64,000 nucleotides of DNA from the NCBI GenBank assembly GCA_945902745.1, contig CAMDNE010000008.1:62001-126000 (forward strand), written 5' to 3'. Shown here one piece after another: positions 1-64,000 of the stretch (positions are counted from its first letter, which is position 1; every line of letters starts with the position of its first letter). The notes under the pieces are model-generated. The model saw only the letters and a program-made list of their open reading frames with translations, was not told where the DNA came from and searched no databases. The position numbers and the translations under genes were made by a program. The stretch is from Chitinophaga pinensis. GTDB taxonomy: Bacteria; Bacteroidota; Bacteroidia; Flavobacteriales_D; Crocinitomicaceae.

Positions 1-161
1 TTTTTGAGATCATCCTTTAATGTATAGCCAGAGGATACTTTAACTAATTTCTCATAATTTGCATCAGCATAAAGAATTTTTAAATCGTCATAATTAGGTG
101 CTTGAGCATTTACCGTTAATGCGCTAAGAACGAATAGTAATAGAGGGAGTATTTTTTTCAT
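1..161 (-). CDS. Exported protein, N-terminal fragment (runs off window)
   Basis: An open frame starts at ATG 161-159 and leaves the window at position 1. The visible 53 residues begin with a clear Sec signal peptide (MKKILPLLLFVLSALTVNAQ, likely cleavage after the Ala-Gln). The mature start is acidic and tyrosine-rich and includes DDLKILYADANYEKLVK, which resembles the first helix of TPR-type repeat proteins, though too little is visible to say. It points the same way as the methylmalonyl-CoA mutase genes upstream, across a gap of about 100 bases. Function unknown. Confidence 0.7.
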   Translation of the reverse strand, partial: MKKILPLLLFVLSALTVNAQAPNYDDLKILYADANYEKLVKVSSGYTLKDDLK

Positions 162-264
162 AACCTTACTTTTTTTGTCTTTTTTGATAATTTCGACATT
201 TCAATAACTATGCCGAATGTACTAAACAAATTTGTTTACTGCAATCCTTGCTTTAATTTTATTA

Positions 265-2403
265 CTATTCAGCACTTTTTATTAATAAATGCAGTATTTC
301 TTGTGCTGCTTTTGATATTTTCGTGCCAGGACCAAAAACACCAAAAACACCAGCTTTGTATAGGAAATCATAGTCTTGTTGTGGAATCACTCCACCGGCA
401 ATTACCATAATATCTTCGCGGCCAAGTTTTTTTAATTCAGCGATAACTTGAGGAATGAGTGTCTTATGTCCAGCAGCTAACGATGAAACACCAAGGATGT
501 GAACATCATTTTCGACCGCCTGTTTCGCAGCTTCTGCGGGTGTTTGAAAAAGTGGTCCAATATCAACATCAAAACCAATATCTGCAAATGATGAAGCGAT
601 TACTTTGGCCCCTCGATCATGACCATCTTGCCCCATTTTAGCAATCATAATGCGGGGTCTACGACCTTCGAGTTTACTGAATTGATTGGTTAATTCTTTT
701 GCAATTATAAAATCTTTGTCTTCCATAGCTTCATGTGAATATACGCCAGAAATTGAACGAATGGTTGCTTTATATCTTCCAAATGCATTTTCCATCGCAG
801 TTGAAATCTCACCTAAAGAGGCTCTGTTTCTAGCACATCGAATGGCAATTTCTAATAAGTTACCAGAATTATTTTTTGCTGCATTTTCCAATTCTGCAAG
901 TGTTTCTTGTACTTTTTTAAGATCACGATTTTGACGTAAGCTTCTCAATCTCTCCAATTGAGCTTCTCGTACTTTCGAATTGTCAACTTCTAAAATCTCA
1001 ATATTTGCTCCGTCCTCCTTGCTTATTTGGTAACGGTTTACACCAACAATTATATCTTTATCCGAATCAATTCTTGCCTGTTTTCTGGCAGCAGCTTCTT
1101 CAATACGCATTTTTGGGAGACCCGTTTCTATTGCTTTCGCCATTCCACCTAATTCTTCCACTTCTTGAATCAATTTCCAAGCTTCATCCACTAACTCTTC
1201 AGTCAATTTCTCAATATAGTAACTTCCTCCAAATGGATCAATGAACGAGGTAATTCCTATTTCTTCTTGAAGGTAAATCTGAGTGTTTCTAGCAATTCTT
1301 GCTGAAAAATCTGTTGGCAAAGCAATCGCTTCATCAAGGGCATTGGTGTGCAATGATTGTGTCCCTCCAAAAACAGCAGCTAATGCTTCAATACAGGTTC
1401 TCGATACATTATTGAATGGATCTTGTTCAGTTAAACTCCACCCAGATGTTTGACAATGTGTTCTTAAAGCTAGCGATTTACTATTTGTCGGATTAAATTG
1501 TTTTACAAGTTTGGACCATATCAATCTGCCGGCACGCATTTTTGCAATTTCCATGTTATGATTCATTCCGATTGCCCAGAAAAAACTAAGTCGTGGAGCA
1601 AATTCATCGATACTCATTCCCGTTTTTATTCCAGCTCTTAAATACTCTAAACCATCAGCTAATGTATAGGCAAGTTCTATTGCTGCAGTTGCACCAGCTT
1701 CTTGCATGTGGTAACCAGAGATTGAAATTGAATTGAACTTCGGCATGTTCTTCGAAGTATATTCGAAAATATCTGAAATTATTCTCATCGATGGAGCAGG
1801 AGGGTAGATGTATGTATTCCGAACCATGAACTCTTTCAAAATATCATTTTGAATCGTTCCAATTAATTTATCTTGCGAAACGCCTTGTTCTTCGGCTGCA
1901 ACAATGTAAAAGGCTAAGATTGGAATTACAGCTCCATTCATGGTCATCGAAACGGACATTTCATCCAAAGGAATCTGATCAAACAAAATTTTCATATCCA
2001 AAATAGAATCGATTGCTACACCAGCTTTTCCAACATCTCCTTCAACGCGTTCATGATCTGAGTCATAACCTCGATGAGTGGCTAAGTCAAATGCAACTGA
2101 AAGACCTTTTTGTCCAGCAGCTAAATTCCGTCTGTAAAAAGCATTCGATTCTTCAGCTGTTGAAAAACCAGCGTATTGTCTAATTGTCCAAGGGCGAATT
2201 GCATACATACTCGCATACGGACCTCTCAAATAAGGTGCAATTCCAGATACATAACCAATGTGTTCAGTTTTCTCAATATCTTTTGCTTGATAAAATGCTT
2301 GAAGATTGATTTTTTCCGCTGTTTCTAAAGTGAATTCCGACTTGGTTTCGGATTTATCACTTTCTGATTGATAAGGAATTGTACTAAAGTCTATTCTTTT
2401 CAT
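265..2403 (-). CDS. mutB: Methylmalonyl-CoA mutase, large (cobalamin-binding) subunit
   Basis: This is the catalytic subunit of adenosylcobalamin-dependent methylmalonyl-CoA mutase (712 aa), which interconverts (R)-methylmalonyl-CoA and succinyl-CoA in the cytoplasm in propionate, odd-chain and branched-chain amino acid metabolism. The N-terminal two thirds form the substrate-binding TIM barrel (for example [10 protein letters not shown] near residue 110). The C-terminal B12 domain has the D-x-H-x-x-G motif at D593-G598, where H595 is the lower axial cobalt ligand, followed by the SLAAGH and AGGVIPQQD segments of the B12 fold. The start overlaps the end of the small-subunit gene by 4 bases, so translation is probably coupled. 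Length is normal for the family. Confidence 0.97.
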
Positions 2404-3755
2404 TTCACAGGTATTAAATCACGTTCAAAAACAATTTTCGACATCCCTAAATAATCAGACTGAATTAAAAACTCATTTTTTTCTGGAAGAGGGTTGATGA
2501 ACTTATTAATTCCAATAAGTGTTTTCTGAGAATTTGCTATTTGATTTTTTCTTATTTCAGATTTGGTAATTATTTCAGATGTCAAATAGTCTGTTGTTTT
2601 TTCAGTTGAAATACCACCTAATGATTCAAGTTTCTGAAAGAGGCTCCAACTTTTTCCGCCTATTTGTTCTGTTAAGTCTTCCAACGCATAGCTTCCTCCT
2701 AAAGGGTCAATAACTGCTTCGAAATAACTTTCCTCTTTTAAAATTAAAGAAATGTTTAACGCCAATCGTTCCGCCAAAATGCTTGTACCATTTGTTGACT
2801 CAGCATCATACGGCAATACAATTATTGTTTCGATTCCAGCTGCAATTGCTGACATTGCTTCCGTTGTTTGCCTTAATAAATTGGTGTGAGGGTCTTTCAA
2901 TGATTTGTTCATAAACCCAATAATTGCAGTTATTGAACAGTTATATGAACAAGCGTGTATTGGATTGTAGTTTTTTATTATCAAGGACCAAGCTTTTCTT
3001 AAAGCTCTGATTTTTGCTATTTCATAAAAATAAGTTGAACCGATTCCAGAGGAAAAATGAATACAAGCAGCTGCCTCATCAATGGTGAACCCTTTTTCAA
3101 TTAGTTTGACAAGATATTCATGACCAGTTGCAAGCATAAAAGCAATTTCTTGCCATGTTGTTGCACCAGTTTGTTGAATTGAAAACCCATCGATCAAACA
3201 AAAAGGTCGTTGTACACTTCTCATTTCTTCCGAAAGAGTATTAAACAATTGTTCGGAATGATCAAGTTGTAAAAAATCAACAGAGAATTTTAAGGTAGTT
3301 GGAAAATTATTTTGAAAATGCTTTTGAATACTTAGAAATTGAGCAATAGTTGTTAACCTAAAATCTGTTTGAATGTATTGTAATTCAATTCCATTTAAGA
3401 GGATTTCCCAATTGATTTCATTTTTTTCTTGAAGATCAAAAAACAGCGAATCACACCCCTTTAATAATATTTCTAAAGCTTTTGAATTCGCAGTTTTTTC
3501 GTCAGTTACTTTTAACAAATAACCATTATTCCAATCATTGTTTTTGGTTTTTGAGCCGCGTGTATATGGAAACTTTCCTGGTGTTTCAATTGTAATAGAA
3601 TTACTTTCTGCATGACTAAAAGTCGGATATTTGATCTCCTCCAATTCATCTTCACGCAGTAATTTATTGAAGTCATCACCTTTTAGCTCTTTTTTCAATT
3701 GTTCAATCCATTCCGGCAATGAACTAGGGTTGAAATCTTTTTTTAGTTCTATCAT
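2400..3755 (-). CDS. mutA: Methylmalonyl-CoA mutase, small subunit (short form)
   Basis: This is the non-catalytic partner of the mutase heterodimer (451 aa). It aligns by eye with the barrel half of the large subunit: [18 protein letters not shown] parallels the large-subunit [16 protein letters not shown], and [16 protein letters not shown] parallels [16 protein letters not shown]. The classical small subunit of Propionibacterium is over 600 residues and keeps a degenerate B12 domain. Here the protein ends after the barrel, with no D-x-H-x-x-G, as I recall for flavobacterial homologues. It overlaps the membrane-protein gene before it and mutB after it by 4 bases each, so all three are likely one operon. 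Confidence 0.93.
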
Positions 3756-4486
3756 TTTGAATTTGACGTCAAATTTATTCCTTGATTCTTTATGTATACG
3801 AAAGTAGTAATCATGGTTGTAATAACGGGTGCAATAATTACTCCAGCTGAAGGAATTTTGTAAATAAGTAAAAACAAACTCCCGCTAATTGCAACAATTA
3901 GTTTATTTGAAAAAGCAAATTGTAAACTTTCTAAAATACCTTTTTTGTCTCTTTCTAAACTGTAATCGTAAAACGAGAAGCCGTAAAAAAATGCTGCAAT
4001 TATGAAATAGGCGAATGAGTCGAGGAAATCTAAATTTAGAATTGCAGAGAAAATCCAATAGATGAACAACACGAAAATTTCTAAAATAAAGGCTACGAGC
4101 ACCACGAATAGCATTCTGAAAAAGTCTGAGATAACTTGTGCCAGATCAAAAACATATTTTTTACCAGTTATGGACGAGTCAATTTTTTCTGAAAGAATTG
4201 TATTAAAAGGAGATAATACGGTTAAAATAAAAAAGATGAATAGTTGATCAAATAGAAATTGTATTATGCCAATCGTCCCGCTGACACCAGCATTTAAATA
4301 CGTGCCAATCAATGGAATGTTTTCAAGAAATGAAAATGAATTTTCAACTGTTTCTGTCAAAAGAAAAACTTGCCAAAAGATCAGGGCTATTACAATTCCA
4401 GGTATAAAAAAAACTAAATATTTCCCTTTGCCAAGTTCAGTGAACGTGAGAGAAATTGCTTTAATATGAAGTTGAAGTGCTTTCAT
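3752..4486 (-). CDS. EI24/CysZ-like multi-pass inner-membrane protein
   Basis: A 244-residue hydrophobic protein with about six predicted membrane segments (near 25-45, 75-95, 125-150, 160-180, 195-215, 217-235). Paired helices and the segment FYGFSFYDYSLERDKKG are typical of the EI24/CysZ family, whose best-known member CysZ is a sulfate channel. Bacteroidota members have no established role. It is the gene before mutA and overlaps it by 4 bases. The link to the mutase may be transcriptional only. Family assignment rests on hydropathy and the Y-D-Y-x-x-E-R loop, which is characteristic but not proof. Confidence 0.75.
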   Translation of the reverse strand: MKALQLHIKAISLTFTELGKGKYLVFFIPGIVIALIFWQVFLLTETVENSFSFLENIPLIGTYLNAGVSGTIGIIQFLFDQLFIFFILTVLSPFNTILSEKIDSSITGKKYVFDLAQVISDFFRMLFVVLVAFILEIFVLFIYWIFSAILNLDFLDSFAYFIIAAFFYGFSFYDYSLERDKKGILESLQFAFSNKLIVAISGSLFLLIYKIPSAGVIIAPVITTMITTFVYIKNQGINLTSNSK

Positions 4487-4518
4487 TGTAACAGAAACAC
4501 GAATATAACAAAAAGTGG

Positions 4519-4674
4519 TTAAAGAAGGAATTTCAAGAACATATATGACATGGCTGAGAAAGCAAAGACTCCCATTAGAAAAACAGTTATTGCCGTAAAA
4601 CCTTGTTTTCTGAAATAGAGGTAATTTATTGTGCCAAGAATAATTCCTGAAATAAAAGAATAAAGTAGAATCAT
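4519..4674 (-). CDS. Small two-helix membrane protein
   Basis: A 51-codon frame opens at ATG 4674-4672 and ends in TAA at 4519. The product (MILLYSFISGIILGTINY...) has two hydrophobic stretches of about 18 residues joined by a short basic loop (YFRKQG). It lies 32 bases upstream of the EI24-like gene on the same strand, so it is likely the first gene of the mutase operon. I recognise no family. Its support is the clean two-helix composition, position and orientation; there is no visible Shine-Dalgarno, which is normal in Bacteroidota. Confidence 0.55.
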   Translation of the reverse strand: MILLYSFISGIILGTINYLYFRKQGFTAITVFLMGVFAFSAMSYMFLKFLL

Positions 4675-4740
4675 TTAATTTATAATAAAAATTTATGGCA
4701 TATGATTTGTCAACAGTTTGTAAATTTAAAAGTAAAAATC

Positions 4741-4971
4741 ATGAAAGCAATAACCAAAATTATAGCATCTGCTTCTATCGTATTAATTTCCTTTTCAGGA
4801 TCTGCGCAAGAAGTAAAGAAAAATACTGCTCCGGTTAAAAAGGCTGTTCAAAAGCAAGAGTCTATTAATACATCGCCAAAATTGAATAAGACAACCTATT
4901 CAAAAGTTCGACCGTTAAAACCCGCAAAAAAAGTAACGAGCTCTACAAAACAAATTAGTGTAAAGGAATAA
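4741..4971 (+). CDS. Small secreted lysine-rich protein
   Basis: A 76-residue protein. I choose ATG 4741 rather than an in-frame start 39 bases upstream because a textbook signal peptide begins there (MKAITKIIASASIVLISFSG, cleavage near SGSAQ). The mature part is about 55 residues, rich in Lys, Ser, Thr and Pro, without cysteines or predicted secondary structure, so probably disordered and very basic. It stands alone between a divergent operon and a convergent gene and ends at a terminator hairpin. Function unknown. Confidence 0.65.
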   Translation: MKAITKIIASASIVLISFSGSAQEVKKNTAPVKKAVQKQESINTSPKLNKTTYSKVRPLKPAKKVTSSTKQISVKE

Positions 4972-4972
4972 A

Positions 4973-4994
4973 AAAAGAGGCGAGAGCCTCTTTT
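4973..4994. terminator. Bidirectional hairpin terminator
   Basis: A 9-bp perfect stem (AAAAGAGGC / GCCTCTTTT) with a GAGA tetraloop has an A-run on one side and a T-run on the other. It sits between the stop of the small secreted gene and the stop of the convergent DinB-like gene, so it can end transcription both ways. Confidence 0.85.
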
Positions 4995-4998
4995 AAAT

Positions 4999-5454
4999 TT
5001 AATCTAATATTCCAAATTGTTCAAAATGATGTGTGAGATGCTTCGCATGTAAACGACACCATTGATCGTAATTCAATTGTCCGTAATAAGGATGTGATTC
5101 TGTACGACCTTCGTTTTCTGCGTAGTGTTCATCGAAATCCAACCATTCTAACAAAAATTCATCAATTGCTAACTCAATTTCTTCATTTCTCAATGCTTCA
5201 TCTTTCTTAGCAAATGGAACAACAATTCCTCTTGCCATAGGTTTGTCAGAATTAAGAAATTCTTGCATTTTCTCAATTTTATCTTCTGGCACTTCTAAAG
5301 GGAATTTTGTTTTTCCTGAAGCAATTTTTATCGTATCCGTTAAATGTTCTACCATTCTTTGTGCCGACATATCGCCCCAAAGTGGTTTTGTTTCTGATGT
5401 TAATTTATCCAACTTTGGGATAATTTCAGAAATATCAATTTCAATAAATTCCAT
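4999..5454 (-). CDS. DinB-like four-helix protein (DUF1569 type)
   Basis: A 151-residue soluble protein without a signal peptide. It has the helical pattern of the DinB/YfiT superfamily, with a His in helix 2 (RMVEHLTD, about residue 37) and a histidine cluster near the C-terminus (HAKHLTHHFEQFG), placed like the three metal-ligand His of that superfamily. The segment HPYYGQLNYDQWCRLHAKH is typical of the DUF1569 branch. Activity is unknown; related proteins include thiol transferases and stress-induced proteins of unclear role. It lies 9 bases downstream of the diacylglycerol-kinase-like gene, so it is probably co-transcribed with it. Confidence 0.7.
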   Translation of the reverse strand: MEFIEIDISEIIPKLDKLTSETKPLWGDMSAQRMVEHLTDTIKIASGKTKFPLEVPEDKIEKMQEFLNSDKPMARGIVVPFAKKDEALRNEEIELAIDEFLLEWLDFDEHYAENEGRTESHPYYGQLNYDQWCRLHAKHLTHHFEQFGILD

Positions 5455-5463
5455 GATTGTTTA

Positions 5464-6342
5464 TTATTTTTTGCCGATTAATATATTCAAGCTACTTGGA
5501 ACAACTTGAATATTCAAAACATCTCTAACATCAAATGGTTCACCATCGTAATGCGCGATATTTTGGGATAAGGTAATTCGTGCCTTTTCAAAAGAAATAA
5601 CCTCTGAATATCTTGATTTATGAGCCGTTCGTTTGAAGAAACGATAAACGACACTTGGTGCCATCCAAAATGAAAATGGTTTTAATAAACACAACTCAAT
5701 TTTGCCATCAGTAACACTCGAGTTCGGTGAAACCACGAAACCATTTCCAAATTCTGAAGAGTTCGCAATTGTACATAAAACCACCGGCAATGTTTTTATT
5801 TCTCCATTCAGATCAACAGAAACGTTAATTGGGTTGTATTTAGCAAATTCTCTAATCACCAATTTCACATAACTCCAAAAACCTCTTTTGTGGTAATTAT
5901 CAAATTTCTTTGCAATGATTGCATCAAAGCCATAACCACCAATTCCAAGAAATGGTTTATCATTTACTAAAACAGTGTCCATGCGAATTGATGAATCATT
6001 GTTGATGCATTCAATCGCTTTTGGAATGTTCATTGGGATATTCAGATGTCTTGCAAGTCCATTTCCAGAGCCACAAGGTAAAATTGCAATTTTTGTTTGC
6101 GTACCAATTAAAGCAGTACCAACTTCGTGAACTGAACCGTCACCACCCACTGCACAAACGATATCGATTCCTTCTAAAGAAGCTTCGTAGGCAATTTTTT
6201 TGGCGTGTTGTGCATATTCTGTGATTGCAATATCATAATCGAATTTAGAGTGATCCAAATTCTCCTCAATAATTTGAGGTAAATCACCTTTTTTTCCTAC
6301 TCCGGAAATTGGGTTGATAATAAATCGGATTCTTTGTTTCAT
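5464..6342 (-). CDS. Diacylglycerol/lipid kinase family protein (DagK/YegS-like)
   Basis: A 292-residue soluble lipid kinase. The DAGK catalytic domain shows the nucleotide-binding GGDGS at residues 66-70 (followed by VHEVG) and LPCGSGNGLARHL at 88-100, and an N-terminal INPISG. The C-terminal beta-sandwich includes NSSEFGNGFVVSP. Family members phosphorylate diacylglycerol or related lipids; DgkB of Gram-positives recycles the diacylglycerol released by lipoteichoic acid synthase. The gene overlaps by 4 bases (ATGA) the end of an LtaS/OpgB-like gene, which suggests the same recycling job here (inference). Confidence 0.9.
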   Translation of the reverse strand: MKQRIRFIINPISGVGKKGDLPQIIEENLDHSKFDYDIAITEYAQHAKKIAYEASLEGIDIVCAVGGDGSVHEVGTALIGTQTKIAILPCGSGNGLARHLNIPMNIPKAIECINNDSSIRMDTVLVNDKPFLGIGGYGFDAIIAKKFDNYHKRGFWSYVKLVIREFAKYNPINVSVDLNGEIKTLPVVLCTIANSSEFGNGFVVSPNSSVTDGKIELCLLKPFSFWMAPSVVYRFFKRTAHKSRYSEVISFEKARITLSQNIAHYDGEPFDVRDVLNIQVVPSSLNILIGKK

Positions 6343-8225
6343 TCAACTACTGTTTTATTATGAATCAAGTCACGATTGTAGCGTTGAATTATTGCTTTTA
6401 CACGTTTTTCAACTGCTTTACTTTCCTTTTTATAATAGGAAAGAGAATCGTTCGTTAATACTTTTCGAAAAGTGAAATCATACAAATTTCGTGCCTTTTC
6501 ATTAGTAACCGTGTACATGTGGTGACCTTTGAAGTAGAAACAAGACCCTTCAATGTACGTAATAGCTTCTCTGTCAGCTTTTTTGTAATAAGATTGTCCG
6601 TAGGAATAGAACTTTGTTTTGATGTTTAAAAGGTCTAAAACAGTCGGTAAAATATCCAATTGTTGAAAGATTATAGGCTCACGTTTTATAGGTAAGAGTT
6701 TTTTAGGATGAAAGAATACAATCGGAATTTGATACATGAATCTCCTTTGACCATATAATTTATCGATTGTTGAAGGCGTGTGATCTGCAACCAGAATAAA
6801 AAGTGTATTGTTATACCAAGGTTGTTTTTTTGCTTCTTCGAAGAATTTTCTCAATGAAATGTCGCCGTAATTGACGGAAGCACACATTGGTTGTTTCCCT
6901 TGTTTTACAATTTTTCTCCAATTCGGTGGGATGTAATAGGGGTGATGTGATGACAATGTAAACAACGTTCCGAAAAACGGTTCTTTTAATTTTGTTAATT
7001 GTTTGGCTGTCCAAGGGTTGAAAAATTCATCTAAAATTCCCCACGTTTTATCAAAATGCTTATCGTTATTATATTCTTTTCTTCCAAAATAATGGTCAAA
7101 ACCCGCTTGAGCAGCGAAGCTATTAAAACGCATCGAACCATTTGTTGCACCATGGTAAAATCCTGACTCGTAGCCTTTCTTTTTTAAAATAGAAGCTAAA
7201 GATTCAATTTTATTATTTCCGTATGGAGAAGAAATATAGGGGTTGTCCATTAAACTAGGAATGGAAGCTAAAATAGATGGAACGGCTTCAATTGATTTTT
7301 TACCATTGGCAATACCGTGCTCAAATGTCAAGGATTGTCCAATAAGTGAATCAAAAAATGGCGTAAATGTTCTCTCACCGCTAAAGGCACCAACAAATTC
7401 ATTCCCAAAACTTTCTAACAGGATAATCATCACATTTGTTCCGTCTGGCAAAATATGTTGCGGCTGACTCATTTGAATCGGATTGAAAATGGCTAATTCT
7501 TCCTTTTCAGTATAGTAATGTTTAATTTCCAATCGTTTTTTTCCATACGATTTTAACATCGTAAAAGGCGTGTTTAAAACGAGCGCTGAATTTTCAGGAT
7601 TACTGTATTGTGAAACTTCAATGATTCCAACTGGTTTTAGTTGAAATCCACCGCGACCAATTATAACAAATAGTGGCAAAGCAATTAAAAAATTAAAAGC
7701 TAATGGACGCCAAACTGTTTTGTTTGCTAGGTAAACTTGTTTTGTTTTTCGGTATAACACTTCTGAAAAACCAACGAGAATGATGAGTAAAATAATAATT
7801 ACCCAAAAGTCTTTAATGAAGGTAGTTGCTAATTGTGCAAAATCATTTCCTGCACCTAAAATGGCAAATAAATCGAAGGTTGAACGTTTACTTGTGAACT
7901 TGAAATATTCGAGATCCATTAAATTCAAAGCAAGCATTAAGGTGTTGATGGCATGAAAATAAATTAATAATGTGAACTCCTTAATTCGAAAAAGTTTTTT
8001 TGAAACTGGAATGGAATGAATTAGAATAAAGGGTAAAAAAAACAGCGAAATTGTTATGCAATCAAACCAAGCTGCGACAGCAAATTCATTTAAACCGAGA
8101 TTTGTGAAACTGTCAAAATTGAAATAAAGAAACAACAGTCGTGTGATGGTCATCATGAGGAGAACGATCGACAAACGTTTCAAAAGAATTTTAAAACTGG
8201 ATAAGATTGATTTTTCTTTTTTCAT
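6339..8225 (-). CDS. LTA-synthase-like membrane phosphoglycerol transferase (sulfatase fold)
   Basis: A 628-residue protein with five N-terminal membrane helices (within residues 15-195) and a large extracytoplasmic sulfatase-fold domain. Visible active-site elements are E271 in ILLESFG, the nucleophile segment NGKKSIEA (307-314, candidate Ser311 where LtaS has Thr), HHPY at 427-430 and ADHTPS at 480-485 for the metal site. LtaS and OpgB-type enzymes transfer phosphoglycerol from phosphatidylglycerol and release diacylglycerol. In Bacteroidota the acceptor is unknown; a capsule, glycan or lipid head group is possible. It overlaps the following lipid-kinase gene by 4 bases. Confidence 0.87.
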   Translation of the reverse strand: MKKEKSILSSFKILLKRLSIVLLMMTITRLLFLYFNFDSFTNLGLNEFAVAAWFDCITISLFFLPFILIHSIPVSKKLFRIKEFTLLIYFHAINTLMLALNLMDLEYFKFTSKRSTFDLFAILGAGNDFAQLATTFIKDFWVIIILLIILVGFSEVLYRKTKQVYLANKTVWRPLAFNFLIALPLFVIIGRGGFQLKPVGIIEVSQYSNPENSALVLNTPFTMLKSYGKKRLEIKHYYTEKEELAIFNPIQMSQPQHILPDGTNVMIILLESFGNEFVGAFSGERTFTPFFDSLIGQSLTFEHGIANGKKSIEAVPSILASIPSLMDNPYISSPYGNNKIESLASILKKKGYESGFYHGATNGSMRFNSFAAQAGFDHYFGRKEYNNDKHFDKTWGILDEFFNPWTAKQLTKLKEPFFGTLFTLSSHHPYYIPPNWRKIVKQGKQPMCASVNYGDISLRKFFEEAKKQPWYNNTLFILVADHTPSTIDKLYGQRRFMYQIPIVFFHPKKLLPIKREPIIFQQLDILPTVLDLLNIKTKFYSYGQSYYKKADREAITYIEGSCFYFKGHHMYTVTNEKARNLYDFTFRKVLTNDSLSYYKKESKAVEKRVKAIIQRYNRDLIHNKTVVE

Positions 8226-8304
8226 AGATTAGTGTCAAAATTAGGGATTTTTATCTTTAAGTTTTATAATATTGTAAAACATCAACTAACAAAATCATAA
8301 GAAA

Positions 8305-9165
8305 ATGAAACTACTAGTTACAATCGCACTTCTTTTAGCTTGCTCATTGAATTTAACTGCTCAAAATGATAGAGCATATATTATTTATAATTCGAAAGGA
8401 AAAAAAGTGAGTTATAAAAAGCTGCAAAAAACTGCTTTGGCGCAAGAGTATGTTTTTTTTGGTGAATACCATGATAATCCAATTTCTCATTGGTTGGAAT
8501 TAGAAATGTTGAAGGCTTTATACACAGAACATGGAGCAAAGTTACAAGTTGGATTTGAGATGTTTGAGCAAGATCAACAAATGTTGATGAATGACTATAT
8601 GCAAGGAATTGTCAGCGATAAGTTTTTCAAAGATTCGTGCAGATTATGGCCGAATTACAAAACAGATTATCAACCATTAGTGATGTTTGCGAAAGAAAAT
8701 AAATTGTTTTGTTTGGCATCTAACGTTCCAAGAAGATTTGCTTCACTTTTATTTAAAAGTGGCAGACCAGCATTGGATTCCCTATCTGATTTGGACAAAG
8801 CATATATGTCTCCATTGAATTTTGTAATTGATACAACATTGTCACAATATTCTGCTCTGCAAGAAATGGAAGAACACATGGAAGGAAGTCACTTGATGGA
8901 AGCTCAGGCGTTCAAAGACGCAACAATGTCACATTTTATTATGCTGAATAAAAAACCAGATAATATTGTTTACCATGTAAATGGAGCGTATCATTCAGAT
9001 TTTCATCAAGGAATTGTTTGGTACATTCAACAAGCGCAACCTGCAGCGAAAATCATGACGATTTCAACTGTTTCTCAAGCAAATATTTCAAAATTAGACA
9101 AAGAGAACTTAGGAAAAGGAGATTTTATCATTTGTGTGAATGAGAATATGACGAGTACGCATTAA
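8305..9165 (+). CDS. ChaN-like haem-binding family protein, exported
   Basis: A 286-residue protein with a signal peptide (residues 1-20, ending LTAQ). The family core starts with VFFGEYHDNP at 51-59 and runs through GFEMFEQDQQ and the C-terminal VNGAYHSDFHQGI, the conserved blocks of ChaN (DUF399). Campylobacter ChaN binds haem and has been linked to iron uptake. There is no lipobox Cys, so it is likely periplasmic. The last ten codons form one copy of a 31-bp direct repeat whose other copy lies 2.6 kb downstream beside a terminator, suggesting the gene lost its own terminator when a TonB-receptor gene was inserted behind it. Confidence 0.85.
   Translation: MKLLVTIALLLACSLNLTAQNDRAYIIYNSKGKKVSYKKLQKTALAQEYVFFGEYHDNPISHWLELEMLKALYTEHGAKLQVGFEMFEQDQQMLMNDYMQGIVSDKFFKDSCRLWPNYKTDYQPLVMFAKENKLFCLASNVPRRFASLLFKSGRPALDSLSDLDKAYMSPLNFVIDTTLSQYSALQEMEEHMEGSHLMEAQAFKDATMSHFIMLNKKPDNIVYHVNGAYHSDFHQGIVWYIQQAQPAAKIMTISTVSQANISKLDKENLGKGDFIICVNENMTSTH
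9135..9165 (+). repeat. 31-bp direct repeat, copy 1 (3' end of the ChaN-like gene)
   Basis: Exact 31-base repeat beginning TGTGAATGAG and ending in the stop codon TAA of the ChaN-like gene. The second copy is at 11781-11811, giving an offset of 2646 bases. The flanking bases differ on both sides, so the repeat is exactly 31 bp. Confidence 0.95.
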
Positions 9166-9277
9166 ATTTCCACGATTGTTAAAGAAAGCAATTTTATATT
9201 ACAATTATTCGCAATAAACGTTCTTAATCTTTTCAGTTATTCAAATCATTTTTCGTTCTATCTGAGAATCGGATTTT

Positions 9278-11623
9278 CTAAAACTGTATTTTATAAACTA
9301 CATTCGGGAAAAATCCAAGTTGATAGGTTTTACTGATACCCTGGAGTTTATTGTCATAGCTCAGTGAAAATACATTTTTGTGATTAGTAACATTTTGCAG
9401 ATCCAGTGATAAAGTTTGTGACAGTTTTCGTTTTTTACTGTTCAACGTGAAGCCAGCCTTGAGGTCGAAACGATAATATGTGTCATAGTAACTAGAATAG
9501 ACATCAGCCGAAAGTACTTCATGACCTATTGCTGCAGAAGAAGTTAAATCAATTGGTGTGAAGGCTCTTCCTCCTGCGTTGGTGAATTTAATATCGATCG
9601 AAAAACGATTTCTTTTTTCTTGTCCAATCTTCCATTCTTTACCTGCTAAAATATTGAACACATATCTACCATTAAACGCTGTATTGTGCTCAATTCCGTC
9701 ACTTCCCTTATAAGTTGAATTGTAAACAGAAGCTGTAAATAATCCATAGTATCCTTTACTGAAGAACTTTTCAACCGTAAGTTCCACACCATAATTGGTT
9801 CCCGTGCCATTATTTTCCAAACTGTCAGTTAAATCCGTTTTAAATGTTGCACCTGTATTCAACATGGAGTAATTGCTTGAATAAGAATTAACAGGCACAT
9901 TATAGATGGATTGATAATAAACTTCCGTTTTAATCCGCCAATCATTAAATGGCTGAATGTTATATCCTAAAACAAAATGGTGACTTTTTGTAAAATCTAG
10001 GTTCTTATTATTATATACAGTATTGCCATCAGTATCTATACTTTGTAGGAAATAGACATTTATCGGTTGCATTTGCGAATGTAATCCATAACCAAAATTA
10101 AGGCTGCTTTTAGTGGTTAAATTGTAACTTAATCCCAATCGGGGTTCAATTGAAGTCGAATTATTTAGAAAGAATAGTTGTGAATGTATTCCTGCGTTCA
10201 CCACTAATTTGCTTGTTATTGCGTATTTCAAATGAACAAACGCTTGAGCCAAATTAGTAGTGCTATTGTAATCCCAAATTTGCTTTTCAGGTGCAAAAAT
10301 ATTGTCTTTTGTTTTATAATAAAGGTCTAAGCCAATAATCTCATCTTGAATTCCTGCTTTAAAGAACAGTCGGGAATTTATTTTTAAATTATAATTACTA
10401 CTTAAAAAATAGGTTGTTTTTGCAACGTTACTTACTTCGCGTGTGTATATGCTATCAGCCATTTTGTCGAAGTCATATGCCGTTTGATCAGTGCTCGAAT
10501 AATTAATGCCAACACTAGAAGATATAAAGGATTTTGTATTGATTTGCTTAAAATGACTCAAACCTCCTATTGCTATTTTACTTGCAAAATCAACTTTGTT
10601 TCCGCTCCCATAAAGCGTATTTGATGAACCACCACCGATGTTGATGGTGCTGGAAGCTAAAATCCCGAAAAGTGAGAACCTACCTAATTTGGTAGTGCCG
10701 CTGTTTAATTTAAAAGAAAGATCTTGATAGGAGGGAGTAGCTGTTGTCCCAATATTTACCCCCACAGCTTGAGCTATACCAGCTAATGAATAACGATAGC
10801 CTACTAAATAAGAGGCATCACTTTTTTTACTGAACGGACCTTCTGTTGTTAATTCTAATCCTGTTATCACACCAGCTTGAACTGTTGTTTCTCGTTTTTT
10901 ATTGTTCCCATTTCTCAAACCAAGATCAAAAACACCTGCTGTTGCATTTCCATATTCTGATGGGAAAGCTGAAGTGAAAAAATCAGAATTCTTCAATAAG
11001 TTAGTATTCAATGCACTCACTGCTCCTCCAGTTGTTCCAACAGAAGCAAAATGATTGGGGTTTGTAACATTCATTCCATCTATACGCCATAAAACTCCAA
11101 CTGGCGAATTTCCGCGTATGACAATATCATTTCTACTATCATCAGGTGCGCTAACACCAGCGAAATTAGCGGCTAACCTTGCTGGATCGTTTCTGCCTCC
11201 TGCATAGCGATTCACTTCTTCCATAGAAAAAGTTCTAGCACTTACACTCGCTAATTTATTGATTGTTCCACCTTTGTTAGTTGCTTTAACTGTAATTTCG
11301 TTGAGTTGCCGAAAATCTTCTTCAAGTGCAATATCAAGAATAACTTCTTTTCCAGAAGTCACAACCACATTCGGAATAATGAGTGTTTTATAGCCAAGAT
11401 AACTTATCTTAATTTCATATCGATCTGGTGGTAGCATCGACAAAGAATAATTCCCGTTAGAATCTGAAACTGAACCAATTTGTAAAGATGAAATCTGGAT
11501 ACTTGCTCCAATTATAGGAGTTTGGGATAGTTTGTCGGTGATGCTTCCTCGAATTGTTTGTGTATTGTTTTGACTAAATGAAAGTGTATGAAAAAAGAGA
11601 AAAAAAACAAAAATTCGGTACAT
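9278..11623 (-). CDS. TonB-dependent outer-membrane receptor (not SusC-type)
   Basis: A 781-residue receptor if started at ATG 11623, where a good signal peptide begins (MYRIFVFFLFFHTLSFSQ); an in-frame start 21 bases upstream gives no better signal. The order is signal peptide, carboxypeptidase-regulatory-like domain (about 25-105), plug domain (about 115-240, with IVIRGNSPVGVLWRIDG) and a 22-strand-type barrel ending in an aromatic residue (VVYKIQF). No SusD partner, FecR or sigma factor is adjacent, so the substrate cannot be predicted. The gene lies between the two copies of a 31-bp repeat and appears to be a single-gene insertion between the ChaN-like and AsmA genes. Confidence 0.9.
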   Translation of the reverse strand: MYRIFVFFLFFHTLSFSQNNTQTIRGSITDKLSQTPIIGASIQISSLQIGSVSDSNGNYSLSMLPPDRYEIKISYLGYKTLIIPNVVVTSGKEVILDIALEEDFRQLNEITVKATNKGGTINKLASVSARTFSMEEVNRYAGGRNDPARLAANFAGVSAPDDSRNDIVIRGNSPVGVLWRIDGMNVTNPNHFASVGTTGGAVSALNTNLLKNSDFFTSAFPSEYGNATAGVFDLGLRNGNNKKRETTVQAGVITGLELTTEGPFSKKSDASYLVGYRYSLAGIAQAVGVNIGTTATPSYQDLSFKLNSGTTKLGRFSLFGILASSTINIGGGSSNTLYGSGNKVDFASKIAIGGLSHFKQINTKSFISSSVGINYSSTDQTAYDFDKMADSIYTREVSNVAKTTYFLSSNYNLKINSRLFFKAGIQDEIIGLDLYYKTKDNIFAPEKQIWDYNSTTNLAQAFVHLKYAITSKLVVNAGIHSQLFFLNNSTSIEPRLGLSYNLTTKSSLNFGYGLHSQMQPINVYFLQSIDTDGNTVYNNKNLDFTKSHHFVLGYNIQPFNDWRIKTEVYYQSIYNVPVNSYSSNYSMLNTGATFKTDLTDSLENNGTGTNYGVELTVEKFFSKGYYGLFTASVYNSTYKGSDGIEHNTAFNGRYVFNILAGKEWKIGQEKRNRFSIDIKFTNAGGRAFTPIDLTSSAAIGHEVLSADVYSSYYDTYYRFDLKAGFTLNSKKRKLSQTLSLDLQNVTNHKNVFSLSYDNKLQGISKTYQLGFFPNVVYKIQF

Positions 11624-11780
11624 GTTAAGTTTATAAAATTCCAAGCTGAATTGCCGGAATTTTAATTCAGATGATTATTGTTTCAATTTCTTGCGGCATT
11701 GTTTGAATTAATTCTAACGTTTTTTATTTATGGAATTAGCTTCGATATTCATTTGTGAAGAATTCCGCTAGAAAAAAATC

Positions 11781-11811
11781 TGTGAATGAGAATATGACGA
11801 GTACGCATTAA
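11781..11811 (+). repeat. 31-bp direct repeat, copy 2 (orphan ChaN 3' end)
   Basis: Identical to 9135-9165, that is, the final codons and stop of the ChaN-like gene, here not attached to any gene. It lies directly before the hairpin at 11813-11847, which is where chaN would have ended before the insertion. Confidence 0.95.
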
Positions 11812-11812
11812 G

Positions 11813-11847
11813 AATCGAAAGTCTCAATTTAATTGAGACTTTCGATT
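11813..11847. terminator. Strong bidirectional terminator hairpin
   Basis: A 15-bp perfect stem (AATCGAAAGTCTCAA / TTGAGACTTTCGATT) with a TTTAA loop. It is convergent with the 3' end of the AsmA gene (stop at 11858) and begins one base after the orphan chaN stop codon. It probably once terminated both genes. Confidence 0.85.
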
Positions 11848-11857
11848 ATATCAATAT

Positions 11858-14740
11858 TTACTTCACCTTGTCCGCCTTTTCTCTTGCAGTTGCCATGATA
11901 CCATCGGCTTTTTGATCGCCTTCTTTTTCAATTTTCACTGCGTTAACTTCAGCTTCTTTCTTTAATTTGTTACCAGCCAATTCAGCTGCTTTTTTCTTAA
12001 TTGGATTAGAACCAGCATCTTTTATCAACTGATCTGCTTCTTTTGCCGCAGCGGAACGAACATCGTTTGCTGCTTTTCTTGCAGTTGCTTTCACTTTGTC
12101 TGCTTCTTTTTGAGCGTCATCCAAAATTTGCTGTTTTTTAGCGTTCAAATCTTCTTTGATTTCATTCACCTTTTCTCCAATGATCGCTTTCGCAGAATCT
12201 TTAACTGTTTCTTTGACATTGTTGATGAGGTTTTCTTTCAAATTTCCAGTTGCTTCCATCAACGCCTCTTTGAAATTGTTAGTGATCTTAGGATTCATAA
12301 CTGTTCCACCCATTCCAACTTTCACAGGAAGAAAATCTGGGACTGATTTCAAATTTAATTTTGGAGCCAATTTATTTATTTTAGAAATAGCATCCTCCAC
12401 CGTTTTAATCATAGCCGCTGGAATTTCTTCTTTTGGAATCAACATCTTAATATCATAATTAATGTCTTGTTCGAAAGAGGTAAATCCTGAAACAGTCGTT
12501 TTAATTTTCCCCATGTTCACATCAAATGGTTTCACATTGATTTTCCCATCTGCAAATTGGAATTTCGCTTTTACATCTTTCACCGTTTGAGAAGAAAGTT
12601 TGTTCATGTTCAACGCTTCGCCCATTTTCTCTAATGGTTTGAATCCAGAAATGGTCAATGTATTGGTTGCAAAATCACCTAAACCTGTTAGAGAAGCGTA
12701 AATTGGTTCCATTGAAGCTGTTAAATCTGATTTCATTTTAAAATCTGAACTAATTTTCCCTTTACAGAATTTAGCGATTGGAGCTAATTTTTCGATTGTC
12801 AAGAAATTATCCGCCAATTGTTTTACATCTATTTCTTTTAACGAATAAGCGAAGTTGATTTTCGGTTTTCTGTGGTCTTTGGTATCATAACTTCCATCCA
12901 AGCCAATTGTTCCACCCATTGCGTTCATTGTCAAATTATCCAATGAAGCAACTTCTTCTTTCATTTTAACTGCTCCTTTTACATTTTTAATATCCATTTT
13001 ATTATATCTCAATGTATTGATTGAAGTATTCAACAAAAAGTCAATATTATCTGGAATTAATGTTGGTTCAGCTGTTGCTGGCGCTGCTTCCGTTTTTGCA
13101 GCATCGGTTGCTGGAGCAGCTTCGCTTGTAGGAACGATATTCATCAATTGATCGATATCCAAATAGTTACTGTTAAACGTGAAATTCCCTTTTAGCAATT
13201 CATCACGGAACATATATCCCATGTAATTGTCAATTTTACCATTCATCTGAAAATCAGATTTCCCGGTTTTAGCTATAAGTTTTTCTAAACTCAAGTTTTG
13301 AGGAGAAAATCTAAAAATCATGTCTGTGATATTTACATCTTCATTCAAGTCTTTGGTTTTATAAATCATGTTCATTAATTCCAACGTACCTGACGCTTTA
13401 AATGCTTCATAATCTCCTCTGTCCAACGCGCTCATTTTGCCATTAATATCAACATCAGCATTCAGTTTTCCCGTATACGATTCGCCTTCAGCCATTGGCA
13501 TTACTTTTTTCAATGTTGCTAAATCTACTTTCGCTTTGATTTTTGAAACCAATAATGGATCGGTCATTGGATTACGCATTTTCAAATTAGCATCAATTGT
13601 ATTTCCAACAAAGTCAGCATGGAATTTATCTACATCAATCGTCATTTTATCCATGTCTGCACCTCCAGCGAATTTAGATCCTGCTTTCACCAAAATATTT
13701 GTGATTGTTCCAGGAAGATCTGGATATTTGATAGATGCTTTGTCGACATTCAATTTGAAATCCCAACCTGGCATGTTTTTATCGTCCATGATTCCTTTCA
13801 CTTCACCACCTAATTCTAGGTTTCCTTTTGAAATCATACTTTCATATCCTGATTGGTAGAAAGCTGGAATCAAGGATAAAAATTCTTTGAACGTTGCTTT
13901 TGATGCATTCAATTTCAAATCCATGTTGTCTTTGTCTTCTAACATTTCATAGAATCCATCGACAGAAAAAGTCAAGGCATTTAATTTAAAAGAATTGTCT
14001 TTTAACGTGAATTTGGATGATTTCTCAGTGAATTCGATCAATATATTGGCAATAACATCTGTTTTTACATCTGTTAAGTATGAAACACCGTCCATGTCAA
14101 ACGTGATTTTATCCATGTTCGTTGTTGTTTCAAAATCGATCACATCAGCAGTTAAATCACCTGTTCCTGTATGATTTAAATTCTTGATGTTCATTGCCAT
14201 GTCAGACGATTGATCATCGTAATTGATATTCGCATTTGAAATACTATATTCTTTTAATGAAAGTTTGAAATTCGAAGGTTCAGAAACTTCTTCTGGAGTT
14301 TTAACGGAATCTGGCTTCACAATATCGTAATTTGCTAGGCCGTCACTTAAAACGCGCACATCAAAAGAAGGATCAATTAAATGAATTTCATCTATTTCAA
14401 CTTGATCACCAGATACAACACTCCAAAAATCTACATGTGCAACGAATTGTTTAATATTTGCCAATTCAACACCTTTGAATTTATCCATTCCAACCAATTT
14501 TGCATCGTTTAACTCGATGGTCATGTTGGGGAACGTACTTAAAAACGTTAAATCAAAATCGCCAAGAGATAATTTCGCATTCAAAGATTTATTTACCTCT
14601 TTAATAACCAATTCTTTGATTTGGTCTTTGAAAAGTATCGGTGTGATAATTAATATAATCAATAAGAAAAGGAATGTAAATCCTGTCCATTTTAATATTC
14701 TTCTTAAAAGGCTTTTTTTCTTCTTTACTTTCGTGCTCAT
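11858..14740 (-). CDS. AsmA-family protein with long C-terminal coiled coil
   Basis: A 960-residue protein anchored by one N-terminal membrane helix (about residues 15-38, after a KVKKKKSLLRR stretch). It is followed by the AsmA N-terminal motif (LNAKLSLGDFDLTF) and long repetitive beta-strand DUF3971/AsmA-like repeats typical of periplasmic lipid-transfer bridges. A low-complexity Ala/Pro/Thr/Glu linker lies near residues 540-562. The last about 120 residues are a Lys/Ala/Glu-rich heptad coiled coil (KEDLNAKKQQILDDAQKEAD and on). E. coli relatives (TamB, YhdP, AsmA) support outer-membrane lipid homeostasis. It is convergent with the inserted TonB-receptor region. Confidence 0.88.
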   Translation of the reverse strand: MSTKVKKKKSLLRRILKWTGFTFLFLLIILIITPILFKDQIKELVIKEVNKSLNAKLSLGDFDLTFLSTFPNMTIELNDAKLVGMDKFKGVELANIKQFVAHVDFWSVVSGDQVEIDEIHLIDPSFDVRVLSDGLANYDIVKPDSVKTPEEVSEPSNFKLSLKEYSISNANINYDDQSSDMAMNIKNLNHTGTGDLTADVIDFETTTNMDKITFDMDGVSYLTDVKTDVIANILIEFTEKSSKFTLKDNSFKLNALTFSVDGFYEMLEDKDNMDLKLNASKATFKEFLSLIPAFYQSGYESMISKGNLELGGEVKGIMDDKNMPGWDFKLNVDKASIKYPDLPGTITNILVKAGSKFAGGADMDKMTIDVDKFHADFVGNTIDANLKMRNPMTDPLLVSKIKAKVDLATLKKVMPMAEGESYTGKLNADVDINGKMSALDRGDYEAFKASGTLELMNMIYKTKDLNEDVNITDMIFRFSPQNLSLEKLIAKTGKSDFQMNGKIDNYMGYMFRDELLKGNFTFNSNYLDIDQLMNIVPTSEAAPATDAAKTEAAPATAEPTLIPDNIDFLLNTSINTLRYNKMDIKNVKGAVKMKEEVASLDNLTMNAMGGTIGLDGSYDTKDHRKPKINFAYSLKEIDVKQLADNFLTIEKLAPIAKFCKGKISSDFKMKSDLTASMEPIYASLTGLGDFATNTLTISGFKPLEKMGEALNMNKLSSQTVKDVKAKFQFADGKINVKPFDVNMGKIKTTVSGFTSFEQDINYDIKMLIPKEEIPAAMIKTVEDAISKINKLAPKLNLKSVPDFLPVKVGMGGTVMNPKITNNFKEALMEATGNLKENLINNVKETVKDSAKAIIGEKVNEIKEDLNAKKQQILDDAQKEADKVKATARKAANDVRSAAAKEADQLIKDAGSNPIKKKAAELAGNKLKKEAEVNAVKIEKEGDQKADGIMATAREKADKVK

Positions 14741-14811
14741 ATCTTGCTTGTTCTAATTTTTACGATATTTGTTATCTTCTCTGTTTAAAGAGTTGTAAAA
14801 ATAACGAAATA

Positions 14812-15576
14812 ATGAAAGGTTTTATTCTATTAATCACAGTTTTCTTATTCACAAATACGATCATTGGTCAAATCATGATTGGAGAACCTGCAAGTGAACA
14901 AAAAAAGCAAAAACAAAAATCTAAAGCAACGGCTGTTGCAGATACAATTGGATTGAAAAAGAAGGAATCAACAACTGCAGCTTATCTCGTTTCAAATTGG
15001 TCTAAATCATATCGTTTATTAGAAAAAAACGGTGATATTTATGGAGATACACTTGGGATTCGTGCAGATGAAAGGAACCTAACAACTTGGTCATTTGGAA
15101 TTGGAATGCAAAGCCAGATCAATAAGCACGTAATGTGGGATGGAGGAATTTCTTTTCTTCGAAATGGAGAAAGTTATTCTTATTCAGCATCGGACACATC
15201 CTTTTCATATCAAAATTTTTATAGTTATATCTCAATGCCTGTTAGAATTAACTATACCATTGGAAAAGATTTAAAGTTTTATGTAGGAGCAGGCTTGATT
15301 CCCCAGATGTTTACAGGTTATCGCCAAGAAAAACAATGGACAACAAGCACGGATGCCAAAGTGGAAGAAACTGTTAAAACAAAAATTGGATACAATTCAG
15401 TTGTACTGAGTTCCGTCTTTAACGTAGGTTTAATACTGAATTTCAAAAATAATTGGTCTTTGATGGTGTCTCCAGAAGCAAGAATTCAATTGACATCAAG
15501 TTATCCCAGATTAGATGGTTTTATTCACAAAGGGCGAGCTTATGGAATTACGTTTGGTTTGACAAGAAAAATTTAG
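14812..15576 (+). CDS. Outer-membrane beta-barrel protein (porin-family fold)
   Basis: A 254-residue exported protein with signal peptide MKGFILLITVFLFTNTIIGQ. A Lys/Gln-rich linker (QKKQKQKSKAT) is followed by about eight amphipathic strands from residue 90 to the end (for example WSFGIGMQSQINKHV, ISMPVRINYTIGKDL, YGITFGLTRKI), as in the small 8-stranded barrels of Bacteroidota. The stop is followed after 3 bases by the Nif3-like gene, so the two are likely co-transcribed. No specific function can be assigned. Confidence 0.78.
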   Translation: MKGFILLITVFLFTNTIIGQIMIGEPASEQKKQKQKSKATAVADTIGLKKKESTTAAYLVSNWSKSYRLLEKNGDIYGDTLGIRADERNLTTWSFGIGMQSQINKHVMWDGGISFLRNGESYSYSASDTSFSYQNFYSYISMPVRINYTIGKDLKFYVGAGLIPQMFTGYRQEKQWTTSTDAKVEETVKTKIGYNSVVLSSVFNVGLILNFKNNWSLMVSPEARIQLTSSYPRLDGFIHKGRAYGITFGLTRKI

Positions 15577-15579
15577 GAA

Positions 15580-16674
15580 ATGAAAGTAAGCGATGTTATC
15601 CAATATCTTGAAGAATTAGCCCCGAAATCGAGTCAAGAATCATATGATAATTGTGGGTTGTTGGTTGGTGATAAAAATACATCAATTACATCTGCATTGA
15701 TTTGTTTGGACTGCACAGAAGAAGTGGTTGAAGACGCAATTGAAAAAGGATCGAATCTGATTATTGCGCATCATCCAGTTATTTTTAAAGGATTAAAATC
15801 TTTGACCGGAGCAAATTACATCGAAAGAACAATCTTGGCTTGTATTAAGAATAATATTGCGCTATATGCCATACATACGAATTTGGATAATTATTCAAAA
15901 GGAGTGAATTTTGAGATTGGACAGCGACTTGGTTTGAAAAACTTAAAGGTGTTAGCTCCTAAAAATGGTGTTTTGTATAAATTGAGTGTTTTTGTTCCTC
16001 AAGAATACCTTTCAACGCTGAATAATGCTCTTTTTGAAGCAGGCGCAGGTAGAATTGGAAATTATGAAGAATGTCATTTCAATTCAGTTGGAACTGGAAC
16101 TTTTAAACCCGTTAACGATGCAAATCCATTTTCAGGGAAATTAAATGAATTAAGTGAATCGCAAGAAGTCAAGGCTGAATATTTGGTAAGTGCTCATTTA
16201 GTGCAAAAGGTTCTAAAAGCAATGAAGGATTCTCATCCGTATGAAGAAGTTGCTCATGATATTATTCTTTTGGCGAATGAAAATGAGAGTGAAGGCAGTG
16301 GAATGATTGGCGATTTGGATTCTGAAATGGATGAATTTGAATTTTTAACACAACTGAAAGACATTTTCCAATGCGGAAGCATCCGACATACGGCTTTTCT
16401 AAATAAAAAAATAAAAAAAGTTGCATTTTGTGGTGGCTCTGGAAGTTTTTTGCTAAATCAAGCAAAACGTTTAAAAGCAGACGTTTATATCACTGGAGAT
16501 TTTAAATACCATGAGTTTTTTGATGCTGAAAATCAGATTTTAATCGCAGATATTGGTCATTATGAAAGTGAACAATATACTTCTGATTTAATTGCTGATA
16601 TATTGAAGAAAAAATTTACTACCTTTGCCGTTCATAAAACGGTAATAAATACGAATCCTATTAATTATTTTTAG
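15580..16674 (+). CDS. Nif3-like dinuclear metal-centre protein
   Basis: A 364-residue cytoplasmic protein of the Nif3/YbgI family, which forms a toroidal hexamer with two metal ions per subunit. Metal-binding segments are visible: AHHPVIFKG at 63-71, HTNLDNYSKGVN near 106, and the C-terminal DIGHYESEQYT. An inserted domain in the middle (about 125-230) with SHPYEEVAHDI resembles the PII-like insert of the long form of the family. Older databases call it GTP cyclohydrolase I type 2, which is not well established. It sits 3 bases after the barrel gene and 3 bases before the zinc-ribbon gene. Confidence 0.93.
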   Translation: MKVSDVIQYLEELAPKSSQESYDNCGLLVGDKNTSITSALICLDCTEEVVEDAIEKGSNLIIAHHPVIFKGLKSLTGANYIERTILACIKNNIALYAIHTNLDNYSKGVNFEIGQRLGLKNLKVLAPKNGVLYKLSVFVPQEYLSTLNNALFEAGAGRIGNYEECHFNSVGTGTFKPVNDANPFSGKLNELSESQEVKAEYLVSAHLVQKVLKAMKDSHPYEEVAHDIILLANENESEGSGMIGDLDSEMDEFEFLTQLKDIFQCGSIRHTAFLNKKIKKVAFCGGSGSFLLNQAKRLKADVYITGDFKYHEFFDAENQILIADIGHYESEQYTSDLIADILKKKFTTFAVHKTVINTNPINYF

Positions 16675-16677
16675 CAC

Positions 16678-17427
16678 ATGGCAGTAACTGCGACTAAAAA
16701 AGAGGTATCAGTAGCGGACAAATTGGACGCTCTATATGAATTACAAAAAATTGATTCTGAAATAGATAGAATCAGAACTATCCGTGGTGAATTGCCATTG
16801 GAAGTGCAAGATTTAGAGGATGAGTTGGAAGGCTTAGAAACTCGAATTGCTAAAATTCAAGAAGAAATTAAAGAAGTAGATACTGAGATCATTGATCGTA
16901 AAAATGCGACCAAAGATTCAGAAACTGCAATTGCAAAATACAAAGAGCAACAAAATAACGTTCGTAACAACCGTGAATTTGAATCGCTTGCAAAAGAAAT
17001 CGAATTCCAAGAATTGGAGATTAAATTGCACGAAAAGAAAAGCAAGGAAGCGAAGTTTAAAAGTACTAGCAAAAAAGAAATGTTCGAAGAAGCGAAAGAG
17101 CGTTTAGAATTCCGTAAAGGTGATTTGAAAACGAAACAAGCTGAATTAGAAGAGATCGTTGGAGAAACACGTAAGGACGAAGAAACATTGTTGAAAAAAT
17201 CAGAAGACGCGAAAAAGAAAATCGACGATCGTTTGGTTTTTGCTTACAACCGTTTGAGAGAAAATGCTAAAAATGGGTTAGCTGTTGTTCCTGTTGATAG
17301 AGATGCTTGTGGAGGTTGTTTTAATAAAATTCCACCACAACGTCAACTAGATATTCAAGCAAAAAAGAAAGTGTTGGTTTGTGAGCATTGTGGACGTATC
17401 TTAGTTCCAAGCGAAGAAGAAGCATAA
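16678..17427 (+). CDS. Coiled-coil protein with C4 zinc ribbon (DUF164)
   Basis: A 249-residue protein: long antiparallel coiled coil (about 15-195, very rich in Lys and Glu) and a C-terminal zinc ribbon with CxxC pairs at C211/C214 and C235/C238 (ACGGC and CEHCG). The family occurs next to Nif3 in many bacteria, as here. It resembles the flagellar and secretion helper FlgZ-like and CdsZ proteins, but the role in Bacteroidota is unknown. Nucleic-acid or protein binding by the ribbon is plausible. It closes the barrel-Nif3-ribbon operon, and a terminator follows about 40 bases later. Confidence 0.9.
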   Translation: MAVTATKKEVSVADKLDALYELQKIDSEIDRIRTIRGELPLEVQDLEDELEGLETRIAKIQEEIKEVDTEIIDRKNATKDSETAIAKYKEQQNNVRNNREFESLAKEIEFQELEIKLHEKKSKEAKFKSTSKKEMFEEAKERLEFRKGDLKTKQAELEEIVGETRKDEETLLKKSEDAKKKIDDRLVFAYNRLRENAKNGLAVVPVDRDACGGCFNKIPPQRQLDIQAKKKVLVCEHCGRILVPSEEEA

Positions 17428-17464
17428 GAAAAAATACGGATTTTATCCGACATAATTTTGGTTA

Positions 17465-17495
17465 AGGGCGGATTAATTCCGCCCTAACTTTTTTT
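17465..17495 (+). terminator. Rho-independent terminator after the Nif3/zinc-ribbon operon
   Basis: An 8-bp GC-rich stem (AGGGCGGA / TCCGCCCT) with a TTAAT loop, extendable with one bulge, is followed by AAC and a run of seven T. Confidence 0.85.
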
Positions 17496-17529
17496 AAGAA
17501 GCCACTGTTTCAAACAAAATAAAATGTAA

Positions 17530-18753
17530 ATGAAATTCAGCGATTACCATATTTCTTCTTTAATCAAACAGCAATTGGAAGTTATGGGCTTTAATAAGCC
17601 AACTGACATTCAATTTAAATCGATTAAACACATTCTGGAAGGTGAAGATGTAATGGCTGTGGCGCAAACTGGAACAGGTAAAACTGCTGCATTTGCAATT
17701 CCAATTATCGATAAGTTAGAAAACAGAAACCGTAAAGGTTATAAAGGAGTGCGTTGCATCGTAATGGTTCCAACGCGTGAACTTGCAAAACAGATTTCAG
17801 GAGTTTTTAATGAAATAGGAAAAAGAACAAGTGTTAAAACATTTGGTCTTTACGGTGGTGTGGAACAAGAACAACAAATTAGAACGTTGAATAACGGTTT
17901 AGATGTTATTGTCACAACGCCAGGTAGGATGTTCGATTTGATTTCTCAAGGTCATTTAGATATTTCAAAACTCGAGTTTTTAGTTTTAGATGAAGCGGAT
18001 TTAATGCTTGATTTAGGATTCATGAAAGATATTCAGGATGTCTTAAAACACATTCCTAAAAAACGACAAACACTCTTCTTCTCTGCAACTATTTCAAAGA
18101 AAATAAAATCACTTGCTTATGAAGTGGTAAGCAATGCGATTCGTATTCAAGTATCACCGAAAAATCCGGTTGCAAAGAATATTGATCATGCTGTTGCTTT
18201 TGTCGACATGGACGATAAGCGTTTCTTTTTAGAGAATATTTTAAAAGAATACGAAGATAAAAAATTCATTGTTTTTGCACGAACAAAAGTACGTGTTGAA
18301 CGAGTTCACGCTGCAATGGAAAGAGTAGGAGTGAAGTCGGAAATTTTACATGGTGGAATTGAACAAAAAGACCGTTTTGCAATTTTAGATCGTTTCCGTT
18401 CGGATGCCAATAATGTTTTGATTACAACAGACGTCGCAGCACGAGGAATTGATATCCCAACCATGGATTATGTAATCAATTACGATTTGCCAGATGATGC
18501 CGAAAACTATGTTCACCGTTGCGGTAGAACAGGTCGAGGAAATAAGCGTGGACAAGCTTTATCGTTTTGCAGCGAAGCAGAAAAAGAATTGTTAGAAGCA
18601 ATTGAAGCCTATACGGGTGAAGAAATTGAACAATATACAATCACAAAAGACGAATATTTAGACATTCTAAACGACACCGATGACGGAAGTAATAATTGGA
18701 AAAAATTACTAGATCAATCAAATAAAGAAGATGGAACGGAAGATGAATGGTGA
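17530..18753 (+). CDS. DEAD-box RNA helicase
   Basis: A 407-residue ATP-dependent RNA helicase of the RhlE/DeaD type. Visible motifs are the Q motif (about 22-28), Walker A AQTGTGKT at 45-52, PTREL at 81-85, DEAD at 154-157, SAT at 185-187, and in domain 2 TDVAARGID and HRCGRTGRG. The C-terminus is short and acidic (ending KEDGTEDEW), without the basic RNA-binding tail found in many relatives, so specificity would depend on partners. It likely acts in ribosome assembly or mRNA turnover. It follows a terminator and therefore probably has its own promoter. Confidence 0.95.
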   Translation: MKFSDYHISSLIKQQLEVMGFNKPTDIQFKSIKHILEGEDVMAVAQTGTGKTAAFAIPIIDKLENRNRKGYKGVRCIVMVPTRELAKQISGVFNEIGKRTSVKTFGLYGGVEQEQQIRTLNNGLDVIVTTPGRMFDLISQGHLDISKLEFLVLDEADLMLDLGFMKDIQDVLKHIPKKRQTLFFSATISKKIKSLAYEVVSNAIRIQVSPKNPVAKNIDHAVAFVDMDDKRFFLENILKEYEDKKFIVFARTKVRVERVHAAMERVGVKSEILHGGIEQKDRFAILDRFRSDANNVLITTDVAARGIDIPTMDYVINYDLPDDAENYVHRCGRTGRGNKRGQALSFCSEAEKELLEAIEAYTGEEIEQYTITKDEYLDILNDTDDGSNNWKKLLDQSNKEDGTEDEW

Positions 18754-18759
18754 TTTTAA

Positions 18760-18784
18760 AACTAGCAACTAGCAATTAGCAACT
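18760..18784. repeat. Short AT-rich degenerate repeat (AACTAGC family)
   Basis: Three tandem copies of a degenerate word AACTAGC / AATTAGC lie between the convergent helicase and murB genes. The same 11-mer AACTAGCAACT recurs at 59238-59248 and in inverse orientation at 59169-59179. Confidence 0.6.
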
Positions 18785-18787
18785 CAT

Positions 18788-19795
18788 TTAAAGAATATTC
18801 ACTTCTCTTTCCAACGTTACCCCAAATTTCTCTTCAATGTCCTTGATAATGCGAGAAGATAAACGGTAAATCTCTTTTCCAGTAGCGCTACCATAATTCA
18901 CAAGTACAAGCGCCTGTAATTTATGAACGCCATATTGACTATACATTTTACCTTTCCAACCCGCTTGTTCTATTAACCAACCTGCTGGCAATTTGCGTTT
19001 TCCAGGTTCGGCAGCAAAATTTGGAATTGTAGGATATGTTTTCAAGATTTCATCTAATACTTTTTGATCTACTACTGGATTCTTAAAGAAGCTTCCTGCA
19101 TTGCCAAATTCTTTTGGATCTGGTAATTTAGATTTGCGAATTGAAATTACAGCCTTACTAATATCCTTTATGGTTGGTTTCGTAACACTCATTTTCATTA
19201 ATTCACTTTCTATAGCACCATAACTCGTATTTAAATTTGGTTTTTTAGAAAGTTTGAAAGAGACAGATAGAATGACGTATTGACCTTTAAACTTATTTTT
19301 AAAAACACTTTCTCTGTAACCAAATTCACAGGCTTTATTATCGAAGGTGTGAATTTCACCACTTGAAATATGATATGCCTCTAATTCTAGAAAAACATCT
19401 TTTATCTCAACTCCATAGGCACCAATATTTTGCATTGGACTTGCGCCAACACTACCTGGAATTAAACTTAGATTTTCAATTCCAGCAAAATTATGTTTGA
19501 TGCATTTATTCACGAGATCATTCCATACTTCGCCGGCACCAGCTTTAACAATAGCTGAGTCAGGCGTTTCTTCAATAATTTCAAAACCTTTTATTTCATT
19601 GCGTAAAACGGCACCATCAAAATCTTCAGTGAACAATAAATTACTACCGCCACCCAATATTAGGAGCTCGTCTCCTGCGAATTTTGTAAGTAAATTTTTT
19701 AATTCATCTACGTTTGCAAATCGAGAGAAATGTTTTGCGTGAACTGAAATGCCGAAAGTGTTGTAAGGTTTTAAATCGATATTGTTGAATGCCAT
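18788..19795 (-). CDS. murB: UDP-N-acetylenolpyruvoylglucosamine reductase
   Basis: MurB (335 aa) is the FAD enzyme that reduces UDP-GlcNAc-enolpyruvate to UDP-MurNAc in peptidoglycan synthesis. Visible landmarks are the N-terminal YNTFGI, FAD-binding ILGGGSNLLF near residue 48, PGSVGASPMQNIGAYG near 112, the catalytic-serine segment NAGSFFKNPV near 232, and LPAGWLIEQAGWKG. The domain arrangement matches the shorter type of the family. Its 3' end is convergent with the helicase gene, with only an AT-rich repeat between. Confidence 0.96.
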   Translation of the reverse strand: MAFNNIDLKPYNTFGISVHAKHFSRFANVDELKNLLTKFAGDELLILGGGSNLLFTEDFDGAVLRNEIKGFEIIEETPDSAIVKAGAGEVWNDLVNKCIKHNFAGIENLSLIPGSVGASPMQNIGAYGVEIKDVFLELEAYHISSGEIHTFDNKACEFGYRESVFKNKFKGQYVILSVSFKLSKKPNLNTSYGAIESELMKMSVTKPTIKDISKAVISIRKSKLPDPKEFGNAGSFFKNPVVDQKVLDEILKTYPTIPNFAAEPGKRKLPAGWLIEQAGWKGKMYSQYGVHKLQALVLVNYGSATGKEIYRLSSRIIKDIEEKFGVTLEREVNIL

Positions 19796-20001
19796 GGTGC
19801 AAAATTAGCTAATATTTAGTTAACATACGGTAGATGGCGGATTGAGTTACTCTTTTTCTTAAAAATTGATATTATAGAGATTAAAAAGTAATAAGTAACA
19901 AGGAAAAAGTAATTTAGATCTTGTGAATCACACTTATTCCTTTTTACTTCTAACTTTTCCCTTTATATTTTTCCCTTTCACTTTTTCATTATTTTTACAA
20001 A

Positions 20002-20424
20002 ATGCAATTCAAAAAAATCAGCTTAGAAGAGATCAATTCCTTTAACGAAAATACCATGATGGGTTTTTTAGGTATTGAATGTGTGGAAATTGGTTCCGAT
20101 TATATTGTTTCAACCATGCCTGTTGACCAGAGAACCCACCAGCCGATGGGATTATTGCACGGTGGAGCCAGTGTCGCATTGATTGAAAGCGTTGGTTCAA
20201 TGGGTTCAACATTATTGCTTGATCTTTCAAAAGAATATCCAGTAGGTTTAGAAGTGAATGCCAATCATGTTGGTTCAATTAAATCTGGAAAAGTAAAAGC
20301 GATTGGTAAAATTGTCCATGCTGGAAGAAGCACACATTTATGGCAAGTGGATATTTTTGATTCAGAAACGAATAAATTGATTTGCACAGGTAGATTAACA
20401 ATCATGGTGATTCAACGTGCTTAA
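20002..20424 (+). CDS. menI: Hotdog-fold thioesterase, probably DHNA-CoA thioesterase
   Basis: A 140-residue PaaI/MenI-type hotdog thioesterase. The motif HQPMGLLHGGASVALIES (about 47-64) contains the conserved H-G-G and catalytic acidic residue, and LEVNANHVGSI is the second family block. Since the next two genes are isochorismate synthase and MenD, hydrolysis of 1,4-dihydroxy-2-naphthoyl-CoA in menaquinone synthesis is the likely role; a general phenylacetyl-CoA-type thioesterase cannot be excluded by sequence. The stop is 2 bases before the TTG start of the next gene. Confidence 0.8.
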   Translation: MQFKKISLEEINSFNENTMMGFLGIECVEIGSDYIVSTMPVDQRTHQPMGLLHGGASVALIESVGSMGSTLLLDLSKEYPVGLEVNANHVGSIKSGKVKAIGKIVHAGRSTHLWQVDIFDSETNKLICTGRLTIMVIQRA

Positions 20425-20426
20425 TT

Positions 20427-21389
20427 TTGACTGATAGTTTAAAATATAGAATTCCGGGTGAAGCTGTTGTTGAGAAATACGGTGAATTCTGTATCGATTA
20501 TGACACCGAAGAGCCAAAAGGTTTTGTTGTGAGTGAATTTGTCTCCAACGCAATTTATTCTTTTCAAGAAGGAATTGTAAAAGGCGAATTATTATCTTTT
20601 CAAACAGAAGATCCTTATATCACGTCAAAAGAAGAATATTTGGAAGAATCGGCTAAAGTTTTAGCTGCTTTCGATTCAACTGAACTTCAGAAAGTTGTCT
20701 TGTCACGGATCAAAAAAGTTGATTTTGATGAATCGAAGTCAGAAAAAGTGTTTCATGAACTTGTTATTTCGTATCCTACTGCTTTTGTATATCTTATTTC
20801 AAGCAAATTATTCGGAACGTGGATTGGAGCAACACCTGAAATTCTTTTAGTTACTGCCTTACATTCAGGATTCACCATGGCACTTGCCGGTACGAAAAAA
20901 GCAGATGATTCTTCTGAATGGGAATCTAAAGAAAAGGAAGAACAACAATTTGTGACTGATTTTATTCAAAGTAAACTCATTGAGAACAATTACAAGCATG
21001 TAGATTTGAGTGGCCCATTTGAAACGATTGCTGGTCCTGTAAAACATTTACGCACCGACGTATCATTCGACTTTGAAAATGGAAACGCACTTAAAACAAT
21101 TCGAACATTGCATCCAACACCGGCTGTTAGTGGTCTTCCACAGAAAGAAGCAATTAGTCTAATTTTGGAAACCGAAAAACACGAAAGACTATTTTATACA
21201 GGTTTTATTGGGTTAATCAATCAGAATAAGAATCAAATCTATGTGAATTTAAGGTGTTGTCAAATCCAAAAAGGAGCAGCTTATTTGTATTTGGGCGGTG
21301 GATATACCAAAGATTCTATTCCAGAATTAGAATGGCAAGAAACAGAAAATAAAAGCAAAACCTTATTAAACATTCTACAAAAACTGTAG
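20427..21389 (+). CDS. menF: Isochorismate synthase (chorismate-binding enzyme)
   Basis: A 320-residue chorismate-utilising enzyme. The conserved C-terminal domain includes VVLSRIKKV, TWIGATPEIL, AGTKKADDSSEW, HPTPAVSGLPQKEA and YLGGGYTKDSIPELEW, with the Mg-binding Glu residues. It converts chorismate to isochorismate at the start of menaquinone synthesis. I accept TTG at 20427 as the start because no in-frame ATG lies in the non-conserved N-terminus and the gene begins 2 bases after the thioesterase stop. It is short for MenF/EntC but comparable with other Bacteroidota versions. menD follows by 12 bases. Confidence 0.88.
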   Translation: MTDSLKYRIPGEAVVEKYGEFCIDYDTEEPKGFVVSEFVSNAIYSFQEGIVKGELLSFQTEDPYITSKEEYLEESAKVLAAFDSTELQKVVLSRIKKVDFDESKSEKVFHELVISYPTAFVYLISSKLFGTWIGATPEILLVTALHSGFTMALAGTKKADDSSEWESKEKEEQQFVTDFIQSKLIENNYKHVDLSGPFETIAGPVKHLRTDVSFDFENGNALKTIRTLHPTPAVSGLPQKEAISLILETEKHERLFYTGFIGLINQNKNQIYVNLRCCQIQKGAAYLYLGGGYTKDSIPELEWQETENKSKTLLNILQKL

Positions 21390-21401
21390 CTTTGGATTCA
21401 A

Positions 21402-23093
21402 ATGATTTCAAGTAATAAAATAGGTGTTCAATTAATTGTCGAAGAATGTGTCGCTCATGGCATGAAACATGTTGTCTGTTCTCCAGGTTCGCGCAATGCA
21501 CCTTTCGTAATAGCGTTTGATGAACACCCAGAAATAAATTGTTATGTCGTTCATGATGAACGAAGTGCTGCTTTTTTCGCAATGGGAATGGCCCAGCAAT
21601 TAAACGAACCTGTTGGAATTGTCTGCACTTCAGGATCTGCTAGTTTAAATTATTATCCAGCGATTGCCGAAGCTTTTTATCAATGCATTCCTTTAGTTGT
21701 TATTACAGCAGATCGACCGATAGAGTGGGTAAATCAAGGTGATGGACAAACTATTGTTCAAAAGGACGTATTTAAAAATCACATTCGATATAGTTGTCAA
21801 TTTTCAGAGAAGATCAATTCGGAGGATGAAAAATGGTATTTACAGAGAGAAATTGCAATTGCTTTTTCTGAAGGAAATTCCGTTTGGAAAGGCCCAATTC
21901 ATTTTAATGTTGCATTGAACGAACCTCTTTATGGAACAAGTGAAATTGAAGTTTCCAAGACGCGGAAAATTGAACTGGTACGTGGATTTTTTCAATTCAA
22001 TTCAGCACAAGCAATAGAATTAACGAATGCACTCAATGTACCCAAAATAATGGTGATTTGTGGACAATTGAATCCAGATAAAGTACTGTTGGAGCAACTA
22101 AAACTTTTCGCTGAAGATACTGCTGTAGTGGTATTGGTAGAAAACACGTCCAACTTGGTGGATATGCGTTTTATTCATTGCATTGATCGCACGTTGAATA
22201 GTATTTCAGATGAAGAATTGAGAGACTTTGCTCCTGACTTACTAATTACCATCGGTGGAGCGGTTGTATCGAAAAAAATTAAAGCTTATTTGCGTAAGTA
22301 CAGTCCATCAGAACATTGGAAAGTTGGGCATGAGTTTCCATACATGGATACGTATCAATGTTTAACAAAATCATTTCAAACGGATGCGACCTCGTTTTTC
22401 AGAGAAATAAACACCTTAAACAACGATAAAAACACTTCGAATTACGGTTCTGACTGGAAGCAAAGAGATTTTATTATCCAAGATAAAATGGCTGATTTCT
22501 TTCGTCAAGTTGAATTCTCGGATCTCAAAGCGTTTGAAACTATTTTGGATTACCTTCCAGAAATGTCGCATTTACACATGGCAAATAGCTCTGTTGTGCG
22601 CTATTGTCAATTGTTTGATCCAATTAAATCAATTCAATATTGGAGTAATAGAGGAACAAGTGGGATTGATGGAAGTTCAAGCACTGCTTGTGGTGCATCA
22701 ATCATTAAGAAAGACGATTTGCATTTATTGATAACGGGAGATGTTTCTTTTCTGTATGATAGCAATGCCTTTTGGAATCAATATTTACAACCAAATCTTA
22801 GAATTGTATTAATCAATAATGGAGGAGGAGGAATCTTTAAAATTATTCCTGGACCTGCATCTTCCAATCAATTGGAAAAGTATTTTGAAGCAAAACATAC
22901 AATGGATGCTGAAAGTATTTCAAAAGCATTCAATTTAGAATACCTTTTTGCTGATTCAACCCAATTAATTGAAGATCAAATGGAAGCTTTTTTCAGTTAC
23001 GATGAAACTGGTCGGCCAAAATTATTAGAGATCAATACCTCGACAAGTGATAATCATCATAAATTGGAAGAATTTTTCCAAAGGATGAAATAA
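21402..23093 (+). CDS. menD: SEPHCHC synthase, thiamine-diphosphate dependent
   Basis: MenD (563 aa) joins isochorismate and 2-oxoglutarate to give 2-succinyl-5-enolpyruvyl-6-hydroxy-3-cyclohexene-1-carboxylate. The N-terminal PYR domain has CSPGSRNAPFVIA (about 25-37) and the cofactor-activating Glu in DERSAAFFAMGMA. The C-terminal PP domain has GTSGIDGSSSTACGA and the ThDP/Mg motif from GDVSFLYD to NNGGGGIFKIIPG. It is the third gene of the thioesterase-menF-menD operon; menC, menE, menB and menA are not in this window. Confidence 0.96.
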   Translation: MISSNKIGVQLIVEECVAHGMKHVVCSPGSRNAPFVIAFDEHPEINCYVVHDERSAAFFAMGMAQQLNEPVGIVCTSGSASLNYYPAIAEAFYQCIPLVVITADRPIEWVNQGDGQTIVQKDVFKNHIRYSCQFSEKINSEDEKWYLQREIAIAFSEGNSVWKGPIHFNVALNEPLYGTSEIEVSKTRKIELVRGFFQFNSAQAIELTNALNVPKIMVICGQLNPDKVLLEQLKLFAEDTAVVVLVENTSNLVDMRFIHCIDRTLNSISDEELRDFAPDLLITIGGAVVSKKIKAYLRKYSPSEHWKVGHEFPYMDTYQCLTKSFQTDATSFFREINTLNNDKNTSNYGSDWKQRDFIIQDKMADFFRQVEFSDLKAFETILDYLPEMSHLHMANSSVVRYCQLFDPIKSIQYWSNRGTSGIDGSSSTACGASIIKKDDLHLLITGDVSFLYDSNAFWNQYLQPNLRIVLINNGGGGIFKIIPGPASSNQLEKYFEAKHTMDAESISKAFNLEYLFADSTQLIEDQMEAFFSYDETGRPKLLEINTSTSDNHHKLEEFFQRMK

Positions 23094-23128
23094 AGCGGTG
23101 AATAAACTTTAATTTTACACAAAAAAAA

Positions 23129-23887
23129 ATGATAGATTTTTCAATACTATTTTCCTGGGATGCTTTAGTTTATTTAGTAATCCTTTCGCTTTTAGAAATA
23201 GTTTTAGGGATTGATAATATTATTTTTATCAGTATCGTAACAGATAAATTACCAAAAGAAAAGAAGCGTAAAGCTAGAAATATTGGGCTATTATTGGCTT
23301 TAGTTGTAAGACTCGTATTATTAAGTGTTGTAGCTTGGATCATGGGAATGGTACAGCCATTTTTTCCAAATACATCGTTCTCATGGCTCAAAGAATTTTC
23401 AGGACAAAGCATTGTGTTATTGGCTGGAGGACTTTTTCTTATCTATAAAAGTACCCTTGAAATGCATAGCAGTGTTAAAGGTCACGAAGAAGTGCATGCA
23501 CCAAAAAGCGGTGGATTAAGAGCTGTTATTATTCAAATCGTATTGATTGATATTGTTTTTAGTTTCGATTCAATTATTACTGCAATTGGTATGACGAATG
23601 GAATTAAGGCTGAAATTGGGGGGAATCCAATTGTAATTATCTATGTTGCTGTAATCATTTCAATGATTGTGATGTTGAGTTTTGCAAAACAAATTAGTGA
23701 CTTCATTAATAATCGTCCAACCATCAAAATGATCGCTTTAAGTTTCCTTGTGACGATTGGAGTAATCTTGGTTGCTGAAGCATTTGGGCAACATGTTCCA
23801 AAAGGTTATATCTATTTCGCAATGGTATTTTCGCTAATTGTTGAATTTCTGAATATTAGAATGCGCAAAAACAAAGGTCTGGAATAA
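23129..23887 (+). CDS. TerC-family integral membrane protein
   Basis: A 252-residue protein with about seven membrane helices. The family signature residues are present: EIVLGIDNIIFIS near residue 22 (acidic residues within the membrane) and the repeat VLIDIVFSFDSIITAIG near 140. TerC/Alx proteins are associated with tellurite resistance and manganese efflux, and some assist metalation of secreted enzymes. The next gene's ATG overlaps its stop by one base, so it probably leads a four-gene unit with three small genes. Confidence 0.9.
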   Translation: MIDFSILFSWDALVYLVILSLLEIVLGIDNIIFISIVTDKLPKEKKRKARNIGLLLALVVRLVLLSVVAWIMGMVQPFFPNTSFSWLKEFSGQSIVLLAGGLFLIYKSTLEMHSSVKGHEEVHAPKSGGLRAVIIQIVLIDIVFSFDSIITAIGMTNGIKAEIGGNPIVIIYVAVIISMIVMLSFAKQISDFINNRPTIKMIALSFLVTIGVILVAEAFGQHVPKGYIYFAMVFSLIVEFLNIRMRKNKGLE

Positions 23888-24468
23888 TGACTGAAGCTGA
23901 AGCTCGAATTTTTCTGGGACTTGAAAAGGACGATGATCCGCAAGAAGCATTAGAAGAGCAACTATTTCAATTTAAACAGTTTTTCACAAGTCGACCAATC
24001 ATTCAGTCTACCTTTAAATCAAAGCTTGAAAAATTAAAAAAACTTGACGAAGCAGCATGTTTTTTTGAGATAGAACATAGAGATTCACTCGTTTATGAAA
24101 CAGAATCATTTGGGGGATTTGAAAATATAGAGGAAGCATTTCAGTGCTACCAGATTCTCAAAAGTATTTTATTTCAAAGAATTCAAATTATTCGTGCTCC
24201 TTTAGAATTACAACAATGCGTTGAAGATTTATTGCAATTAAACAGTGATTATATTCGTTTGTGGCCGAATACAAATTTAAACGAGTCTGCTGTCATTTTG
24301 TCAAAAGAAGCTGATCCAATGGAACTTTTAGCTGACATAAAAAGGATGAAAGAGAATGGAATTGTGACATTTGACGATTTGGCAAAAGAATTGACGGAAC
24401 CAAATAGTATTTTAAGAAAAGAGTCAATGCGTTTATTTTTATTATATCAAAAGGAAAATAATGGATGA
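23887..24468 (+). CDS. Uncharacterised acidic cytoplasmic protein
   Basis: A 193-residue protein with no signal peptide or membrane segment. It is mostly helical and acidic, begins MTEAEARIFLGLEKDDDPQ (reminiscent of a short J-like or scaffold helix, not a recognised domain) and contains one Trp-Pro motif (RLWPNTNLNES). I recognise no family. It begins one base before the TerC stop and ends 8 bases inside the next gene, so translational coupling to TerC and to the DUF493 gene is likely, and its role probably concerns one of them. Confidence 0.7.
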   Translation: MTEAEARIFLGLEKDDDPQEALEEQLFQFKQFFTSRPIIQSTFKSKLEKLKKLDEAACFFEIEHRDSLVYETESFGGFENIEEAFQCYQILKSILFQRIQIIRAPLELQQCVEDLLQLNSDYIRLWPNTNLNESAVILSKEADPMELLADIKRMKENGIVTFDDLAKELTEPNSILRKESMRLFLLYQKENNG

Positions 24469-24727
24469 AGTCTTAGTAAATTTGAAAATTCAATTGGAAA
24501 AGGAAGAATGGCCAAATATCTATTTGTTTAAATTCATCATTCCAAATGAACCAGAGAAAATTGCACTTGTTACAGCTTTGTTTAATGACAGTAGTGACAT
24601 TGTGATGCATCCATCGAAAAATGGAACTTATATGAGTGTCAGTGCGAAAGAATTAATGTTGGATGTGGATTCCATCATCGAAAAATATGAAAATGCTTCA
24701 AAAATTAATGGTTTAATTGCGCTATGA
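24461..24727 (+). CDS. YbeD-like DUF493 family protein
   Basis: An 88-residue ferredoxin-like protein. The pattern IYLFKFIIPNEPEKIALVTALF, then SKNGTYMSVSAKELMLDVDSIIEKYENASKINGLIAL matches the DUF493/YbeD family (beta-alpha-beta-beta-alpha-beta), including the K/R-G-x-Y-x-S-V strand. YbeD of E. coli resembles the allosteric regulatory domain of serine dehydrogenase, suggesting a regulatory, protein-protein binding role. Bacteroidota versions are uncharacterised. It overlaps both neighbouring genes (8 and 4 bases). Confidence 0.82.
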   Translation: MDEVLVNLKIQLEKEEWPNIYLFKFIIPNEPEKIALVTALFNDSSDIVMHPSKNGTYMSVSAKELMLDVDSIIEKYENASKINGLIAL

Positions 24728-25125
24728 TGATATTAATGGGTTTCTCGATTTCTAAAGTTCTAATTGGCATCTTGTGCGTGTCTTTAGCCTTGATTTTAAT
24801 TTACATAGGATATAAAAAACTACTTGCTTATTTAGGCAAGGGAACTCCTTCGCCGAATGATTATTGCGTGTTATATGCTTTGGAAATTGAACCAGCAAAA
24901 GGTGAGTTGGAAATATATTTCACTTCTGCCGTTCCACGAACAGTTGCAATTGAAGTTTTAAACGATGATTTATCTTTAAACACAGTAATCATTGAGAAAG
25001 AATACAGCGAAGGTGGACACATCATTCGTTTTGATTCCACAAGCATACCAAATGGAAATTACTTCTATTGTTTGCGTTCTGACAATCAAAAAACAATGAA
25101 AAAAATGCGTGTTCAAAACGATTAA
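24724..25125 (+). CDS. Single-pass membrane protein with Ig-like outer domain
   Basis: A 133-residue protein with one N-terminal membrane helix (about residues 8-30) and a beta-sandwich domain of about 80 residues. The end SIPNGNYFYCLRSDNQKTMKKMRVQ resembles the last strands of T9SS sorting-tail-like and FlgD-like Ig domains (normally NGxYxYxLxxxxxxxxxKxxxx). It has no export-and-release signal, so the domain probably stays anchored to the inner membrane. It is the last gene of the TerC unit, overlapping the DUF493 gene by 4 bases. Function unknown. Confidence 0.65.
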   Translation: MMILMGFSISKVLIGILCVSLALILIYIGYKKLLAYLGKGTPSPNDYCVLYALEIEPAKGELEIYFTSAVPRTVAIEVLNDDLSLNTVIIEKEYSEGGHIIRFDSTSIPNGNYFYCLRSDNQKTMKKMRVQND

Positions 25126-25150
25126 AGCGAGGCGCTATATTTAATTATAT

Positions 25151-25198
25151 AAAACTCCGTAGGAGTGATATGTTGGTAGCGACGGATGAAATCCGTCG
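25151..25198. repeat. Dispersed REP-like element with two small hairpins
   Basis: A GC-richer island contains two consecutive inverted repeats: ACTCC GT AGGAGT at about 25154-25166 and CGACGGAT GAA ATCCGTCG at 25180-25198 (8-bp stem). This arrangement resembles dispersed REP-type repeats I recall from many Bacteroidota genomes. The remaining intergenic DNA up to thioredoxin is AT-rich and shows only the promoter. Confidence 0.55.
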
Positions 25199-25346
25199 TG
25201 TAATAAACATCGAAATTAAATTTAGTTTTGGCAGGTGTTTTTGATAAAAACCATGACAAAACTAATGTATTGAAACAAAAGGAAAAACAGTTAAATCATT
25301 TTGCGTCAATTTTGTTTTAGGATGCCAAGTTGACAGAAAAAAAAGA

Positions 25347-25376
25347 TTGGCAAAATAGTTGTCAAAAAGATATTTG
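25347..25376 (+). promoter_or_regulatory. trxA promoter, Bacteroidota type
   Basis: TTG at 25347-25349, a 19-base spacer, and GATATTTG at 25369-25376 match the Bacteroidota -33 (TTG) and -7 (TAnnTTTG) arrangement with one mismatch. This would give a leader of about 45 bases for thioredoxin. Confidence 0.6.
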
Positions 25377-25424
25377 AATTAATTTTATCACCGTCGATAG
25401 ACGAAATTTAAAAACAAACAAATT

Positions 25425-25742
25425 ATGGCAATAGAAATTACAGATGCAAACTTCGAAGAAGTAGTATTAAAATCAGACAAACCAGTATTAGTAGATTTTT
25501 GGGCAGAATGGTGTGGACCATGTCGCATGATCGGACCAATCGTAGAAGAAATGTCTTCAGAATATGAAGGTAAAGCAGTCATTGGAAAAGTAAACGTTGA
25601 TTTAAACCCAGGTGTTTCGGCACAATTTGGAGTAAGAAACATTCCAACAATATTATTCATCAAAAATGGTGAAGTTGCAGACAAATCAGTTGGCGCAGTG
25701 CCAAAAGCACAATTAGTAGCGAAATTAGATGCAATAATGTAA
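25425..25742 (+). CDS. trxA: Thioredoxin
   Basis: A 105-residue cytoplasmic thioredoxin with the redox motif WCGPC at residues 29-33, the cis-proline in NIPTILF and the usual [16 protein letters not shown] context. It reduces protein disulfides using thioredoxin reductase. It is a single-gene unit: its own promoter upstream, a strong palindromic terminator 26 bases after the stop, and repeat elements on both sides. Length is canonical. Confidence 0.97.
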
Positions 25743-25768
25743 TTACTTTATTTCAAAAGAGTATATGA

Positions 25769-25801
25769 AACCGTTCGTCAGCTGACGAACGGTTTTTTTT
25801 T
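25769..25801 (+). terminator. Strong terminator after trxA
   Basis: A perfect 26-base palindrome (AACCGTTCGTCAG / CTGACGAACGGTT), effectively an 11-12 bp stem, is followed by a run of eight or nine T. Confidence 0.92.
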
Positions 25802-25808
25802 GAAGACA

Positions 25809-25994
25809 AGCTGCGCTGCAGTTGCACTGCTGCGCCTAATAAAATATAGAATTAAAAGGAAAAATTCATTCCATCAAGAGTTAAATAATTCGATTTGGCT
25901 TTAAAACTAACTTGAATTTATTTCATTAGTTTTAACAAAATAAAGGGTGATTGTAAAATCATTGAAGTCGCAGCAGTGCAACTGCAGCGGAGCT
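25809..25994. repeat. 186-bp element with 26-bp terminal inverted repeats (MITE-like)
   Basis: The ends 25809-25834 and 25969-25994 are inverted copies matching at 25 of 26 positions. They are GC-rich (words AGCTGCGCTGCAG and CACTGCTGCG), whereas the 134-base centre is AT-rich and has no open frame. There is no transposase. This, together with the trxA terminator and an AT-rich repeat, accounts for the 354-base gap before the next gene. It looks like a non-autonomous mobile element or a REP pair. Confidence 0.65.
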
Positions 25995-26027
25995 GGTAGC
26001 AGGGGAATTTGCAGATAATTCACATTA

Positions 26028-26070
26028 TTAAGCATAATTCCCAAGTCATAATTCATAACTCATAATTCAA
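26028..26070. repeat. AT-rich degenerate repeat (CATAATT family)
   Basis: Four to five imperfect copies of CATAATTC / CATAACTC / CATAATTC lie directly upstream of the TATCTTTG box of the next gene. The same words recur at 50419-50458 and 57285-57302. Confidence 0.6.
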
Positions 26071-26074
26071 TTAC

Positions 26075-26082
26075 TATCTTTG
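26075..26082 (+). promoter_or_regulatory. -7 promoter box TATCTTTG
   Basis: A perfect match to TAnnTTTG, 14 bases before the start at 26097. No clear TTG -33 box is seen; the upstream DNA is the CATAATT repeat. Confidence 0.6.
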
Positions 26083-26096
26083 TCAAAAATATTCAA

Positions 26097-26798
26097 ATGG
26101 ATTCTATTTGGCGCCGTTTAAAATACTACGGTTTTGGGTTTGGTATCGGACTCGTTTTTGTTGTTGTCTTCTTTCAAAATAGAGGTTGCTCTTGGCTGCC
26201 TTCTAATCGGGTGAAGAATAGTTTTCTAGAACGGTTGATTGTCTTGCCAGAGAGTCAAAAAGCGTTGATGCTCTCGAAAAACCTGACTGAAAAAGATATT
26301 ATCAATGTCTTGAACGATGGTGATGTGAACTTTGAAAAGAGTATCAAGCAAGGAAAAACAAAAGTGTATTTGTTGGAAAAAGAGTTCGATGGAAAAGGGG
26401 TAATCCGTTTCTATTTTACCTTGCCAAGAGAAAGCTTTATTTCCGAAGTGATGATTTCTGCTCCATCAGCGTCAAAAGTGAGAAATACGACAACAGGTTA
26501 CGGCGATATCATTCATTTTCCAAAAGATGATAATTTGGTGTATGTGGATACCACAAAATTGGTAACATGTCAGCAAAATGAACTAGGTTTATTGAATCCG
26601 TTAGACATTTACAAGCTTTTGAAAAAGAGTGGAAGAGTTGATTTCTCAAAAACGAATTATAATAAATATCCAAAAGCAGAGCAGTATTTGGAATTTACAG
26701 ATAAAAAGAATAGGGTAATTGGTACTAAATCAATATGGTACAAGAATAAAATAAATATTACGGTTTTTGAAACCCCTTTTAAGATTGAGTGTAAGTAA
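26097..26798 (+). CDS. Membrane-anchored DUF4258-like protein
   Basis: A 233-residue protein with one N-terminal membrane helix (about 9-27, FGFGIGLVFVVVFF), then a short cysteine-containing motif (NRGCSWLPSNRVKNSFLE, about 28-45). It resembles the membrane-proximal segment of Bacteroidota proteins annotated as DUF4258. The rest is a mixed alpha/beta soluble domain facing the periplasm, followed by a C-terminal strand-rich part (LEFTDKKNRVIGTKSIWY). Function unknown. It lies just upstream of the lipid A operon but has its own promoter box. Confidence 0.65.
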   Translation: MDSIWRRLKYYGFGFGIGLVFVVVFFQNRGCSWLPSNRVKNSFLERLIVLPESQKALMLSKNLTEKDIINVLNDGDVNFEKSIKQGKTKVYLLEKEFDGKGVIRFYFTLPRESFISEVMISAPSASKVRNTTTGYGDIIHFPKDDNLVYVDTTKLVTCQQNELGLLNPLDIYKLLKKSGRVDFSKTNYNKYPKAEQYLEFTDKKNRVIGTKSIWYKNKINITVFETPFKIECK

Positions 26799-26860
26799 CT
26801 ATTAAACCAACGGTGTTAATAAAACAAACGTTTTAGTATTTTACAAAGTGGATGTTTTTT

Positions 26861-26868
26861 TAATTTTG
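26861..26868 (+). promoter_or_regulatory. -7 box of the lpx operon, giving a nearly leaderless mRNA
   Basis: TAATTTTG is a perfect TAnnTTTG match ending 4 bases before the lpxD start codon at 26873. With the usual -7 spacing, transcription would begin at or next to the A of ATG. Confidence 0.6.
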
Positions 26869-26872
26869 AACA

Positions 26873-27916
26873 ATGGAATTTTCAGCGGAGCAAATTGCGG
26901 GTATATTAGGCGGGATAGTTGAGGGGAATCCTCAAGCTACAGTAAATGGTTTAGCAAAAATTGAGGAAGGTCAACCTGGCGCTTTGTCATTTTTATCGAA
27001 TCCTAAATACGAAGAATATATTTATGTGACGCTTTCAAGTATTTGTATCGTCAACAAAACGTTCACGCCAACCAAAGAAATTCCAGCAACTTTAACCTTG
27101 GTAAAAGTAGATGACGCTTACGCTTGTTTTGCGAAATTACTGGAAGTTTACAGCCAAATGAGCAAGAAATCACCGAAAATTGAAAACCCATCATTCATTG
27201 CAGATACCGCTTCAATTGGTGAAGGTCTTTATTTAGGTGCTTTTGCGTATATCGGAGAAAATGCGAAAATCGGGAACAATGTTTCAATTTATCCAAATGC
27301 ATACATTGGCGATAATGTTGAAATAGGCGAAGGTTCTATTATTCACCCAGGAGCGAGTATTTATACAGATTGCAAAATTGGTAAAAATTGCATCATTCAT
27401 GCAGGTGTAATCATCGGCGCTGATGGTTTTGGATTTGTTCCAGATGCGAATGGTGAATATCAAAAAGTTCCTCAAATAGGAAATGTAATCCTAGAAGATA
27501 ACGTTGAAGTAGGATCTAATTCTACAATCGACAGAGCAACAATGGGTTCTACAATTATCCGAAAAGGAGTGAAAATAGATAACTTGTGTCAAATTGCGCA
27601 CAATGTTGAAATTGGTAAGAATACAGCCATGGCAGCGCAAGTTGGAATTGCTGGTTCAGCCAAAATAGGTGAGAATGTAATGATTGGTGGACAAGCCGGA
27701 ATCAGTGGACATTTGTTCATTGCAGATGGAGCGAAAATTGTCGCACAATCTGGAATTCCATCATCGGTTAAAAAAGCAGACACCTTAATGGGTTCACCTG
27801 GAATTCCATTAGAGGATTTCAAAAAATCATATTACGGATTTAGAAAATTGCCATTCATTTTGAATAAAATCAATGAGATGGACAAGAAAATAAAAGAATT
27901 AACTAAAGAAGATTAA
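26873..27916 (+). CDS. lpxD: UDP-3-O-acylglucosamine N-acyltransferase
   Basis: LpxD (347 aa) adds the N-linked 3-hydroxyacyl chain to UDP-3-O-acyl-GlcN, the third step of lipid A synthesis, in the cytoplasm. The N-terminal uridine-binding domain (1-100) is followed by a left-handed beta-helix of hexapeptide repeats (about 105-300, for example [14 protein letters not shown] and [10 protein letters not shown]). The catalytic-His segment is [10 protein letters not shown] near residue 245. A C-terminal helix ([13 protein letters not shown]) closes the trimer. Its stop abuts the ATG of lpxC-fabZ, so the genes form an operon. Confidence 0.96.
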
Positions 27917-29317
27917 ATGGCTGAAAAGCAACGTACCCTTTTAAATTCTATTCACTTGCAAGGAGTGGGATTGCACACTGGAGAAAAAGTAAATTTAGAA
28001 ATTTGCCCTGCACCAGATAACCATGGTTATAAATTCCAACGAACAGATCTTGATGGTCAGCCAATTATTAAAGCTGATGTTGATTTAGTTGTTGCGACGG
28101 ATAGAGGTACAACCCTTGAATATAAAGGTGCCCGTGTTTATACAACTGAACATGTTTTAGCAGCATTATATGGTTGCCAAGTGGACAATGCGTTGATTAA
28201 AATTGATGGACCTGAAGTTCCAATTATGGATGGTAGTTCGTTGATTTTTGTGAATGAGATTGAAAAAGTTGGTTACCAAGAACAAGAAGCTGAAAGAGAT
28301 TATTTTGTATTAACGGAAAATATTCCGTGGGAAGACACAGACAAAGGCATCGAATTTTTGGCAATTCCAGATGAAAATTACCGCATAACTGTAATGGTTG
28401 ATTATAAGTCGCCAGTGTTGGGTACACAGCATGCTACAATGTATAATATTGGTGAATTCAAAAAAGAAATAGCTTCTTGCAGAACATTTGTATTTTTGCG
28501 TGAATTAGAATTTCTTGCAACAAATAACCTAATCAAAGGCGGTGATTTGGATAATGCAATCGTATTAGTTGATCGAATGGATGTAAGTCCTGAAGAACTA
28601 AATCGTTTGGCTAAATTACTTGGTAAGGAAGATTTAAAAATTACAATAGACGGAATTGGCGTTTTGAACAGTTCAAAATTACAATACGAAAATGAGCCTG
28701 CACGACATAAATTACTAGACATTGTTGGAGATTTAGCGTTAGTAGGGAAACCAATCAAAGCGCATATTTTGGCTGCACGACCAGGTCATTCTGGGAATGT
28801 ACGTTTTGCGAAAGTGTTGAAAGACCAAATCAAGAAACAAGAAAGTCAAGGAAGAACTTTTGATTTAACGAAAGAGCCATTATACAATATCAATGATATT
28901 GAAAAAATGTTGCCTCACCGTTTTCCGTTCTTAATGGTTGATAAAATCATGGAAATCAATGAGGAATCAATCGTTGGTGTGAAAAACATCACGATGAATG
29001 AGCCAATTTTCACGGGCCATTTCCCTGGTAATCCAATTTTCCCTGGTGTCTTACAAATTGAAGCAATGGCACAAGTTGGTGGTATCTTCGCTTTAAGTAA
29101 AGTTGAAGACCCACATTTGTATACGACTTACTTTATGAAAATAGATAAAGTGAAATTCAAACAAAAAGTAATACCAGGAGATACGATCGTATTTGAATTA
29201 TATTTACTTTCACCAATCAGAAGAGGATTAGTAGAAATGGGTGGGAAAGCTTATGTGAACGGTAAAATGGTCATGGAAGCAGAAATGTTAGCGCAAGTAG
29301 CAAAAGATAAAGTATAA
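27917..29317 (+). CDS. lpxC-fabZ: Bifunctional LpxC-FabZ fusion (deacetylase / hydroxyacyl-ACP dehydratase)
   Basis: A 466-residue fusion. Residues 1 to about 315 are LpxC, the Zn-dependent UDP-3-O-acyl-GlcNAc deacetylase that commits precursors to lipid A: zinc ligands lie in YTTEHVLAALYG and EPARHKLLDIVGD, and an acidic MDGSS segment is present. Residues 323-466 are FabZ, the 3-hydroxyacyl-ACP dehydratase of fatty-acid synthesis: LPHRFPFLMVD, catalytic H368 in GHFPGNPIFPG and E382 in LQIEAMAQ. The fusion is characteristic of Bacteroidota. It joins the two pathways that compete for 3-hydroxyacyl-ACP in one chain. It lies between lpxD and lpxA with 0-1 base gaps. Confidence 0.97.
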   Translation: MAEKQRTLLNSIHLQGVGLHTGEKVNLEICPAPDNHGYKFQRTDLDGQPIIKADVDLVVATDRGTTLEYKGARVYTTEHVLAALYGCQVDNALIKIDGPEVPIMDGSSLIFVNEIEKVGYQEQEAERDYFVLTENIPWEDTDKGIEFLAIPDENYRITVMVDYKSPVLGTQHATMYNIGEFKKEIASCRTFVFLRELEFLATNNLIKGGDLDNAIVLVDRMDVSPEELNRLAKLLGKEDLKITIDGIGVLNSSKLQYENEPARHKLLDIVGDLALVGKPIKAHILAARPGHSGNVRFAKVLKDQIKKQESQGRTFDLTKEPLYNINDIEKMLPHRFPFLMVDKIMEINEESIVGVKNITMNEPIFTGHFPGNPIFPGVLQIEAMAQVGGIFALSKVEDPHLYTTYFMKIDKVKFKQKVIPGDTIVFELYLLSPIRRGLVEMGGKAYVNGKMVMEAEMLAQVAKDKV

Positions 29318-29318
29318 G

Positions 29319-30095
29319 ATGATCAGTAAATTAGCATCCGTATCAGCAGAAGCAACTATAGGTGAAAACGTAATTGTTGAACCATTTTCAACGATTTATG
29401 AAGATGTTGTAATCGGTGCTAGGACAAAAATCCATCCGAATGTTTGCATATATCCTGGAACTCGAATTGGAGAAGATTGTGAAATTTTCCCAGGTGCTGT
29501 AATTGGTGTAATTCCCCAAGATTTAAAATTTGAAGGAGAATATACAACTGTCGAAATTGGAAATAATACTGTAATCAGAGAATGCGTTACGATTCATCGC
29601 GGTACCAAGGACAAATGGAAAACAAGTATTGGCAATAATTGCCTTTTAATGACATACGTGCATGTTGCGCACGATTGTCAAATTGGAAACAACGTTATTC
29701 TTGCTAGTTATGTTGGGCTTTCTGGGCATGTTCAAATTGACGATTTTGCAATTTTAGAAGGAACGGTTGTTGCGCAACAATTTGTACATATCGGAAGTCA
29801 TACGTTTATTGGAGGAGCTTCTCTAGTTCGAAAAGACATACCACCGTTTATTAAAGCAGCAAGAGAGCCGCTTACATTTATTGGTGTAAATGCCGTTGGA
29901 TTGCGTCGAAGAGGCTATTCAGATGAACAAGTAAAGGAGATAGAAGATATCTATAGAATGCTTTACATTCAAAACAACAATATCTCAAAAGGAATTGAAG
30001 CAATTAAAGAGAATATGGCTGATACAGCAATTCGTAAGTTGATTCTTGATTTCGTTGAAAGTTCCGATAAAGGAATTATTCGTGGAATGATTTAA
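29319..30095 (+). CDS. lpxA: UDP-N-acetylglucosamine O-acyltransferase
   Basis: LpxA (258 aa) transfers the first 3-hydroxyacyl chain from ACP to UDP-GlcNAc. Left-handed beta-helix hexapeptides cover residues 1-185, and the catalytic His is H118 in VHVAHDCQIGN. The C-terminal helical domain includes LRRRGYSDEQVKEIEDIYR, typical of LpxA. It starts one base after the lpxC-fabZ stop and completes the lpxD-lpxC/fabZ-lpxA operon. The downstream gene is convergent; no clear terminator hairpin is seen in the 29-base gap. Confidence 0.96.
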   Translation: MISKLASVSAEATIGENVIVEPFSTIYEDVVIGARTKIHPNVCIYPGTRIGEDCEIFPGAVIGVIPQDLKFEGEYTTVEIGNNTVIRECVTIHRGTKDKWKTSIGNNCLLMTYVHVAHDCQIGNNVILASYVGLSGHVQIDDFAILEGTVVAQQFVHIGSHTFIGGASLVRKDIPPFIKAAREPLTFIGVNAVGLRRRGYSDEQVKEIEDIYRMLYIQNNNISKGIEAIKENMADTAIRKLILDFVESSDKGIIRGMI

Positions 30096-30124
30096 ACTTA
30101 AAACAAACAATTTTCTTTAGAGAA

Positions 30125-31894
30125 CTAATTTGGAATGACTAACTGAATAATTGTACCATCTTCAAGATTACTATTTAATTCAAAGCTTCCTTTAATCCCA
30201 AGAATTCTACTTTCGATTGTATTGAGTCCAAAACCTTTAGGAGTAATTGATTTATTAAATCCTTTTCCGTTGTCAGTATATTGAAAAATATATGAATCCG
30301 TATAGTTATAAAATTCTATTTGTATTTCTGATGGATTCGCATGTTTAAGAGCATTAGAAATTAATTCGAGTGAAACAAGATAAATAACACATGCTAATTT
30401 TTTTTCTATAAAATCTGGGAAATCAAACGTGTTTAATTCAATCTTGCAATTATCTACTCCCTCGTTTAAAAGATTAATTTGAGATTGTAAAGCTGAAATT
30501 AATGCTCCATCATCCAATGCTTTCGGCATGATTTGATGAGAAAGATTTCTCAAATCTTTTGTGATTTCATGAATATTAGATAGTGCCATTTTATTTTTTT
30601 CTAATTCTAATAATTGAGAAATGTAACTTAATTTACTTCCGAATTGATCATGTAAAATATTTGCGATTTGCAAACGCTCCTTAATTTGTAATTCTGTAAT
30701 TGTTGAAATCATTTGTTCTTTTTGCACAATAATATCCTTATTCAATAAGTTATTTTTATGAAATATTTCAAAATAATTTTTTGTCAGTATAAAGCCAAAA
30801 ATTAATACTTCATAAACTGAAATAATTACCAACCAATCTGTGTGAATCTCTGCAGGTATCAATTTAAACGCCTTAAGAATGATTGATAATGCCCAAATGA
30901 TATTTGGGATAAAAGCGATTAAAATATACAGCGAATTGGTTTTGTTTATTTTGTAGTTTTTGACAGTGGCCCAAAGTGTAAGTAGAATTACTCCGATAAA
31001 ATTCAAATATCCAAGAATTGAAAATATATTAAGCCATTCCTTCCTTCCAGTTATTACCATCATCAATGTGATAATTATTATCAGGAAATTCAAACAGTTC
31101 AAAATTAGTATGAATCTGTATTTTTTAATTTGAGTCTCATTTAAACGAAGAAAATGAGATACAAATAACGTTAGATTGATAAACCAAAGACTAGCAATAT
31201 ATATTCTGAACTCACTGAAATAAACAAAAAATGGAAATAAAAAGAATTTTGCAAAACCGGTTGTGATCATTACATAACATGCCGTAAGTATAGAATTTGA
31301 AATGTAAAGAAGATAAACTTTTTGTTTGTTTATAATGAATAGAATTGCATTGAACAAGATTAATAAAAAAATGATTCCTAGTAGAAAGGATATGAGAAAG
31401 ATAGTTTGTTTCGTGTCTTTTGTTAGCGTTTTTTCCGAACGAAATTGGAAAGAAAAATTCATGAATGAGATTCCTTTTTTAATTCGGATAACATAGTGTT
31501 TTTCTGCTTTTGAAGCTAAAGTTATTGGAAAAGCATATGATGTCAAAAAAGGGCTGATTCGTTGAGTTCGATCACCTAATAGCATTACTGATTTTCCACG
31601 ATAAAACTGAATACTATCCAATTGATTATTGTCTAGACAGAACCATGTTTTTAGTGGGAAAGATTGTTCATTTTTTAGTTTAAGAATACACCAAACGGCA
31701 GCATTTTTATTATATCCTATATTGATATTTTCATTCCTTTTAAAAGGAATGAATTTTTCACTTGATAAGTCTGTGATTGTAAGATTAGAGGTGCTATCAA
31801 GAAAATAACTTGCTTCATATTTTATTTCTCCTTTGTTTTGAGCGGATAAAAGAAGACTGAAAAACAAGAAACTAATCAATAATACTATTCTCAT
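30125..31894 (-). CDS. 7TMR-DISM sensor histidine kinase
   Basis: A 589-residue kinase if started at ATG 31894 (signal peptide MRIVLLISFLFFSLLLSAQ); a start two codons upstream is possible. The order is signal peptide, periplasmic 7TMR-DISMED2-type beta domain (about 20-165), seven membrane helices (about 170-380), and a cytoplasmic HisKA_3 dimerisation domain with the phospho-His in IANILHDQFGSKLSY (about 415). The HATPase domain has ISNALKHANPSEI, YTDNGKGF and GFGLNTIESRI. The sensor class often senses extracellular carbohydrates or similar ligands. It overlaps the 3' end of its response-regulator gene by about 23 bases, so the two form a pair. Confidence 0.92.
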   Translation of the reverse strand: MRIVLLISFLFFSLLLSAQNKGEIKYEASYFLDSTSNLTITDLSSEKFIPFKRNENINIGYNKNAAVWCILKLKNEQSFPLKTWFCLDNNQLDSIQFYRGKSVMLLGDRTQRISPFLTSYAFPITLASKAEKHYVIRIKKGISFMNFSFQFRSEKTLTKDTKQTIFLISFLLGIIFLLILFNAILFIINKQKVYLLYISNSILTACYVMITTGFAKFFLFPFFVYFSEFRIYIASLWFINLTLFVSHFLRLNETQIKKYRFILILNCLNFLIIIITLMMVITGRKEWLNIFSILGYLNFIGVILLTLWATVKNYKINKTNSLYILIAFIPNIIWALSIILKAFKLIPAEIHTDWLVIISVYEVLIFGFILTKNYFEIFHKNNLLNKDIIVQKEQMISTITELQIKERLQIANILHDQFGSKLSYISQLLELEKNKMALSNIHEITKDLRNLSHQIMPKALDDGALISALQSQINLLNEGVDNCKIELNTFDFPDFIEKKLACVIYLVSLELISNALKHANPSEIQIEFYNYTDSYIFQYTDNGKGFNKSITPKGFGLNTIESRILGIKGSFELNSNLEDGTIIQLVIPN

Positions 31895-32510
31895 GTGCAA
31901 ATTGAATTAAGGAACCAATTGTTTTTAATTCTAGTTTTCGATTGATATTTCTTCGATGCGTATCGACAGTTGCTTTTGTAATGAAAAGAATTTCGCCTAT
32001 CTCTTTGCTCGTTTTTCCTTTAACTATCCATTTAATGATTTCTTTCTCTTGTTTGGATAATTTTAACTTTTGAACTGAAAATTCTTTTGAGCCAACTATC
32101 TTCTGGTTCGTTGAGGATTTTTTTAAAGTTGAATAAAACGGTGCGTTTTTCTTTAATTCTATTGCAGTAATAATGTCTTCAATAGTTGAATCCTTCGTTA
32201 AATATCCATTGAATCCCATTTTGCTCGCTTTCAATTCAAGAAAATCTTCGTAGTACGAGGTCAATAAAAAAACACTTGTTTTAGTAATATTTGATTTTAC
32301 AATTTCAAAAATTTCAAAACCAGTTTTTTGATCTATGTTTATGTCACATAAAAAAACATCGAAGTGGACCTCTTTTAATTGTTGAATACCAGCAATTGAA
32401 TCAGAAACGGTTGTTACTTCAAAACCTCGGTTTTTTAACATTTCACTCAAACTTGCACTAAAGAGGGTGTGATCGTCACAAATAAGTATTTTTTTTGTTG
32501 ACATTTTCAT
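31872..32510 (-). CDS. LuxR/NarL-type response regulator
   Basis: A 212-residue regulator. The receiver domain (about 6-125) has the acidic pair ICDDH, the phospho-acceptor Asp in VFLCDINID (about residue 55) and the conserved Lys in YLTKDST. The C-terminal LuxR-type helix-turn-helix runs over about 148-208 (LSKQEKEIIKWIVKGKTSKE through TVDTHRRNINRKL). It starts divergently from the accessory cluster of secreted proteins, with a 226-base AT-rich gap between them, and is followed by the overlapping kinase gene. Control of the neighbouring secreted-protein genes is possible but is only a positional inference. Confidence 0.93.
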   Translation of the reverse strand: MKMSTKKILICDDHTLFSASLSEMLKNRGFEVTTVSDSIAGIQQLKEVHFDVFLCDINIDQKTGFEIFEIVKSNITKTSVFLLTSYYEDFLELKASKMGFNGYLTKDSTIEDIITAIELKKNAPFYSTLKKSSTNQKIVGSKEFSVQKLKLSKQEKEIIKWIVKGKTSKEIGEILFITKATVDTHRRNINRKLELKTIGSLIQFAHENSIID

Positions 32511-32736
32511 TGAAATATTTTAAAACTTAATTTCAAAGATTGTAAAAAAATATGATTTAGTTGTGTAAAATCTAATTTAAACATAAGCAGTTTGTTTACA
32601 GGTACATAAATGGTTGGTTTATATTTTTCTCGTTTTTTTTTTAAATTAAAATCATTATTAATAGGTATTGTGAGATTTTTAAAAATGAAAGATATTTGCT
32701 TTGTCTTAAATTATTAATAATACGTAAAGTTGAAAT

Positions 32737-33120
32737 ATGAAATATTTGAAATTATTTTTATTTGTAATTCCAGTCTTATTCACTTCTTGCAAGAAAGAAG
32801 AAAAAAGTGGATACGGGAATTATATTATCAGTTTCAGTAATTATACAACAACTCAATATTATGTAACTGTAAAATTGGATGGAGTTTCTCAAGGAGCGTT
32901 TAGTATTCAAGCAAATATGTCAGTAAGTTGGAATACAACTTCCCCCTGCGATGATTTAGTGCAAAGTTCAACGATGGATAATGTTCGAATATTGACTTTA
33001 GTACCAAATGGAGATCATACATTGGAAATAATTGACAATTATGATAATTCAACTATGTTTACTACATCCTTTAGTCTTGATGCTGATGAATGTAGTCATC
33101 AACCATATATCATAAATTAG
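32737..33120 (+). CDS. Small lipoprotein, first gene of the accessory cluster
   Basis: A 127-residue lipoprotein: signal peptide with lipobox LFTSC (Cys at residue 18) followed by KKEEKSG. The mature part is strand-rich with Tyr/Thr repeats (SNYTTTQYYVTVKLDG) and two later cysteines (SPCDD, ADECSH) that could form a disulfide. It looks like a compact beta-sandwich. The overall plan matches the broken lipoprotein gene at 35169-35517 (lipobox, K/E-rich spacer, VTVxxDG-type strand, late Cys), so the two may be relatives. Function unknown. Confidence 0.72.
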   Translation: MKYLKLFLFVIPVLFTSCKKEEKSGYGNYIISFSNYTTTQYYVTVKLDGVSQGAFSIQANMSVSWNTTSPCDDLVQSSTMDNVRILTLVPNGDHTLEIIDNYDNSTMFTTSFSLDADECSHQPYIIN

Positions 33121-33166
33121 GAATAAACATGTTATTCATGATAGCCATGGGATTCCATGAAAATTC

Positions 33167-33325
33167 TTGACTTTTAGTATAAAAACCATTATTATACTTT
33201 TATTAAGTATTGTTTGTGTCTTTAATTCTGTTGCACAAAGTTATAATATTAATATCACAAATTTAGAACAACCGGATTCTCGAAACGAAGTAAATAAAAC
33301 AAATTTCACCCACGGGTGCGAATAA
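33167..33325 (+). pseudogene. Possible remnant of a secreted-protein gene
   Basis: A 52-codon frame with only a TTG start begins with a convincing signal sequence (KTIIILLLSIVCVFNSVAQ) but stops after about 27 mature residues (SYNINITNLEQPDSRNEVNK, then a short tail with one Cys). No ATG is in frame; an ATG 13 bases upstream is in another frame. It could be a short secreted peptide, but the missing start and early stop look more like the 5' remnant of a larger gene. The next gene starts 10 bases later. Confidence 0.4.
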
Positions 33326-33335
33326 TTGAATCAAA

Positions 33336-33740
33336 ATGAAAAAAATAATTATCCTAATCCTGTTTGCTGCAATGTCAGTAAACGTAGCAACTGCACAAAA
33401 TCCGAACGAAGTAGAATCCAAAGCGGTATTTAATTTAATTTTTGGATCCGGATCATCTAATGGAATTGTCATTAATGAAACAGATCAACAAAAAGCCAAA
33501 ATGTTACTTCAGGAATTGATTCAGAAATCCTGTCAGATGTCTATGGCAGAAGGGTTGTTGGAAAGCGCGTATTCTTTCGATCCGAGTATTTCGGGAATTG
33601 TAAAATCTATTATCAGTAGCTATTATACCAATTGTAACGAGGGAGCTAAAAACGGAAAATACTATGAATCCGTGCGCACAACAATTGCCCGAAATTGGAA
33701 ATCCGCTTTCGCGGTTAGAAAACAAACGGATGAATGGTAA
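33336..33740 (+). CDS. Small secreted protein of unknown function
   Basis: A 134-residue protein with signal peptide MKKIIILILFAAMSVNVATAQ. The mature part is mainly helical, with two cysteines (QKSCQMSMAEG and TNCNEGAKNG) that may pair, and a basic C-terminus (RTTIARNWKSAFAVRKQTDEW). I recognise no family. It does not share the mature sequence of the other cluster members. It lies 10 bases after a gene remnant and about 80 bases before the two-domain secreted protein. Confidence 0.68.
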   Translation: MKKIIILILFAAMSVNVATAQNPNEVESKAVFNLIFGSGSSNGIVINETDQQKAKMLLQELIQKSCQMSMAEGLLESAYSFDPSISGIVKSIISSYYTNCNEGAKNGKYYESVRTTIARNWKSAFAVRKQTDEW

Positions 33741-33823
33741 TTATCAAATTGTTTACGGTCTAAAAATGAAACTCTTAACTAAACTTTTGAATCAAAATAA
33801 TGAAAACAACAAAAACAAAATTT

Positions 33824-34612
33824 ATGAAAAAAGCAATTGCACTAGTATCCGTACTTTTAATGTTAATCCCAAGCACGGGATTCGGTGCAGAAGTTGGGTC
33901 AACACCGACAAATGATGAACAATTTATTTTTATTGTCGCGTACCCTGGCAACCAAAACAACAGTGCAACCAGTTATGTAAGTGGTATTATAGAATACAAT
34001 GGTTATGATGCCTGTAGTAAAGACAGTTATAATTCAGTTTCAAGTGAGCAATTATTTTCAGAAGCAGGACGTAAATTTTTAAGTTACCTAGAATCTGAAT
34101 ATGGTTTGAACAAAAATGAATGGAAAACTCAGTATAAAGATCAAATGGCATTTTCAGATTATCCGTCAGGTTATTTTAAAGGATACGAAACAAAAGCCAA
34201 GGCACAATATGAGTTAGATTTATATTTACGAAATAACGATCGCATCCAACCTACAAGTTTTACTTATAAATGTCTTCTAGATTATAGCTCAAAGAGTACG
34301 TCCGCCCCAGTACAAAATAAAGCGGAGGGCAAAGCATGGTGGTGTACTTATTATATTAAAAATGACAATACCGTATATATAAGCAAAGTTTATAATAACG
34401 ACTGTAACTATTGCCAGAATGAAATCGCTGCCGATTTTGTAAAATGGCTTATTCTAAATGATTATGACAACCAAGCAACAACACTTCACGTCACAAGTTT
34501 GAGTGATGTAAATGAATCTGATCTCGAAGAAAGACGCGAGAAATATATCATTGACCGTAAACAAAAAAACTACTCTGTAATTAATGTTGGATTTACGTAT
34601 ACCGAAAACTAA
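33824..34612 (+). CDS. Secreted protein with two copies of a roughly 100-residue domain
   Basis: I start at ATG 33824 (262 aa), where the signal peptide MKKAIALVSVLLMLIPSTG begins, rather than at an in-frame ATG 24 bases upstream. The mature protein appears to hold two related domains (about 28-125 and 145-262). Each has an aromatic first strand (FIFIVAYPG / WWCTYYIKND), a helix near FLSYLESEYG / FVKWLILNDY, a second helix, and a final strand TSFTYK / VGFTYTEN. One copy of the same plan is the mature part of the gene at 37263-37643. Cysteines pair plausibly within each copy. Function unknown. Confidence 0.7.
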   Translation: MKKAIALVSVLLMLIPSTGFGAEVGSTPTNDEQFIFIVAYPGNQNNSATSYVSGIIEYNGYDACSKDSYNSVSSEQLFSEAGRKFLSYLESEYGLNKNEWKTQYKDQMAFSDYPSGYFKGYETKAKAQYELDLYLRNNDRIQPTSFTYKCLLDYSSKSTSAPVQNKAEGKAWWCTYYIKNDNTVYISKVYNNDCNYCQNEIAADFVKWLILNDYDNQATTLHVTSLSDVNESDLEERREKYIIDRKQKNYSVINVGFTYTEN

Positions 34613-34707
34613 AGGATGGTATTTGATTTTTGTTTCCAAAAACTTCAATTTAAGAAATACAAGAATAGCTGATTCGAAAAATTTAATTAATAATAAATAG
34701 AAATAGC

Positions 34708-35151
34708 ATGAAAAAAATAATCTCAATTTGCCTGTTAGTGGTAACAACTTTTACTGTCAAAGCACAAGATATGAGCTTTGAAGAAACAGTGAAGTATATT
34801 AATGAGAAGATCGCATGTTGTGGTTACGGTAGCTTTTCTCAATTTCCTAAAGAAGCTAATTTAGGGGGAGATATCGAATGGTTTGATGGGGGGCGTAACA
34901 GCATAAACCTTTTTGACTTAGTGTCAGTAACTACCGATGAAGATCACCTCTTAAATAATAATGGAATTTCATTGGTTAAGGGATATTGGAATGGACAACC
35001 TGGTTTATTTAGAATTGAATTTCAAAAAACAAAAGAAAGATCAATCGTTTTTCACGCATTCGAATCTCAATTGGATGCCGAGCGCATTTATAAAGCTTTG
35101 TTACATTTAAAAAGTCTCTGTACTAAAAAGAAAGACCCATTTGATAAATAA
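34708..35151 (+). CDS. Secreted paralogue, CC...DPFDK family (member 1)
   Basis: A 147-residue protein with signal peptide ending VKAQ. The mature part has an N-terminal helix FEETVKYINEKIACC, central strands with INLFDL, and a C-terminal helix DAERIYKALLHLKSLC followed by TKKKDPFDK. The gene at 36837-37256 shares these blocks almost residue for residue, although the central 70 residues differ strongly. Helix, beta sheet and capping C-terminal helix suggest a PH-like fold; that is inference. Function unknown. Confidence 0.75.
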   Translation: MKKIISICLLVVTTFTVKAQDMSFEETVKYINEKIACCGYGSFSQFPKEANLGGDIEWFDGGRNSINLFDLVSVTTDEDHLLNNNGISLVKGYWNGQPGLFRIEFQKTKERSIVFHAFESQLDAERIYKALLHLKSLCTKKKDPFDK

Positions 35152-35168
35152 AAATAACTATATACTAA

Positions 35169-35517
35169 ATTAAAAAACTATAAAAAAATAATTGGTTTAT
35201 GCTTCGCTGTATTAATTCTCAATTCTTGCGAAAAAGAGCCTGAAACTCAATTAGTAACCGTTTATGTTGGAAACTGCGGTACAGCAGGTGTATGGGGATA
35301 TGTTTCTGTAACAATAAATGGAAATACGGAGAACTTTTTTACTCCTGAAAGCAGTAATATGGAGATTTATAATTGTAGTAGAGATAATTCAAATGCATGT
35401 TTTTTTGACCTTTACCCAGGCTCTTATACTTATAATGCATCTGATGGTGGAACTAATTGGGAAGGAACAATTACGGTAACTGAAGGTAACTGTCCAATTT
35501 TAGAATTATCCTATTAA
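35169..35517 (+). pseudogene. Lipoprotein gene without a usable start (one-base frameshift in the leader)
   Basis: A frame open to TAA at 35517 encodes a clear lipoprotein: a hydrophobic leader IIGLCFAVLILNSC with the lipobox Cys, then KEPETQLVTVYVG and a strand-rich domain with several cysteines. No ATG, GTG or TTG precedes it in frame. Deleting the T at 35181 would join ATT AAA AAA CTA to AAA AAA ATA, restoring a normal leader, but beginning with ATT (35169) in place of ATG. Two lesions at the start imply a recently inactivated gene, or a sequencing error plus a non-canonical ATT start. Confidence 0.6.
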
Positions 35518-35529
35518 AATTTAATCATT

Positions 35530-36222
35530 ATGACAAAATTAAGAAGAATTACAAAAGCTTTGTTGATACTAGTTTTTATTTGTGGTATTAGTAAAACTTA
35601 TGCTCAGGAAACACAAACCTTGGCACAGGATAAACTGGATGTCTTCTCTGCGATTTATCCTATTTTAGACAACGCACAAAAGGTTTATACGTCATCTGGT
35701 AAATATGATCAAATTCAAAGTTGGGGACTTGATGGCGATAACGACTGTTACTATTGGTTTTATTCTTATGCGGGAACTATGGAACCGGGTAAGGAGAACG
35801 AAAAGTACACAGGTTACGATAAAGTATGGGTAGATTTCTCTAAAATTACATACGTAAGTTCAGGAACAACGAATTTCGGATATAAATGCGTTGTACTTTA
35901 CGGTGAATCTGAAAGTATCAAATATCAAACAAGCAATTTTGATGATTATGGTAATAGAAGTGGAATGGGGGATTTCAATTACGCTAGTGAAATAACTCTT
36001 CCCATAGATAGCAAGGAATTGGTAAGTCAATTTAGTTCATTAGCTAAATTATGCAAACAAGAAAGAGAAAGTAATCCAACAGAGTTCACCGGATTAACTC
36101 CACCGCAGATGAATTATTCTACGTATGAAGAACCATGGATAATGAAGGATGAAGCCCCATTAATAGTTGGACTAGTAGGAGGAGGTATAGTTGTAGTTTT
36201 ACTGTTATTGCTCATGAAATAG
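35530..36222 (+). CDS. Exported protein with C-terminal membrane anchor
   Basis: A 230-residue protein with signal peptide (ending TYAQ) and a second hydrophobic helix at the extreme C-terminus (VGLVGGGIVVVLLLLLMK), so the domain between is probably anchored on the outer face of the inner membrane. The soluble domain has strands (WVDFSKITYVS, YKCVVLYGES) and a last helix ELVSQFSSLAKLCKQER. The helix resembles the capping helix of the neighbouring KAL-x-HL family. Function unknown. It starts 12 bases after the broken lipoprotein gene. Confidence 0.7.
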   Translation: MTKLRRITKALLILVFICGISKTYAQETQTLAQDKLDVFSAIYPILDNAQKVYTSSGKYDQIQSWGLDGDNDCYYWFYSYAGTMEPGKENEKYTGYDKVWVDFSKITYVSSGTTNFGYKCVVLYGESESIKYQTSNFDDYGNRSGMGDFNYASEITLPIDSKELVSQFSSLAKLCKQERESNPTEFTGLTPPQMNYSTYEEPWIMKDEAPLIVGLVGGGIVVVLLLLLMK

Positions 36223-36275
36223 GATTTATGTACTCCTTATTCAGCATAGAATAAATTAAAAAAAAATCAGAGCAA

Positions 36276-36301
36276 GCCGAAAATTAGGATAGAGAGTCGG
36301 T
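36276..36301 (+). promoter_or_regulatory. Conserved leader element GCCGAAAAT...AGTCGGT (copy 1)
   Basis: GCCGAAAAT at 36276-36284 and AGTCGGT at 36295-36301 can pair (GCCGA/TCGGT, one G-U). The same two blocks in the same order lie before the paralogue at 37823, and the surrounding DNA is also similar. No T-run follows, so it is more likely a leader or regulatory structure than a terminator. Confidence 0.45.
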
Positions 36302-36341
36302 GATATTATTAAATTAATAAAAACAGTAATACCACAAAAAA

Positions 36342-36821
36342 ATGAAGAAACTAATTACAATTTGCCTTTTAGTTGCAACAACTTTTTCTGTAAACGCACA
36401 AACAAAACCTACAAAAGAGGAAACCCTGGCTTTTTTAAGAAGGACCTGTGAATCAACGATTGGAAAAACATCTGACGATAAAAAATTTATAAAAACAACT
36501 TTTAGCTATAACAACATTACAACTGAATATCTTTACATGGGTTATGAAGATAGCAGCATTGATGAATTTTCGTTGATCAAGTGGGAGAATGCTACGGAAA
36601 TACTTATGTGGGAACATAGTACAGGAGATGAACAGGAGATAAGTGATGTTATGATCAAATTTTCAAGCCAGGTATTATTGGAACAGAATGGGGGGACAGG
36701 GGAATACAGGGACAGCGTATATTTTTATTACCCCGAGATAAAACGGGAAAGTGTAAAAAAAGCAATTGAGCGCTTAATAGAAATAGCCAAAGAAGAAAAC
36801 AAAGACCCATTTCAGGATTAA
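36342..36821 (+). CDS. Secreted paralogue, TKEET family (member 2)
   Basis: A 159-residue protein whose signal peptide (MKKLITICLLVATTFSVNAQ) differs from that of the gene at 37823 at only three residues, and whose first 60 bases match that gene at about 52 positions. The mature part starts TKPTKEETLAFLR, has central beta-rich sequence and ends with a helix VKKAIERLIEIAKEENKDPFQD. The final DPFQD parallels DPFDK in its neighbours. The central sequence is unlike the other members. It is followed 15 bases later by the next paralogue, so they are co-transcribed. Confidence 0.72.
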   Translation: MKKLITICLLVATTFSVNAQTKPTKEETLAFLRRTCESTIGKTSDDKKFIKTTFSYNNITTEYLYMGYEDSSIDEFSLIKWENATEILMWEHSTGDEQEISDVMIKFSSQVLLEQNGGTGEYRDSVYFYYPEIKRESVKKAIERLIEIAKEENKDPFQD

Positions 36822-36836
36822 TTGCAATTAAAAACC

Positions 36837-37256
36837 ATGAAAAAACTACTCACCTTTTGCCTGTTGGTCGCAACCGCATTTAATGTGAATGCACAAACAT
36901 TTGAGGAAACCGTCAAGTATATTAATGAGAAGATTTCTTGTTGCAGTGATTATAAAGATGAACACATTAGCTGTTCTATAGATGGCGATATTAAATGGTA
37001 TTCTGCCGGAAAAGATCATCGAATTAATCTTTTTGACCTTTTACCTGAAGATCAAAATTTAACCTATGTCGTTTTCAATAGCAATGGAATAATAATATAT
37101 GATTATACCTCAAGTTTTTATGTTCGTTTTAAAATTTCAGGTGAAACTGAGACGCTGAATATTTTTCCGGTTCAGGCAGATGCAGAGCGAGTATGCAAAG
37201 CTTTGTTACATTTAAAAAGTGTATGTACCAAGAGAAATGACCCATTTGATAAATAA
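36837..37256 (+). CDS. Secreted paralogue, CC...DPFDK family (member 3)
   Basis: A 139-residue protein from ATG 36837, chosen because the signal peptide MKKLLTFCLLVATAFNVNAQ begins there; an upstream in-frame TTG is not needed. It shares with the gene at 34708 the N-terminal helix FEETVKYINEKISCC, the INLFDL strand and the C-terminal DAERVCKALLHLKSVC-TKRNDPFDK, whereas the middle has diverged and changed length. This conserved-ends and variable-middle pattern suggests duplication with diversification. It ends 6 bases before the next secreted gene. Confidence 0.75.
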   Translation: MKKLLTFCLLVATAFNVNAQTFEETVKYINEKISCCSDYKDEHISCSIDGDIKWYSAGKDHRINLFDLLPEDQNLTYVVFNSNGIIIYDYTSSFYVRFKISGETETLNIFPVQADAERVCKALLHLKSVCTKRNDPFDK

Positions 37257-37262
37257 AAAATT

Positions 37263-37643
37263 ATGAAAAAACTACTAACAATTTGCCTTTTAATGGCAAC
37301 AACTTTTACGTTAAATGCTCAAGAAAGTAAAACCTATTACTATTTTGCCTTTGGCACTGAAACTGGTATCGTTGATAAAGTATATATCACACCCTTAAAA
37401 ACTATTACCATCAACGAAAAAACGCATTATGCCATAACAGATGCTGGTGCAGCAAATCAATTTAGAGATTTTATGGAGGCAGAATATAATAATTTGAATG
37501 GAAGATTTTTTTCAGATGGAGATGTTTATTTTAGTGAGTATTTTGATGAGGCTACGGCAACAGAATATTATAGAAGCACCTTAAAACGTTACGAGAGTGT
37601 TGTTAAGATCTCTGGATTTCAATATATACCAGAAGAAAAATAA
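37263..37643 (+). CDS. Secreted single-domain protein, related to the two-domain protein at 33824
   Basis: A 126-residue protein with the cluster-type signal peptide (MKKLLTICLLMATTFTLNAQ) but a different mature domain. Features are aromatic strand YYYFAFGTETG, strand VYITPLKTI, helix NQFRDFMEAEYNNLNG, helix ATATEYYRSTLKRYE and last strand VVKISGFQYIPEEK. This order matches each half of the protein at 33824-34612. The same leader on two unrelated mature families is unusual. It is the last gene of the 36342-37643 operon. Confidence 0.72.
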   Translation: MKKLLTICLLMATTFTLNAQESKTYYYFAFGTETGIVDKVYITPLKTITINEKTHYAITDAGAANQFRDFMEAEYNNLNGRFFSDGDVYFSEYFDEATATEYYRSTLKRYESVVKISGFQYIPEEK

Positions 37644-37704
37644 ATTCACAATGAATGAATTATTCTCAAGAAAAAAATTTAGTTTAAACACTAAAATAAC
37701 AATC

Positions 37705-37735
37705 TTAAAAACTAATCACAATTTGCCTTTTATTG
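37705..37735 (+). pseudogene. Orphan signal-peptide fragment of the paralogue family
   Basis: These 31 bases resemble the start of the paralogue genes (compare AAAAACTAATCACAATTTGC with AAAAACTAATAACAATTTGT at 37823), but there is no ATG and the frame stops soon after. The stretch lies in a non-coding gap between two intact family members and is best read as the scar of a deleted member. Confidence 0.5.
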
Positions 37736-37765
37736 ATATGTAAAAGACAATATCTTACTGAGTAA

Positions 37766-37794
37766 GCCGAAAATCTGAATTACTTATAGTCGGT
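37766..37794 (+). promoter_or_regulatory. Conserved leader element GCCGAAAAT...AGTCGGT (copy 2)
   Basis: GCCGAAAAT at 37766-37774 and AGTCGGT at 37788-37794, 28 bases before the start of the paralogue at 37823. The spacing between the blocks is 13 bases, against 10 in copy 1. The flanks (AGTAA before; AAAAACAATTAT after) are also similar to copy 1. Confidence 0.45.
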
Positions 37795-37822
37795 ATGATT
37801 AATATAACCAAAAACAATTATT

Positions 37823-38371
37823 ATGAAAAAACTAATAACAATTTGTCTTTTAGTTGCAACATCTTTTACTGCTAATGCACAAACGGAACCAACTAAGGAA
37901 GAAACTATTACATGGTTGAAAGAGAAGTTTGAGAAATGTGGCTACATGGCCAGAGGAGGAGGTTTCATGAAATGTGAGGAGTTAAAATATAAGATAAATG
38001 AATGTAGTATTGTAGTTTCAGCCGTAATTATTGATAGTAGAGATGAAATCGAATACGGTGTGTTATCAGTAGAATTTCCTACAACAGGTTGTAAAATATG
38101 GGGAACGGGTAATTTAACAGATGAATTCAGAAATACATACTCTGGCGTCTTATCATACGAGAGTTCTGTTGTTAAAGAAGAAAAAGTTTTTACAAAAAAA
38201 CATGAATTTTGGAAAAGTGAAATAATATTGAGAAATGAAACGGCCTTTATATCCAATGGTGCTAAGTATGGTTTTTATTTACAAAGTAATGAAAACGATA
38301 TTTTAGAAAGAATCCAAAAAGCTCTTGACCACCTTGCCACTTTTTGCCCAAAGAAAACAGAAACCTTTTAA
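37823..38371 (+). CDS. Secreted paralogue, TKEET family (member 4)
   Basis: A 182-residue protein with signal peptide MKKLITICLLVATSFTANAQ. The mature part begins TEPTKEETITWLKEKFEKCG, close to the gene at 36342, and ends in a helix NDILERIQKALDHLATFCPKK, close to the KALLHLKS-C helix of members 1 and 3. It therefore links both subfamilies. The central part is longer, with a conserved-looking strand set. A hairpin-forming leader element lies upstream. Function unknown. Confidence 0.73.
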   Translation: MKKLITICLLVATSFTANAQTEPTKEETITWLKEKFEKCGYMARGGGFMKCEELKYKINECSIVVSAVIIDSRDEIEYGVLSVEFPTTGCKIWGTGNLTDEFRNTYSGVLSYESSVVKEEKVFTKKHEFWKSEIILRNETAFISNGAKYGFYLQSNENDILERIQKALDHLATFCPKKTETF

Positions 38372-38420
38372 TTTTTAATAAGCACATACAAGTAACGTTA
38401 ATTTAAATAAAAAAAGCCCT

Positions 38421-39215
38421 ATGAAATTATATATTGTATTACTAATTGTCTTTGTATTATCCTTTTTCAAAATAAGTGCCCAGGAAACAAAGCCCTGCTT
38501 GTTTATAGGTAGATATGATATAGAAAAAAAAGGTGTATGCAGTAATAGAACTTACATTAAAGAAGCTGTTTATGATAAGACGGAATATGAAGCTAAAAGA
38601 TTAAAATTTCGTGAAGAGCACAAAGATGCTAATCCCTCCACAAGTTTTGTGTCTGATAAGCAATGTGTCGTGGTGTATGAATATCAAATGAAAATTTCGG
38701 GTTTTAAATGCACCCCGACTGTTCACAGAATAGAAATAGGTACAAGTGTTGAAGCATGTGCTGATATTGTAGACGCTTATTATGCCAAATATCCCAAAGA
38801 GTTTAACACTAAACCCACTTCTGTCTTTACTTGGCAAGGCGTTGGAAAATCACAGAAGGAGGTGTTAACAGAGGATTTTGAAGGGGTTACAGGCACATTT
38901 TCATTGGTAACAAAACCTAATGGAGGAGATTTTACTTTAGCTCAATTTAAAAACAATACAACCAACAAAAAAGCAACTATTAAAGTAATGGACTCAAATG
39001 GAACAATTACAGAAAAAGTTCTTGAACCTAATGAGAGTATAACCCATAAATATGAGACTAAATCATTGGAAATTCTAGTGACTTATGAGGAAAGCAAAGC
39101 AAATGAATCTTCTTCAGTTTATGATACTATTAAAACACAAGTAAGAAAAATGATTATTAATGAAGATGGGAAGATAAAATCTACCATTACTGCGAGTTGG
39201 GGCATTAGAGGATAA
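38421..39215 (+). CDS. Secreted two-part protein of unknown function
   Basis: A 264-residue protein with signal peptide MKLYIVLLIVFVLSFFKISAQ. The first half is Cys-rich (KPCLFIGRYD, KGVCSN, DKQCVVV, GFKCTPT, VEACAD) and includes a strand YEYQMKISGFKC similar to the final strand VVKISGFQYIPE of the 37263 protein, so it may contain a diverged copy of that domain. The second half (about 150-264) is Thr/Lys-rich, strand-forming and cysteine-free. It is followed without a gap by a broken PDZ-coding region. Confidence 0.68.
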   Translation: MKLYIVLLIVFVLSFFKISAQETKPCLFIGRYDIEKKGVCSNRTYIKEAVYDKTEYEAKRLKFREEHKDANPSTSFVSDKQCVVVYEYQMKISGFKCTPTVHRIEIGTSVEACADIVDAYYAKYPKEFNTKPTSVFTWQGVGKSQKEVLTEDFEGVTGTFSLVTKPNGGDFTLAQFKNNTTNKKATIKVMDSNGTITEKVLEPNESITHKYETKSLEILVTYEESKANESSSVYDTIKTQVRKMIINEDGKIKSTITASWGIRG

Positions 39216-39424
39216 ATCAAACTAAAGTAGTAAACAATAAATTCAAACAAGAATCACTAGCTATAAAAGCGGGATTAAAAATTGACGGTTTAGTGCGTTT
39301 ATGACTGTGTTGTGGTTCAACAAATATTCGCTCTTCACAATAAAATTAGGAGAAACTTATGAAAATTATTAAAAATAAAGATTTGACAATGATTTTTTAT
39401 TCAAATGAATACACAATTAGGTAA
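39216..39424 (+). pseudogene. PDZ-domain gene remnant with two frameshifts
   Basis: Three overlapping frames read together give the back half of a PDZ domain: frame 1 ends ESLAIKAGLKIDGLVRL (stop at 39304), frame 2 continues YDCVVVQQIFALHNKIRRNL, and frame 3 finishes KIIKNKDLTMIFYSNEYTIR (stop at 39424). The A-G-L-K-x-D/G segment, the helix ALHNKI and the last strand xxYTIR are in the order and spacing of a PDZ fold. The 5' part of the gene is missing. The rest of this gap up to 39517 shows nothing else. Confidence 0.5.
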
Positions 39425-39517
39425 TTGCTTTTGGGCTAATTACAGTGATCTTTAATCCACTAAAACTAAGTTTGCCTCAATCACAATTCAGCCTAATTGA
39501 AAGTTAAAAAATTATCG

Positions 39518-39784
39518 ATGCGTATATACTTTGTTGTTTTTTTATTCCTGAAAAGCATCATTTATACTGCCTATAGCCAAACCTATGATGTAAACCATTG
39601 GCCACAATTAATGGAAATGGCTCAAAAGGATTCTGTTGCTGAAATAGAACGATTAGCGGCTTTAAAATTTCATGTCCTTATAAATGACTATCGTTCATCC
39701 AAGGATTTAGATACTCTTTTGTGGAATGATTTAAATAGTTACAAGTTATTAGTTGCTAATTACAAGTTGCAAATCCCAAATTAA
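39518..39784 (+). pseudogene. Truncated CAP-domain (SCP-like) secreted protein
   Basis: An 88-residue frame from ATG 39518 begins with a signal peptide (MRIYFVVFLFLKSIIYTAYS). Residues 53-71 (HVLINDYRSSKDLDTLLWN) match the first helix and strand of CAP/SCP domains, normally followed by 100 more residues. Instead the frame runs into the AT-rich repeat block (about 39737 on) and its last 16 residues (SYKLLVANYKLQIPN) are translated repeat DNA. I read it as a gene cut off by repeat insertion or deletion. It may still be expressed as a fragment. Confidence 0.55.
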
Positions 39785-39980
39785 TTTGGCCGATGAGCTT
39801 GTCGAAGTGCCAATTTACAATTCACAAATCGATACACCTATATGTCCTTGTCCTATGTGCCCTATGTACCACTTCGATAAACTCAGTGCATCGCTATGTA
39901 TTCCAAATTGAATCCCAAATTGTTCACGTTTTAATAAACTTGTAATTCGCAACTCGCAACTATTTATAACTCGCAACTAA
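39737..39980. repeat. Composite repeat block: AT-rich repeats around a REP-like inverted pair
   Basis: AT-rich words (TTACAAGTTATTAGTTGC, 39739-39775) are followed by an imperfect 15-bp inverted pair, GAGCTTGTCGAAGTG at 39795-39809 and CACTTCGATAAACTC at 39870-39884 (13 of 15 match). A run of CTATGTGCC / CCTATGTACC words lies inside, then further AT-rich words (TAATTCGCAACTCGCAACTA, from 39941). No gene is present. The pair resembles the dispersed CTTCGACAAGCTCAG repeats known from many bacterial genomes. Confidence 0.6.
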
Positions 39981-39984
39981 TAAC

Positions 39985-39992
39985 TAACTTTG
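39985..39992 (+). promoter_or_regulatory. -7 box TAACTTTG of rlmD
   Basis: A perfect TAnnTTTG match 13 bases before the ATG at 40006. The expected -33 TTG is not seen; the region there is the AT-rich repeat. Confidence 0.6.
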
Positions 39993-40005
39993 TCACTCAA
40001 AATAA

Positions 40006-41454
40006 ATGCGTGTGTTTCAAAGAGGTGATATTGTTGAATTAGAAATTTCCGACTATGCTTTTGGAGGTAGAGGAATTGCAAAAGTTGAAACGGAAGATGG
40101 TCATTATGTCGTTTTTGTCGACAATACGTTTCCTGGTCAATTAGTTAAAGCAAAAATTGAGAAAAAACGTAAGCGTCACGCTGAAGCAAAATTCCAAGAT
40201 GTAATTCGTAGGTCGAAAGATGAGGTAATCTCTTCTTTTCAAGAGATTTCTGGCGGACCATACATATACGTTCCAATAGCATTGCAAGAAGAACACAAGA
40301 AAACATCAACCTTAGAAGTATTTAGTAGAATTTCTAATAATCGGGATTTAAATGACCGTTTTGATGAATTCATTTCTTCACCAAACCATTATTATTACCG
40401 CAATAAAATGGAATATAGTTTTTCGACTATTGAACATGATTTGGAAACAGGCGAAGAGAAAGACGAAGCATTTGCTTTAGGATTTAAGCGAAGAGGGACG
40501 TGGTGGAAGGTAGAAAGCTTGAATAAACCAAGTGGTATGTTCGACGAGCAATGGGAGACGATTCTAAAAGATATTCGAATATTTCTTCAGAATACGGGAT
40601 TGCCAGCTTGGCATCCACCAAAAAAAGAAGGTTTTTTTAGACATATTGTTGTACGGAAATCATTTGACCAAGATCAACTTTTATTGAATTTAGTCACTTC
40701 TTCTGTTGGATTGGAAGATTTTGACGTAGAAGTATTTGCCTCTTTTCTAAAAGAAAAATTAGGAAATCGCTTAGCTGGATTTCAACATACAGTTAACGAT
40801 AACGTTGCCGATAGAGCCAAAATTGAAAATGGTCAATGGAAGTTAGTCTATGGTGAACCAATTGTCATTGAAAAATTATTGGGTTTGAATTTTGAAATCT
40901 CCATGGAAAGTTTCTTTCAAACGAATCCAAAGAGTGCTGAAAAATTGTACACCAAAGCCTTGGATTATGTTTTTGAAGAGGAAATTCCAGCAGGAAAAGT
41001 TGTCATGGACTTGTTTTGCGGAACAGGAACGATTGGACAAATATTATCTACACGAAAAGGTGATGTTGAAATCGTTGGAGTGGATATTGTAGCTGAAGCA
41101 ATTGAAGATGCCAAACGAAATTGTAAACGAAATGGTATAAAAGGAATTAATTTCTACGCTGCAGATGTAGGGAAATTCCTAAAAGAACATCCGGAATATA
41201 TTGGAAATATTTCGACGATAATATTAGATCCACCGAGAGCAGGTATTGCACCAAAAACACTCTTGAAAACAATTGATTTAGGAGCTGAAAATATCGTTTA
41301 TATTTCGTGTAACCCATCCACCCAAGCTAGAGATGCTGAAACGCTCTCAAAAGCTGGTTATGAGCTTGAGAAGATTTCATTGGTAGACCAATTTCCGCAT
41401 ACAGGTCACATCGAATCTATTGCCAAATTTAAAAGAAGAAAAAATGAGGGCTGA
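40006..41454 (+). CDS. rlmD: 23S rRNA (uracil-C5)-methyltransferase, RlmD/RumA type
   Basis: A 482-residue SAM-dependent uracil methyltransferase. An N-terminal TRAM domain (about 1-60, GDIVELEISDYAFGGRGIA) is followed by the central domain and a Rossmann methyltransferase domain with DLFCGTGTIGQ, LDPPRAG and the nucleophile C435 in YISCNPSTQARD. In E. coli RumA four cysteines bind a [4Fe-4S] cluster between TRAM and central domain. At the matching place here (FQEISGGPYIYVP, 78-90) the CGGC-type cysteines are absent, so no cluster is expected. Its 3' end overlaps cinA by 11 bases. Confidence 0.9.
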   Translation: MRVFQRGDIVELEISDYAFGGRGIAKVETEDGHYVVFVDNTFPGQLVKAKIEKKRKRHAEAKFQDVIRRSKDEVISSFQEISGGPYIYVPIALQEEHKKTSTLEVFSRISNNRDLNDRFDEFISSPNHYYYRNKMEYSFSTIEHDLETGEEKDEAFALGFKRRGTWWKVESLNKPSGMFDEQWETILKDIRIFLQNTGLPAWHPPKKEGFFRHIVVRKSFDQDQLLLNLVTSSVGLEDFDVEVFASFLKEKLGNRLAGFQHTVNDNVADRAKIENGQWKLVYGEPIVIEKLLGLNFEISMESFFQTNPKSAEKLYTKALDYVFEEEIPAGKVVMDLFCGTGTIGQILSTRKGDVEIVGVDIVAEAIEDAKRNCKRNGIKGINFYAADVGKFLKEHPEYIGNISTIILDPPRAGIAPKTLLKTIDLGAENIVYISCNPSTQARDAETLSKAGYELEKISLVDQFPHTGHIESIAKFKRRKNEG

Positions 41455-42697
41455 AATCCTATCAATAGGTGATGAATTGTTAATTGGACAAACAATCAAT
41501 ACCAATGCATCTTGGTTAGGACAAGAATGCTCTAAAATTGGAATTCAAATTGTTCAAGTAACCACAATTTCGGATGAAAAACAGCTAATTAAAGAAGCGA
41601 TTGACGCAGCGTTTTTAAGAAGTGATATTGTCTTGGTAACAGGTGGTTTAGGACCAACAAAAGATGATATTACGAAATATACCTTGTGTGAATATTTTGA
41701 CAGTGAACTAGAAATTCATTTACCTACATTAACTAAAATAGAAACCTATTTTGCAGAGCGAAAACGTCCAATGTTGGAGGTGAATATTCGTCAAGCGGAA
41801 TTACCGAAAAAATGTGAAATTCTTGAAAATCGTTATGGAACAGCTGCAGGAATGTGGTTTACCCAAAATGATAAAGTACTAATCAGTATGCCCGGCGTTC
41901 CTTATGAAATGAAAGGTATTATGACGGAAGAAGTTTTTCCTCGTTTGAAAGAAAGATTTGTGTTAAAAGCAATGTATCATAAAACGATTTTAACACAAGG
42001 AATAGGTGAATCATTCTTGGCAGAAGCGATTAAAGATTGGGAAAATGAAGTGAGGGAAGCAGGATTAGGACTGGCTTATTTACCATCTCCTGGAATGGTA
42101 AAATTACGGCTATCATCTTACCAAGGCGAAGCTAGGAAGGAAGAAATTAATGCGTATTTCACTGTTCTTGAAGATCGATTCCCACAATATATTTATGGTT
42201 CTGAAAATGACACATTACCGAGTGTATTAGGAAAGCTGCTAATTGCTAAAAAACTTACTATTGGAACGGTAGAAAGCTGCACTGCTGGAGCACTTGCAAA
42301 AAGCATTGTTTCTGTATCTGGTTCCTCTGCTTATTTTCAAGGAAGTATTCTAACTTATAGTAATGAATTGAAAAAGAAACTTGTAAATGTCACGGCTGAA
42401 AGTTTAGATCAATTTGGAGCTGTTAGTCAAGAAGTCGTTGAACAAATGGCGATTAATGGACGAGAAATTCTAGGAGTTGATATGTGTATTTCCACTTCTG
42501 GAGTGGCAGGACCAGATGGTGGGAGCGAAGAAAAACCAGTTGGGACCATTTGGATTGCCATCGCAAGTAAAGAGAATATCTTTTCGAAACAATTTTATTT
42601 TGGAAATAACAGAGAAAGAAACATCGAAATGGCTGTTTTAACTGCCTTAAATCTAGCTAGATGTAAAAATTTAGGAATTTTAAGTGAAAAAAATTAA
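41444..42697 (+). CDS. cinA: CinA-like competence/damage-inducible protein
   Basis: A 417-residue protein started at ATG 41444 (MRAEILSIGDELLIGQ), overlapping the rlmD stop; an upstream in-frame start lacks conservation. The N-terminal MoaB-like COG1058 domain (1-170) has TGGLGPTKDDIT and MPGVPYEM; the C-terminal CinA domain (about 255-410) has TVESCTAGALAKSI and STSGVAGPDGG. Relatives hydrolyse pyridine-nucleotide by-products: NMN deamidase for the C-terminal domain and ADP-ribose pyrophosphatase for the N-terminal domain. Both appear intact. Confidence 0.94.
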   Translation: MRAEILSIGDELLIGQTINTNASWLGQECSKIGIQIVQVTTISDEKQLIKEAIDAAFLRSDIVLVTGGLGPTKDDITKYTLCEYFDSELEIHLPTLTKIETYFAERKRPMLEVNIRQAELPKKCEILENRYGTAAGMWFTQNDKVLISMPGVPYEMKGIMTEEVFPRLKERFVLKAMYHKTILTQGIGESFLAEAIKDWENEVREAGLGLAYLPSPGMVKLRLSSYQGEARKEEINAYFTVLEDRFPQYIYGSENDTLPSVLGKLLIAKKLTIGTVESCTAGALAKSIVSVSGSSAYFQGSILTYSNELKKKLVNVTAESLDQFGAVSQEVVEQMAINGREILGVDMCISTSGVAGPDGGSEEKPVGTIWIAIASKENIFSKQFYFGNNRERNIEMAVLTALNLARCKNLGILSEKN

Positions 42698-42704
42698 TCT
42701 TTCC

Positions 42705-42735
42705 TTGTTCATGTAGGAAAAAAGTAGTTACTTTG
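42705..42735 (+). promoter_or_regulatory. Promoter of the rpmB-rpmG-ftsY cluster
   Basis: TTG at 42705-42707, a 20-base spacer, then TTACTTTG at 42728-42735 (one mismatch to TAnnTTTG). The leader to rpmB would be about 30 bases. Confidence 0.55.
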
Positions 42736-42769
42736 CACCCCATTTAGAATAAGGATAAAACAACTATAG

Positions 42770-43006
42770 ATGTCACGAATTTGTCAACTTACGGGTAAAT
42801 CTGTTATGGTAGGAAACAATGTTTCTCACTCAAAACGCAGAACGAAGCGTAAATTCTACCCGAATTTAATTTCAAAGAAATTTTTTCTCCCTGAAGAAGA
42901 GCGTTTTGTAACGTTAAAAATTTCAACCTCAGCGTTGAGAAATATTAACAAAAAAGGTATTTCTGCTGTCATAAAAGAGGCACGCGAGAAAGGATATTTA
43001 AAATAA
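42770..43006 (+). CDS. rpmB: 50S ribosomal protein L28
   Basis: Ribosomal protein bL28 (78 aa): N-terminal [20 protein letters not shown] and the KRRFYPN-type segment (TKRKFYPNL) are diagnostic. The protein has the usual length for Bacteroidota and lacks zinc-binding cysteine pairs. It leads a small ribosomal cluster with L33 and DUF4295, then ftsY. Confidence 0.97.
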
Positions 43007-43051
43007 TCTTGTCCTCCCGTTGTGAAACGGTAGACTTGAAAAAGTAAAGAA

Positions 43052-43240
43052 ATGGCTAAGAAAGCAAAAGGTAATAGAATTCAAGTAATTCTTGAGTGCA
43101 CCGAGCACAAGGAATCAGGTCAACCAGGAACTTCTCGTTATATAACAACGAAGAATAGAAAGAACACACCTGATCGTATGGAAATTAAAAAATTCAATCC
43201 TATATTGAAACGTATGACGGTTCATAAGGAGATTAAATAA
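43052..43240 (+). CDS. rpmG: 50S ribosomal protein L33
   Basis: Ribosomal protein bL33 (62 aa) with [12 protein letters not shown] and [19 protein letters not shown]. Only one Cys remains, so it is the zinc-free form. It lies 45 bases after L28; a short GC-rich stretch there (43010-43035) looks tRNA-like at first glance but does not fold as one. Confidence 0.97.
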
Positions 43241-43247
43241 TTGAATC

Positions 43248-43403
43248 ATGGCAAAGAAAGTAGTAGCATCGTTACAAAAAGGTGGCGGAAAAGAACATAC
43301 AAAGGTTATAAAAATGCAGAAGTCTGAAAAGTCTAATTCATATACCTTTAAAGAAGAAATTGTACACAACGATAAAGTTAAAGAGTGGTTCGCTAAGAAC
43401 TAA
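43248..43403 (+). CDS. DUF4295 protein, Bacteroidota ribosome-associated
   Basis: A 51-residue, strongly basic protein (MAKKVVASLQKGGGKEHTK, ending DKVKEWFAKN), the family size and sequence of DUF4295. It starts 7 bases after the L33 stop. The family is confined to Bacteroidota, always near L28/L33 as far as I recall. I also recall it being reported as an additional large-subunit protein (bL38) in a Flavobacterium ribosome structure; I cannot verify that here. Confidence 0.9.
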   Translation: MAKKVVASLQKGGGKEHTKVIKMQKSEKSNSYTFKEEIVHNDKVKEWFAKN

Positions 43404-43428
43404 TTTCTTTTCTTTTTCTAACTATTTG

Positions 43429-43455
43429 AGCCCCGATTATTCGGGGCTTTTCTTA
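43429..43455 (+). terminator. Terminator between DUF4295 and ftsY
   Basis: An 8-bp stem AGCCCCGA / TCGGGGCT with a TTAT loop is followed by TTTTCTTATTTTT. It separates the ribosomal genes from ftsY, which therefore needs partial read-through or its own promoter. Confidence 0.85.
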
Positions 43456-43479
43456 TTTTTACATATTCAAAAGTAGATT

Positions 43480-44433
43480 ATGGCGTTTTTCGGATTATTC
43501 TCAAAAGAAAAAAAAGAAAGTCTCGACAAAGGACTTGAAAAAACCAAACAAAGTTTTTTATCAAAACTGGCTCGCACAATCGTTGGTAAATCTAAGGTTG
43601 ATGATGAAGTTTTGGATAACCTTGAAGAAGTCCTTATTACTTCTGATGTTGGAGTTGATACAACATTGAAAATCATCAATAGAATTGAAGCACGCGTCTC
43701 AAGAGATAAAGTTCTTGGCACAAATGAACTGAATACTATTTTAAAAGAGGAAATTGCAGCTCTCCTAGAGGAGAATAATTCAACCAATCAAGGTAGTTTT
43801 GAAGTTGAAAAAATAGACGGCCAGCCCTATGTTATTATGGTGGTTGGTGTAAATGGTGTTGGTAAAACAACAACAATCGGTAAACTTGCTCATCAATTCA
43901 AATCTTCAGGCAAAAAAGTAGTGCTCGGAGCTGCAGATACTTTTCGTGCAGCAGCAGTTGATCAATTAATTATTTGGTCTGAACGAGTAGGTGTTTCTAT
44001 CGTGCAACAAGGAATGGGTGCAGATCCTGCTTCTGTTGCTTTTGATACGCTGCAATCTGCAAAATCTCAAGGTGCGGATATAGTAATTATCGATACTGCT
44101 GGAAGATTGCACAACAAAATCAACTTGATGACTGAGTTGAGTAAAATAAAACGCGTCATGGAAAAAGTTATTCCGGGAGCTCCTCACGAAATTTTATTGG
44201 TACTGGATGGTTCAACTGGTCAAAATGCATTTGAACAAGCGAAACAGTTTTCTTTAGCAACAGACATCAACGCATTGGCAATTACTAAATTAGACGGTAC
44301 GGCGAAAGGTGGAGTTGTAATTGGTATTTCAGATCAAATGAAAATCCCTGTTAAGTACATTGGTGTTGGAGAAGGTATCAACGATTTGCAATTATTCAAT
44401 AAAACAGAATTTGTAGATTCACTATTTTCTTAA
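43480..44433 (+). CDS. ftsY: Signal recognition particle receptor
   Basis: FtsY (317 aa), the SRP receptor GTPase that docks ribosomes at SecYEG. The N-terminal four-helix N domain (about 20-100) and G domain show the P-loop GVNGVGKT at 123-130, DTFRAAAVDQL, DTAGRLHNK and TKLDGTAKGG. It has only a short, mildly basic N-terminus (MAFFGLFSKEKKESLDKG) instead of the long acidic A domain of E. coli, which is usual in Bacteroidota. Confidence 0.97.
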   Translation: MAFFGLFSKEKKESLDKGLEKTKQSFLSKLARTIVGKSKVDDEVLDNLEEVLITSDVGVDTTLKIINRIEARVSRDKVLGTNELNTILKEEIAALLEENNSTNQGSFEVEKIDGQPYVIMVVGVNGVGKTTTIGKLAHQFKSSGKKVVLGAADTFRAAAVDQLIIWSERVGVSIVQQGMGADPASVAFDTLQSAKSQGADIVIIDTAGRLHNKINLMTELSKIKRVMEKVIPGAPHEILLVLDGSTGQNAFEQAKQFSLATDINALAITKLDGTAKGGVVIGISDQMKIPVKYIGVGEGINDLQLFNKTEFVDSLFS

Positions 44434-44560
44434 TTTGAACGAATAAAATGTATTTTTCATCGAGCATATAGTGCTTGTGATAGAATATTTTAAAATTTGC
44501 AGTTATTTTTTTTGATTGTATGTTTTATATTTCATAATTTGGACTCGCTAAAACTAAATT

Positions 44561-47500
44561 ATGAACCTAACATTTAATCCACGAGGATTTATATTCTCGA
44601 TGCTTATCATTTTATTGATAGCACCATCCACTCTTTTTTCTCAATCTACAATTCGCTGTTATACTGACGAAATGGATGCAGCGCTTAGAGCGAACAATCC
44701 AGATCTTCCTTCAAGAGAGGAATTTGAAAATTGGTTGAATTCTGAAGTTCAACAAAATTCTGCTTCAAAAATTATTGGTGGTGTTTATTATATACCTGTT
44801 GTATTTCATGTTATTCACAGTGGTGAAGCAGTTGGATCAGGGACAAATGTTTCGATGGCTGCAATGCAATCACAAATTGATGTACTGAACGAGGATTTCC
44901 GAAAATTACTGGGTTCAAATGGATGGAATACAAATCCTGTTGGTGCTGATACTAAAATTGAATTTTGTTTAGCTCAAAGAAGACCGAATGGCACTGCCTT
45001 CGCAGTAGCAGAGCCTGGTGTGAATAGAATTTTGTATTCAACAATTGGAGCAACTGCACCACCGTTTTCTACAGCATATATTGATGCAACAATAAAAACA
45101 TGGACATATAATGGCGGAGTAGCAACAGCAACTCGTGGATGGGATCCAAATAAGTACATGAATATTTGGTTGTGTAATATATCGGGCGGAATTTTAGGGT
45201 ATGCACAATTTCCTACCTCACCACTTGGTGGAATGGGTTGTGGTGCTCAAGCTGTAGCTACAGATGGTGTAGTATTTTTATATAATTCTATTGGAAAAAG
45301 TGCAGTTACTGGTTATCCAGGACCTTATAATGAAGGAAGAACAGCTACACATGAGATAGGACACTGGCTTGGTTTACGTCACATTTGGGGAGATGGTGGT
45401 TGTACTATTGACGATTTTTGTAATGATACCCCTGAAGCTGCTGCCGCAAATTTTGGATGTCCTGCCGGAACAAACAGTTGTACAGCTGCTCCAGATGCCG
45501 GAGTTGATCAAATAGAAAATTACATGGATTATACTGACGATTTATGTATGAATATTTTTACAAATGATCAAAAAGCAAGAATGAGAACAGTATTGGAAAG
45601 TAGTCCGCTAAGATTAAATTTAATTAATTCTGATGCATGCACTCCTCCAAATGCAAATGACGCTTCAGTTATAGATATAATAACCCCTAAAGGGGATAAT
45701 TGCGCTGGAAGTCTTACACCTATAGTTACCCTAAAGAATCGTGGGTCAAGCAATTTAACAACAGCAACTATTTCATATAAAATCGATAATGGAACTGCCA
45801 CAACATTTGCGTGGAGTGGAACAATTGCACCTGGCTCGTCATTAAATGTTACTTTACCAGCGTTCACCTCAACTTTAGGTACGCATAATTTCAAATCTTA
45901 TTCTACATTACCAAATGGAGGCGTTGATCCATCAACAGCTTACGATACTTCTGCAATTGATTTTGTTATTTCAAATGGTGAAATGGCACCATTTATTGAA
46001 ACGTTTGAAGGTTCAACTTTCCCGCCAGATGTTAGATGGGTTGTAGAAAACACGAATAGTGATTGTTACCAATGGGTAGCAGCTTCTGCCACTTCAATTA
46101 CTGGTACCTTCATTAATAGTGCTGCACAATTCCCCGGTTTTGGGAATGGTTCAGGTAGTACTGATAATTTAATTTCACCGATTTTTATTCTGCCGTGTAA
46201 TGCTACAGTTGCTAACATTCAATTTGATGTTGCTTACAGAAGAAGAAATGGAACTGTTGCTAATTATGACCGCCTTTACGTTGAAATATCACAAGATTGC
46301 GGTTTAACTTGGACTGTAACACCTATATATGATAAAACCGGGACGACATTACAAGTGTTGACAGCGACTTTAGCAACTTATTATACGCCGGTTGGAATAA
46401 CTGATTGGAGAACTGAAACGGTTAATTTATTGCCTTTTGTTACTGGAATTTCTAAAAATGTAAAATTTAGATTTAGAGCAGTAGCGGCGAATGGGAATAA
46501 TATTTACCTTGATAATTTCCGTTTCAATGCTACAACTCCTGGTGAAATTGAGGTGACTCAAAGTGGCAGTGATGTTTTAGATGGAGGTTATTACAATTTT
46601 ACACCTGTATCTGCGGGCACACCGGCAACAGCGATTTTCACAATTACAAATCCAGGGACGACTAATTTAACTTTAACTGGCCCAATTGTAGTTGCAGGAA
46701 CTGGATTCACCTTGGCTTCTACTTTTGGAACAACAACCGTTGCTCCTGGAGGAACAACAACATTTAGTGTTACCTTCAATTCTGCAGTCGGTGGATCTTT
46801 TACTGGAAATGTTTCTTTCGGAACCAATGATTGTGATGAAGGAACGTATAATTTTCAAATAAATGCGATTGCGACAACCTCTCCTCCTGTAGCAGCTTTT
46901 TCAGGAACTCCATTAACAATTTGTGCAGGATCAACAGTTGCGTTTACTGATTTATCAACTGGTGGAGTAACAAGTTGGTCGTGGAATTTTGGAGCTGGAG
47001 CTGTGCCGGCTACTTCAACGGCGCAGAATCCGACAGTTACATTTAATACTGTAGGAAGTAATACGATTACATTAATTGTAACGAGTGCTTATGGCTCAGA
47101 TACGCAGGTAAATACAAACTACGTGACTGTATTAAATTCAACTGGTGTTGCATTGCCAATCACAGAAGGCTTTACTGGAGCGACATTTGTCCCTGTTAAT
47201 TGGTCTCTTGTGAATACAAATGCTTCTCCTACCTCATGGGCTAGAAGTGCAACAGTTGGTTTTGCGCCAACTGCTGGTAATAGCATGTTCTTTAATAATT
47301 TTTCGTATAATGATGGCGACGACGATCAAGTTAAATTACCTGGAGCAAGTTTTAGTGGATTATCTTCTGCACAGTTGCAATTTGATGTCGCATATGCTGC
47401 TTTTAATATAACAAGATTTGATGGATTGGAAGTTTTAGTTTCTACAGATTGTGGAGTGACATTTACTTCGGTGTACTCTAAAACAGGTTCAACTGTTGCG

Positions 47501-49237
47501 GTAGGAAATCTTCCAACAGCTCCTGCAACAACTGCTTCATTTACACCCACTGCGGCACAATGGAGAACAGAAACAATAAATCTTTCAGCTTATGTTGGAA
47601 ATTCTAAAGTAATTGTCGCATTTAAAAACCTATCAGGTAATGGAAATAGATTATTTGTTGATAATATTAATTTAACGGGAGTGGTTTCAACTCTTGCTCC
47701 TGTAGCAAGTTTTACTTCATCACCTACTTCTCCTGTTTGTGCTGGTCAAAGTGTTACCTATACAAGTACCTCAACAAATAGTCCTACATCTTACAGTTGG
47801 TCATTTGCTGGCGGAACACCTGCAACTAGTACTTCAGCAACACAAGTAGTTACTTATGCTGCTGCTGGAACGTATAATGTTTCATTAACAGCAACAAATG
47901 GCAGTGGTTCAAATACCCTGAATCAAGCTGGTTATATGACTGTAAATGCTTCTCCATCAACGCCAATTGTTACAGTATCAAATAACTGTGGTAATTCTGT
48001 ATTGACAACATCAGGAACAAGTTTGTTATGGTCAACCGGAGCAACAACTCCTTCAATTACTGTTTCTACCGCTGGAACATCTTCTGTTACGCAAACTGTT
48101 GGAGGTTGTACAAGTTTATCAGGTTCAGCAACAGCGGCACCAATAGCTATTCCATCAACGCCAATTGTTACAGTATCAAATAACTGTGGTAATTCTGTAT
48201 TGACAACATCAGGAACAAGTTTGTTATGGTCAACCGGAGCAACAACACCTTCAATTACTGTTTCTACCGCTGGAACATCTTCTGTTACGCAAACTGATGG
48301 AGGTTGTACAAGTTTATCAGGTTCAGCAACAGCGGCACCAATAGCAATTCCATCAACTCCAATTGTTACAGTATCAAATAACTGTGGTAATTCTATATTG
48401 ACAGCAAGTGGTGCTGGACCTTTTTTATGGTCGACAGGTGAAACTACTGTTTCAATTTTGGTGACAAGTGCAAATTCCTATTCAGTAACTCAAACTTTTG
48501 GTGGGTGTATTAGCTCATATGGAATTGGGGTTGCTGCTCCAAATTCAATTCCAGCAATTCCTGTTGTCGCAGTTGTAGACAATTGTGGTACTTCGGTATT
48601 AACAACTTCAGCAACTGGATCTTTGGTTTGGTCAACTAGTGAGACAACTTCCTTTATTACAGTTACTATGCCGGGAACATATTTTGTTTCACAATCTGTA
48701 AACGGTTGCACAAGTCCTGTTGGAACTGCATTAGCAAATCCAAATATTGTACCGACTGTTACATTTAATCCGCTTGCAGATATTTGTATCAATGCTGCAT
48801 CTTATACGTTAGTTGAAGGTTCACCAGCAGGTGGAACTTATAGTGGCATAGGGGTAATTGGTGGTCAATTTGACCCGAGTGTTTCAGGATATGGTGTCTT
48901 TACAATAGATTATAATTACACTGATTTAAATGGTTGTTTAGGAATGAATCAACAACCAATAACGGTTGGATGTGCAAGTATTGATGAAACAAATGAATTT
49001 GAATTAGTACTTTACCCAAATCCAACAGAAGGTATATTCTCACTAATTATTGAAAACGATGTGATGTCAAAAGTAAATATTTTTGATGCTTCAGGTAGAA
49101 TAGTGAAGAATGTAATTAATAATAACTTTGAATCAGAAATGAAAATTGATTTAACACATTTTGCAGATGGAATATATTCTTTAGAAATATACACGAATCA
49201 AGGCGTAATTCGTAAAAAAGTTACTTTAACGAAATAA
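44561..49237 (+). CDS. Secreted M43-type metalloprotease with PKD domains and T9SS sorting tail
   Basis: A 1558-residue multidomain protein. Signal peptide (about 1-28); pappalysin/M43-like protease with zinc motif HEIGHWLGLRH at 264-274 and Met-turn NYMDY at 320-324; a CARDB-like beta domain (about 368-470); MAM/anchor-type jelly-roll regions (about 475-680 and 865-1045); a DUF1573-like domain (about 665-770); two PKD domains (about 775-865, 1047-1130); then four ~66-residue repeats (about 1132-1400). The C-terminus (about 1480-1558, VLYPNPTEGIFSL to RKKVTLTK) is a type A T9SS sorting domain, directing secretion across the outer membrane and surface attachment. It likely degrades proteins outside the cell. 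Confidence 0.92.
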   Translation: MNLTFNPRGFIFSMLIILLIAPSTLFSQSTIRCYTDEMDAALRANNPDLPSREEFENWLNSEVQQNSASKIIGGVYYIPVVFHVIHSGEAVGSGTNVSMAAMQSQIDVLNEDFRKLLGSNGWNTNPVGADTKIEFCLAQRRPNGTAFAVAEPGVNRILYSTIGATAPPFSTAYIDATIKTWTYNGGVATATRGWDPNKYMNIWLCNISGGILGYAQFPTSPLGGMGCGAQAVATDGVVFLYNSIGKSAVTGYPGPYNEGRTATHEIGHWLGLRHIWGDGGCTIDDFCNDTPEAAAANFGCPAGTNSCTAAPDAGVDQIENYMDYTDDLCMNIFTNDQKARMRTVLESSPLRLNLINSDACTPPNANDASVIDIITPKGDNCAGSLTPIVTLKNRGSSNLTTATISYKIDNGTATTFAWSGTIAPGSSLNVTLPAFTSTLGTHNFKSYSTLPNGGVDPSTAYDTSAIDFVISNGEMAPFIETFEGSTFPPDVRWVVENTNSDCYQWVAASATSITGTFINSAAQFPGFGNGSGSTDNLISPIFILPCNATVANIQFDVAYRRRNGTVANYDRLYVEISQDCGLTWTVTPIYDKTGTTLQVLTATLATYYTPVGITDWRTETVNLLPFVTGISKNVKFRFRAVAANGNNIYLDNFRFNATTPGEIEVTQSGSDVLDGGYYNFTPVSAGTPATAIFTITNPGTTNLTLTGPIVVAGTGFTLASTFGTTTVAPGGTTTFSVTFNSAVGGSFTGNVSFGTNDCDEGTYNFQINAIATTSPPVAAFSGTPLTICAGSTVAFTDLSTGGVTSWSWNFGAGAVPATSTAQNPTVTFNTVGSNTITLIVTSAYGSDTQVNTNYVTVLNSTGVALPITEGFTGATFVPVNWSLVNTNASPTSWARSATVGFAPTAGNSMFFNNFSYNDGDDDQVKLPGASFSGLSSAQLQFDVAYAAFNITRFDGLEVLVSTDCGVTFTSVYSKTGSTVAVGNLPTAPATTASFTPTAAQWRTETINLSAYVGNSKVIVAFKNLSGNGNRLFVDNINLTGVVSTLAPVASFTSSPTSPVCAGQSVTYTSTSTNSPTSYSWSFAGGTPATSTSATQVVTYAAAGTYNVSLTATNGSGSNTLNQAGYMTVNASPSTPIVTVSNNCGNSVLTTSGTSLLWSTGATTPSITVSTAGTSSVTQTVGGCTSLSGSATAAPIAIPSTPIVTVSNNCGNSVLTTSGTSLLWSTGATTPSITVSTAGTSSVTQTDGGCTSLSGSATAAPIAIPSTPIVTVSNNCGNSILTASGAGPFLWSTGETTVSILVTSANSYSVTQTFGGCISSYGIGVAAPNSIPAIPVVAVVDNCGTSVLTTSATGSLVWSTSETTSFITVTMPGTYFVSQSVNGCTSPVGTALANPNIVPTVTFNPLADICINAASYTLVEGSPAGGTYSGIGVIGGQFDPSVSGYGVFTIDYNYTDLNGCLGMNQQPITVGCASIDETNEFELVLYPNPTEGIFSLIIENDVMSKVNIFDASGRIVKNVINNNFESEMKIDLTHFADGIYSLEIYTNQGVIRKKVTLTK
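47954..48349 (+). repeat. 198-bp in-frame tandem repeat in the metalloprotease gene
   Basis: Units 47954-48151 and 48152-48349 are each 198 bases (66 codons) and differ at only about three or four positions. A third unit begins at 48350 but soon diverges, and a fourth is recognisable only in protein. The near-identity at synonymous sites shows recent duplication or gene conversion. Confidence 0.92.
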
Positions 49238-49260
49238 TTCAAAAAGGATTTTTCAATATT

Positions 49261-49288
49261 AACGGTTCCAGAAATGGGACCGTTTTTT
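49261..49288 (+). terminator. Terminator after the metalloprotease gene
   Basis: A 9-bp stem AACGGTTCC / GGGACCGTT (one G-U pair) with an AGAAAT loop is followed by six T. Confidence 0.85.
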
Positions 49289-49330
49289 ATTTACTGTAAT
49301 CTAGATATTAGAATGGTGAAAAATAATTTC

Positions 49331-49338
49331 TATTTTTG
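49331..49338 (+). promoter_or_regulatory. -7 box TATTTTTG of the amidohydrolase gene
   Basis: A perfect TAnnTTTG match 36 bases before the chosen start (49375). It overlaps an upstream in-frame TTG (49336), which therefore cannot be the translation start. Confidence 0.6.
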
Positions 49339-49374
49339 GCTTTAAATTATTTTCCTCACTCACAGAAATATAAA

Positions 49375-50418
49375 TTGAAAAAACTCAAAATCAACGGACA
49401 CGGTCACATTCTTCCTGAACCAAGTGAAATTCCAAAGTTCATGAAGGATAAAAAGTTGTTCTGGATTGATGAGGATAAAAAATTCATGCGCCAAGATGAT
49501 TGGTCACGACCTATAACAGATCCCAGCTTTTTCTTTAATGAAAAATTAGAATGGATGTCAAAATACGATATCGATCATGGAGTAATGTTGAACCTTTCTC
49601 AAGTTTATTGCAACGGTTGGGAAAGACAAGATGCACATGATGCAATTCGCTGGCAGAACGATTTTAATGCGAGTGTTCAACAAAGAAGACCAGATAAATT
49701 TACTTGCGGTTTTGTCGTGCAACCACTTTACATGGAAGATGCACTCAAAGAAATTGAACGTTGTGTAACGCAATTAAAGCTGAGTTTACTTTGTCTGCCT
49801 ACTCATTTCTTAAACAAAGAAGGTGAATGGTTATCTATTGCGGATGAAAGTGTTTTCCCAATTTATGAATTAGCAAATCACTATAATTTAGCAGTCGAAA
49901 TACACCCTTACGATGCTGAAAAAATGGTTAAATTAAAAGATATTTATTGGCGATTTCATTTGGTTTGGATGATGGCGCAAACAGCTGACACTTTACATCT
50001 TTTTACACTAAATAATCTTTTAGAGAGATTTCCAAATGTAAGAACGTGCTTCGCACATGGTTGCATGTTAGGACAAGCAAACTATGGACGTCGTTTGCAA
50101 GGTTTTGATGGTCGACCAGATTTATTTGAAGGCACAACCAATCCAAGAGAAGCGCTAGGTCACCCAAATTTATTTTTTGATTCATTGGTACACGATTCAT
50201 ATACCTTGCAATTAATTAAAACTAGAGCAGGTGCATCACAAATAATAGCTGGTTTGGACGATCCTTATCCTTTGGGAGAAATGGAAGGTGTTGCCAATTC
50301 ATACCCAGGTCGTGTTATTGATTTTGCAGTTGAATCCAATATCATCACTCAACAAGAATCAGATGCGATGTGGTGCGATAACGTTTTGAGATGGCTCGGG
50401 AAAACTGAATTAAGATAG
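49375..50418 (+). CDS. Amidohydrolase family protein, ACMSD-like
   Basis: A 347-residue TIM-barrel metal hydrolase from a TTG start at 49375 (KKLKINGHGHILPEPSEIP); the upstream in-frame TTG lies in the promoter. The GHGH pair near residue 10, the AVEIHPYDAEK His near 180, FAHGCMLG and GLDDPYPLGE near the end are the zinc-site blocks of the 2-amino-3-carboxymuconate-6-semialdehyde decarboxylase (ACMSD) branch. ACMSD acts in tryptophan degradation via 3-hydroxyanthranilate. No other kynurenine gene is in the window, so the exact substrate is uncertain. Confidence 0.82.
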   Translation: MKKLKINGHGHILPEPSEIPKFMKDKKLFWIDEDKKFMRQDDWSRPITDPSFFFNEKLEWMSKYDIDHGVMLNLSQVYCNGWERQDAHDAIRWQNDFNASVQQRRPDKFTCGFVVQPLYMEDALKEIERCVTQLKLSLLCLPTHFLNKEGEWLSIADESVFPIYELANHYNLAVEIHPYDAEKMVKLKDIYWRFHLVWMMAQTADTLHLFTLNNLLERFPNVRTCFAHGCMLGQANYGRRLQGFDGRPDLFEGTTNPREALGHPNLFFDSLVHDSYTLQLIKTRAGASQIIAGLDDPYPLGEMEGVANSYPGRVIDFAVESNIITQQESDAMWCDNVLRWLGKTELR

Positions 50419-50458
50419 TTAATTCATAATTCATAATTCTCAATTCAGAATTCTCAAC
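50419..50458. repeat. AT-rich degenerate repeat (CATAATT family)
   Basis: Tandem imperfect words TTAATTCATAATTCATAA then TTCTCAATTCAGAATTCTCAA directly precede the TATCTTTG box of hisS. Similar blocks lie at 26028-26070 and 57285-57302. Confidence 0.6.
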
Positions 50459-50466
50459 TATCTTTG
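50459..50466 (+). promoter_or_regulatory. -7 box TATCTTTG of hisS
   Basis: A perfect TAnnTTTG match 19 bases before the hisS start at 50485; its last bases form an in-frame TTG that is not a start codon. Confidence 0.6.
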
Positions 50467-50484
50467 CCTAAATTCAATTTTATA

Positions 50485-51855
50485 ATGGCTCAAAAACCTT
50501 CAATTCCTAAAGGAACACGTGATTTTCTTCCAAAAGAAGTAGCAAGAAGAACTTATATTTTCGATACAATTAAAAAATCATTTAGAAAATTTGGTTTTGC
50601 TCCAATTGAAACGCCTTCTTTCGAATTATCTTCAACATTAATGGGGAAATATGGTGAAGAAGGAGATCGATTGATTTTTAGAATATTGAATTCTGGAGAA
50701 AAAGTGCGTAAGGCAGATTTGGATGCTTTAGCGCAGGATAATTTGCCTCGTTTCGCTAATTCTCTTTCAGAAAAAGCATTGCGTTACGATTTAACGGTTC
50801 CTTTTGCACGGTTTGTCGTACAACACCAAAATGAATTGTCTTTTCCATTTAAACGCTATCAAATTCAACCAGTTTGGAGAGCAGATAGACCACAACATGG
50901 TAGATACCAAGAGTTTTTTCAGTGCGACGCTGATGTTGTAGGAAGTGATTCTTTGGTGAATGAAGTTGATTTTACATTCATGATCGACGAAGTTTTAACG
51001 AATTTGCAATTGCCAAGTTTTACAATCAAAGTAAATAACCGTAAAATTCTTTCTGGAATTGCAGAAGTGAGTGGCGAAACTGCTAGAATTATCGACATTA
51101 CTGTAGCAATCGATAAATTAGATAAAATTGGAGAAGAAGGAGTTGTGAAAGAGTTGCGTGATAAAGGAATTTCTGAAGCAGCAATTGATAAAATTCAACC
51201 TTTATTCTCTTTTTCTGGTTCAAATTCAGAGAAAATGACCAAAATGAGTGCTTTTTTAGCAAAAAGTGAAATTGGCTTAAAAGGTTTGGAGGAATTGCAA
51301 TTTGTATTTGATAATGTGGAACGTCTGGGATTGCAACGTGCAGAAATTGAATTCGATATTACGTTAGCGAGAGGTTTAAATTATTACACAGGAGCAATTT
51401 TCGAAGTGAAAGCAAATGGTGTGAAAATGGGCAGTATTTGTGGTGGAGGACGATACGATGATTTAACTGGATTGTTTGGAATGCCAGGAATGTCTGGAGT
51501 TGGAATCTCTTTTGGTGCAGATAGAATTTATGACGTAATCACAGAATTGGACTTGTTTCCAAAAGAAACGGATCAAGGATTAACGTTATTATTCGTGAAT
51601 TTTGGAGAAAAAGAACAAGCTCATTGCATGAAGTTAGTGCATGAAGTTCGCGCAAATGATATCGATTGTGAATTATATCCATCAACTGCCAAAATGCAAA
51701 AGCAAATGAAATATGCCAATGACAGAAATGTGCAATATGTTGCTTTAGTGGGTGAAAATGAAATGAATCAAGAATTAATTCAATTGAAAAACATGGAAAC
51801 TGGAGATCAGGAAGAAATGAGTATCGATGAATTGATTTTCAAGCTAAAAAAATAG
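50485..51855 (+). CDS. hisS: Histidyl-tRNA synthetase
   Basis: HisRS (456 aa) from ATG 50485 ([18 protein letters not shown]). Class II motifs: motif 1 around [12 protein letters not shown], motif 2 in [24 protein letters not shown], the His-specific loop [13 protein letters not shown] and motif 3 [14 protein letters not shown]. The C-terminal anticodon-binding domain spans about residues 360-456. Length is standard. The downstream hutH gene starts 64 bases later on the same strand, so histidine charging and histidine breakdown enzymes are neighbours. Confidence 0.97.
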
Positions 51856-51918
51856 ACATCATATTGTAACGTCGAATTGCATTCGGCGGACGATATGGTT
51901 CAAAGAAATAGAAAGAAA

Positions 51919-53406
51919 ATGAAAAACTACACCATAAATAACGAGTGGATTTCTCTCCATCAAATAGATGAAATTCTTGAAAATCATGTAACACTTGAAT
52001 TAGGAGAAAATGCGCGAAGTCTGATTCAAAAATGCAGAACATATTTGGATGAAAAGATTCAGCGTCATGACAAACTTATTTATGGTATTAATACGGGATT
52101 TGGATCACTTTGTAATACTGCAATTGACACAAAAGATTTAGAGCAATTACAAACAAATTTGGTGTTGTCTCATGCATGTGGAACAGGAGATGAAGTGCCA
52201 CAAGAAATTGTAAAACGAATGCTTTTTTTGAAAGTTTTAGGGCTTTCCCACGGACATTCAGGAGTTCAAGTTGCAACTGTTGAACGGTTGATTTATTTTT
52301 TCAATCATAACATCATACCGGTTGTTTACCAACAAGGAAGTTTAGGCGCATCTGGTGATTTGGCTCCTTTAGCACATTTGTCTTTGCCGTTGATAGGTGA
52401 AGGAGAAGTTTATTTTCAAGGTAAAAAGCATGCATCAGCTGAAGTTTTAAAAGCAATGAACCTTGAACCAATTGTTTTGCAATCAAAAGAAGGTTTGGCT
52501 CTATTGAACGGAACGCAATTCATGAGTTCGTATGCATCCTATTGCGTTTCAAAAGGACATCAGCTATGGAATCAATGGAATACAATTGCTGCAATGTCAT
52601 TAGAAGGATATGATGGACGTTTGAACCCATTTCAAGCGAACGTGAATGAAATTCGAAATCAACAAGGACAAATTGAAGTGGCAAAAATCTTCCGTGATTT
52701 ATTAGCTGGAAGTGAAATTATCGTCCAAGAAAAGGAACATGTTCAAGATCCTTATTCTTTCCGATGTATTCCACAAGTTCATGGTGCGTCAAAAGATGCA
52801 TTGGATTATGCGGCAACGATTATTGAACGAGAAGTAAATGCGGTGACAGACAATCCGACTATTTTTCCTGACGATGACGATATCGTTTCTGCAGGAAATT
52901 TCCACGGACAACCATTGGCGATTACAATGGATTTCTTGGCAATTGCTTTAGCGGAAATGGGAAGTATTTCAGAAAGAAGAGTGTACAAGCTCATTTCTGG
53001 AACCAGAGGTCTTCCTGCATTTTTGGTCGCAAATCCAGGATTAAATTCAGGATTTATGATTCCCCAATATGCGTGTGCTTCAGTGGTGAGTCAAAATAAA
53101 CAATTGTGCACACCGGCATCAGTTGATACAATTGATTCGAGTAACGGACAAGAAGATCATGTTTCTATGGGTGCAAATGCAGCAACAAAATTATTACGTG
53201 TCGTAGAAAATTGTTTCACAATACAAGGAATAGAGCTTTTAAATGCCGCTCAAGCTTTTGAGTTCAGGAGACCTTTGAAATCATCAACCATTATTGAAAA
53301 AACAGTTTCGGATTTTCGTCAAACGGTAAGATTTGTTAATAATGACGAGTATTTGCACCCGTTAATTAACGAAAGCGTTAAGTTTGCAAAACAAAAAATG
53401 AAATAA
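51919..53406 (+). CDS. hutH: Histidine ammonia-lyase
   Basis: HutH (495 aa) from ATG 51919 (MKNYTINNEWISLHQ); in-frame codons further upstream are not conserved. It deaminates histidine to trans-urocanate. The self-formed MIO cofactor comes from the triad Ala144-Ser145-Gly146 in GSLGASGDLAPLAHL; GINTGFG (about 56-62), YSFRCIPQVHGA and QEDHVSMG are also conserved. The rest of the hut pathway (hutU, hutI, hutG) is absent from the window. Its stop is 1 base before the next ATG. Confidence 0.95.
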   Translation: MKNYTINNEWISLHQIDEILENHVTLELGENARSLIQKCRTYLDEKIQRHDKLIYGINTGFGSLCNTAIDTKDLEQLQTNLVLSHACGTGDEVPQEIVKRMLFLKVLGLSHGHSGVQVATVERLIYFFNHNIIPVVYQQGSLGASGDLAPLAHLSLPLIGEGEVYFQGKKHASAEVLKAMNLEPIVLQSKEGLALLNGTQFMSSYASYCVSKGHQLWNQWNTIAAMSLEGYDGRLNPFQANVNEIRNQQGQIEVAKIFRDLLAGSEIIVQEKEHVQDPYSFRCIPQVHGASKDALDYAATIIEREVNAVTDNPTIFPDDDDIVSAGNFHGQPLAITMDFLAIALAEMGSISERRVYKLISGTRGLPAFLVANPGLNSGFMIPQYACASVVSQNKQLCTPASVDTIDSSNGQEDHVSMGANAATKLLRVVENCFTIQGIELLNAAQAFEFRRPLKSSTIIEKTVSDFRQTVRFVNNDEYLHPLINESVKFAKQKMK

Positions 53407-53407
53407 T

Positions 53408-53926
53408 ATGGAAACGATTGAATCTATCGATAATCAGCCTTCACTAAAAGAACAACGCCCTTCTTTTTTAACGGTTTTGTGTATTCTAAGCTTTATTTTT
53501 ATTGGATTCTCAATACTTTTTGGTTTGTTCGGTATTGCTACAGGACCTATGAACGCGGATCAGCTTCTAGAATCATCTGTTCAAATATCGAAATCTGCAG
53601 ATGAAATGCGTTCTCTTGATATGGAAAGTTTTGCAATTATGATGGAACAAATTGGAAGAATGACTGTTTCAATTAATAATCATTTTTATGTGAATGGGAT
53701 TTTATCTTTGGTTGTAATGATTACTGGGTTAATTGGTGTAATTAAAATGATACAAGGTCATAAGATTGGGTTTCATTTATACATTATTTATTCCTTGATT
53801 ACGATTGGTCAATTATACATTTTTGTATCACCAGCTGATATTCCTTCTTTTGTTGTAATATGGAATTTAGTGATATCAGGTATTTTTGTCTTGATGTATT
53901 CTAGAAACTTAAAATGGTTAAAATAA
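53408..53926 (+). CDS. Four-helix membrane protein of unknown function
   Basis: A 172-residue protein with membrane helices at about 19-45, 98-117, 124-144 and 149-166, and a periplasm-facing helical loop between the first two (about 46-95, Met- and Ser-rich). It starts 1 base after the hutH stop, so it may be co-transcribed with it. I recognise no family beyond general DUF-type small membrane proteins. Confidence 0.68.
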   Translation: METIESIDNQPSLKEQRPSFLTVLCILSFIFIGFSILFGLFGIATGPMNADQLLESSVQISKSADEMRSLDMESFAIMMEQIGRMTVSINNHFYVNGILSLVVMITGLIGVIKMIQGHKIGFHLYIIYSLITIGQLYIFVSPADIPSFVVIWNLVISGIFVLMYSRNLKWLK

Positions 53927-53954
53927 AGTTTTGTAAATTTTAATTTGTCGTTTT

Positions 53955-54689
53955 ATGGTTGAAAAAACAGTTTCTGAAGCAATAAATTATCGTCGTTCGG
54001 TTAGGGTTTATAAAGATGAAAAAATTGACACTGATCAAGTGAAAAATTGTTTGATCAATGCGTCTTTAGCTCCAACTAGCAGTAACATGCAATTGTGGGA
54101 GTTTTATCATATCTCCAATAAGAATACGATTAATGAATTGAGTGTAGCTTGTTTTGATCAAAATGCTGCAAAAACTGCCCAACAATTAGTCGTTTTCGTC
54201 ACACGGAAAGATTTATGGAGAAAAAGAGCACAATCGAATGTCGATTTCATTCATGCTTCCTTTGATAAACCAGAGATGGCAAAATTTGAAAAGCGAAAAA
54301 AAATGGCGCTTTCTTATTATCAAAAATTGATTCCAACCTTGTATTTTGATTTTTTAGGAATAGTTGGTTTAATCAAATTTGCTATTTTTCAAGTTGTTGG
54401 TTTATTTAGACCTATTTATCGTCAAACAAGAACAAGTGATATGCGCGTCGTTGCTCACAAAAGTACTGGTTTGGCTGCAGAAAACTTCATGGTTAGTATG
54501 GCCGCAATTGGCTATGATACCTGCCCGATGGAAGGATATGATTCTCTTCGTGTGAAGAAAATATTGAAATTATCACGCAATTCAGAAATTAATATGATCG
54601 TATCTTGTGGTTTGCGTGATGAAAATGGCGTTTATGGCGATAGATTCAGAGTTCCTTTTGAGGAAGTTTATTTTTCAGATCACGAATAA
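53955..54689 (+). CDS. Nitroreductase-family flavoprotein
   Basis: A 244-residue FMN-dependent reductase-like protein. Conserved segments are the N-terminal INYRRSVRVYKDE (phosphate-binding Arg pair, about 11-23), LAPTSSNMQLWEF near 41, the middle GLAAENFMVSMAAIGYDTCPMEGYD and C-terminal NMIVSCGLRDENGVYG. A hydrophobic insertion near 125-150 (YFDFLGIVGLIKFAIFQVVGLF) is longer than in typical NfsB enzymes and might contact the membrane. Substrate unknown. Confidence 0.87.
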   Translation: MVEKTVSEAINYRRSVRVYKDEKIDTDQVKNCLINASLAPTSSNMQLWEFYHISNKNTINELSVACFDQNAAKTAQQLVVFVTRKDLWRKRAQSNVDFIHASFDKPEMAKFEKRKKMALSYYQKLIPTLYFDFLGIVGLIKFAIFQVVGLFRPIYRQTRTSDMRVVAHKSTGLAAENFMVSMAAIGYDTCPMEGYDSLRVKKILKLSRNSEINMIVSCGLRDENGVYGDRFRVPFEEVYFSDHE

Positions 54690-54751
54690 TAAAGCATTTC
54701 TCTAAATTGCCCATATTTCATTTTAGAATTCCCTTTTCATAATTCTTTCCG

Positions 54752-54759
54752 TATCTTTG
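54752..54759 (+). promoter_or_regulatory. -7 box TATCTTTG of the ABC-F gene
   Basis: A perfect TAnnTTTG match 20 bases upstream of the ATG at 54780, preceded by TTTTCATAATTC words. Confidence 0.6.
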
Positions 54760-54776
54760 CGCCAAATTTCGAGTGA

Positions 54777-56402
<1,626 letters not shown>

Positions 56403-56416
56403 TTAATTCAATTTTA

Positions 56417-57301
56417 GTGATTTATAAGAGTTTTCCTTTGCGTCACCGGTTGATAAGTTTCATCCGAGATATTGATGTAAAAGGATTTCGGAAATTATCT
56501 ATTTTACTACCGAAATGGTTGCTTTCTGATCCTAAAACAACGGCATCTTATATCCTGAAAACGAACCATGATTTTTTGTTACGAATCAATCCGTCCGAAG
56601 ATGCTGGCGTAGAATTAAGTTTGCACGAAACTGGAACATACGAAAAAGGAATTTTGACCTTTTTACAATCCAATCTAAGAAAAGGAGATTGTTTTGTGGA
56701 TGTTGGTGCAAATATAGGACTTATGTCAATTTTTGCTTCGAATTGCGTAGGTAATGAAGGTCAAGTTTTAGCGTATGAAGCGCATCCCAAGACAGCTGAA
56801 TTATTGAAAGAAAATATTGGATTAAATCAATTGCTGAATATTCAAGTTTGTCAATATGCATTGGGTTCAGAAGAAGGCCAAACAAAAATTTACGACAATT
56901 GGCAAATCAATAGAGGTGGAGCTTCTTTGATTGTGAAAACAAACGATTCAATTGCTTTTGATATTGAAATTCATCAGTTAGACAATAAGATTCCTACTAA
57001 TTTACAACCAAAAATCATTAAAATTGACGTAGAAGGTTTTGAATTGGAAGTGTTAAAAGGAGCAAGTGAAACTATCAAAAGATTTCAACCAATACTAATT
57101 GTTGAGTTTTCTGAAATAAGGGAAAATGTGCATGAATCAGGAGCACAGCTTGTTGAAATTATTAAAACATTTGGCAATTATCGGTTCTACAAATTGAAAG
57201 GTGGAAAAGAACGTAAATCCAAACTCGTTGAAATTCTCAACAATGATCAACTTCCTCAGCACGATAATGTAATATGTATGTCAAAAATTCATAATTCATA
57301 A
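56417..57301 (+). CDS. FkbM-family methyltransferase
   Basis: A 294-residue SAM-dependent methyltransferase with a GTG start at 56417, 14 bases after the ABC-F stop. The FkbM domain (about 90-260) has the SAM-binding GDCFVDVGANIGLMS, VLAYEAHPKTAELLKENI and PKIIKIDVEGFELEVLKGA. Family members methylate hydroxyls on polyketides or surface sugars. The N-terminal 80 residues are a strand-rich cap. The C-terminus extends into an ATAATTCATAATTT repeat at the stop, so the last residues (KIHNS) may be recently acquired. Confidence 0.88.
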   Translation: MIYKSFPLRHRLISFIRDIDVKGFRKLSILLPKWLLSDPKTTASYILKTNHDFLLRINPSEDAGVELSLHETGTYEKGILTFLQSNLRKGDCFVDVGANIGLMSIFASNCVGNEGQVLAYEAHPKTAELLKENIGLNQLLNIQVCQYALGSEEGQTKIYDNWQINRGGASLIVKTNDSIAFDIEIHQLDNKIPTNLQPKIIKIDVEGFELEVLKGASETIKRFQPILIVEFSEIRENVHESGAQLVEIIKTFGNYRFYKLKGGKERKSKLVEILNNDQLPQHDNVICMSKIHNS

Positions 57302-57363
57302 TTTGGGATTTTAAAATAAATGAAAGGAAAACGGACTTTGTGCCCTTTGTGCCTTTGTGGTTT
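57285..57363. repeat. AT-rich repeat followed by CTTTGTGCC tandem words
   Basis: ATTCATAATTCATAATTT lies at 57287-57304, at the end of the FkbM gene. ACTTTGTGCCCTTTGTGCC then TTTGTGG, three imperfect copies of a 9-10-base word, lie at 57334-57363. A degraded version of the second motif occurs at about 39842-39870 inside the composite repeat block. Confidence 0.55.
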
Positions 57364-57394
57364 GTTTCTATAATTTAAAATCATTTGTAATTCG

Positions 57395-57402
57395 TAATTT
57401 TG
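57395..57402 (+). promoter_or_regulatory. -7 box TAATTTTG of the M61 peptidase gene
   Basis: A perfect TAnnTTTG match 28 bases before the ATG at 57431, preceded by TTTGTAATTCG words of the AT-rich repeat type. Confidence 0.6.
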
Positions 57403-57430
57403 TCTGCAAATAATCATTGTAAAAAACACC

Positions 57431-59140
57431 ATGGTAAATTATTCATTCAGCATTGAAAATCCGAATCAACAATATATTCAAATAAAAGCAACATTTGAAG
57501 AACTTGGTGACACAACAATTATTCGTCTACCAAGCTGGAGACCTGGAAGATATGAATTGGGAAATTTTGCTAAAAATGTAAAAGGGTTCAAAGTTTACAA
57601 TGATCAAAATAAACGTATTGATGCACCAAAAATTCTTAAAGACGCTTGGGAAATAGATACAAAAGACACAAAATTCATTCGAGTAGAATACAGTTATTAT
57701 GCGTTTGATTTAAATGCGGGTTCAACATTTCTGTCGAAAGAGCAATTATATGTGAATCCTGTAAATTGCTGTGTTTTTTCTGAATCTCACGCAGATCAAC
57801 CAACTGCTTTGGCATTGAATATACCTGCTAATTGGAAAGTAGCAAGTTCAATGACGCTAAAAGGAGATGTATTGTTGGCTGATAATTTTGATGAATTGGC
57901 TGATTCACCGTTTATTTGCTCTGAAAATCTGCAACATGATACTTACACATCTGGTGAAACACTGTTCCATTTATGGTTTAATGGCGCCGTAGAGGTTGAT
58001 TGGGATAGAATTAAAAAGGATTTTAAAGCATTTTCAGATAAGCAAATTGAAAAATTTACTGAGTTTCCAGTGAGTGAATATCATTTTCTTTTTCAAATAC
58101 TTCCAATTAAGGCATATCATGGTGTTGAACATTGTAAATCAACTGTTATTACACTTGGACCAACTTACGACCTTTTCGGGCCTTTATATAAAGAATTAAT
58201 GGGTGTTTCGTCCCATGAATTATATCACACATGGAATGTAAAGGCAATTCGACCAATTGAAATGTTTCCGTATGACTTTACAAAAGAGAATTATTCACGA
58301 TTAGGATATATTTGCGAAGGTGTGACAACCTATATGGGTGATTTGTTTTTATTGAAAAGTTCATTTTTTGATTTGCCTAACTACTTGTTAGAAATGAATG
58401 TTCAATTGCAAAAGCATTTTGATAACCATGCTCGTTTCAATTATTCTGTTGGAGATTCATCATTTGATACGTGGTTAGATGGTTATGTACCTGGAACACC
58501 TGGAAGAAAAGTGTCAATTTATACAGAAGGGTGTTTGTTAGCATTTGTGACTGATGTGATGATTCTTAGAGCTACCAATAACAAATCTAGTTTGGATGAT
58601 GTAATGAAAAGCTTGTATTTTCAATATGCGTTAAATGGAAAAGGTGTGTCTGAAGAAGATTATATGAAAGAACTTGAAAATATATCAGGAATTTCATTTA
58701 GTACTTTTTTCAAAGAATTTGTTCACGGTACAAATCCATATGAAGCAATCTTGACTGAAAGTTTTGATTATTTAGGATTAGAAATGAATCAAGTTCCTGC
58801 AAAAGCATATTCTGCCAGCAGATTGGGATTTAAAGCAGCACAAAACGGAAGTAATTTTATCGTTTCAGCCATGTATCCTGGTGGTCCAGCCGATCTTGGA
58901 GGAATGATGATAGGCGATGAAATAATTGCTGTAAATAGTTTTATGTGTCAAGGAGAACTAGAAAAATGGTTGCTATTTGTTGATCATTCTCCGAAGAATA
59001 TTTCACTCATTCGTGCAGGGAAATTGATTGAATTAACGCTACCAGAAGTAAACAGAAATTTCTATTCAGAATATACAATCACTGAAGTTGTCTTGCCAAA
59101 TAATTCTCAAAAAAGCGCTTTGAATGCTTGGATGAAGTAG
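57431..59140 (+). CDS. M61 glycyl-aminopeptidase family protein with PDZ domain
   Basis: A 569-residue peptidase. An N-terminal beta-sandwich (about 1-175, WRPGRYELGNFAKNV) is followed by the gluzincin domain with zinc motif HELYHTWN at 262-269 and a downstream Glu in ICEGVTTYMGD. A C-terminal PDZ domain (about 465-550) contains MYPGGPADLGGMMIGDEIIAVN. M61 enzymes cleave N-terminal glycine and acidic residues. There is no signal peptide, so unlike many relatives this one seems cytoplasmic. It has its own TAnnTTTG promoter box. Confidence 0.92.
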   Translation: MVNYSFSIENPNQQYIQIKATFEELGDTTIIRLPSWRPGRYELGNFAKNVKGFKVYNDQNKRIDAPKILKDAWEIDTKDTKFIRVEYSYYAFDLNAGSTFLSKEQLYVNPVNCCVFSESHADQPTALALNIPANWKVASSMTLKGDVLLADNFDELADSPFICSENLQHDTYTSGETLFHLWFNGAVEVDWDRIKKDFKAFSDKQIEKFTEFPVSEYHFLFQILPIKAYHGVEHCKSTVITLGPTYDLFGPLYKELMGVSSHELYHTWNVKAIRPIEMFPYDFTKENYSRLGYICEGVTTYMGDLFLLKSSFFDLPNYLLEMNVQLQKHFDNHARFNYSVGDSSFDTWLDGYVPGTPGRKVSIYTEGCLLAFVTDVMILRATNNKSSLDDVMKSLYFQYALNGKGVSEEDYMKELENISGISFSTFFKEFVHGTNPYEAILTESFDYLGLEMNQVPAKAYSASRLGFKAAQNGSNFIVSAMYPGGPADLGGMMIGDEIIAVNSFMCQGELEKWLLFVDHSPKNISLIRAGKLIELTLPEVNRNFYSEYTITEVVLPNNSQKSALNAWMK

Positions 59141-59156
59141 ATTAAAAAGTAATTAG

Positions 59157-59262
59157 TTTCAAATTACAAGTTGCTAGTTAAAGTATATGTGTTAAAAATC
59201 CAATATGATTTAAGAACGGAATATTTTGTATATAAGCAACTAGCAACTAATAACTAGTAATT
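59157..59262. repeat. Inverted AT-rich repeat in a convergent intergenic region
   Basis: AGTTGCTAGTT at 59169-59179 is the inverse of AACTAGCAACT at 59238-59248, and both sit in longer runs of the GCAACTA / TTAGTTGC word family (for example GCAACTAATAACTAGTAA). The region lies between convergent stops and could form a hairpin ending both genes. Confidence 0.55.
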
Positions 59263-59265
59263 TTC

Positions 59266-61614
59266 TTAAAACTTATAACTTATTCCTAAACTTGGTAAAA
59301 TAGGGAATTGGTATATTTTCTCACTTGTGATTCTGTTCACATAGAAGATATTACGTCTATCGTAAACATTCGTAATACTTCCAATTATTTCAATTACATC
59401 TTCATTTTTAAATGTAAATCGTTTTTTAACAGTTATATCAAGTCGGTGATAATAAGGTAATCTATTACTGTTGAAAGTCCCTAACAAAGTAGATACGGTT
59501 GATGGATTTGACGTTGTATAATCTGTTGTAACTCCACCAGAAAAATTATTTCCTTGATAAAACCCTGCTGTAGGGGTGAATGGAAGTCCTGACCCTAAGT
59601 TCCATCGGATACTAAGTTCTAAGTCTTTTTTCTCACCAAACAAATACGTTCCTACTAAATTTACATTATGTCGTCTATCAAAAACAGGGTTGTAGATTGT
59701 AAATCCATCCCAACGTGTTGAATGTCCGTATGAATAAACACCCCATAAAAACAAGCGTTGTTTACTATATTTTATCAAAACATCAACTCCCCAAGAAACA
59801 CCATCTTCAATAATAAAATCTTTTTTGAAAACGTCATCAATTTGAGAGAATTGAGCTACATCTTCATATAACTTGTTCTGATTAATATTGCTTAATTGAG
59901 AGAAATATTTGTAATATCCTTCGACATTAATCATCAAATTTTTAGCTAAATCGTATTCAGCCCCGATGATAGCATGCCATGCGTATTGAATTCCATTCTT
60001 AATTACTTTTTCATTTTGGTATTGGTTTACAAATGAAGTTTGCACATTGCTTGGAGCAGAGAGTAAACCATTGAATAAGTTAACAATATCTTTATCAGAT
60101 GATGCTGAAGTGAAATTTTGAGAAAATCGTCCTCCAGATAATTTAAATCTCAACTTTTCTGTAGTATTGTACTTCGCTCCAAAACGAGGTTCTAATGAAA
60201 TTGTTCCAAGTGATGCATATACTTGAGCTCTAAGGCTTGGTTGAATAACCCATCTGTTTCTAACCAAGCGACAATTAGCATATGCGCCAATTTCGGTTGA
60301 AAAATTTGTTGCTTCAATTTTACGTTTTGCCTCATTATAAGTGACAAATGACGTATTAAACCCACTAAAATTTAAACCGTAGTTCATTTCACTTTCCTTT
60401 CTCAAAAAGCGCGTAAAATCAAAACCTAAATCAAAACCACCAATTTTACTTGTTCTTGGTTCAGTAGCCTCCTCAACAAATGTTGTTTCATAAGAACTAC
60501 CATTAACATGGCCTTTTATCATCATTGGAGTAGTACTTGGAACTAATAAAAAATTCATTCCTCCTCCAGAAGCTTTCCAATCCAAATCAGCAACTGTATA
60601 ATTCACCGAATCTTGATTATGGAAGCCAAAAACACTAAATTTTGATCCACCTTTGCTATTGACAGTTACTTTACCATATAAATCAGTAAAATTAAATGGT
60701 AGGCCATTTCCATCATTAATTGACGGATACAATGTTTTTGAAGTGTAATCCAATAAACTATGTTTTGCTGATAATACATAGGAAACAGGACTAGGAACAC
60801 TATCTCTTCCTTTTCTGCCACCAATAGGTCCTTCCAAAACCAGTTTCGCTAAAAAAGGAGAAACAGAAACTTTTCCACCAAAATCATTGCGGTTACCATC
60901 TCTGTAAGAAATGTCCATAACGGATGAAATTCTTCCTCCATATTTCGCGTCAAATCCACCAGTATAAACATCTACATTTTTAACTAATTCCGTTTCAAAA
61001 ACAGAGAAAAATCCAATTGAGTGAAAAGGATTGTAGATCGTCATACCATCAAGCAATACCTTATTTTGAATTGGTGTTCCACCTCGAACATACAATTGAC
61101 CGCCTTGATCCCCAGTTGTAATAATTCCTGGAGTTACGGATAAAGCACCAACAATATCATTCTCAGCACCCATACTTGGTATTCTTTCTAATCCTTTTTT
61201 ATCCAGTTTAATCTGAGAAATTAATACCTCTGTCTTTTTATTGTTTCCTTCAGCGACAATGGTAATCTCACCCATTTCTTTGACATTATTTTTTTTCTCA
61301 AAATAAATGTTGACATCCAAAATTCCTTTAACTTCAGTTATTTCAATATTTTGAATGAAACTTTTATAAGCCGAATTGTCAGCCTTTAAAATATACGATC
61401 CCTTATTCAATTTAGGAAAACTAAAATAACCGTCAACATCTGTCACGGCGCCTGTCACAAATGAACTATCAGCACTTTTTATAAGTCGTAATTTTTGAAA
61501 ACCAACAACCTCGCTGTTTGATTTATCGCGGATAAACCCTCTTACTGTATAGTCTTGAGAGTGAGCAATTCCGACGAAGCAAAGGTTGAAAAGGAGAAAG
61601 TAAAATAATTTCAT
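59266..61614 (-). CDS. TonB-dependent outer-membrane receptor
   Basis: A 782-residue receptor with signal peptide (MKLFYFLLFNLCFVGIAHSQ), a carboxypeptidase-regulatory-like domain (about 22-105), a plug domain (about 115-245, with GALSVTPGIITTGDQGGQLY and VRGGTPIQNKVLLDG) and a barrel ending in SLGISYKF. No SusD, FecR or sigma gene adjoins, so the substrate is unknown. It is not closely similar to the receptor at 9278-11623 outside family positions. The 3' end is convergent with the M61 gene. Confidence 0.92.
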   Translation of the reverse strand: MKLFYFLLFNLCFVGIAHSQDYTVRGFIRDKSNSEVVGFQKLRLIKSADSSFVTGAVTDVDGYFSFPKLNKGSYILKADNSAYKSFIQNIEITEVKGILDVNIYFEKKNNVKEMGEITIVAEGNNKKTEVLISQIKLDKKGLERIPSMGAENDIVGALSVTPGIITTGDQGGQLYVRGGTPIQNKVLLDGMTIYNPFHSIGFFSVFETELVKNVDVYTGGFDAKYGGRISSVMDISYRDGNRNDFGGKVSVSPFLAKLVLEGPIGGRKGRDSVPSPVSYVLSAKHSLLDYTSKTLYPSINDGNGLPFNFTDLYGKVTVNSKGGSKFSVFGFHNQDSVNYTVADLDWKASGGGMNFLLVPSTTPMMIKGHVNGSSYETTFVEEATEPRTSKIGGFDLGFDFTRFLRKESEMNYGLNFSGFNTSFVTYNEAKRKIEATNFSTEIGAYANCRLVRNRWVIQPSLRAQVYASLGTISLEPRFGAKYNTTEKLRFKLSGGRFSQNFTSASSDKDIVNLFNGLLSAPSNVQTSFVNQYQNEKVIKNGIQYAWHAIIGAEYDLAKNLMINVEGYYKYFSQLSNINQNKLYEDVAQFSQIDDVFKKDFIIEDGVSWGVDVLIKYSKQRLFLWGVYSYGHSTRWDGFTIYNPVFDRRHNVNLVGTYLFGEKKDLELSIRWNLGSGLPFTPTAGFYQGNNFSGGVTTDYTTSNPSTVSTLLGTFNSNRLPYYHRLDITVKKRFTFKNEDVIEIIGSITNVYDRRNIFYVNRITSEKIYQFPILPSLGISYKF

Positions 61615-61721
61615 AAAGTTAACAGTTCATTTCTAGTCCTCGAAGATAAAACTTTCTTGTCAATTGAGGAAGACTTGACTGCAAAACTATTTAAATGGTA
61701 GGGATTATATAGTGAAAGGTT

Positions 61722-62492
61722 TTATTTGCGAAGTTGTTTTTTTGCTATATCCCAATAGACATCCATTTCTGAAAGAGTCAAATTTTCTATTCCTTTTTGA
61801 TCTTTTAAAATTAGTTCTTCCATTAACTTGAAGCGATTTATAAATTTTGTATTCGTCTTTGCTAAAGCATTTTCAGGATTAATATTTACGAAGCGAGCGT
61901 AATTAATTAACGAAAAAAGAACATCGCCGAATTCATCTTCCATCTCTTTCGAGTTTTTTTGCTGTTCTTGGTAAAACTCCTCTAATTCTTCTTTCACTTT
62001 ATCCCAAACGTCCTCTTTGTTGTCCCACTCAAAACCTATTCCTTTGACTTTTTCTTGAATTCTACTCGCTTTCACCATTGCTGGAAGTGATGTTGGGACA
62101 CCTTCCAAAACAGATTTTCTGCCTTCCTTTAATTTTATTTTCTCCCAATTATTCTTAACTTCTTCCTCAGATTCAGCAACAACATCACCATAAATATGTG
62201 GGTGACGCGTGATTAATTTTTCGCAAATAGCATTTAAAACAGACGTGACATCAAAAACTTTTTGTTCCTCACCTAATTTGCAATAAAAAACCATGTGTAA
62301 AAACAAATCGCCTATTTCACCTTTTATTGACGCTAAGTCATTGTCTGTAATAGCATCAGCTAATTCATAGGTTTCTTCAATTGTCAATGGACGAAGTGTC
62401 TCAAATGTTTGCTTTTTATCCCAAGGACACTTCTCCCGCAATTCATCCATGATGTTCAATAAGCGTTCAAATGCAATAAGTCTTTCGTCCAT
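61722..62492 (-). CDS. mazG: Nucleoside triphosphate pyrophosphohydrolase MazG
   Basis: MazG (256 aa) hydrolyses NTPs to NMP and PPi and guards against aberrant nucleotides and stringent signalling. The start is set at ATG 62492 (MDERLIAFERLLNIMDELRE) because the frame's longer starts overlap the next promoter and a TACTTTTG -7 box lies at 62505-62512. Two all-alpha MazG domains are visible: CPWDKKQTFETLRP with EETYELADAI and GEIGDLFLHMVF in the first, DEFGDVLFSLINYAR in the second. Divergent from the PagL-like gene. Confidence 0.94.
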   Translation of the reverse strand: MDERLIAFERLLNIMDELREKCPWDKKQTFETLRPLTIEETYELADAITDNDLASIKGEIGDLFLHMVFYCKLGEEQKVFDVTSVLNAICEKLITRHPHIYGDVVAESEEEVKNNWEKIKLKEGRKSVLEGVPTSLPAMVKASRIQEKVKGIGFEWDNKEDVWDKVKEELEEFYQEQQKNSKEMEDEFGDVLFSLINYARFVNINPENALAKTNTKFINRFKLMEELILKDQKGIENLTLSEMDVYWDIAKKQLRK

Positions 62493-62504
62493 TCTTTTTT
62501 TTAT

Positions 62505-62512
62505 CAAAAGTA
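62505..62512 (-). promoter_or_regulatory. -7 box TACTTTTG of mazG
   Basis: Read on the minus strand, TACTTTTG is a perfect TAnnTTTG match, 12 bases before the ATG at 62492. It supports the internal start for mazG. Confidence 0.6.
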
Positions 62513-62542
62513 GAATTTTTTTATTTGTCAAAGTCATTTGAT

Positions 62543-62550
62543 TACTTTTG
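62543..62550 (+). promoter_or_regulatory. -7 box TACTTTTG of the PagL-like gene
   Basis: A perfect TAnnTTTG match ending 7 bases before the ATG at 62558, so the mRNA would have almost no leader. It lies back to back with the mazG box 30 bases away. Confidence 0.6.
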
Positions 62551-62557
62551 TCACTGA

Positions 62558-63643
62558 ATGAAAAAAGCACTTCTTGTCATAGCACTGTTTGTTGCATTTA
62601 CTTCTTTATCTCAATCTAAGATAGAGTGGGGGATTGATTATAGGCAAAAAGTTGGGTTTTTGGCTGCTCACCGTGGAGTTATGGGGCATTTACCTCAAAA
62701 TCAATCTTATGCGAGTGAGTTATCAGTATTTTTTCAAACGAAAGGTCGAAAACAATGGCATAAAGCATGTCGCTATCCAATTGTTGGAGCGACTCTGTTT
62801 GGAGGTTCAGTTGGAAATAATGAAATATTAGGAACGTTTTGGGGAGCTTACAGCTTTATAGAATTTCCATTTGTCAAAACTAAACATTATGAACTAGTTG
62901 GTAAATTAGGTTCAGGACTGGGTTATGGTACAAAAGTGTATGACCCACTATTAAATCCTAAAAATGTGGCGATGAGTACACATTTTAATACAATAATATG
63001 TTTTGGATTAAAAAATTCTTTTGTTTTTAATAGGAATAAAATTTCATTGGGTGTTGATTTAACACATTTCAGCAATGGAGCGATCAAAGTTCCTAATCTA
63101 GGAGTTAATTTGCCCTACCTTTCTTTAGGTTATTCTAGGACAATTAGGAAGACCCAATTTGATTCACTTCCTCATCAAAATGTTATTCCTTTTAAGAAAT
63201 GGTTGTTCGGAGTAACGGCTATAGGTTCTGTAAAAGAAATCTTTCCAACAGGACAAAAAAAATATCCAGTCTTTGCATTGAGTGCACATTTTAGATGGTT
63301 TGACAGACCTAAAGTTGGGTTTGAAGGAGCTTTTGATATTATATCAAAACAAATTATTATGAAATATAAATCTGAAATCACTAAAAGCCAATGGGACATT
63401 TTACAAGTGGGATTATACGCAGGTTATCTTTTGCCGTTAGATCAATTTCATTTTACGATAGGAATGGGAGTTTATATTAAGGATAAATATCAACCTGAAG
63501 ATTATTTTTATCATAGAGTTGGGATGCGTTATTATTTCAAGAATGGACTGAATACACAAGTTGTTTTGAAATCTCATTGGGCAAGAGCGGATTATGTTGA
63601 ATGGGGATTAGGTTATACATTTAATTATAGGTCAAAGAGATGA
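62558..63643 (+). CDS. Acyloxyacyl hydrolase / PagL-like outer-membrane lipid A deacylase
   Basis: A 361-residue outer-membrane barrel with signal peptide MKKALLVIALFVAFTSLSQS. The PagL-type active-site segment is THFSNGAIKVPNLGVN at 169-184, with candidate catalytic H170 and S172. PagL removes the 3-O acyl chain of lipid A. The protein is about twice the length of Pseudomonas PagL because of an extra C-terminal set of strands (about 200-361), the normal form in Bacteroidota. It overlaps the following lipoprotein gene by 4 bases (ATGA). Confidence 0.85.
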   Translation: MKKALLVIALFVAFTSLSQSKIEWGIDYRQKVGFLAAHRGVMGHLPQNQSYASELSVFFQTKGRKQWHKACRYPIVGATLFGGSVGNNEILGTFWGAYSFIEFPFVKTKHYELVGKLGSGLGYGTKVYDPLLNPKNVAMSTHFNTIICFGLKNSFVFNRNKISLGVDLTHFSNGAIKVPNLGVNLPYLSLGYSRTIRKTQFDSLPHQNVIPFKKWLFGVTAIGSVKEIFPTGQKKYPVFALSAHFRWFDRPKVGFEGAFDIISKQIIMKYKSEITKSQWDILQVGLYAGYLLPLDQFHFTIGMGVYIKDKYQPEDYFYHRVGMRYYFKNGLNTQVVLKSHWARADYVEWGLGYTFNYRSKR

Positions 63644-64000
63644 AACATGTGATTTGTATTATTTGTGGTGTTTTATTGCTGTTTTCGTGCGCAAAACCAG
63701 AAGATAGAGCGTGTGTGAAATCGGCAGGAGAAGAAGCAGTTTTAGAAGTATTAACACCTCAAATTGATCAATTATTTCTTCATGAACATTTGGAATATGT
63801 CTTAGTGCAAGATACAATTGAGAAAGTTGTACTTACAGGTGGTAAAAACTTATTAAATTTTGTTCTAATTGATGTTAATGGCGGGCTATTGGATATTAGT
63901 AATACCAATAAGTGTAATTTTCTAAGATCCTATAAGAAGAAAGTGAAAGTTGAAATTCATTTTATAGAATTAATTAACATTCATTTTGAAGGAACAGAAT
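63640..64000 (+). CDS. Lipoprotein with GIN-like (DUF2807) domain, partial
   Basis: The frame opens at ATG 63640, overlapping the previous stop, and runs off the window after about 120 codons. It has a signal peptide with lipobox LLLFSC and a mature start AKPEDRACVK. The visible part (VEKVVLTGGKNLLNFV-like strands, then VNGGLLDISNTNKCNFL) resembles the beta-solenoid GIN/DUF2807 domain of putative adhesins. It is probably co-transcribed with the PagL-like gene. The C-terminus is not visible. Confidence 0.7.
   Translation, partial: MKHVICIICGVLLLFSCAKPEDRACVKSAGEEAVLEVLTPQIDQLFLHEHLEYVLVQDTIEKVVLTGGKNLLNFVLIDVNGGLLDISNTNKCNFLRSYKKKVKVEIHFIELINIHFEGTE

Follow-up and report, generated by a model that had tools for sequence, protein, structure and literature searches.

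A gene for a TonB-dependent receptor has very probably been inserted directly behind chaN, and the last 31 bases of chaN now stand on both sides of it. The window is the whole stretch of 64,000 nucleotides that was analysed, from the genome referred to here as G000. This insertion appears to be one of several: since the same site is empty or differently filled in relatives, the genus seems to have gained genes behind core-gene ends a number of times, and no mobile-element enzyme was found in the inserts. As for the route, we consider it an even call that a horizontally acquired receptor gene entered together with its upstream element by a recombinase-free insertion that duplicated the gene end. 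The locus comprises the following features:

8305 to 9165, plus strand: chaN-like gene, the insertion target; 286 amino acids, match to the ChaN profile PF04187.
9135 to 9165, plus strand: repeat copy 1, the terminal 31 bases of chaN including the stop codon TAA.
9166 to 11780, no strand assigned: inserted segment of 2615 bp; absent in G023, other DNA in G006, present in G021.
9278 to 11623, minus strand: TonB-dependent receptor gene; 781 amino acids from ATG, alternative TTG start at 11644.
11651 to 11696, minus strand: conserved upstream element of the receptor gene, CCGCAAG-N16-CATCTNAA-...-GCAA, aligned in 14 genomes.
11781 to 11811, plus strand: repeat copy 2, interpreted as the native chaN 3' end in a displaced position, joined to the hairpin and asmA.
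11813 to 11847, no strand assigned: strong symmetrical hairpin, by folding, in the gap between copy 2 and asmA.
11858 to 14740, minus strand: AsmA-like gene (weak NCBIfam AsmA match, far under the cut-off), the original convergent neighbour of chaN by its ORF and by gene order in relatives.

The earlier note had described an exact 31-bp repeat of the chaN end, stop codon included, at a distance of 2646 bases, and our repeat search returned the same: the two copies are identical at 31 of 31 positions, have this spacing, and form the sole direct-repeat family of at least 18 nt reported for positions 7000-14000. The ORF list and folding agree with its placing of copy 2 in no gene and one base from a strong hairpin, as the copy lies inside no ORF of at least 100 amino acids and the hairpin folds at -21 kcal/mol on one strand and -22.1 on the other (z about -7). 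Two lines of evidence establish that the repeat is not due to chance: firstly, the 31-mer (up to three mismatches) is present in 4 of 26 genus genomes and every time at chaN, with two copies each in G000, G021 and G006 and one in G023; secondly, exact 17-nt copies of an ORF 3' end within 12 kb are rare (2 of 396 ORFs in G000, 1 of 458 in G021 and 2 of 402 in G006, in the parts examined), with chaN among the cases in each genome. The restriction to chaN across the 26 genomes also rules out a common dispersed repeat, which the note had named as an outcome that would refute it. No exact match to the 31-mer was found among viral contigs.

The receptor is the sole gene between the copies and has CarboxypepD_reg-like, plug and beta-barrel domains, with PF00593 above its cut-off and PF07715 slightly below (23.3 vs 23.9 bits). 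ORFs and profile searches thus bear out the claim of a single receptor gene lacking a transposase or integrase: neither was detected by Pfam and NCBIfam in the receptor or in the G006 cargo. The insert begins immediately past the chaN stop codon, and the repeat search of positions 7000-14000 found no inverted repeats of at least 18 nt at its ends. The upstream element apparently travels together with the receptor gene; in the 1.8 Mb examined, a loose pattern for it had matches at the receptor in G000, G021 and G006 and nowhere else, and Rfam at E up to 1 returned nothing in 9100-12000, this element included. All 32 plasmid records matching the receptor do so at less than 60% identity.

Comparing the chaN-asmA interval among relatives had been set beforehand as a test of insertion, and the predicted empty site was found. 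In G023, chaN is followed by a spacer of ~110 bp and asmA, and both the receptor and the second 31-mer are missing; in three further genus genomes (L077, L078 and L079) the gap between the two genes is below 70 bp. G021 holds the same receptor and both 31-mers, while G006 has both 31-mers around one different gene of 106 amino acids. The interval holds a 136-amino-acid gene in G008 and 7.6 kb of other genes in G003, and in G002 a transposase-like gene (labelled by eye) follows chaN and reaches the contig end. Content between the same conserved genes is therefore variable, with no integrase or transposase in the insert, as in a gene-gain hotspot. The proposal that chaN formerly ended at the hairpin stands in part: relatives support the adjacency of chaN and asmA, but the hairpin of G023 is different from the one shared by G000, G021 and G006.

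The receptor is not a one-off module: 13 genus genomes have an orthologue of it at another site. At none of these 13 receptor loci is a window neighbour present, whereas all 20 chaN loci of the genus keep one, which points to an accessory gene and rules out that its scattered sites merely reflect gene order being lost throughout. No exact direct repeat above 15 nt is present at the receptor loci examined in these 13 genomes. Divergence at fourfold sites between G000 and G021 is 0.084 in the insert vs 0.28 in flanking genes, and the low-divergence tract, a possible trace of recombination, runs from about 9109 to 11863, slightly beyond both repeats. Between G000 and G006, the receptors differ by 0.54 vs 0.22 for chaN, the sole comparator and itself unusually similar in these two genomes. 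These values suggest that the receptor was acquired horizontally and then exchanged. In a control pair, G007 and G004, receptor divergence was also low (0.22 vs 0.42-0.63). The receptor protein tree groups the close pairs just as the ostA tree does, so receptor history may be largely vertical, with changes of place.

Gene ends are similarly duplicated at two further genes, lpxA in the window and an ostA-like gene in G021 (ostA, ftsY, aminotransferase, kinase, subtilase, lipoprotein and 'secreted' serve here as putative labels, in part assigned by eye). At lpxA the features are:

30079 to 30096, plus strand: lpxA copy 1, the 3' end TTCGTGGAATGATTTAAA.
30097 to 39717, no strand assigned: insert of 9.6 kb behind lpxA, with a sensor kinase, a response regulator and small proteins of unknown family.
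39718 to 39735, plus strand: lpxA copy 2, the displaced 3' end TTTGTGGAATGATTTAAA; the sequence downstream matches that downstream of lpxA in G023.

The lpxA insert is missing in G021, and the native next gene adjoins lpxA there and in 14 more of 21 genomes. The repeat is ~18 bp, or 27 when aligned to the empty site, and Pfam found no recombinase in 10 of the 14 ORFs of the insert, those scanned. The ostA-like gene is followed by a 0.93-kb insert that is missing from G000 and from the five outgroups aligned; its repeat is 102-104 bp, the two copies agree with each other at positions that differ in G000, and a palindrome, seen by eye, lies just before the right border. The duplicated gene end thus varies in length across the three genes (31, ~18 and 102-104 bp), and the duplicated stretch ends 0, 0, 1 and ~30 nt past the stop codon.

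We surveyed duplicated gene ends more widely in two ways. Among 1240 ORFs, orphan copies numbered 13 for 3' ends, 11 of them downstream and the short lpxA copy not included, and five for 5' ends, three from one small-protein family, once matches within same-strand ORFs of at least 150 amino acids (10 of 23 and 27 of 32, respectively) had been removed as paralogues. An indel survey, keeping only differences of 250 bp or more that separate blocks of the same minimum length with identity above 76%, yielded 56 rows, with some loci counted in two comparisons; 12 had any duplicated border and five had one of at least 13 bp. In this survey chaN is classed as a replacement, the site being occupied in each of the three genomes. 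We set aside four candidates as weak or different: an ftsY-like gene (13 bp with mismatches); intergenic repeats on G021:C5; G000:C2 199412 (21 bp, A+T-rich, poor match); and tandem kinase-like paralogues on G006:C2. Two other cases are possible: on G006:C10 two genes are enclosed by copies of a response-regulator-like 3' end (293 bp at 96.6%, one of them lying where the contig begins), and G000 and G021 both have a duplicated 3' end of an aminotransferase-like gene.

We infer the molecular step as follows. Incoming DNA ending in the 3' part of chaN would join at the end of chaN in one of two ways: a short circle could enter by one crossover, or a homologous joint at one side could be combined with an illegitimate one at the opposite side. 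In both cases chaN would stay intact and a duplicate of its 3' end would remain, its length set by the position of the joint. Ordinary homologous recombination would later have carried the filled allele from one of the sister species G000 and G021 to the other, as the divergence values suggest. At lpxA the downstream match in G023 shows directly that the far copy is the native end, displaced; at chaN we infer the same. Insertion with duplication is favoured by the empty, same-cargo and other-cargo alleles among relatives and by the recurrence of the architecture at lpxA and the ostA-like gene with differing repeat lengths. The orphan-copy counts, the agreement between the two copies at ostA in G021 and at chaN in G006, the lack of Ku in the genomes searched, the low insert divergence between G000 and G021 and a laboratory precedent in E. 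coli also count for it. Against it stand the 51 of 56 indel rows with a border below 13 bp, the receptor's lack of a long flanking repeat elsewhere, and repeats of 18-31 bp, which are probably short for RecA crossovers. The apparent left border TGTGAATG, common to G000 and G006 despite different cargo, and the unusual similarity of chaN in these two genomes also weigh against it, as do the receptor tree and the control pair above. We found no donor with the receptor adjoining chaN outside G000 and G021, and no circle.

Two other readings are each rather improbable. Replication may have stalled at the hairpin by the chaN end, switched to foreign or remote DNA as template and then returned to the original one 31 bases upstream, so that the gene end was made twice; this would require no homologous donor end. 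Such template switching or break repair, to which we give perhaps one chance in five, would explain why both copies bear the recipient's own alleles (chaN in G006, ostA in G021), why the right border lies one base from a hairpin at chaN and just past a palindrome at ostA, and why repeat length varies. Ku was found in none of four genomes (two incomplete) by a search that was positive in B. subtilis among 14 control genomes; classical end joining is thus unlikely, a result in keeping with template switching, but no bacterial case turned up in the literature available to us. Equally doubtful is a single ancestral duplication behind chaN in the group of G000, G021 and G006, with the cargo later swapped by recombination at the repeats. 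G006 shares the right border, the apparent left border and the hairpin while carrying different cargo. Its chaN is 92.7% identical to that of G000, compared with 87.7 and 88.6% for the flanks, which may reflect recombination in this gene. However, a T-to-C change is present in both G006 copies and not in G000, G021 or G023; copy 2 of G006 is possibly 12 bases longer leftward (9 of 12 matching, chance ~0.014); and the cargo ends have, by eye, no residual homology at either border.

Readings that invoke a dedicated route or enzyme fare worse. An undescribed route of this genus could dock single genes or small blocks behind core genes and regenerate the 3' end, indifferent to cargo and active at numerous gene ends, where it would leave repeats of 18-100 bases; the transformation machinery or a recombinase with its gene elsewhere might drive it. 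We rate this unlikely. Slightly less likely still is a site-specific recombinase acting in trans to insert non-autonomous cassettes at gene 3' ends, restoring the gene end as genomic-island integrases do. The direct repeats, which contain the 3' end of the target, look like attL/attR, genes for tyrosine recombinases are present elsewhere in the genomes, with integrases only outside the insert, and the chaN and lpxA repeats both start near TGTG(G)AATGA (a likeness seen by eye and given no chance estimate). However, the insert proteins scanned include no recombinase, the ostA repeat lacks this start, repeat lengths differ, and by eye the cargo ends share no common arm. Transposition with an unusually long target-site duplication, already disfavoured, would account for the flanking direct repeats but is very improbable, as no transposase or terminal inverted repeat of at least 18 nt was found and the repeat-flanked inserts recur with repeats of ~18 to 102 bp.

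The significance of such insertions is twofold: a surface receptor appears to change place and species as a single gene, and three genes of one genus may preserve scars of entry. Because gene ends are paired and relatives hold empty sites, the entry step becomes readable from sequence and testable in the laboratory. Literature coverage of subscription papers was slight, and in what was available natural gene-end duplications like these are not reported, a weak negative. Genomic islands integrate at gene 3' ends through tyrosine recombinases, and their direct repeats restore the target 3' end; the repeats here do likewise, but the insert is integrase-free and different targets carry different repeats. 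Many bacterial gene-gain hotspots have no recognised mobile element and are diversified by recombination at flanking core genes, entry so far being inferred indirectly (Oliveira et al., 2017, PMC5635113). Our loci resemble them in that accessory genes differ while the core genes around them stay the same, in that no integrase was found, and perhaps in traces of recombination within or next to the flanking gene, whereas the double-crossover model there would leave no duplicated gene end and here 31, ~18 and ~102 bases are duplicated. Another parallel is single-crossover insertion-duplication or homology-facilitated illegitimate recombination in E. coli given a plasmid with a lacZ end, where lacZ-end duplications of 109-950 bp in 14 sequenced clones were explained by a trimmed circle entering through a single crossover (PMC3240628). 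There too, foreign DNA lies at a gene end of which a part of variable length is duplicated; by contrast, its illegitimate events gave deletions, and a laboratory plasmid with repeats of 109-950 bp is replaced here by natural cargo with repeats down to 18-31 bp.

An exact repeat of the last 31 nt of chaN lies 2646 bases downstream, and the interval is arranged as follows:

9135-9165: 3' end of chaN, first copy of the 31-mer
between the copies, minus strand: TonB-dependent receptor gene, the single gene there
11781-11811: exact second copy, within no ORF of at least 100 aa
11813-11847: strong hairpin one base past the second copy (folding energies, one per strand: -21 and -22.1 kcal/mol)

The earlier note had described this arrangement (an exact repeat whose second copy lies outside ORFs and one base before a strong hairpin, and a lone receptor gene without transposase or integrase) and read it as an insertion behind chaN. 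Each point was borne out, no such enzyme being found in chaN inserts, and its interpretation is correct: the insertion is real. Comparison of the chaN-asmA interval in relatives, the check it proposed, supports insertion, as G023 (L065) has an empty site consisting of chaN, ~110 bp holding a different hairpin, and asmA; in three further genus stretches (L077, L078, L079) the gap is <70 bp. G021 (L064) shares the window's receptor and both 31-mer copies. G006 (L066) reads chaN, a 106-aa gene (minus strand), 31-mer, hairpin, asmA, its second 31-mer differing at one position from the chaN end of this genome and its hairpin being near-identical to the one in the window; unrelated DNA of ~300 bp (L066:7662-7962) also stands in place of the start of its chaN upstream region. 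Elsewhere the interval holds a 136-aa gene (G008), 7.6 kb of other genes (G003) or, up to the contig end, a gene labelled transposase-like by eye (G002), and several relatives lack asmA beside chaN. With up to 3 mismatches allowed, 4 of 26 genus genomes contain the 31-mer: two copies each in G000 (the 3.46-Mb genome whose contig C8 carries the window), G021 and G006, and one in G023. Among 27 chaN loci searched, only those of G021 and G006 duplicate their own chaN end; the other 25, several of them short, have no second copy.

We lean towards independent insertions in G000 and G006, because both G006 copies carry a base missing from G000, G021 and G023, and because the G006 duplicate is possibly 12 bases longer (9/12 matches, chance about 0.014). 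These same two features speak against a single ancestral duplication whose cargo was exchanged later, a less favoured history to which the identical right border, the near-identical hairpin and the apparent left border common to both genomes lend support.

The receptor is an accessory gene of changing location. Orthologues at ≥78% identity occur in 15 of 26 genus genomes, G000 counted; in the 13 besides G000 and G021, none of ten window neighbours was found around it (fetched stretches of 6.6-19.9 kb), and at least one of the ten is kept at 20/20 chaN loci. Its location is common to close genome pairs, some of its neighbours are common to G006 and G019, and its tree agrees with the ostA tree on the close pairs, so within such pairs it has mostly been inherited. 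Between G000 and G006, DNA identity is 81% for the receptor and 87.7 and 88.6% for the chaN flanks, with fourfold-site differences of 0.544 for the receptor and 0.22 for chaN, whose similarity in this pair is unusually high. By comparison, the receptor differs between G000 and G021 at 0.084 of fourfold sites (27/322) and five flanking genes pooled at 234/839 (Fisher p 3e-14). Four control pairs gave receptor differences of 0.22-0.50 and 0.39-0.64 for tested core genes, G007/G004 also being low at the receptor (0.22 vs 0.42-0.63). Thus, the G006 receptor is probably not the vertical counterpart of that in G000 and G021, and the latter two probably came to share the inserted allele once divergence of their flanks was under way. 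Divergence is low from ~9109 to ~11863, a little past both repeats, as would be expected had the filled allele been exchanged by homologous recombination. Around the receptor's other sites there are no long repeats, the longest exact direct repeat being 15 nt (13 loci, up to 1.5 kb of flank). Upstream of the receptor, an element at 11651-11696 (minus strand) without an Rfam match is conserved in 14 genomes whose surroundings are otherwise unrelated, and is a possible operator or leader.

The chaN insertion is one case in a small recurrent pattern. Pairwise alignment of fetched parts of G000, G021 and G006 (310, 131 and 114 kb) revealed 56 differences of ≥250 bp, 44 of them a replaced intergenic spacer without a duplicated border; 12/56 have some duplicated border, and 51/56 lack a repeat of ≥13 bp. 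Of the five with one, two are firm. Behind an ostA-like gene of G021, a ~102-104 bp repeat encloses a 0.93-kb insert with a 178-aa gene; G000 has no insert there, and the aligned blocks lie 40-100 bp apart in five outgroups. Behind lpxA in the window, a repeat of ~18 bp (27 when aligned with the empty site) borders a 9.6-kb insert (30097-39717), and the far copy runs on into sequence matching the bases after lpxA in G023. The native next gene lies 7-777 bp after lpxA in G021 and 14 more of 21 genomes examined, and no such neighbour is seen in the stretch covered for the other six, G000 and G023 among them. The 9.6-kb insert, absent from G021, codes for a sensor kinase, for a response regulator of LuxR type by Pfam, and for several small proteins whose N-termini resemble one another. 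The remaining three differences are an ftsY-like gene (13 bp, weak), an A+T-rich case and a dispersed repeat. A scan of 1240 ORFs for orphan gene ends, whose cut-off the short lpxA copy falls under, gave 13 matches for 3' ends, of which 11 lay downstream and several shared a locus, and 5 matches for 5' ends.

Further loci were noted. At 44434-49345, a 1558-aa gene absent from G021, with repeats spaced 198 bp near 47953-48359, follows an ftsY-like gene, whose 3' end may have an imperfect copy of 13 bp at the borders. A dispersed repeat (60-90 bp; L120:6684-6773, more copies in L150, L151, L153 and L154) contains palindromes of the type GTTAGCGG and lies near variable genes of G000, G021 and G006. 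In L205 (G006:C10), a response-regulator-like gene 3' end and downstream region are duplicated (1-293 and 4020-4311) around 753-aa and 177-aa genes, the outer copy lying at the contig start. In G000 (C2 284592-284966) as in G021 (C10 27090-27480), an orphan aminotransferase-like 3' end, an older duplication, lies just behind the intact gene.

In chaN (G000, G006) the duplication reaches precisely to the stop codon, in lpxA one base past it and in ostA ~30 bases past it; the opposite border differs between cases (about 18, 31, perhaps 43, 102). In the G021 ostA case, both copies agree at positions where G000 differs. The chaN (9135-9165) and lpxA (30079-30096) repeats begin alike by eye, near TGTG(G)AATGA (TGTGAATGA, TCGTGGAATGA; far lpxA copy TTGTGGAATGA); the ostA repeat has no such start by eye. 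The ostA insert (one KilA-N fragment) and the 10 ORFs scanned out of 14 in the lpxA insert yielded neither transposase nor integrase, and Ku was not found in 4/4 genomes searched, two of them incomplete. Entry by incoming DNA that ended in the 3' part of the target gene does fit; it would keep the gene intact on one side and displace the native end to the other, by a joint that we infer. For ordinary crossovers, however, 18-31 bp is a short repeat. The main rival is that the template was switched at the gene end. The variable border does not agree with a target duplication of fixed length. Against entry by such DNA we count the survey differences lacking a ≥13-bp repeat, the receptor's other sites, and that no donor or circle was found.

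Laboratory lacZ-end duplications are the same kind of outcome as the entry proposed here: among the clones described from an E. coli plasmid study, 56 of 60 analysed yielded the product diagnostic of a duplication, and in the 14 that were sequenced the duplicated part of the lacZ end measured 109-950 bp, which the study ascribes to one crossover by a trimmed circle (PMC3240628). Gene-acquisition hotspots without mobile elements are already known (PMC5635113); a less familiar variant of that phenomenon is the preservation of gene-end duplications at several natural loci.
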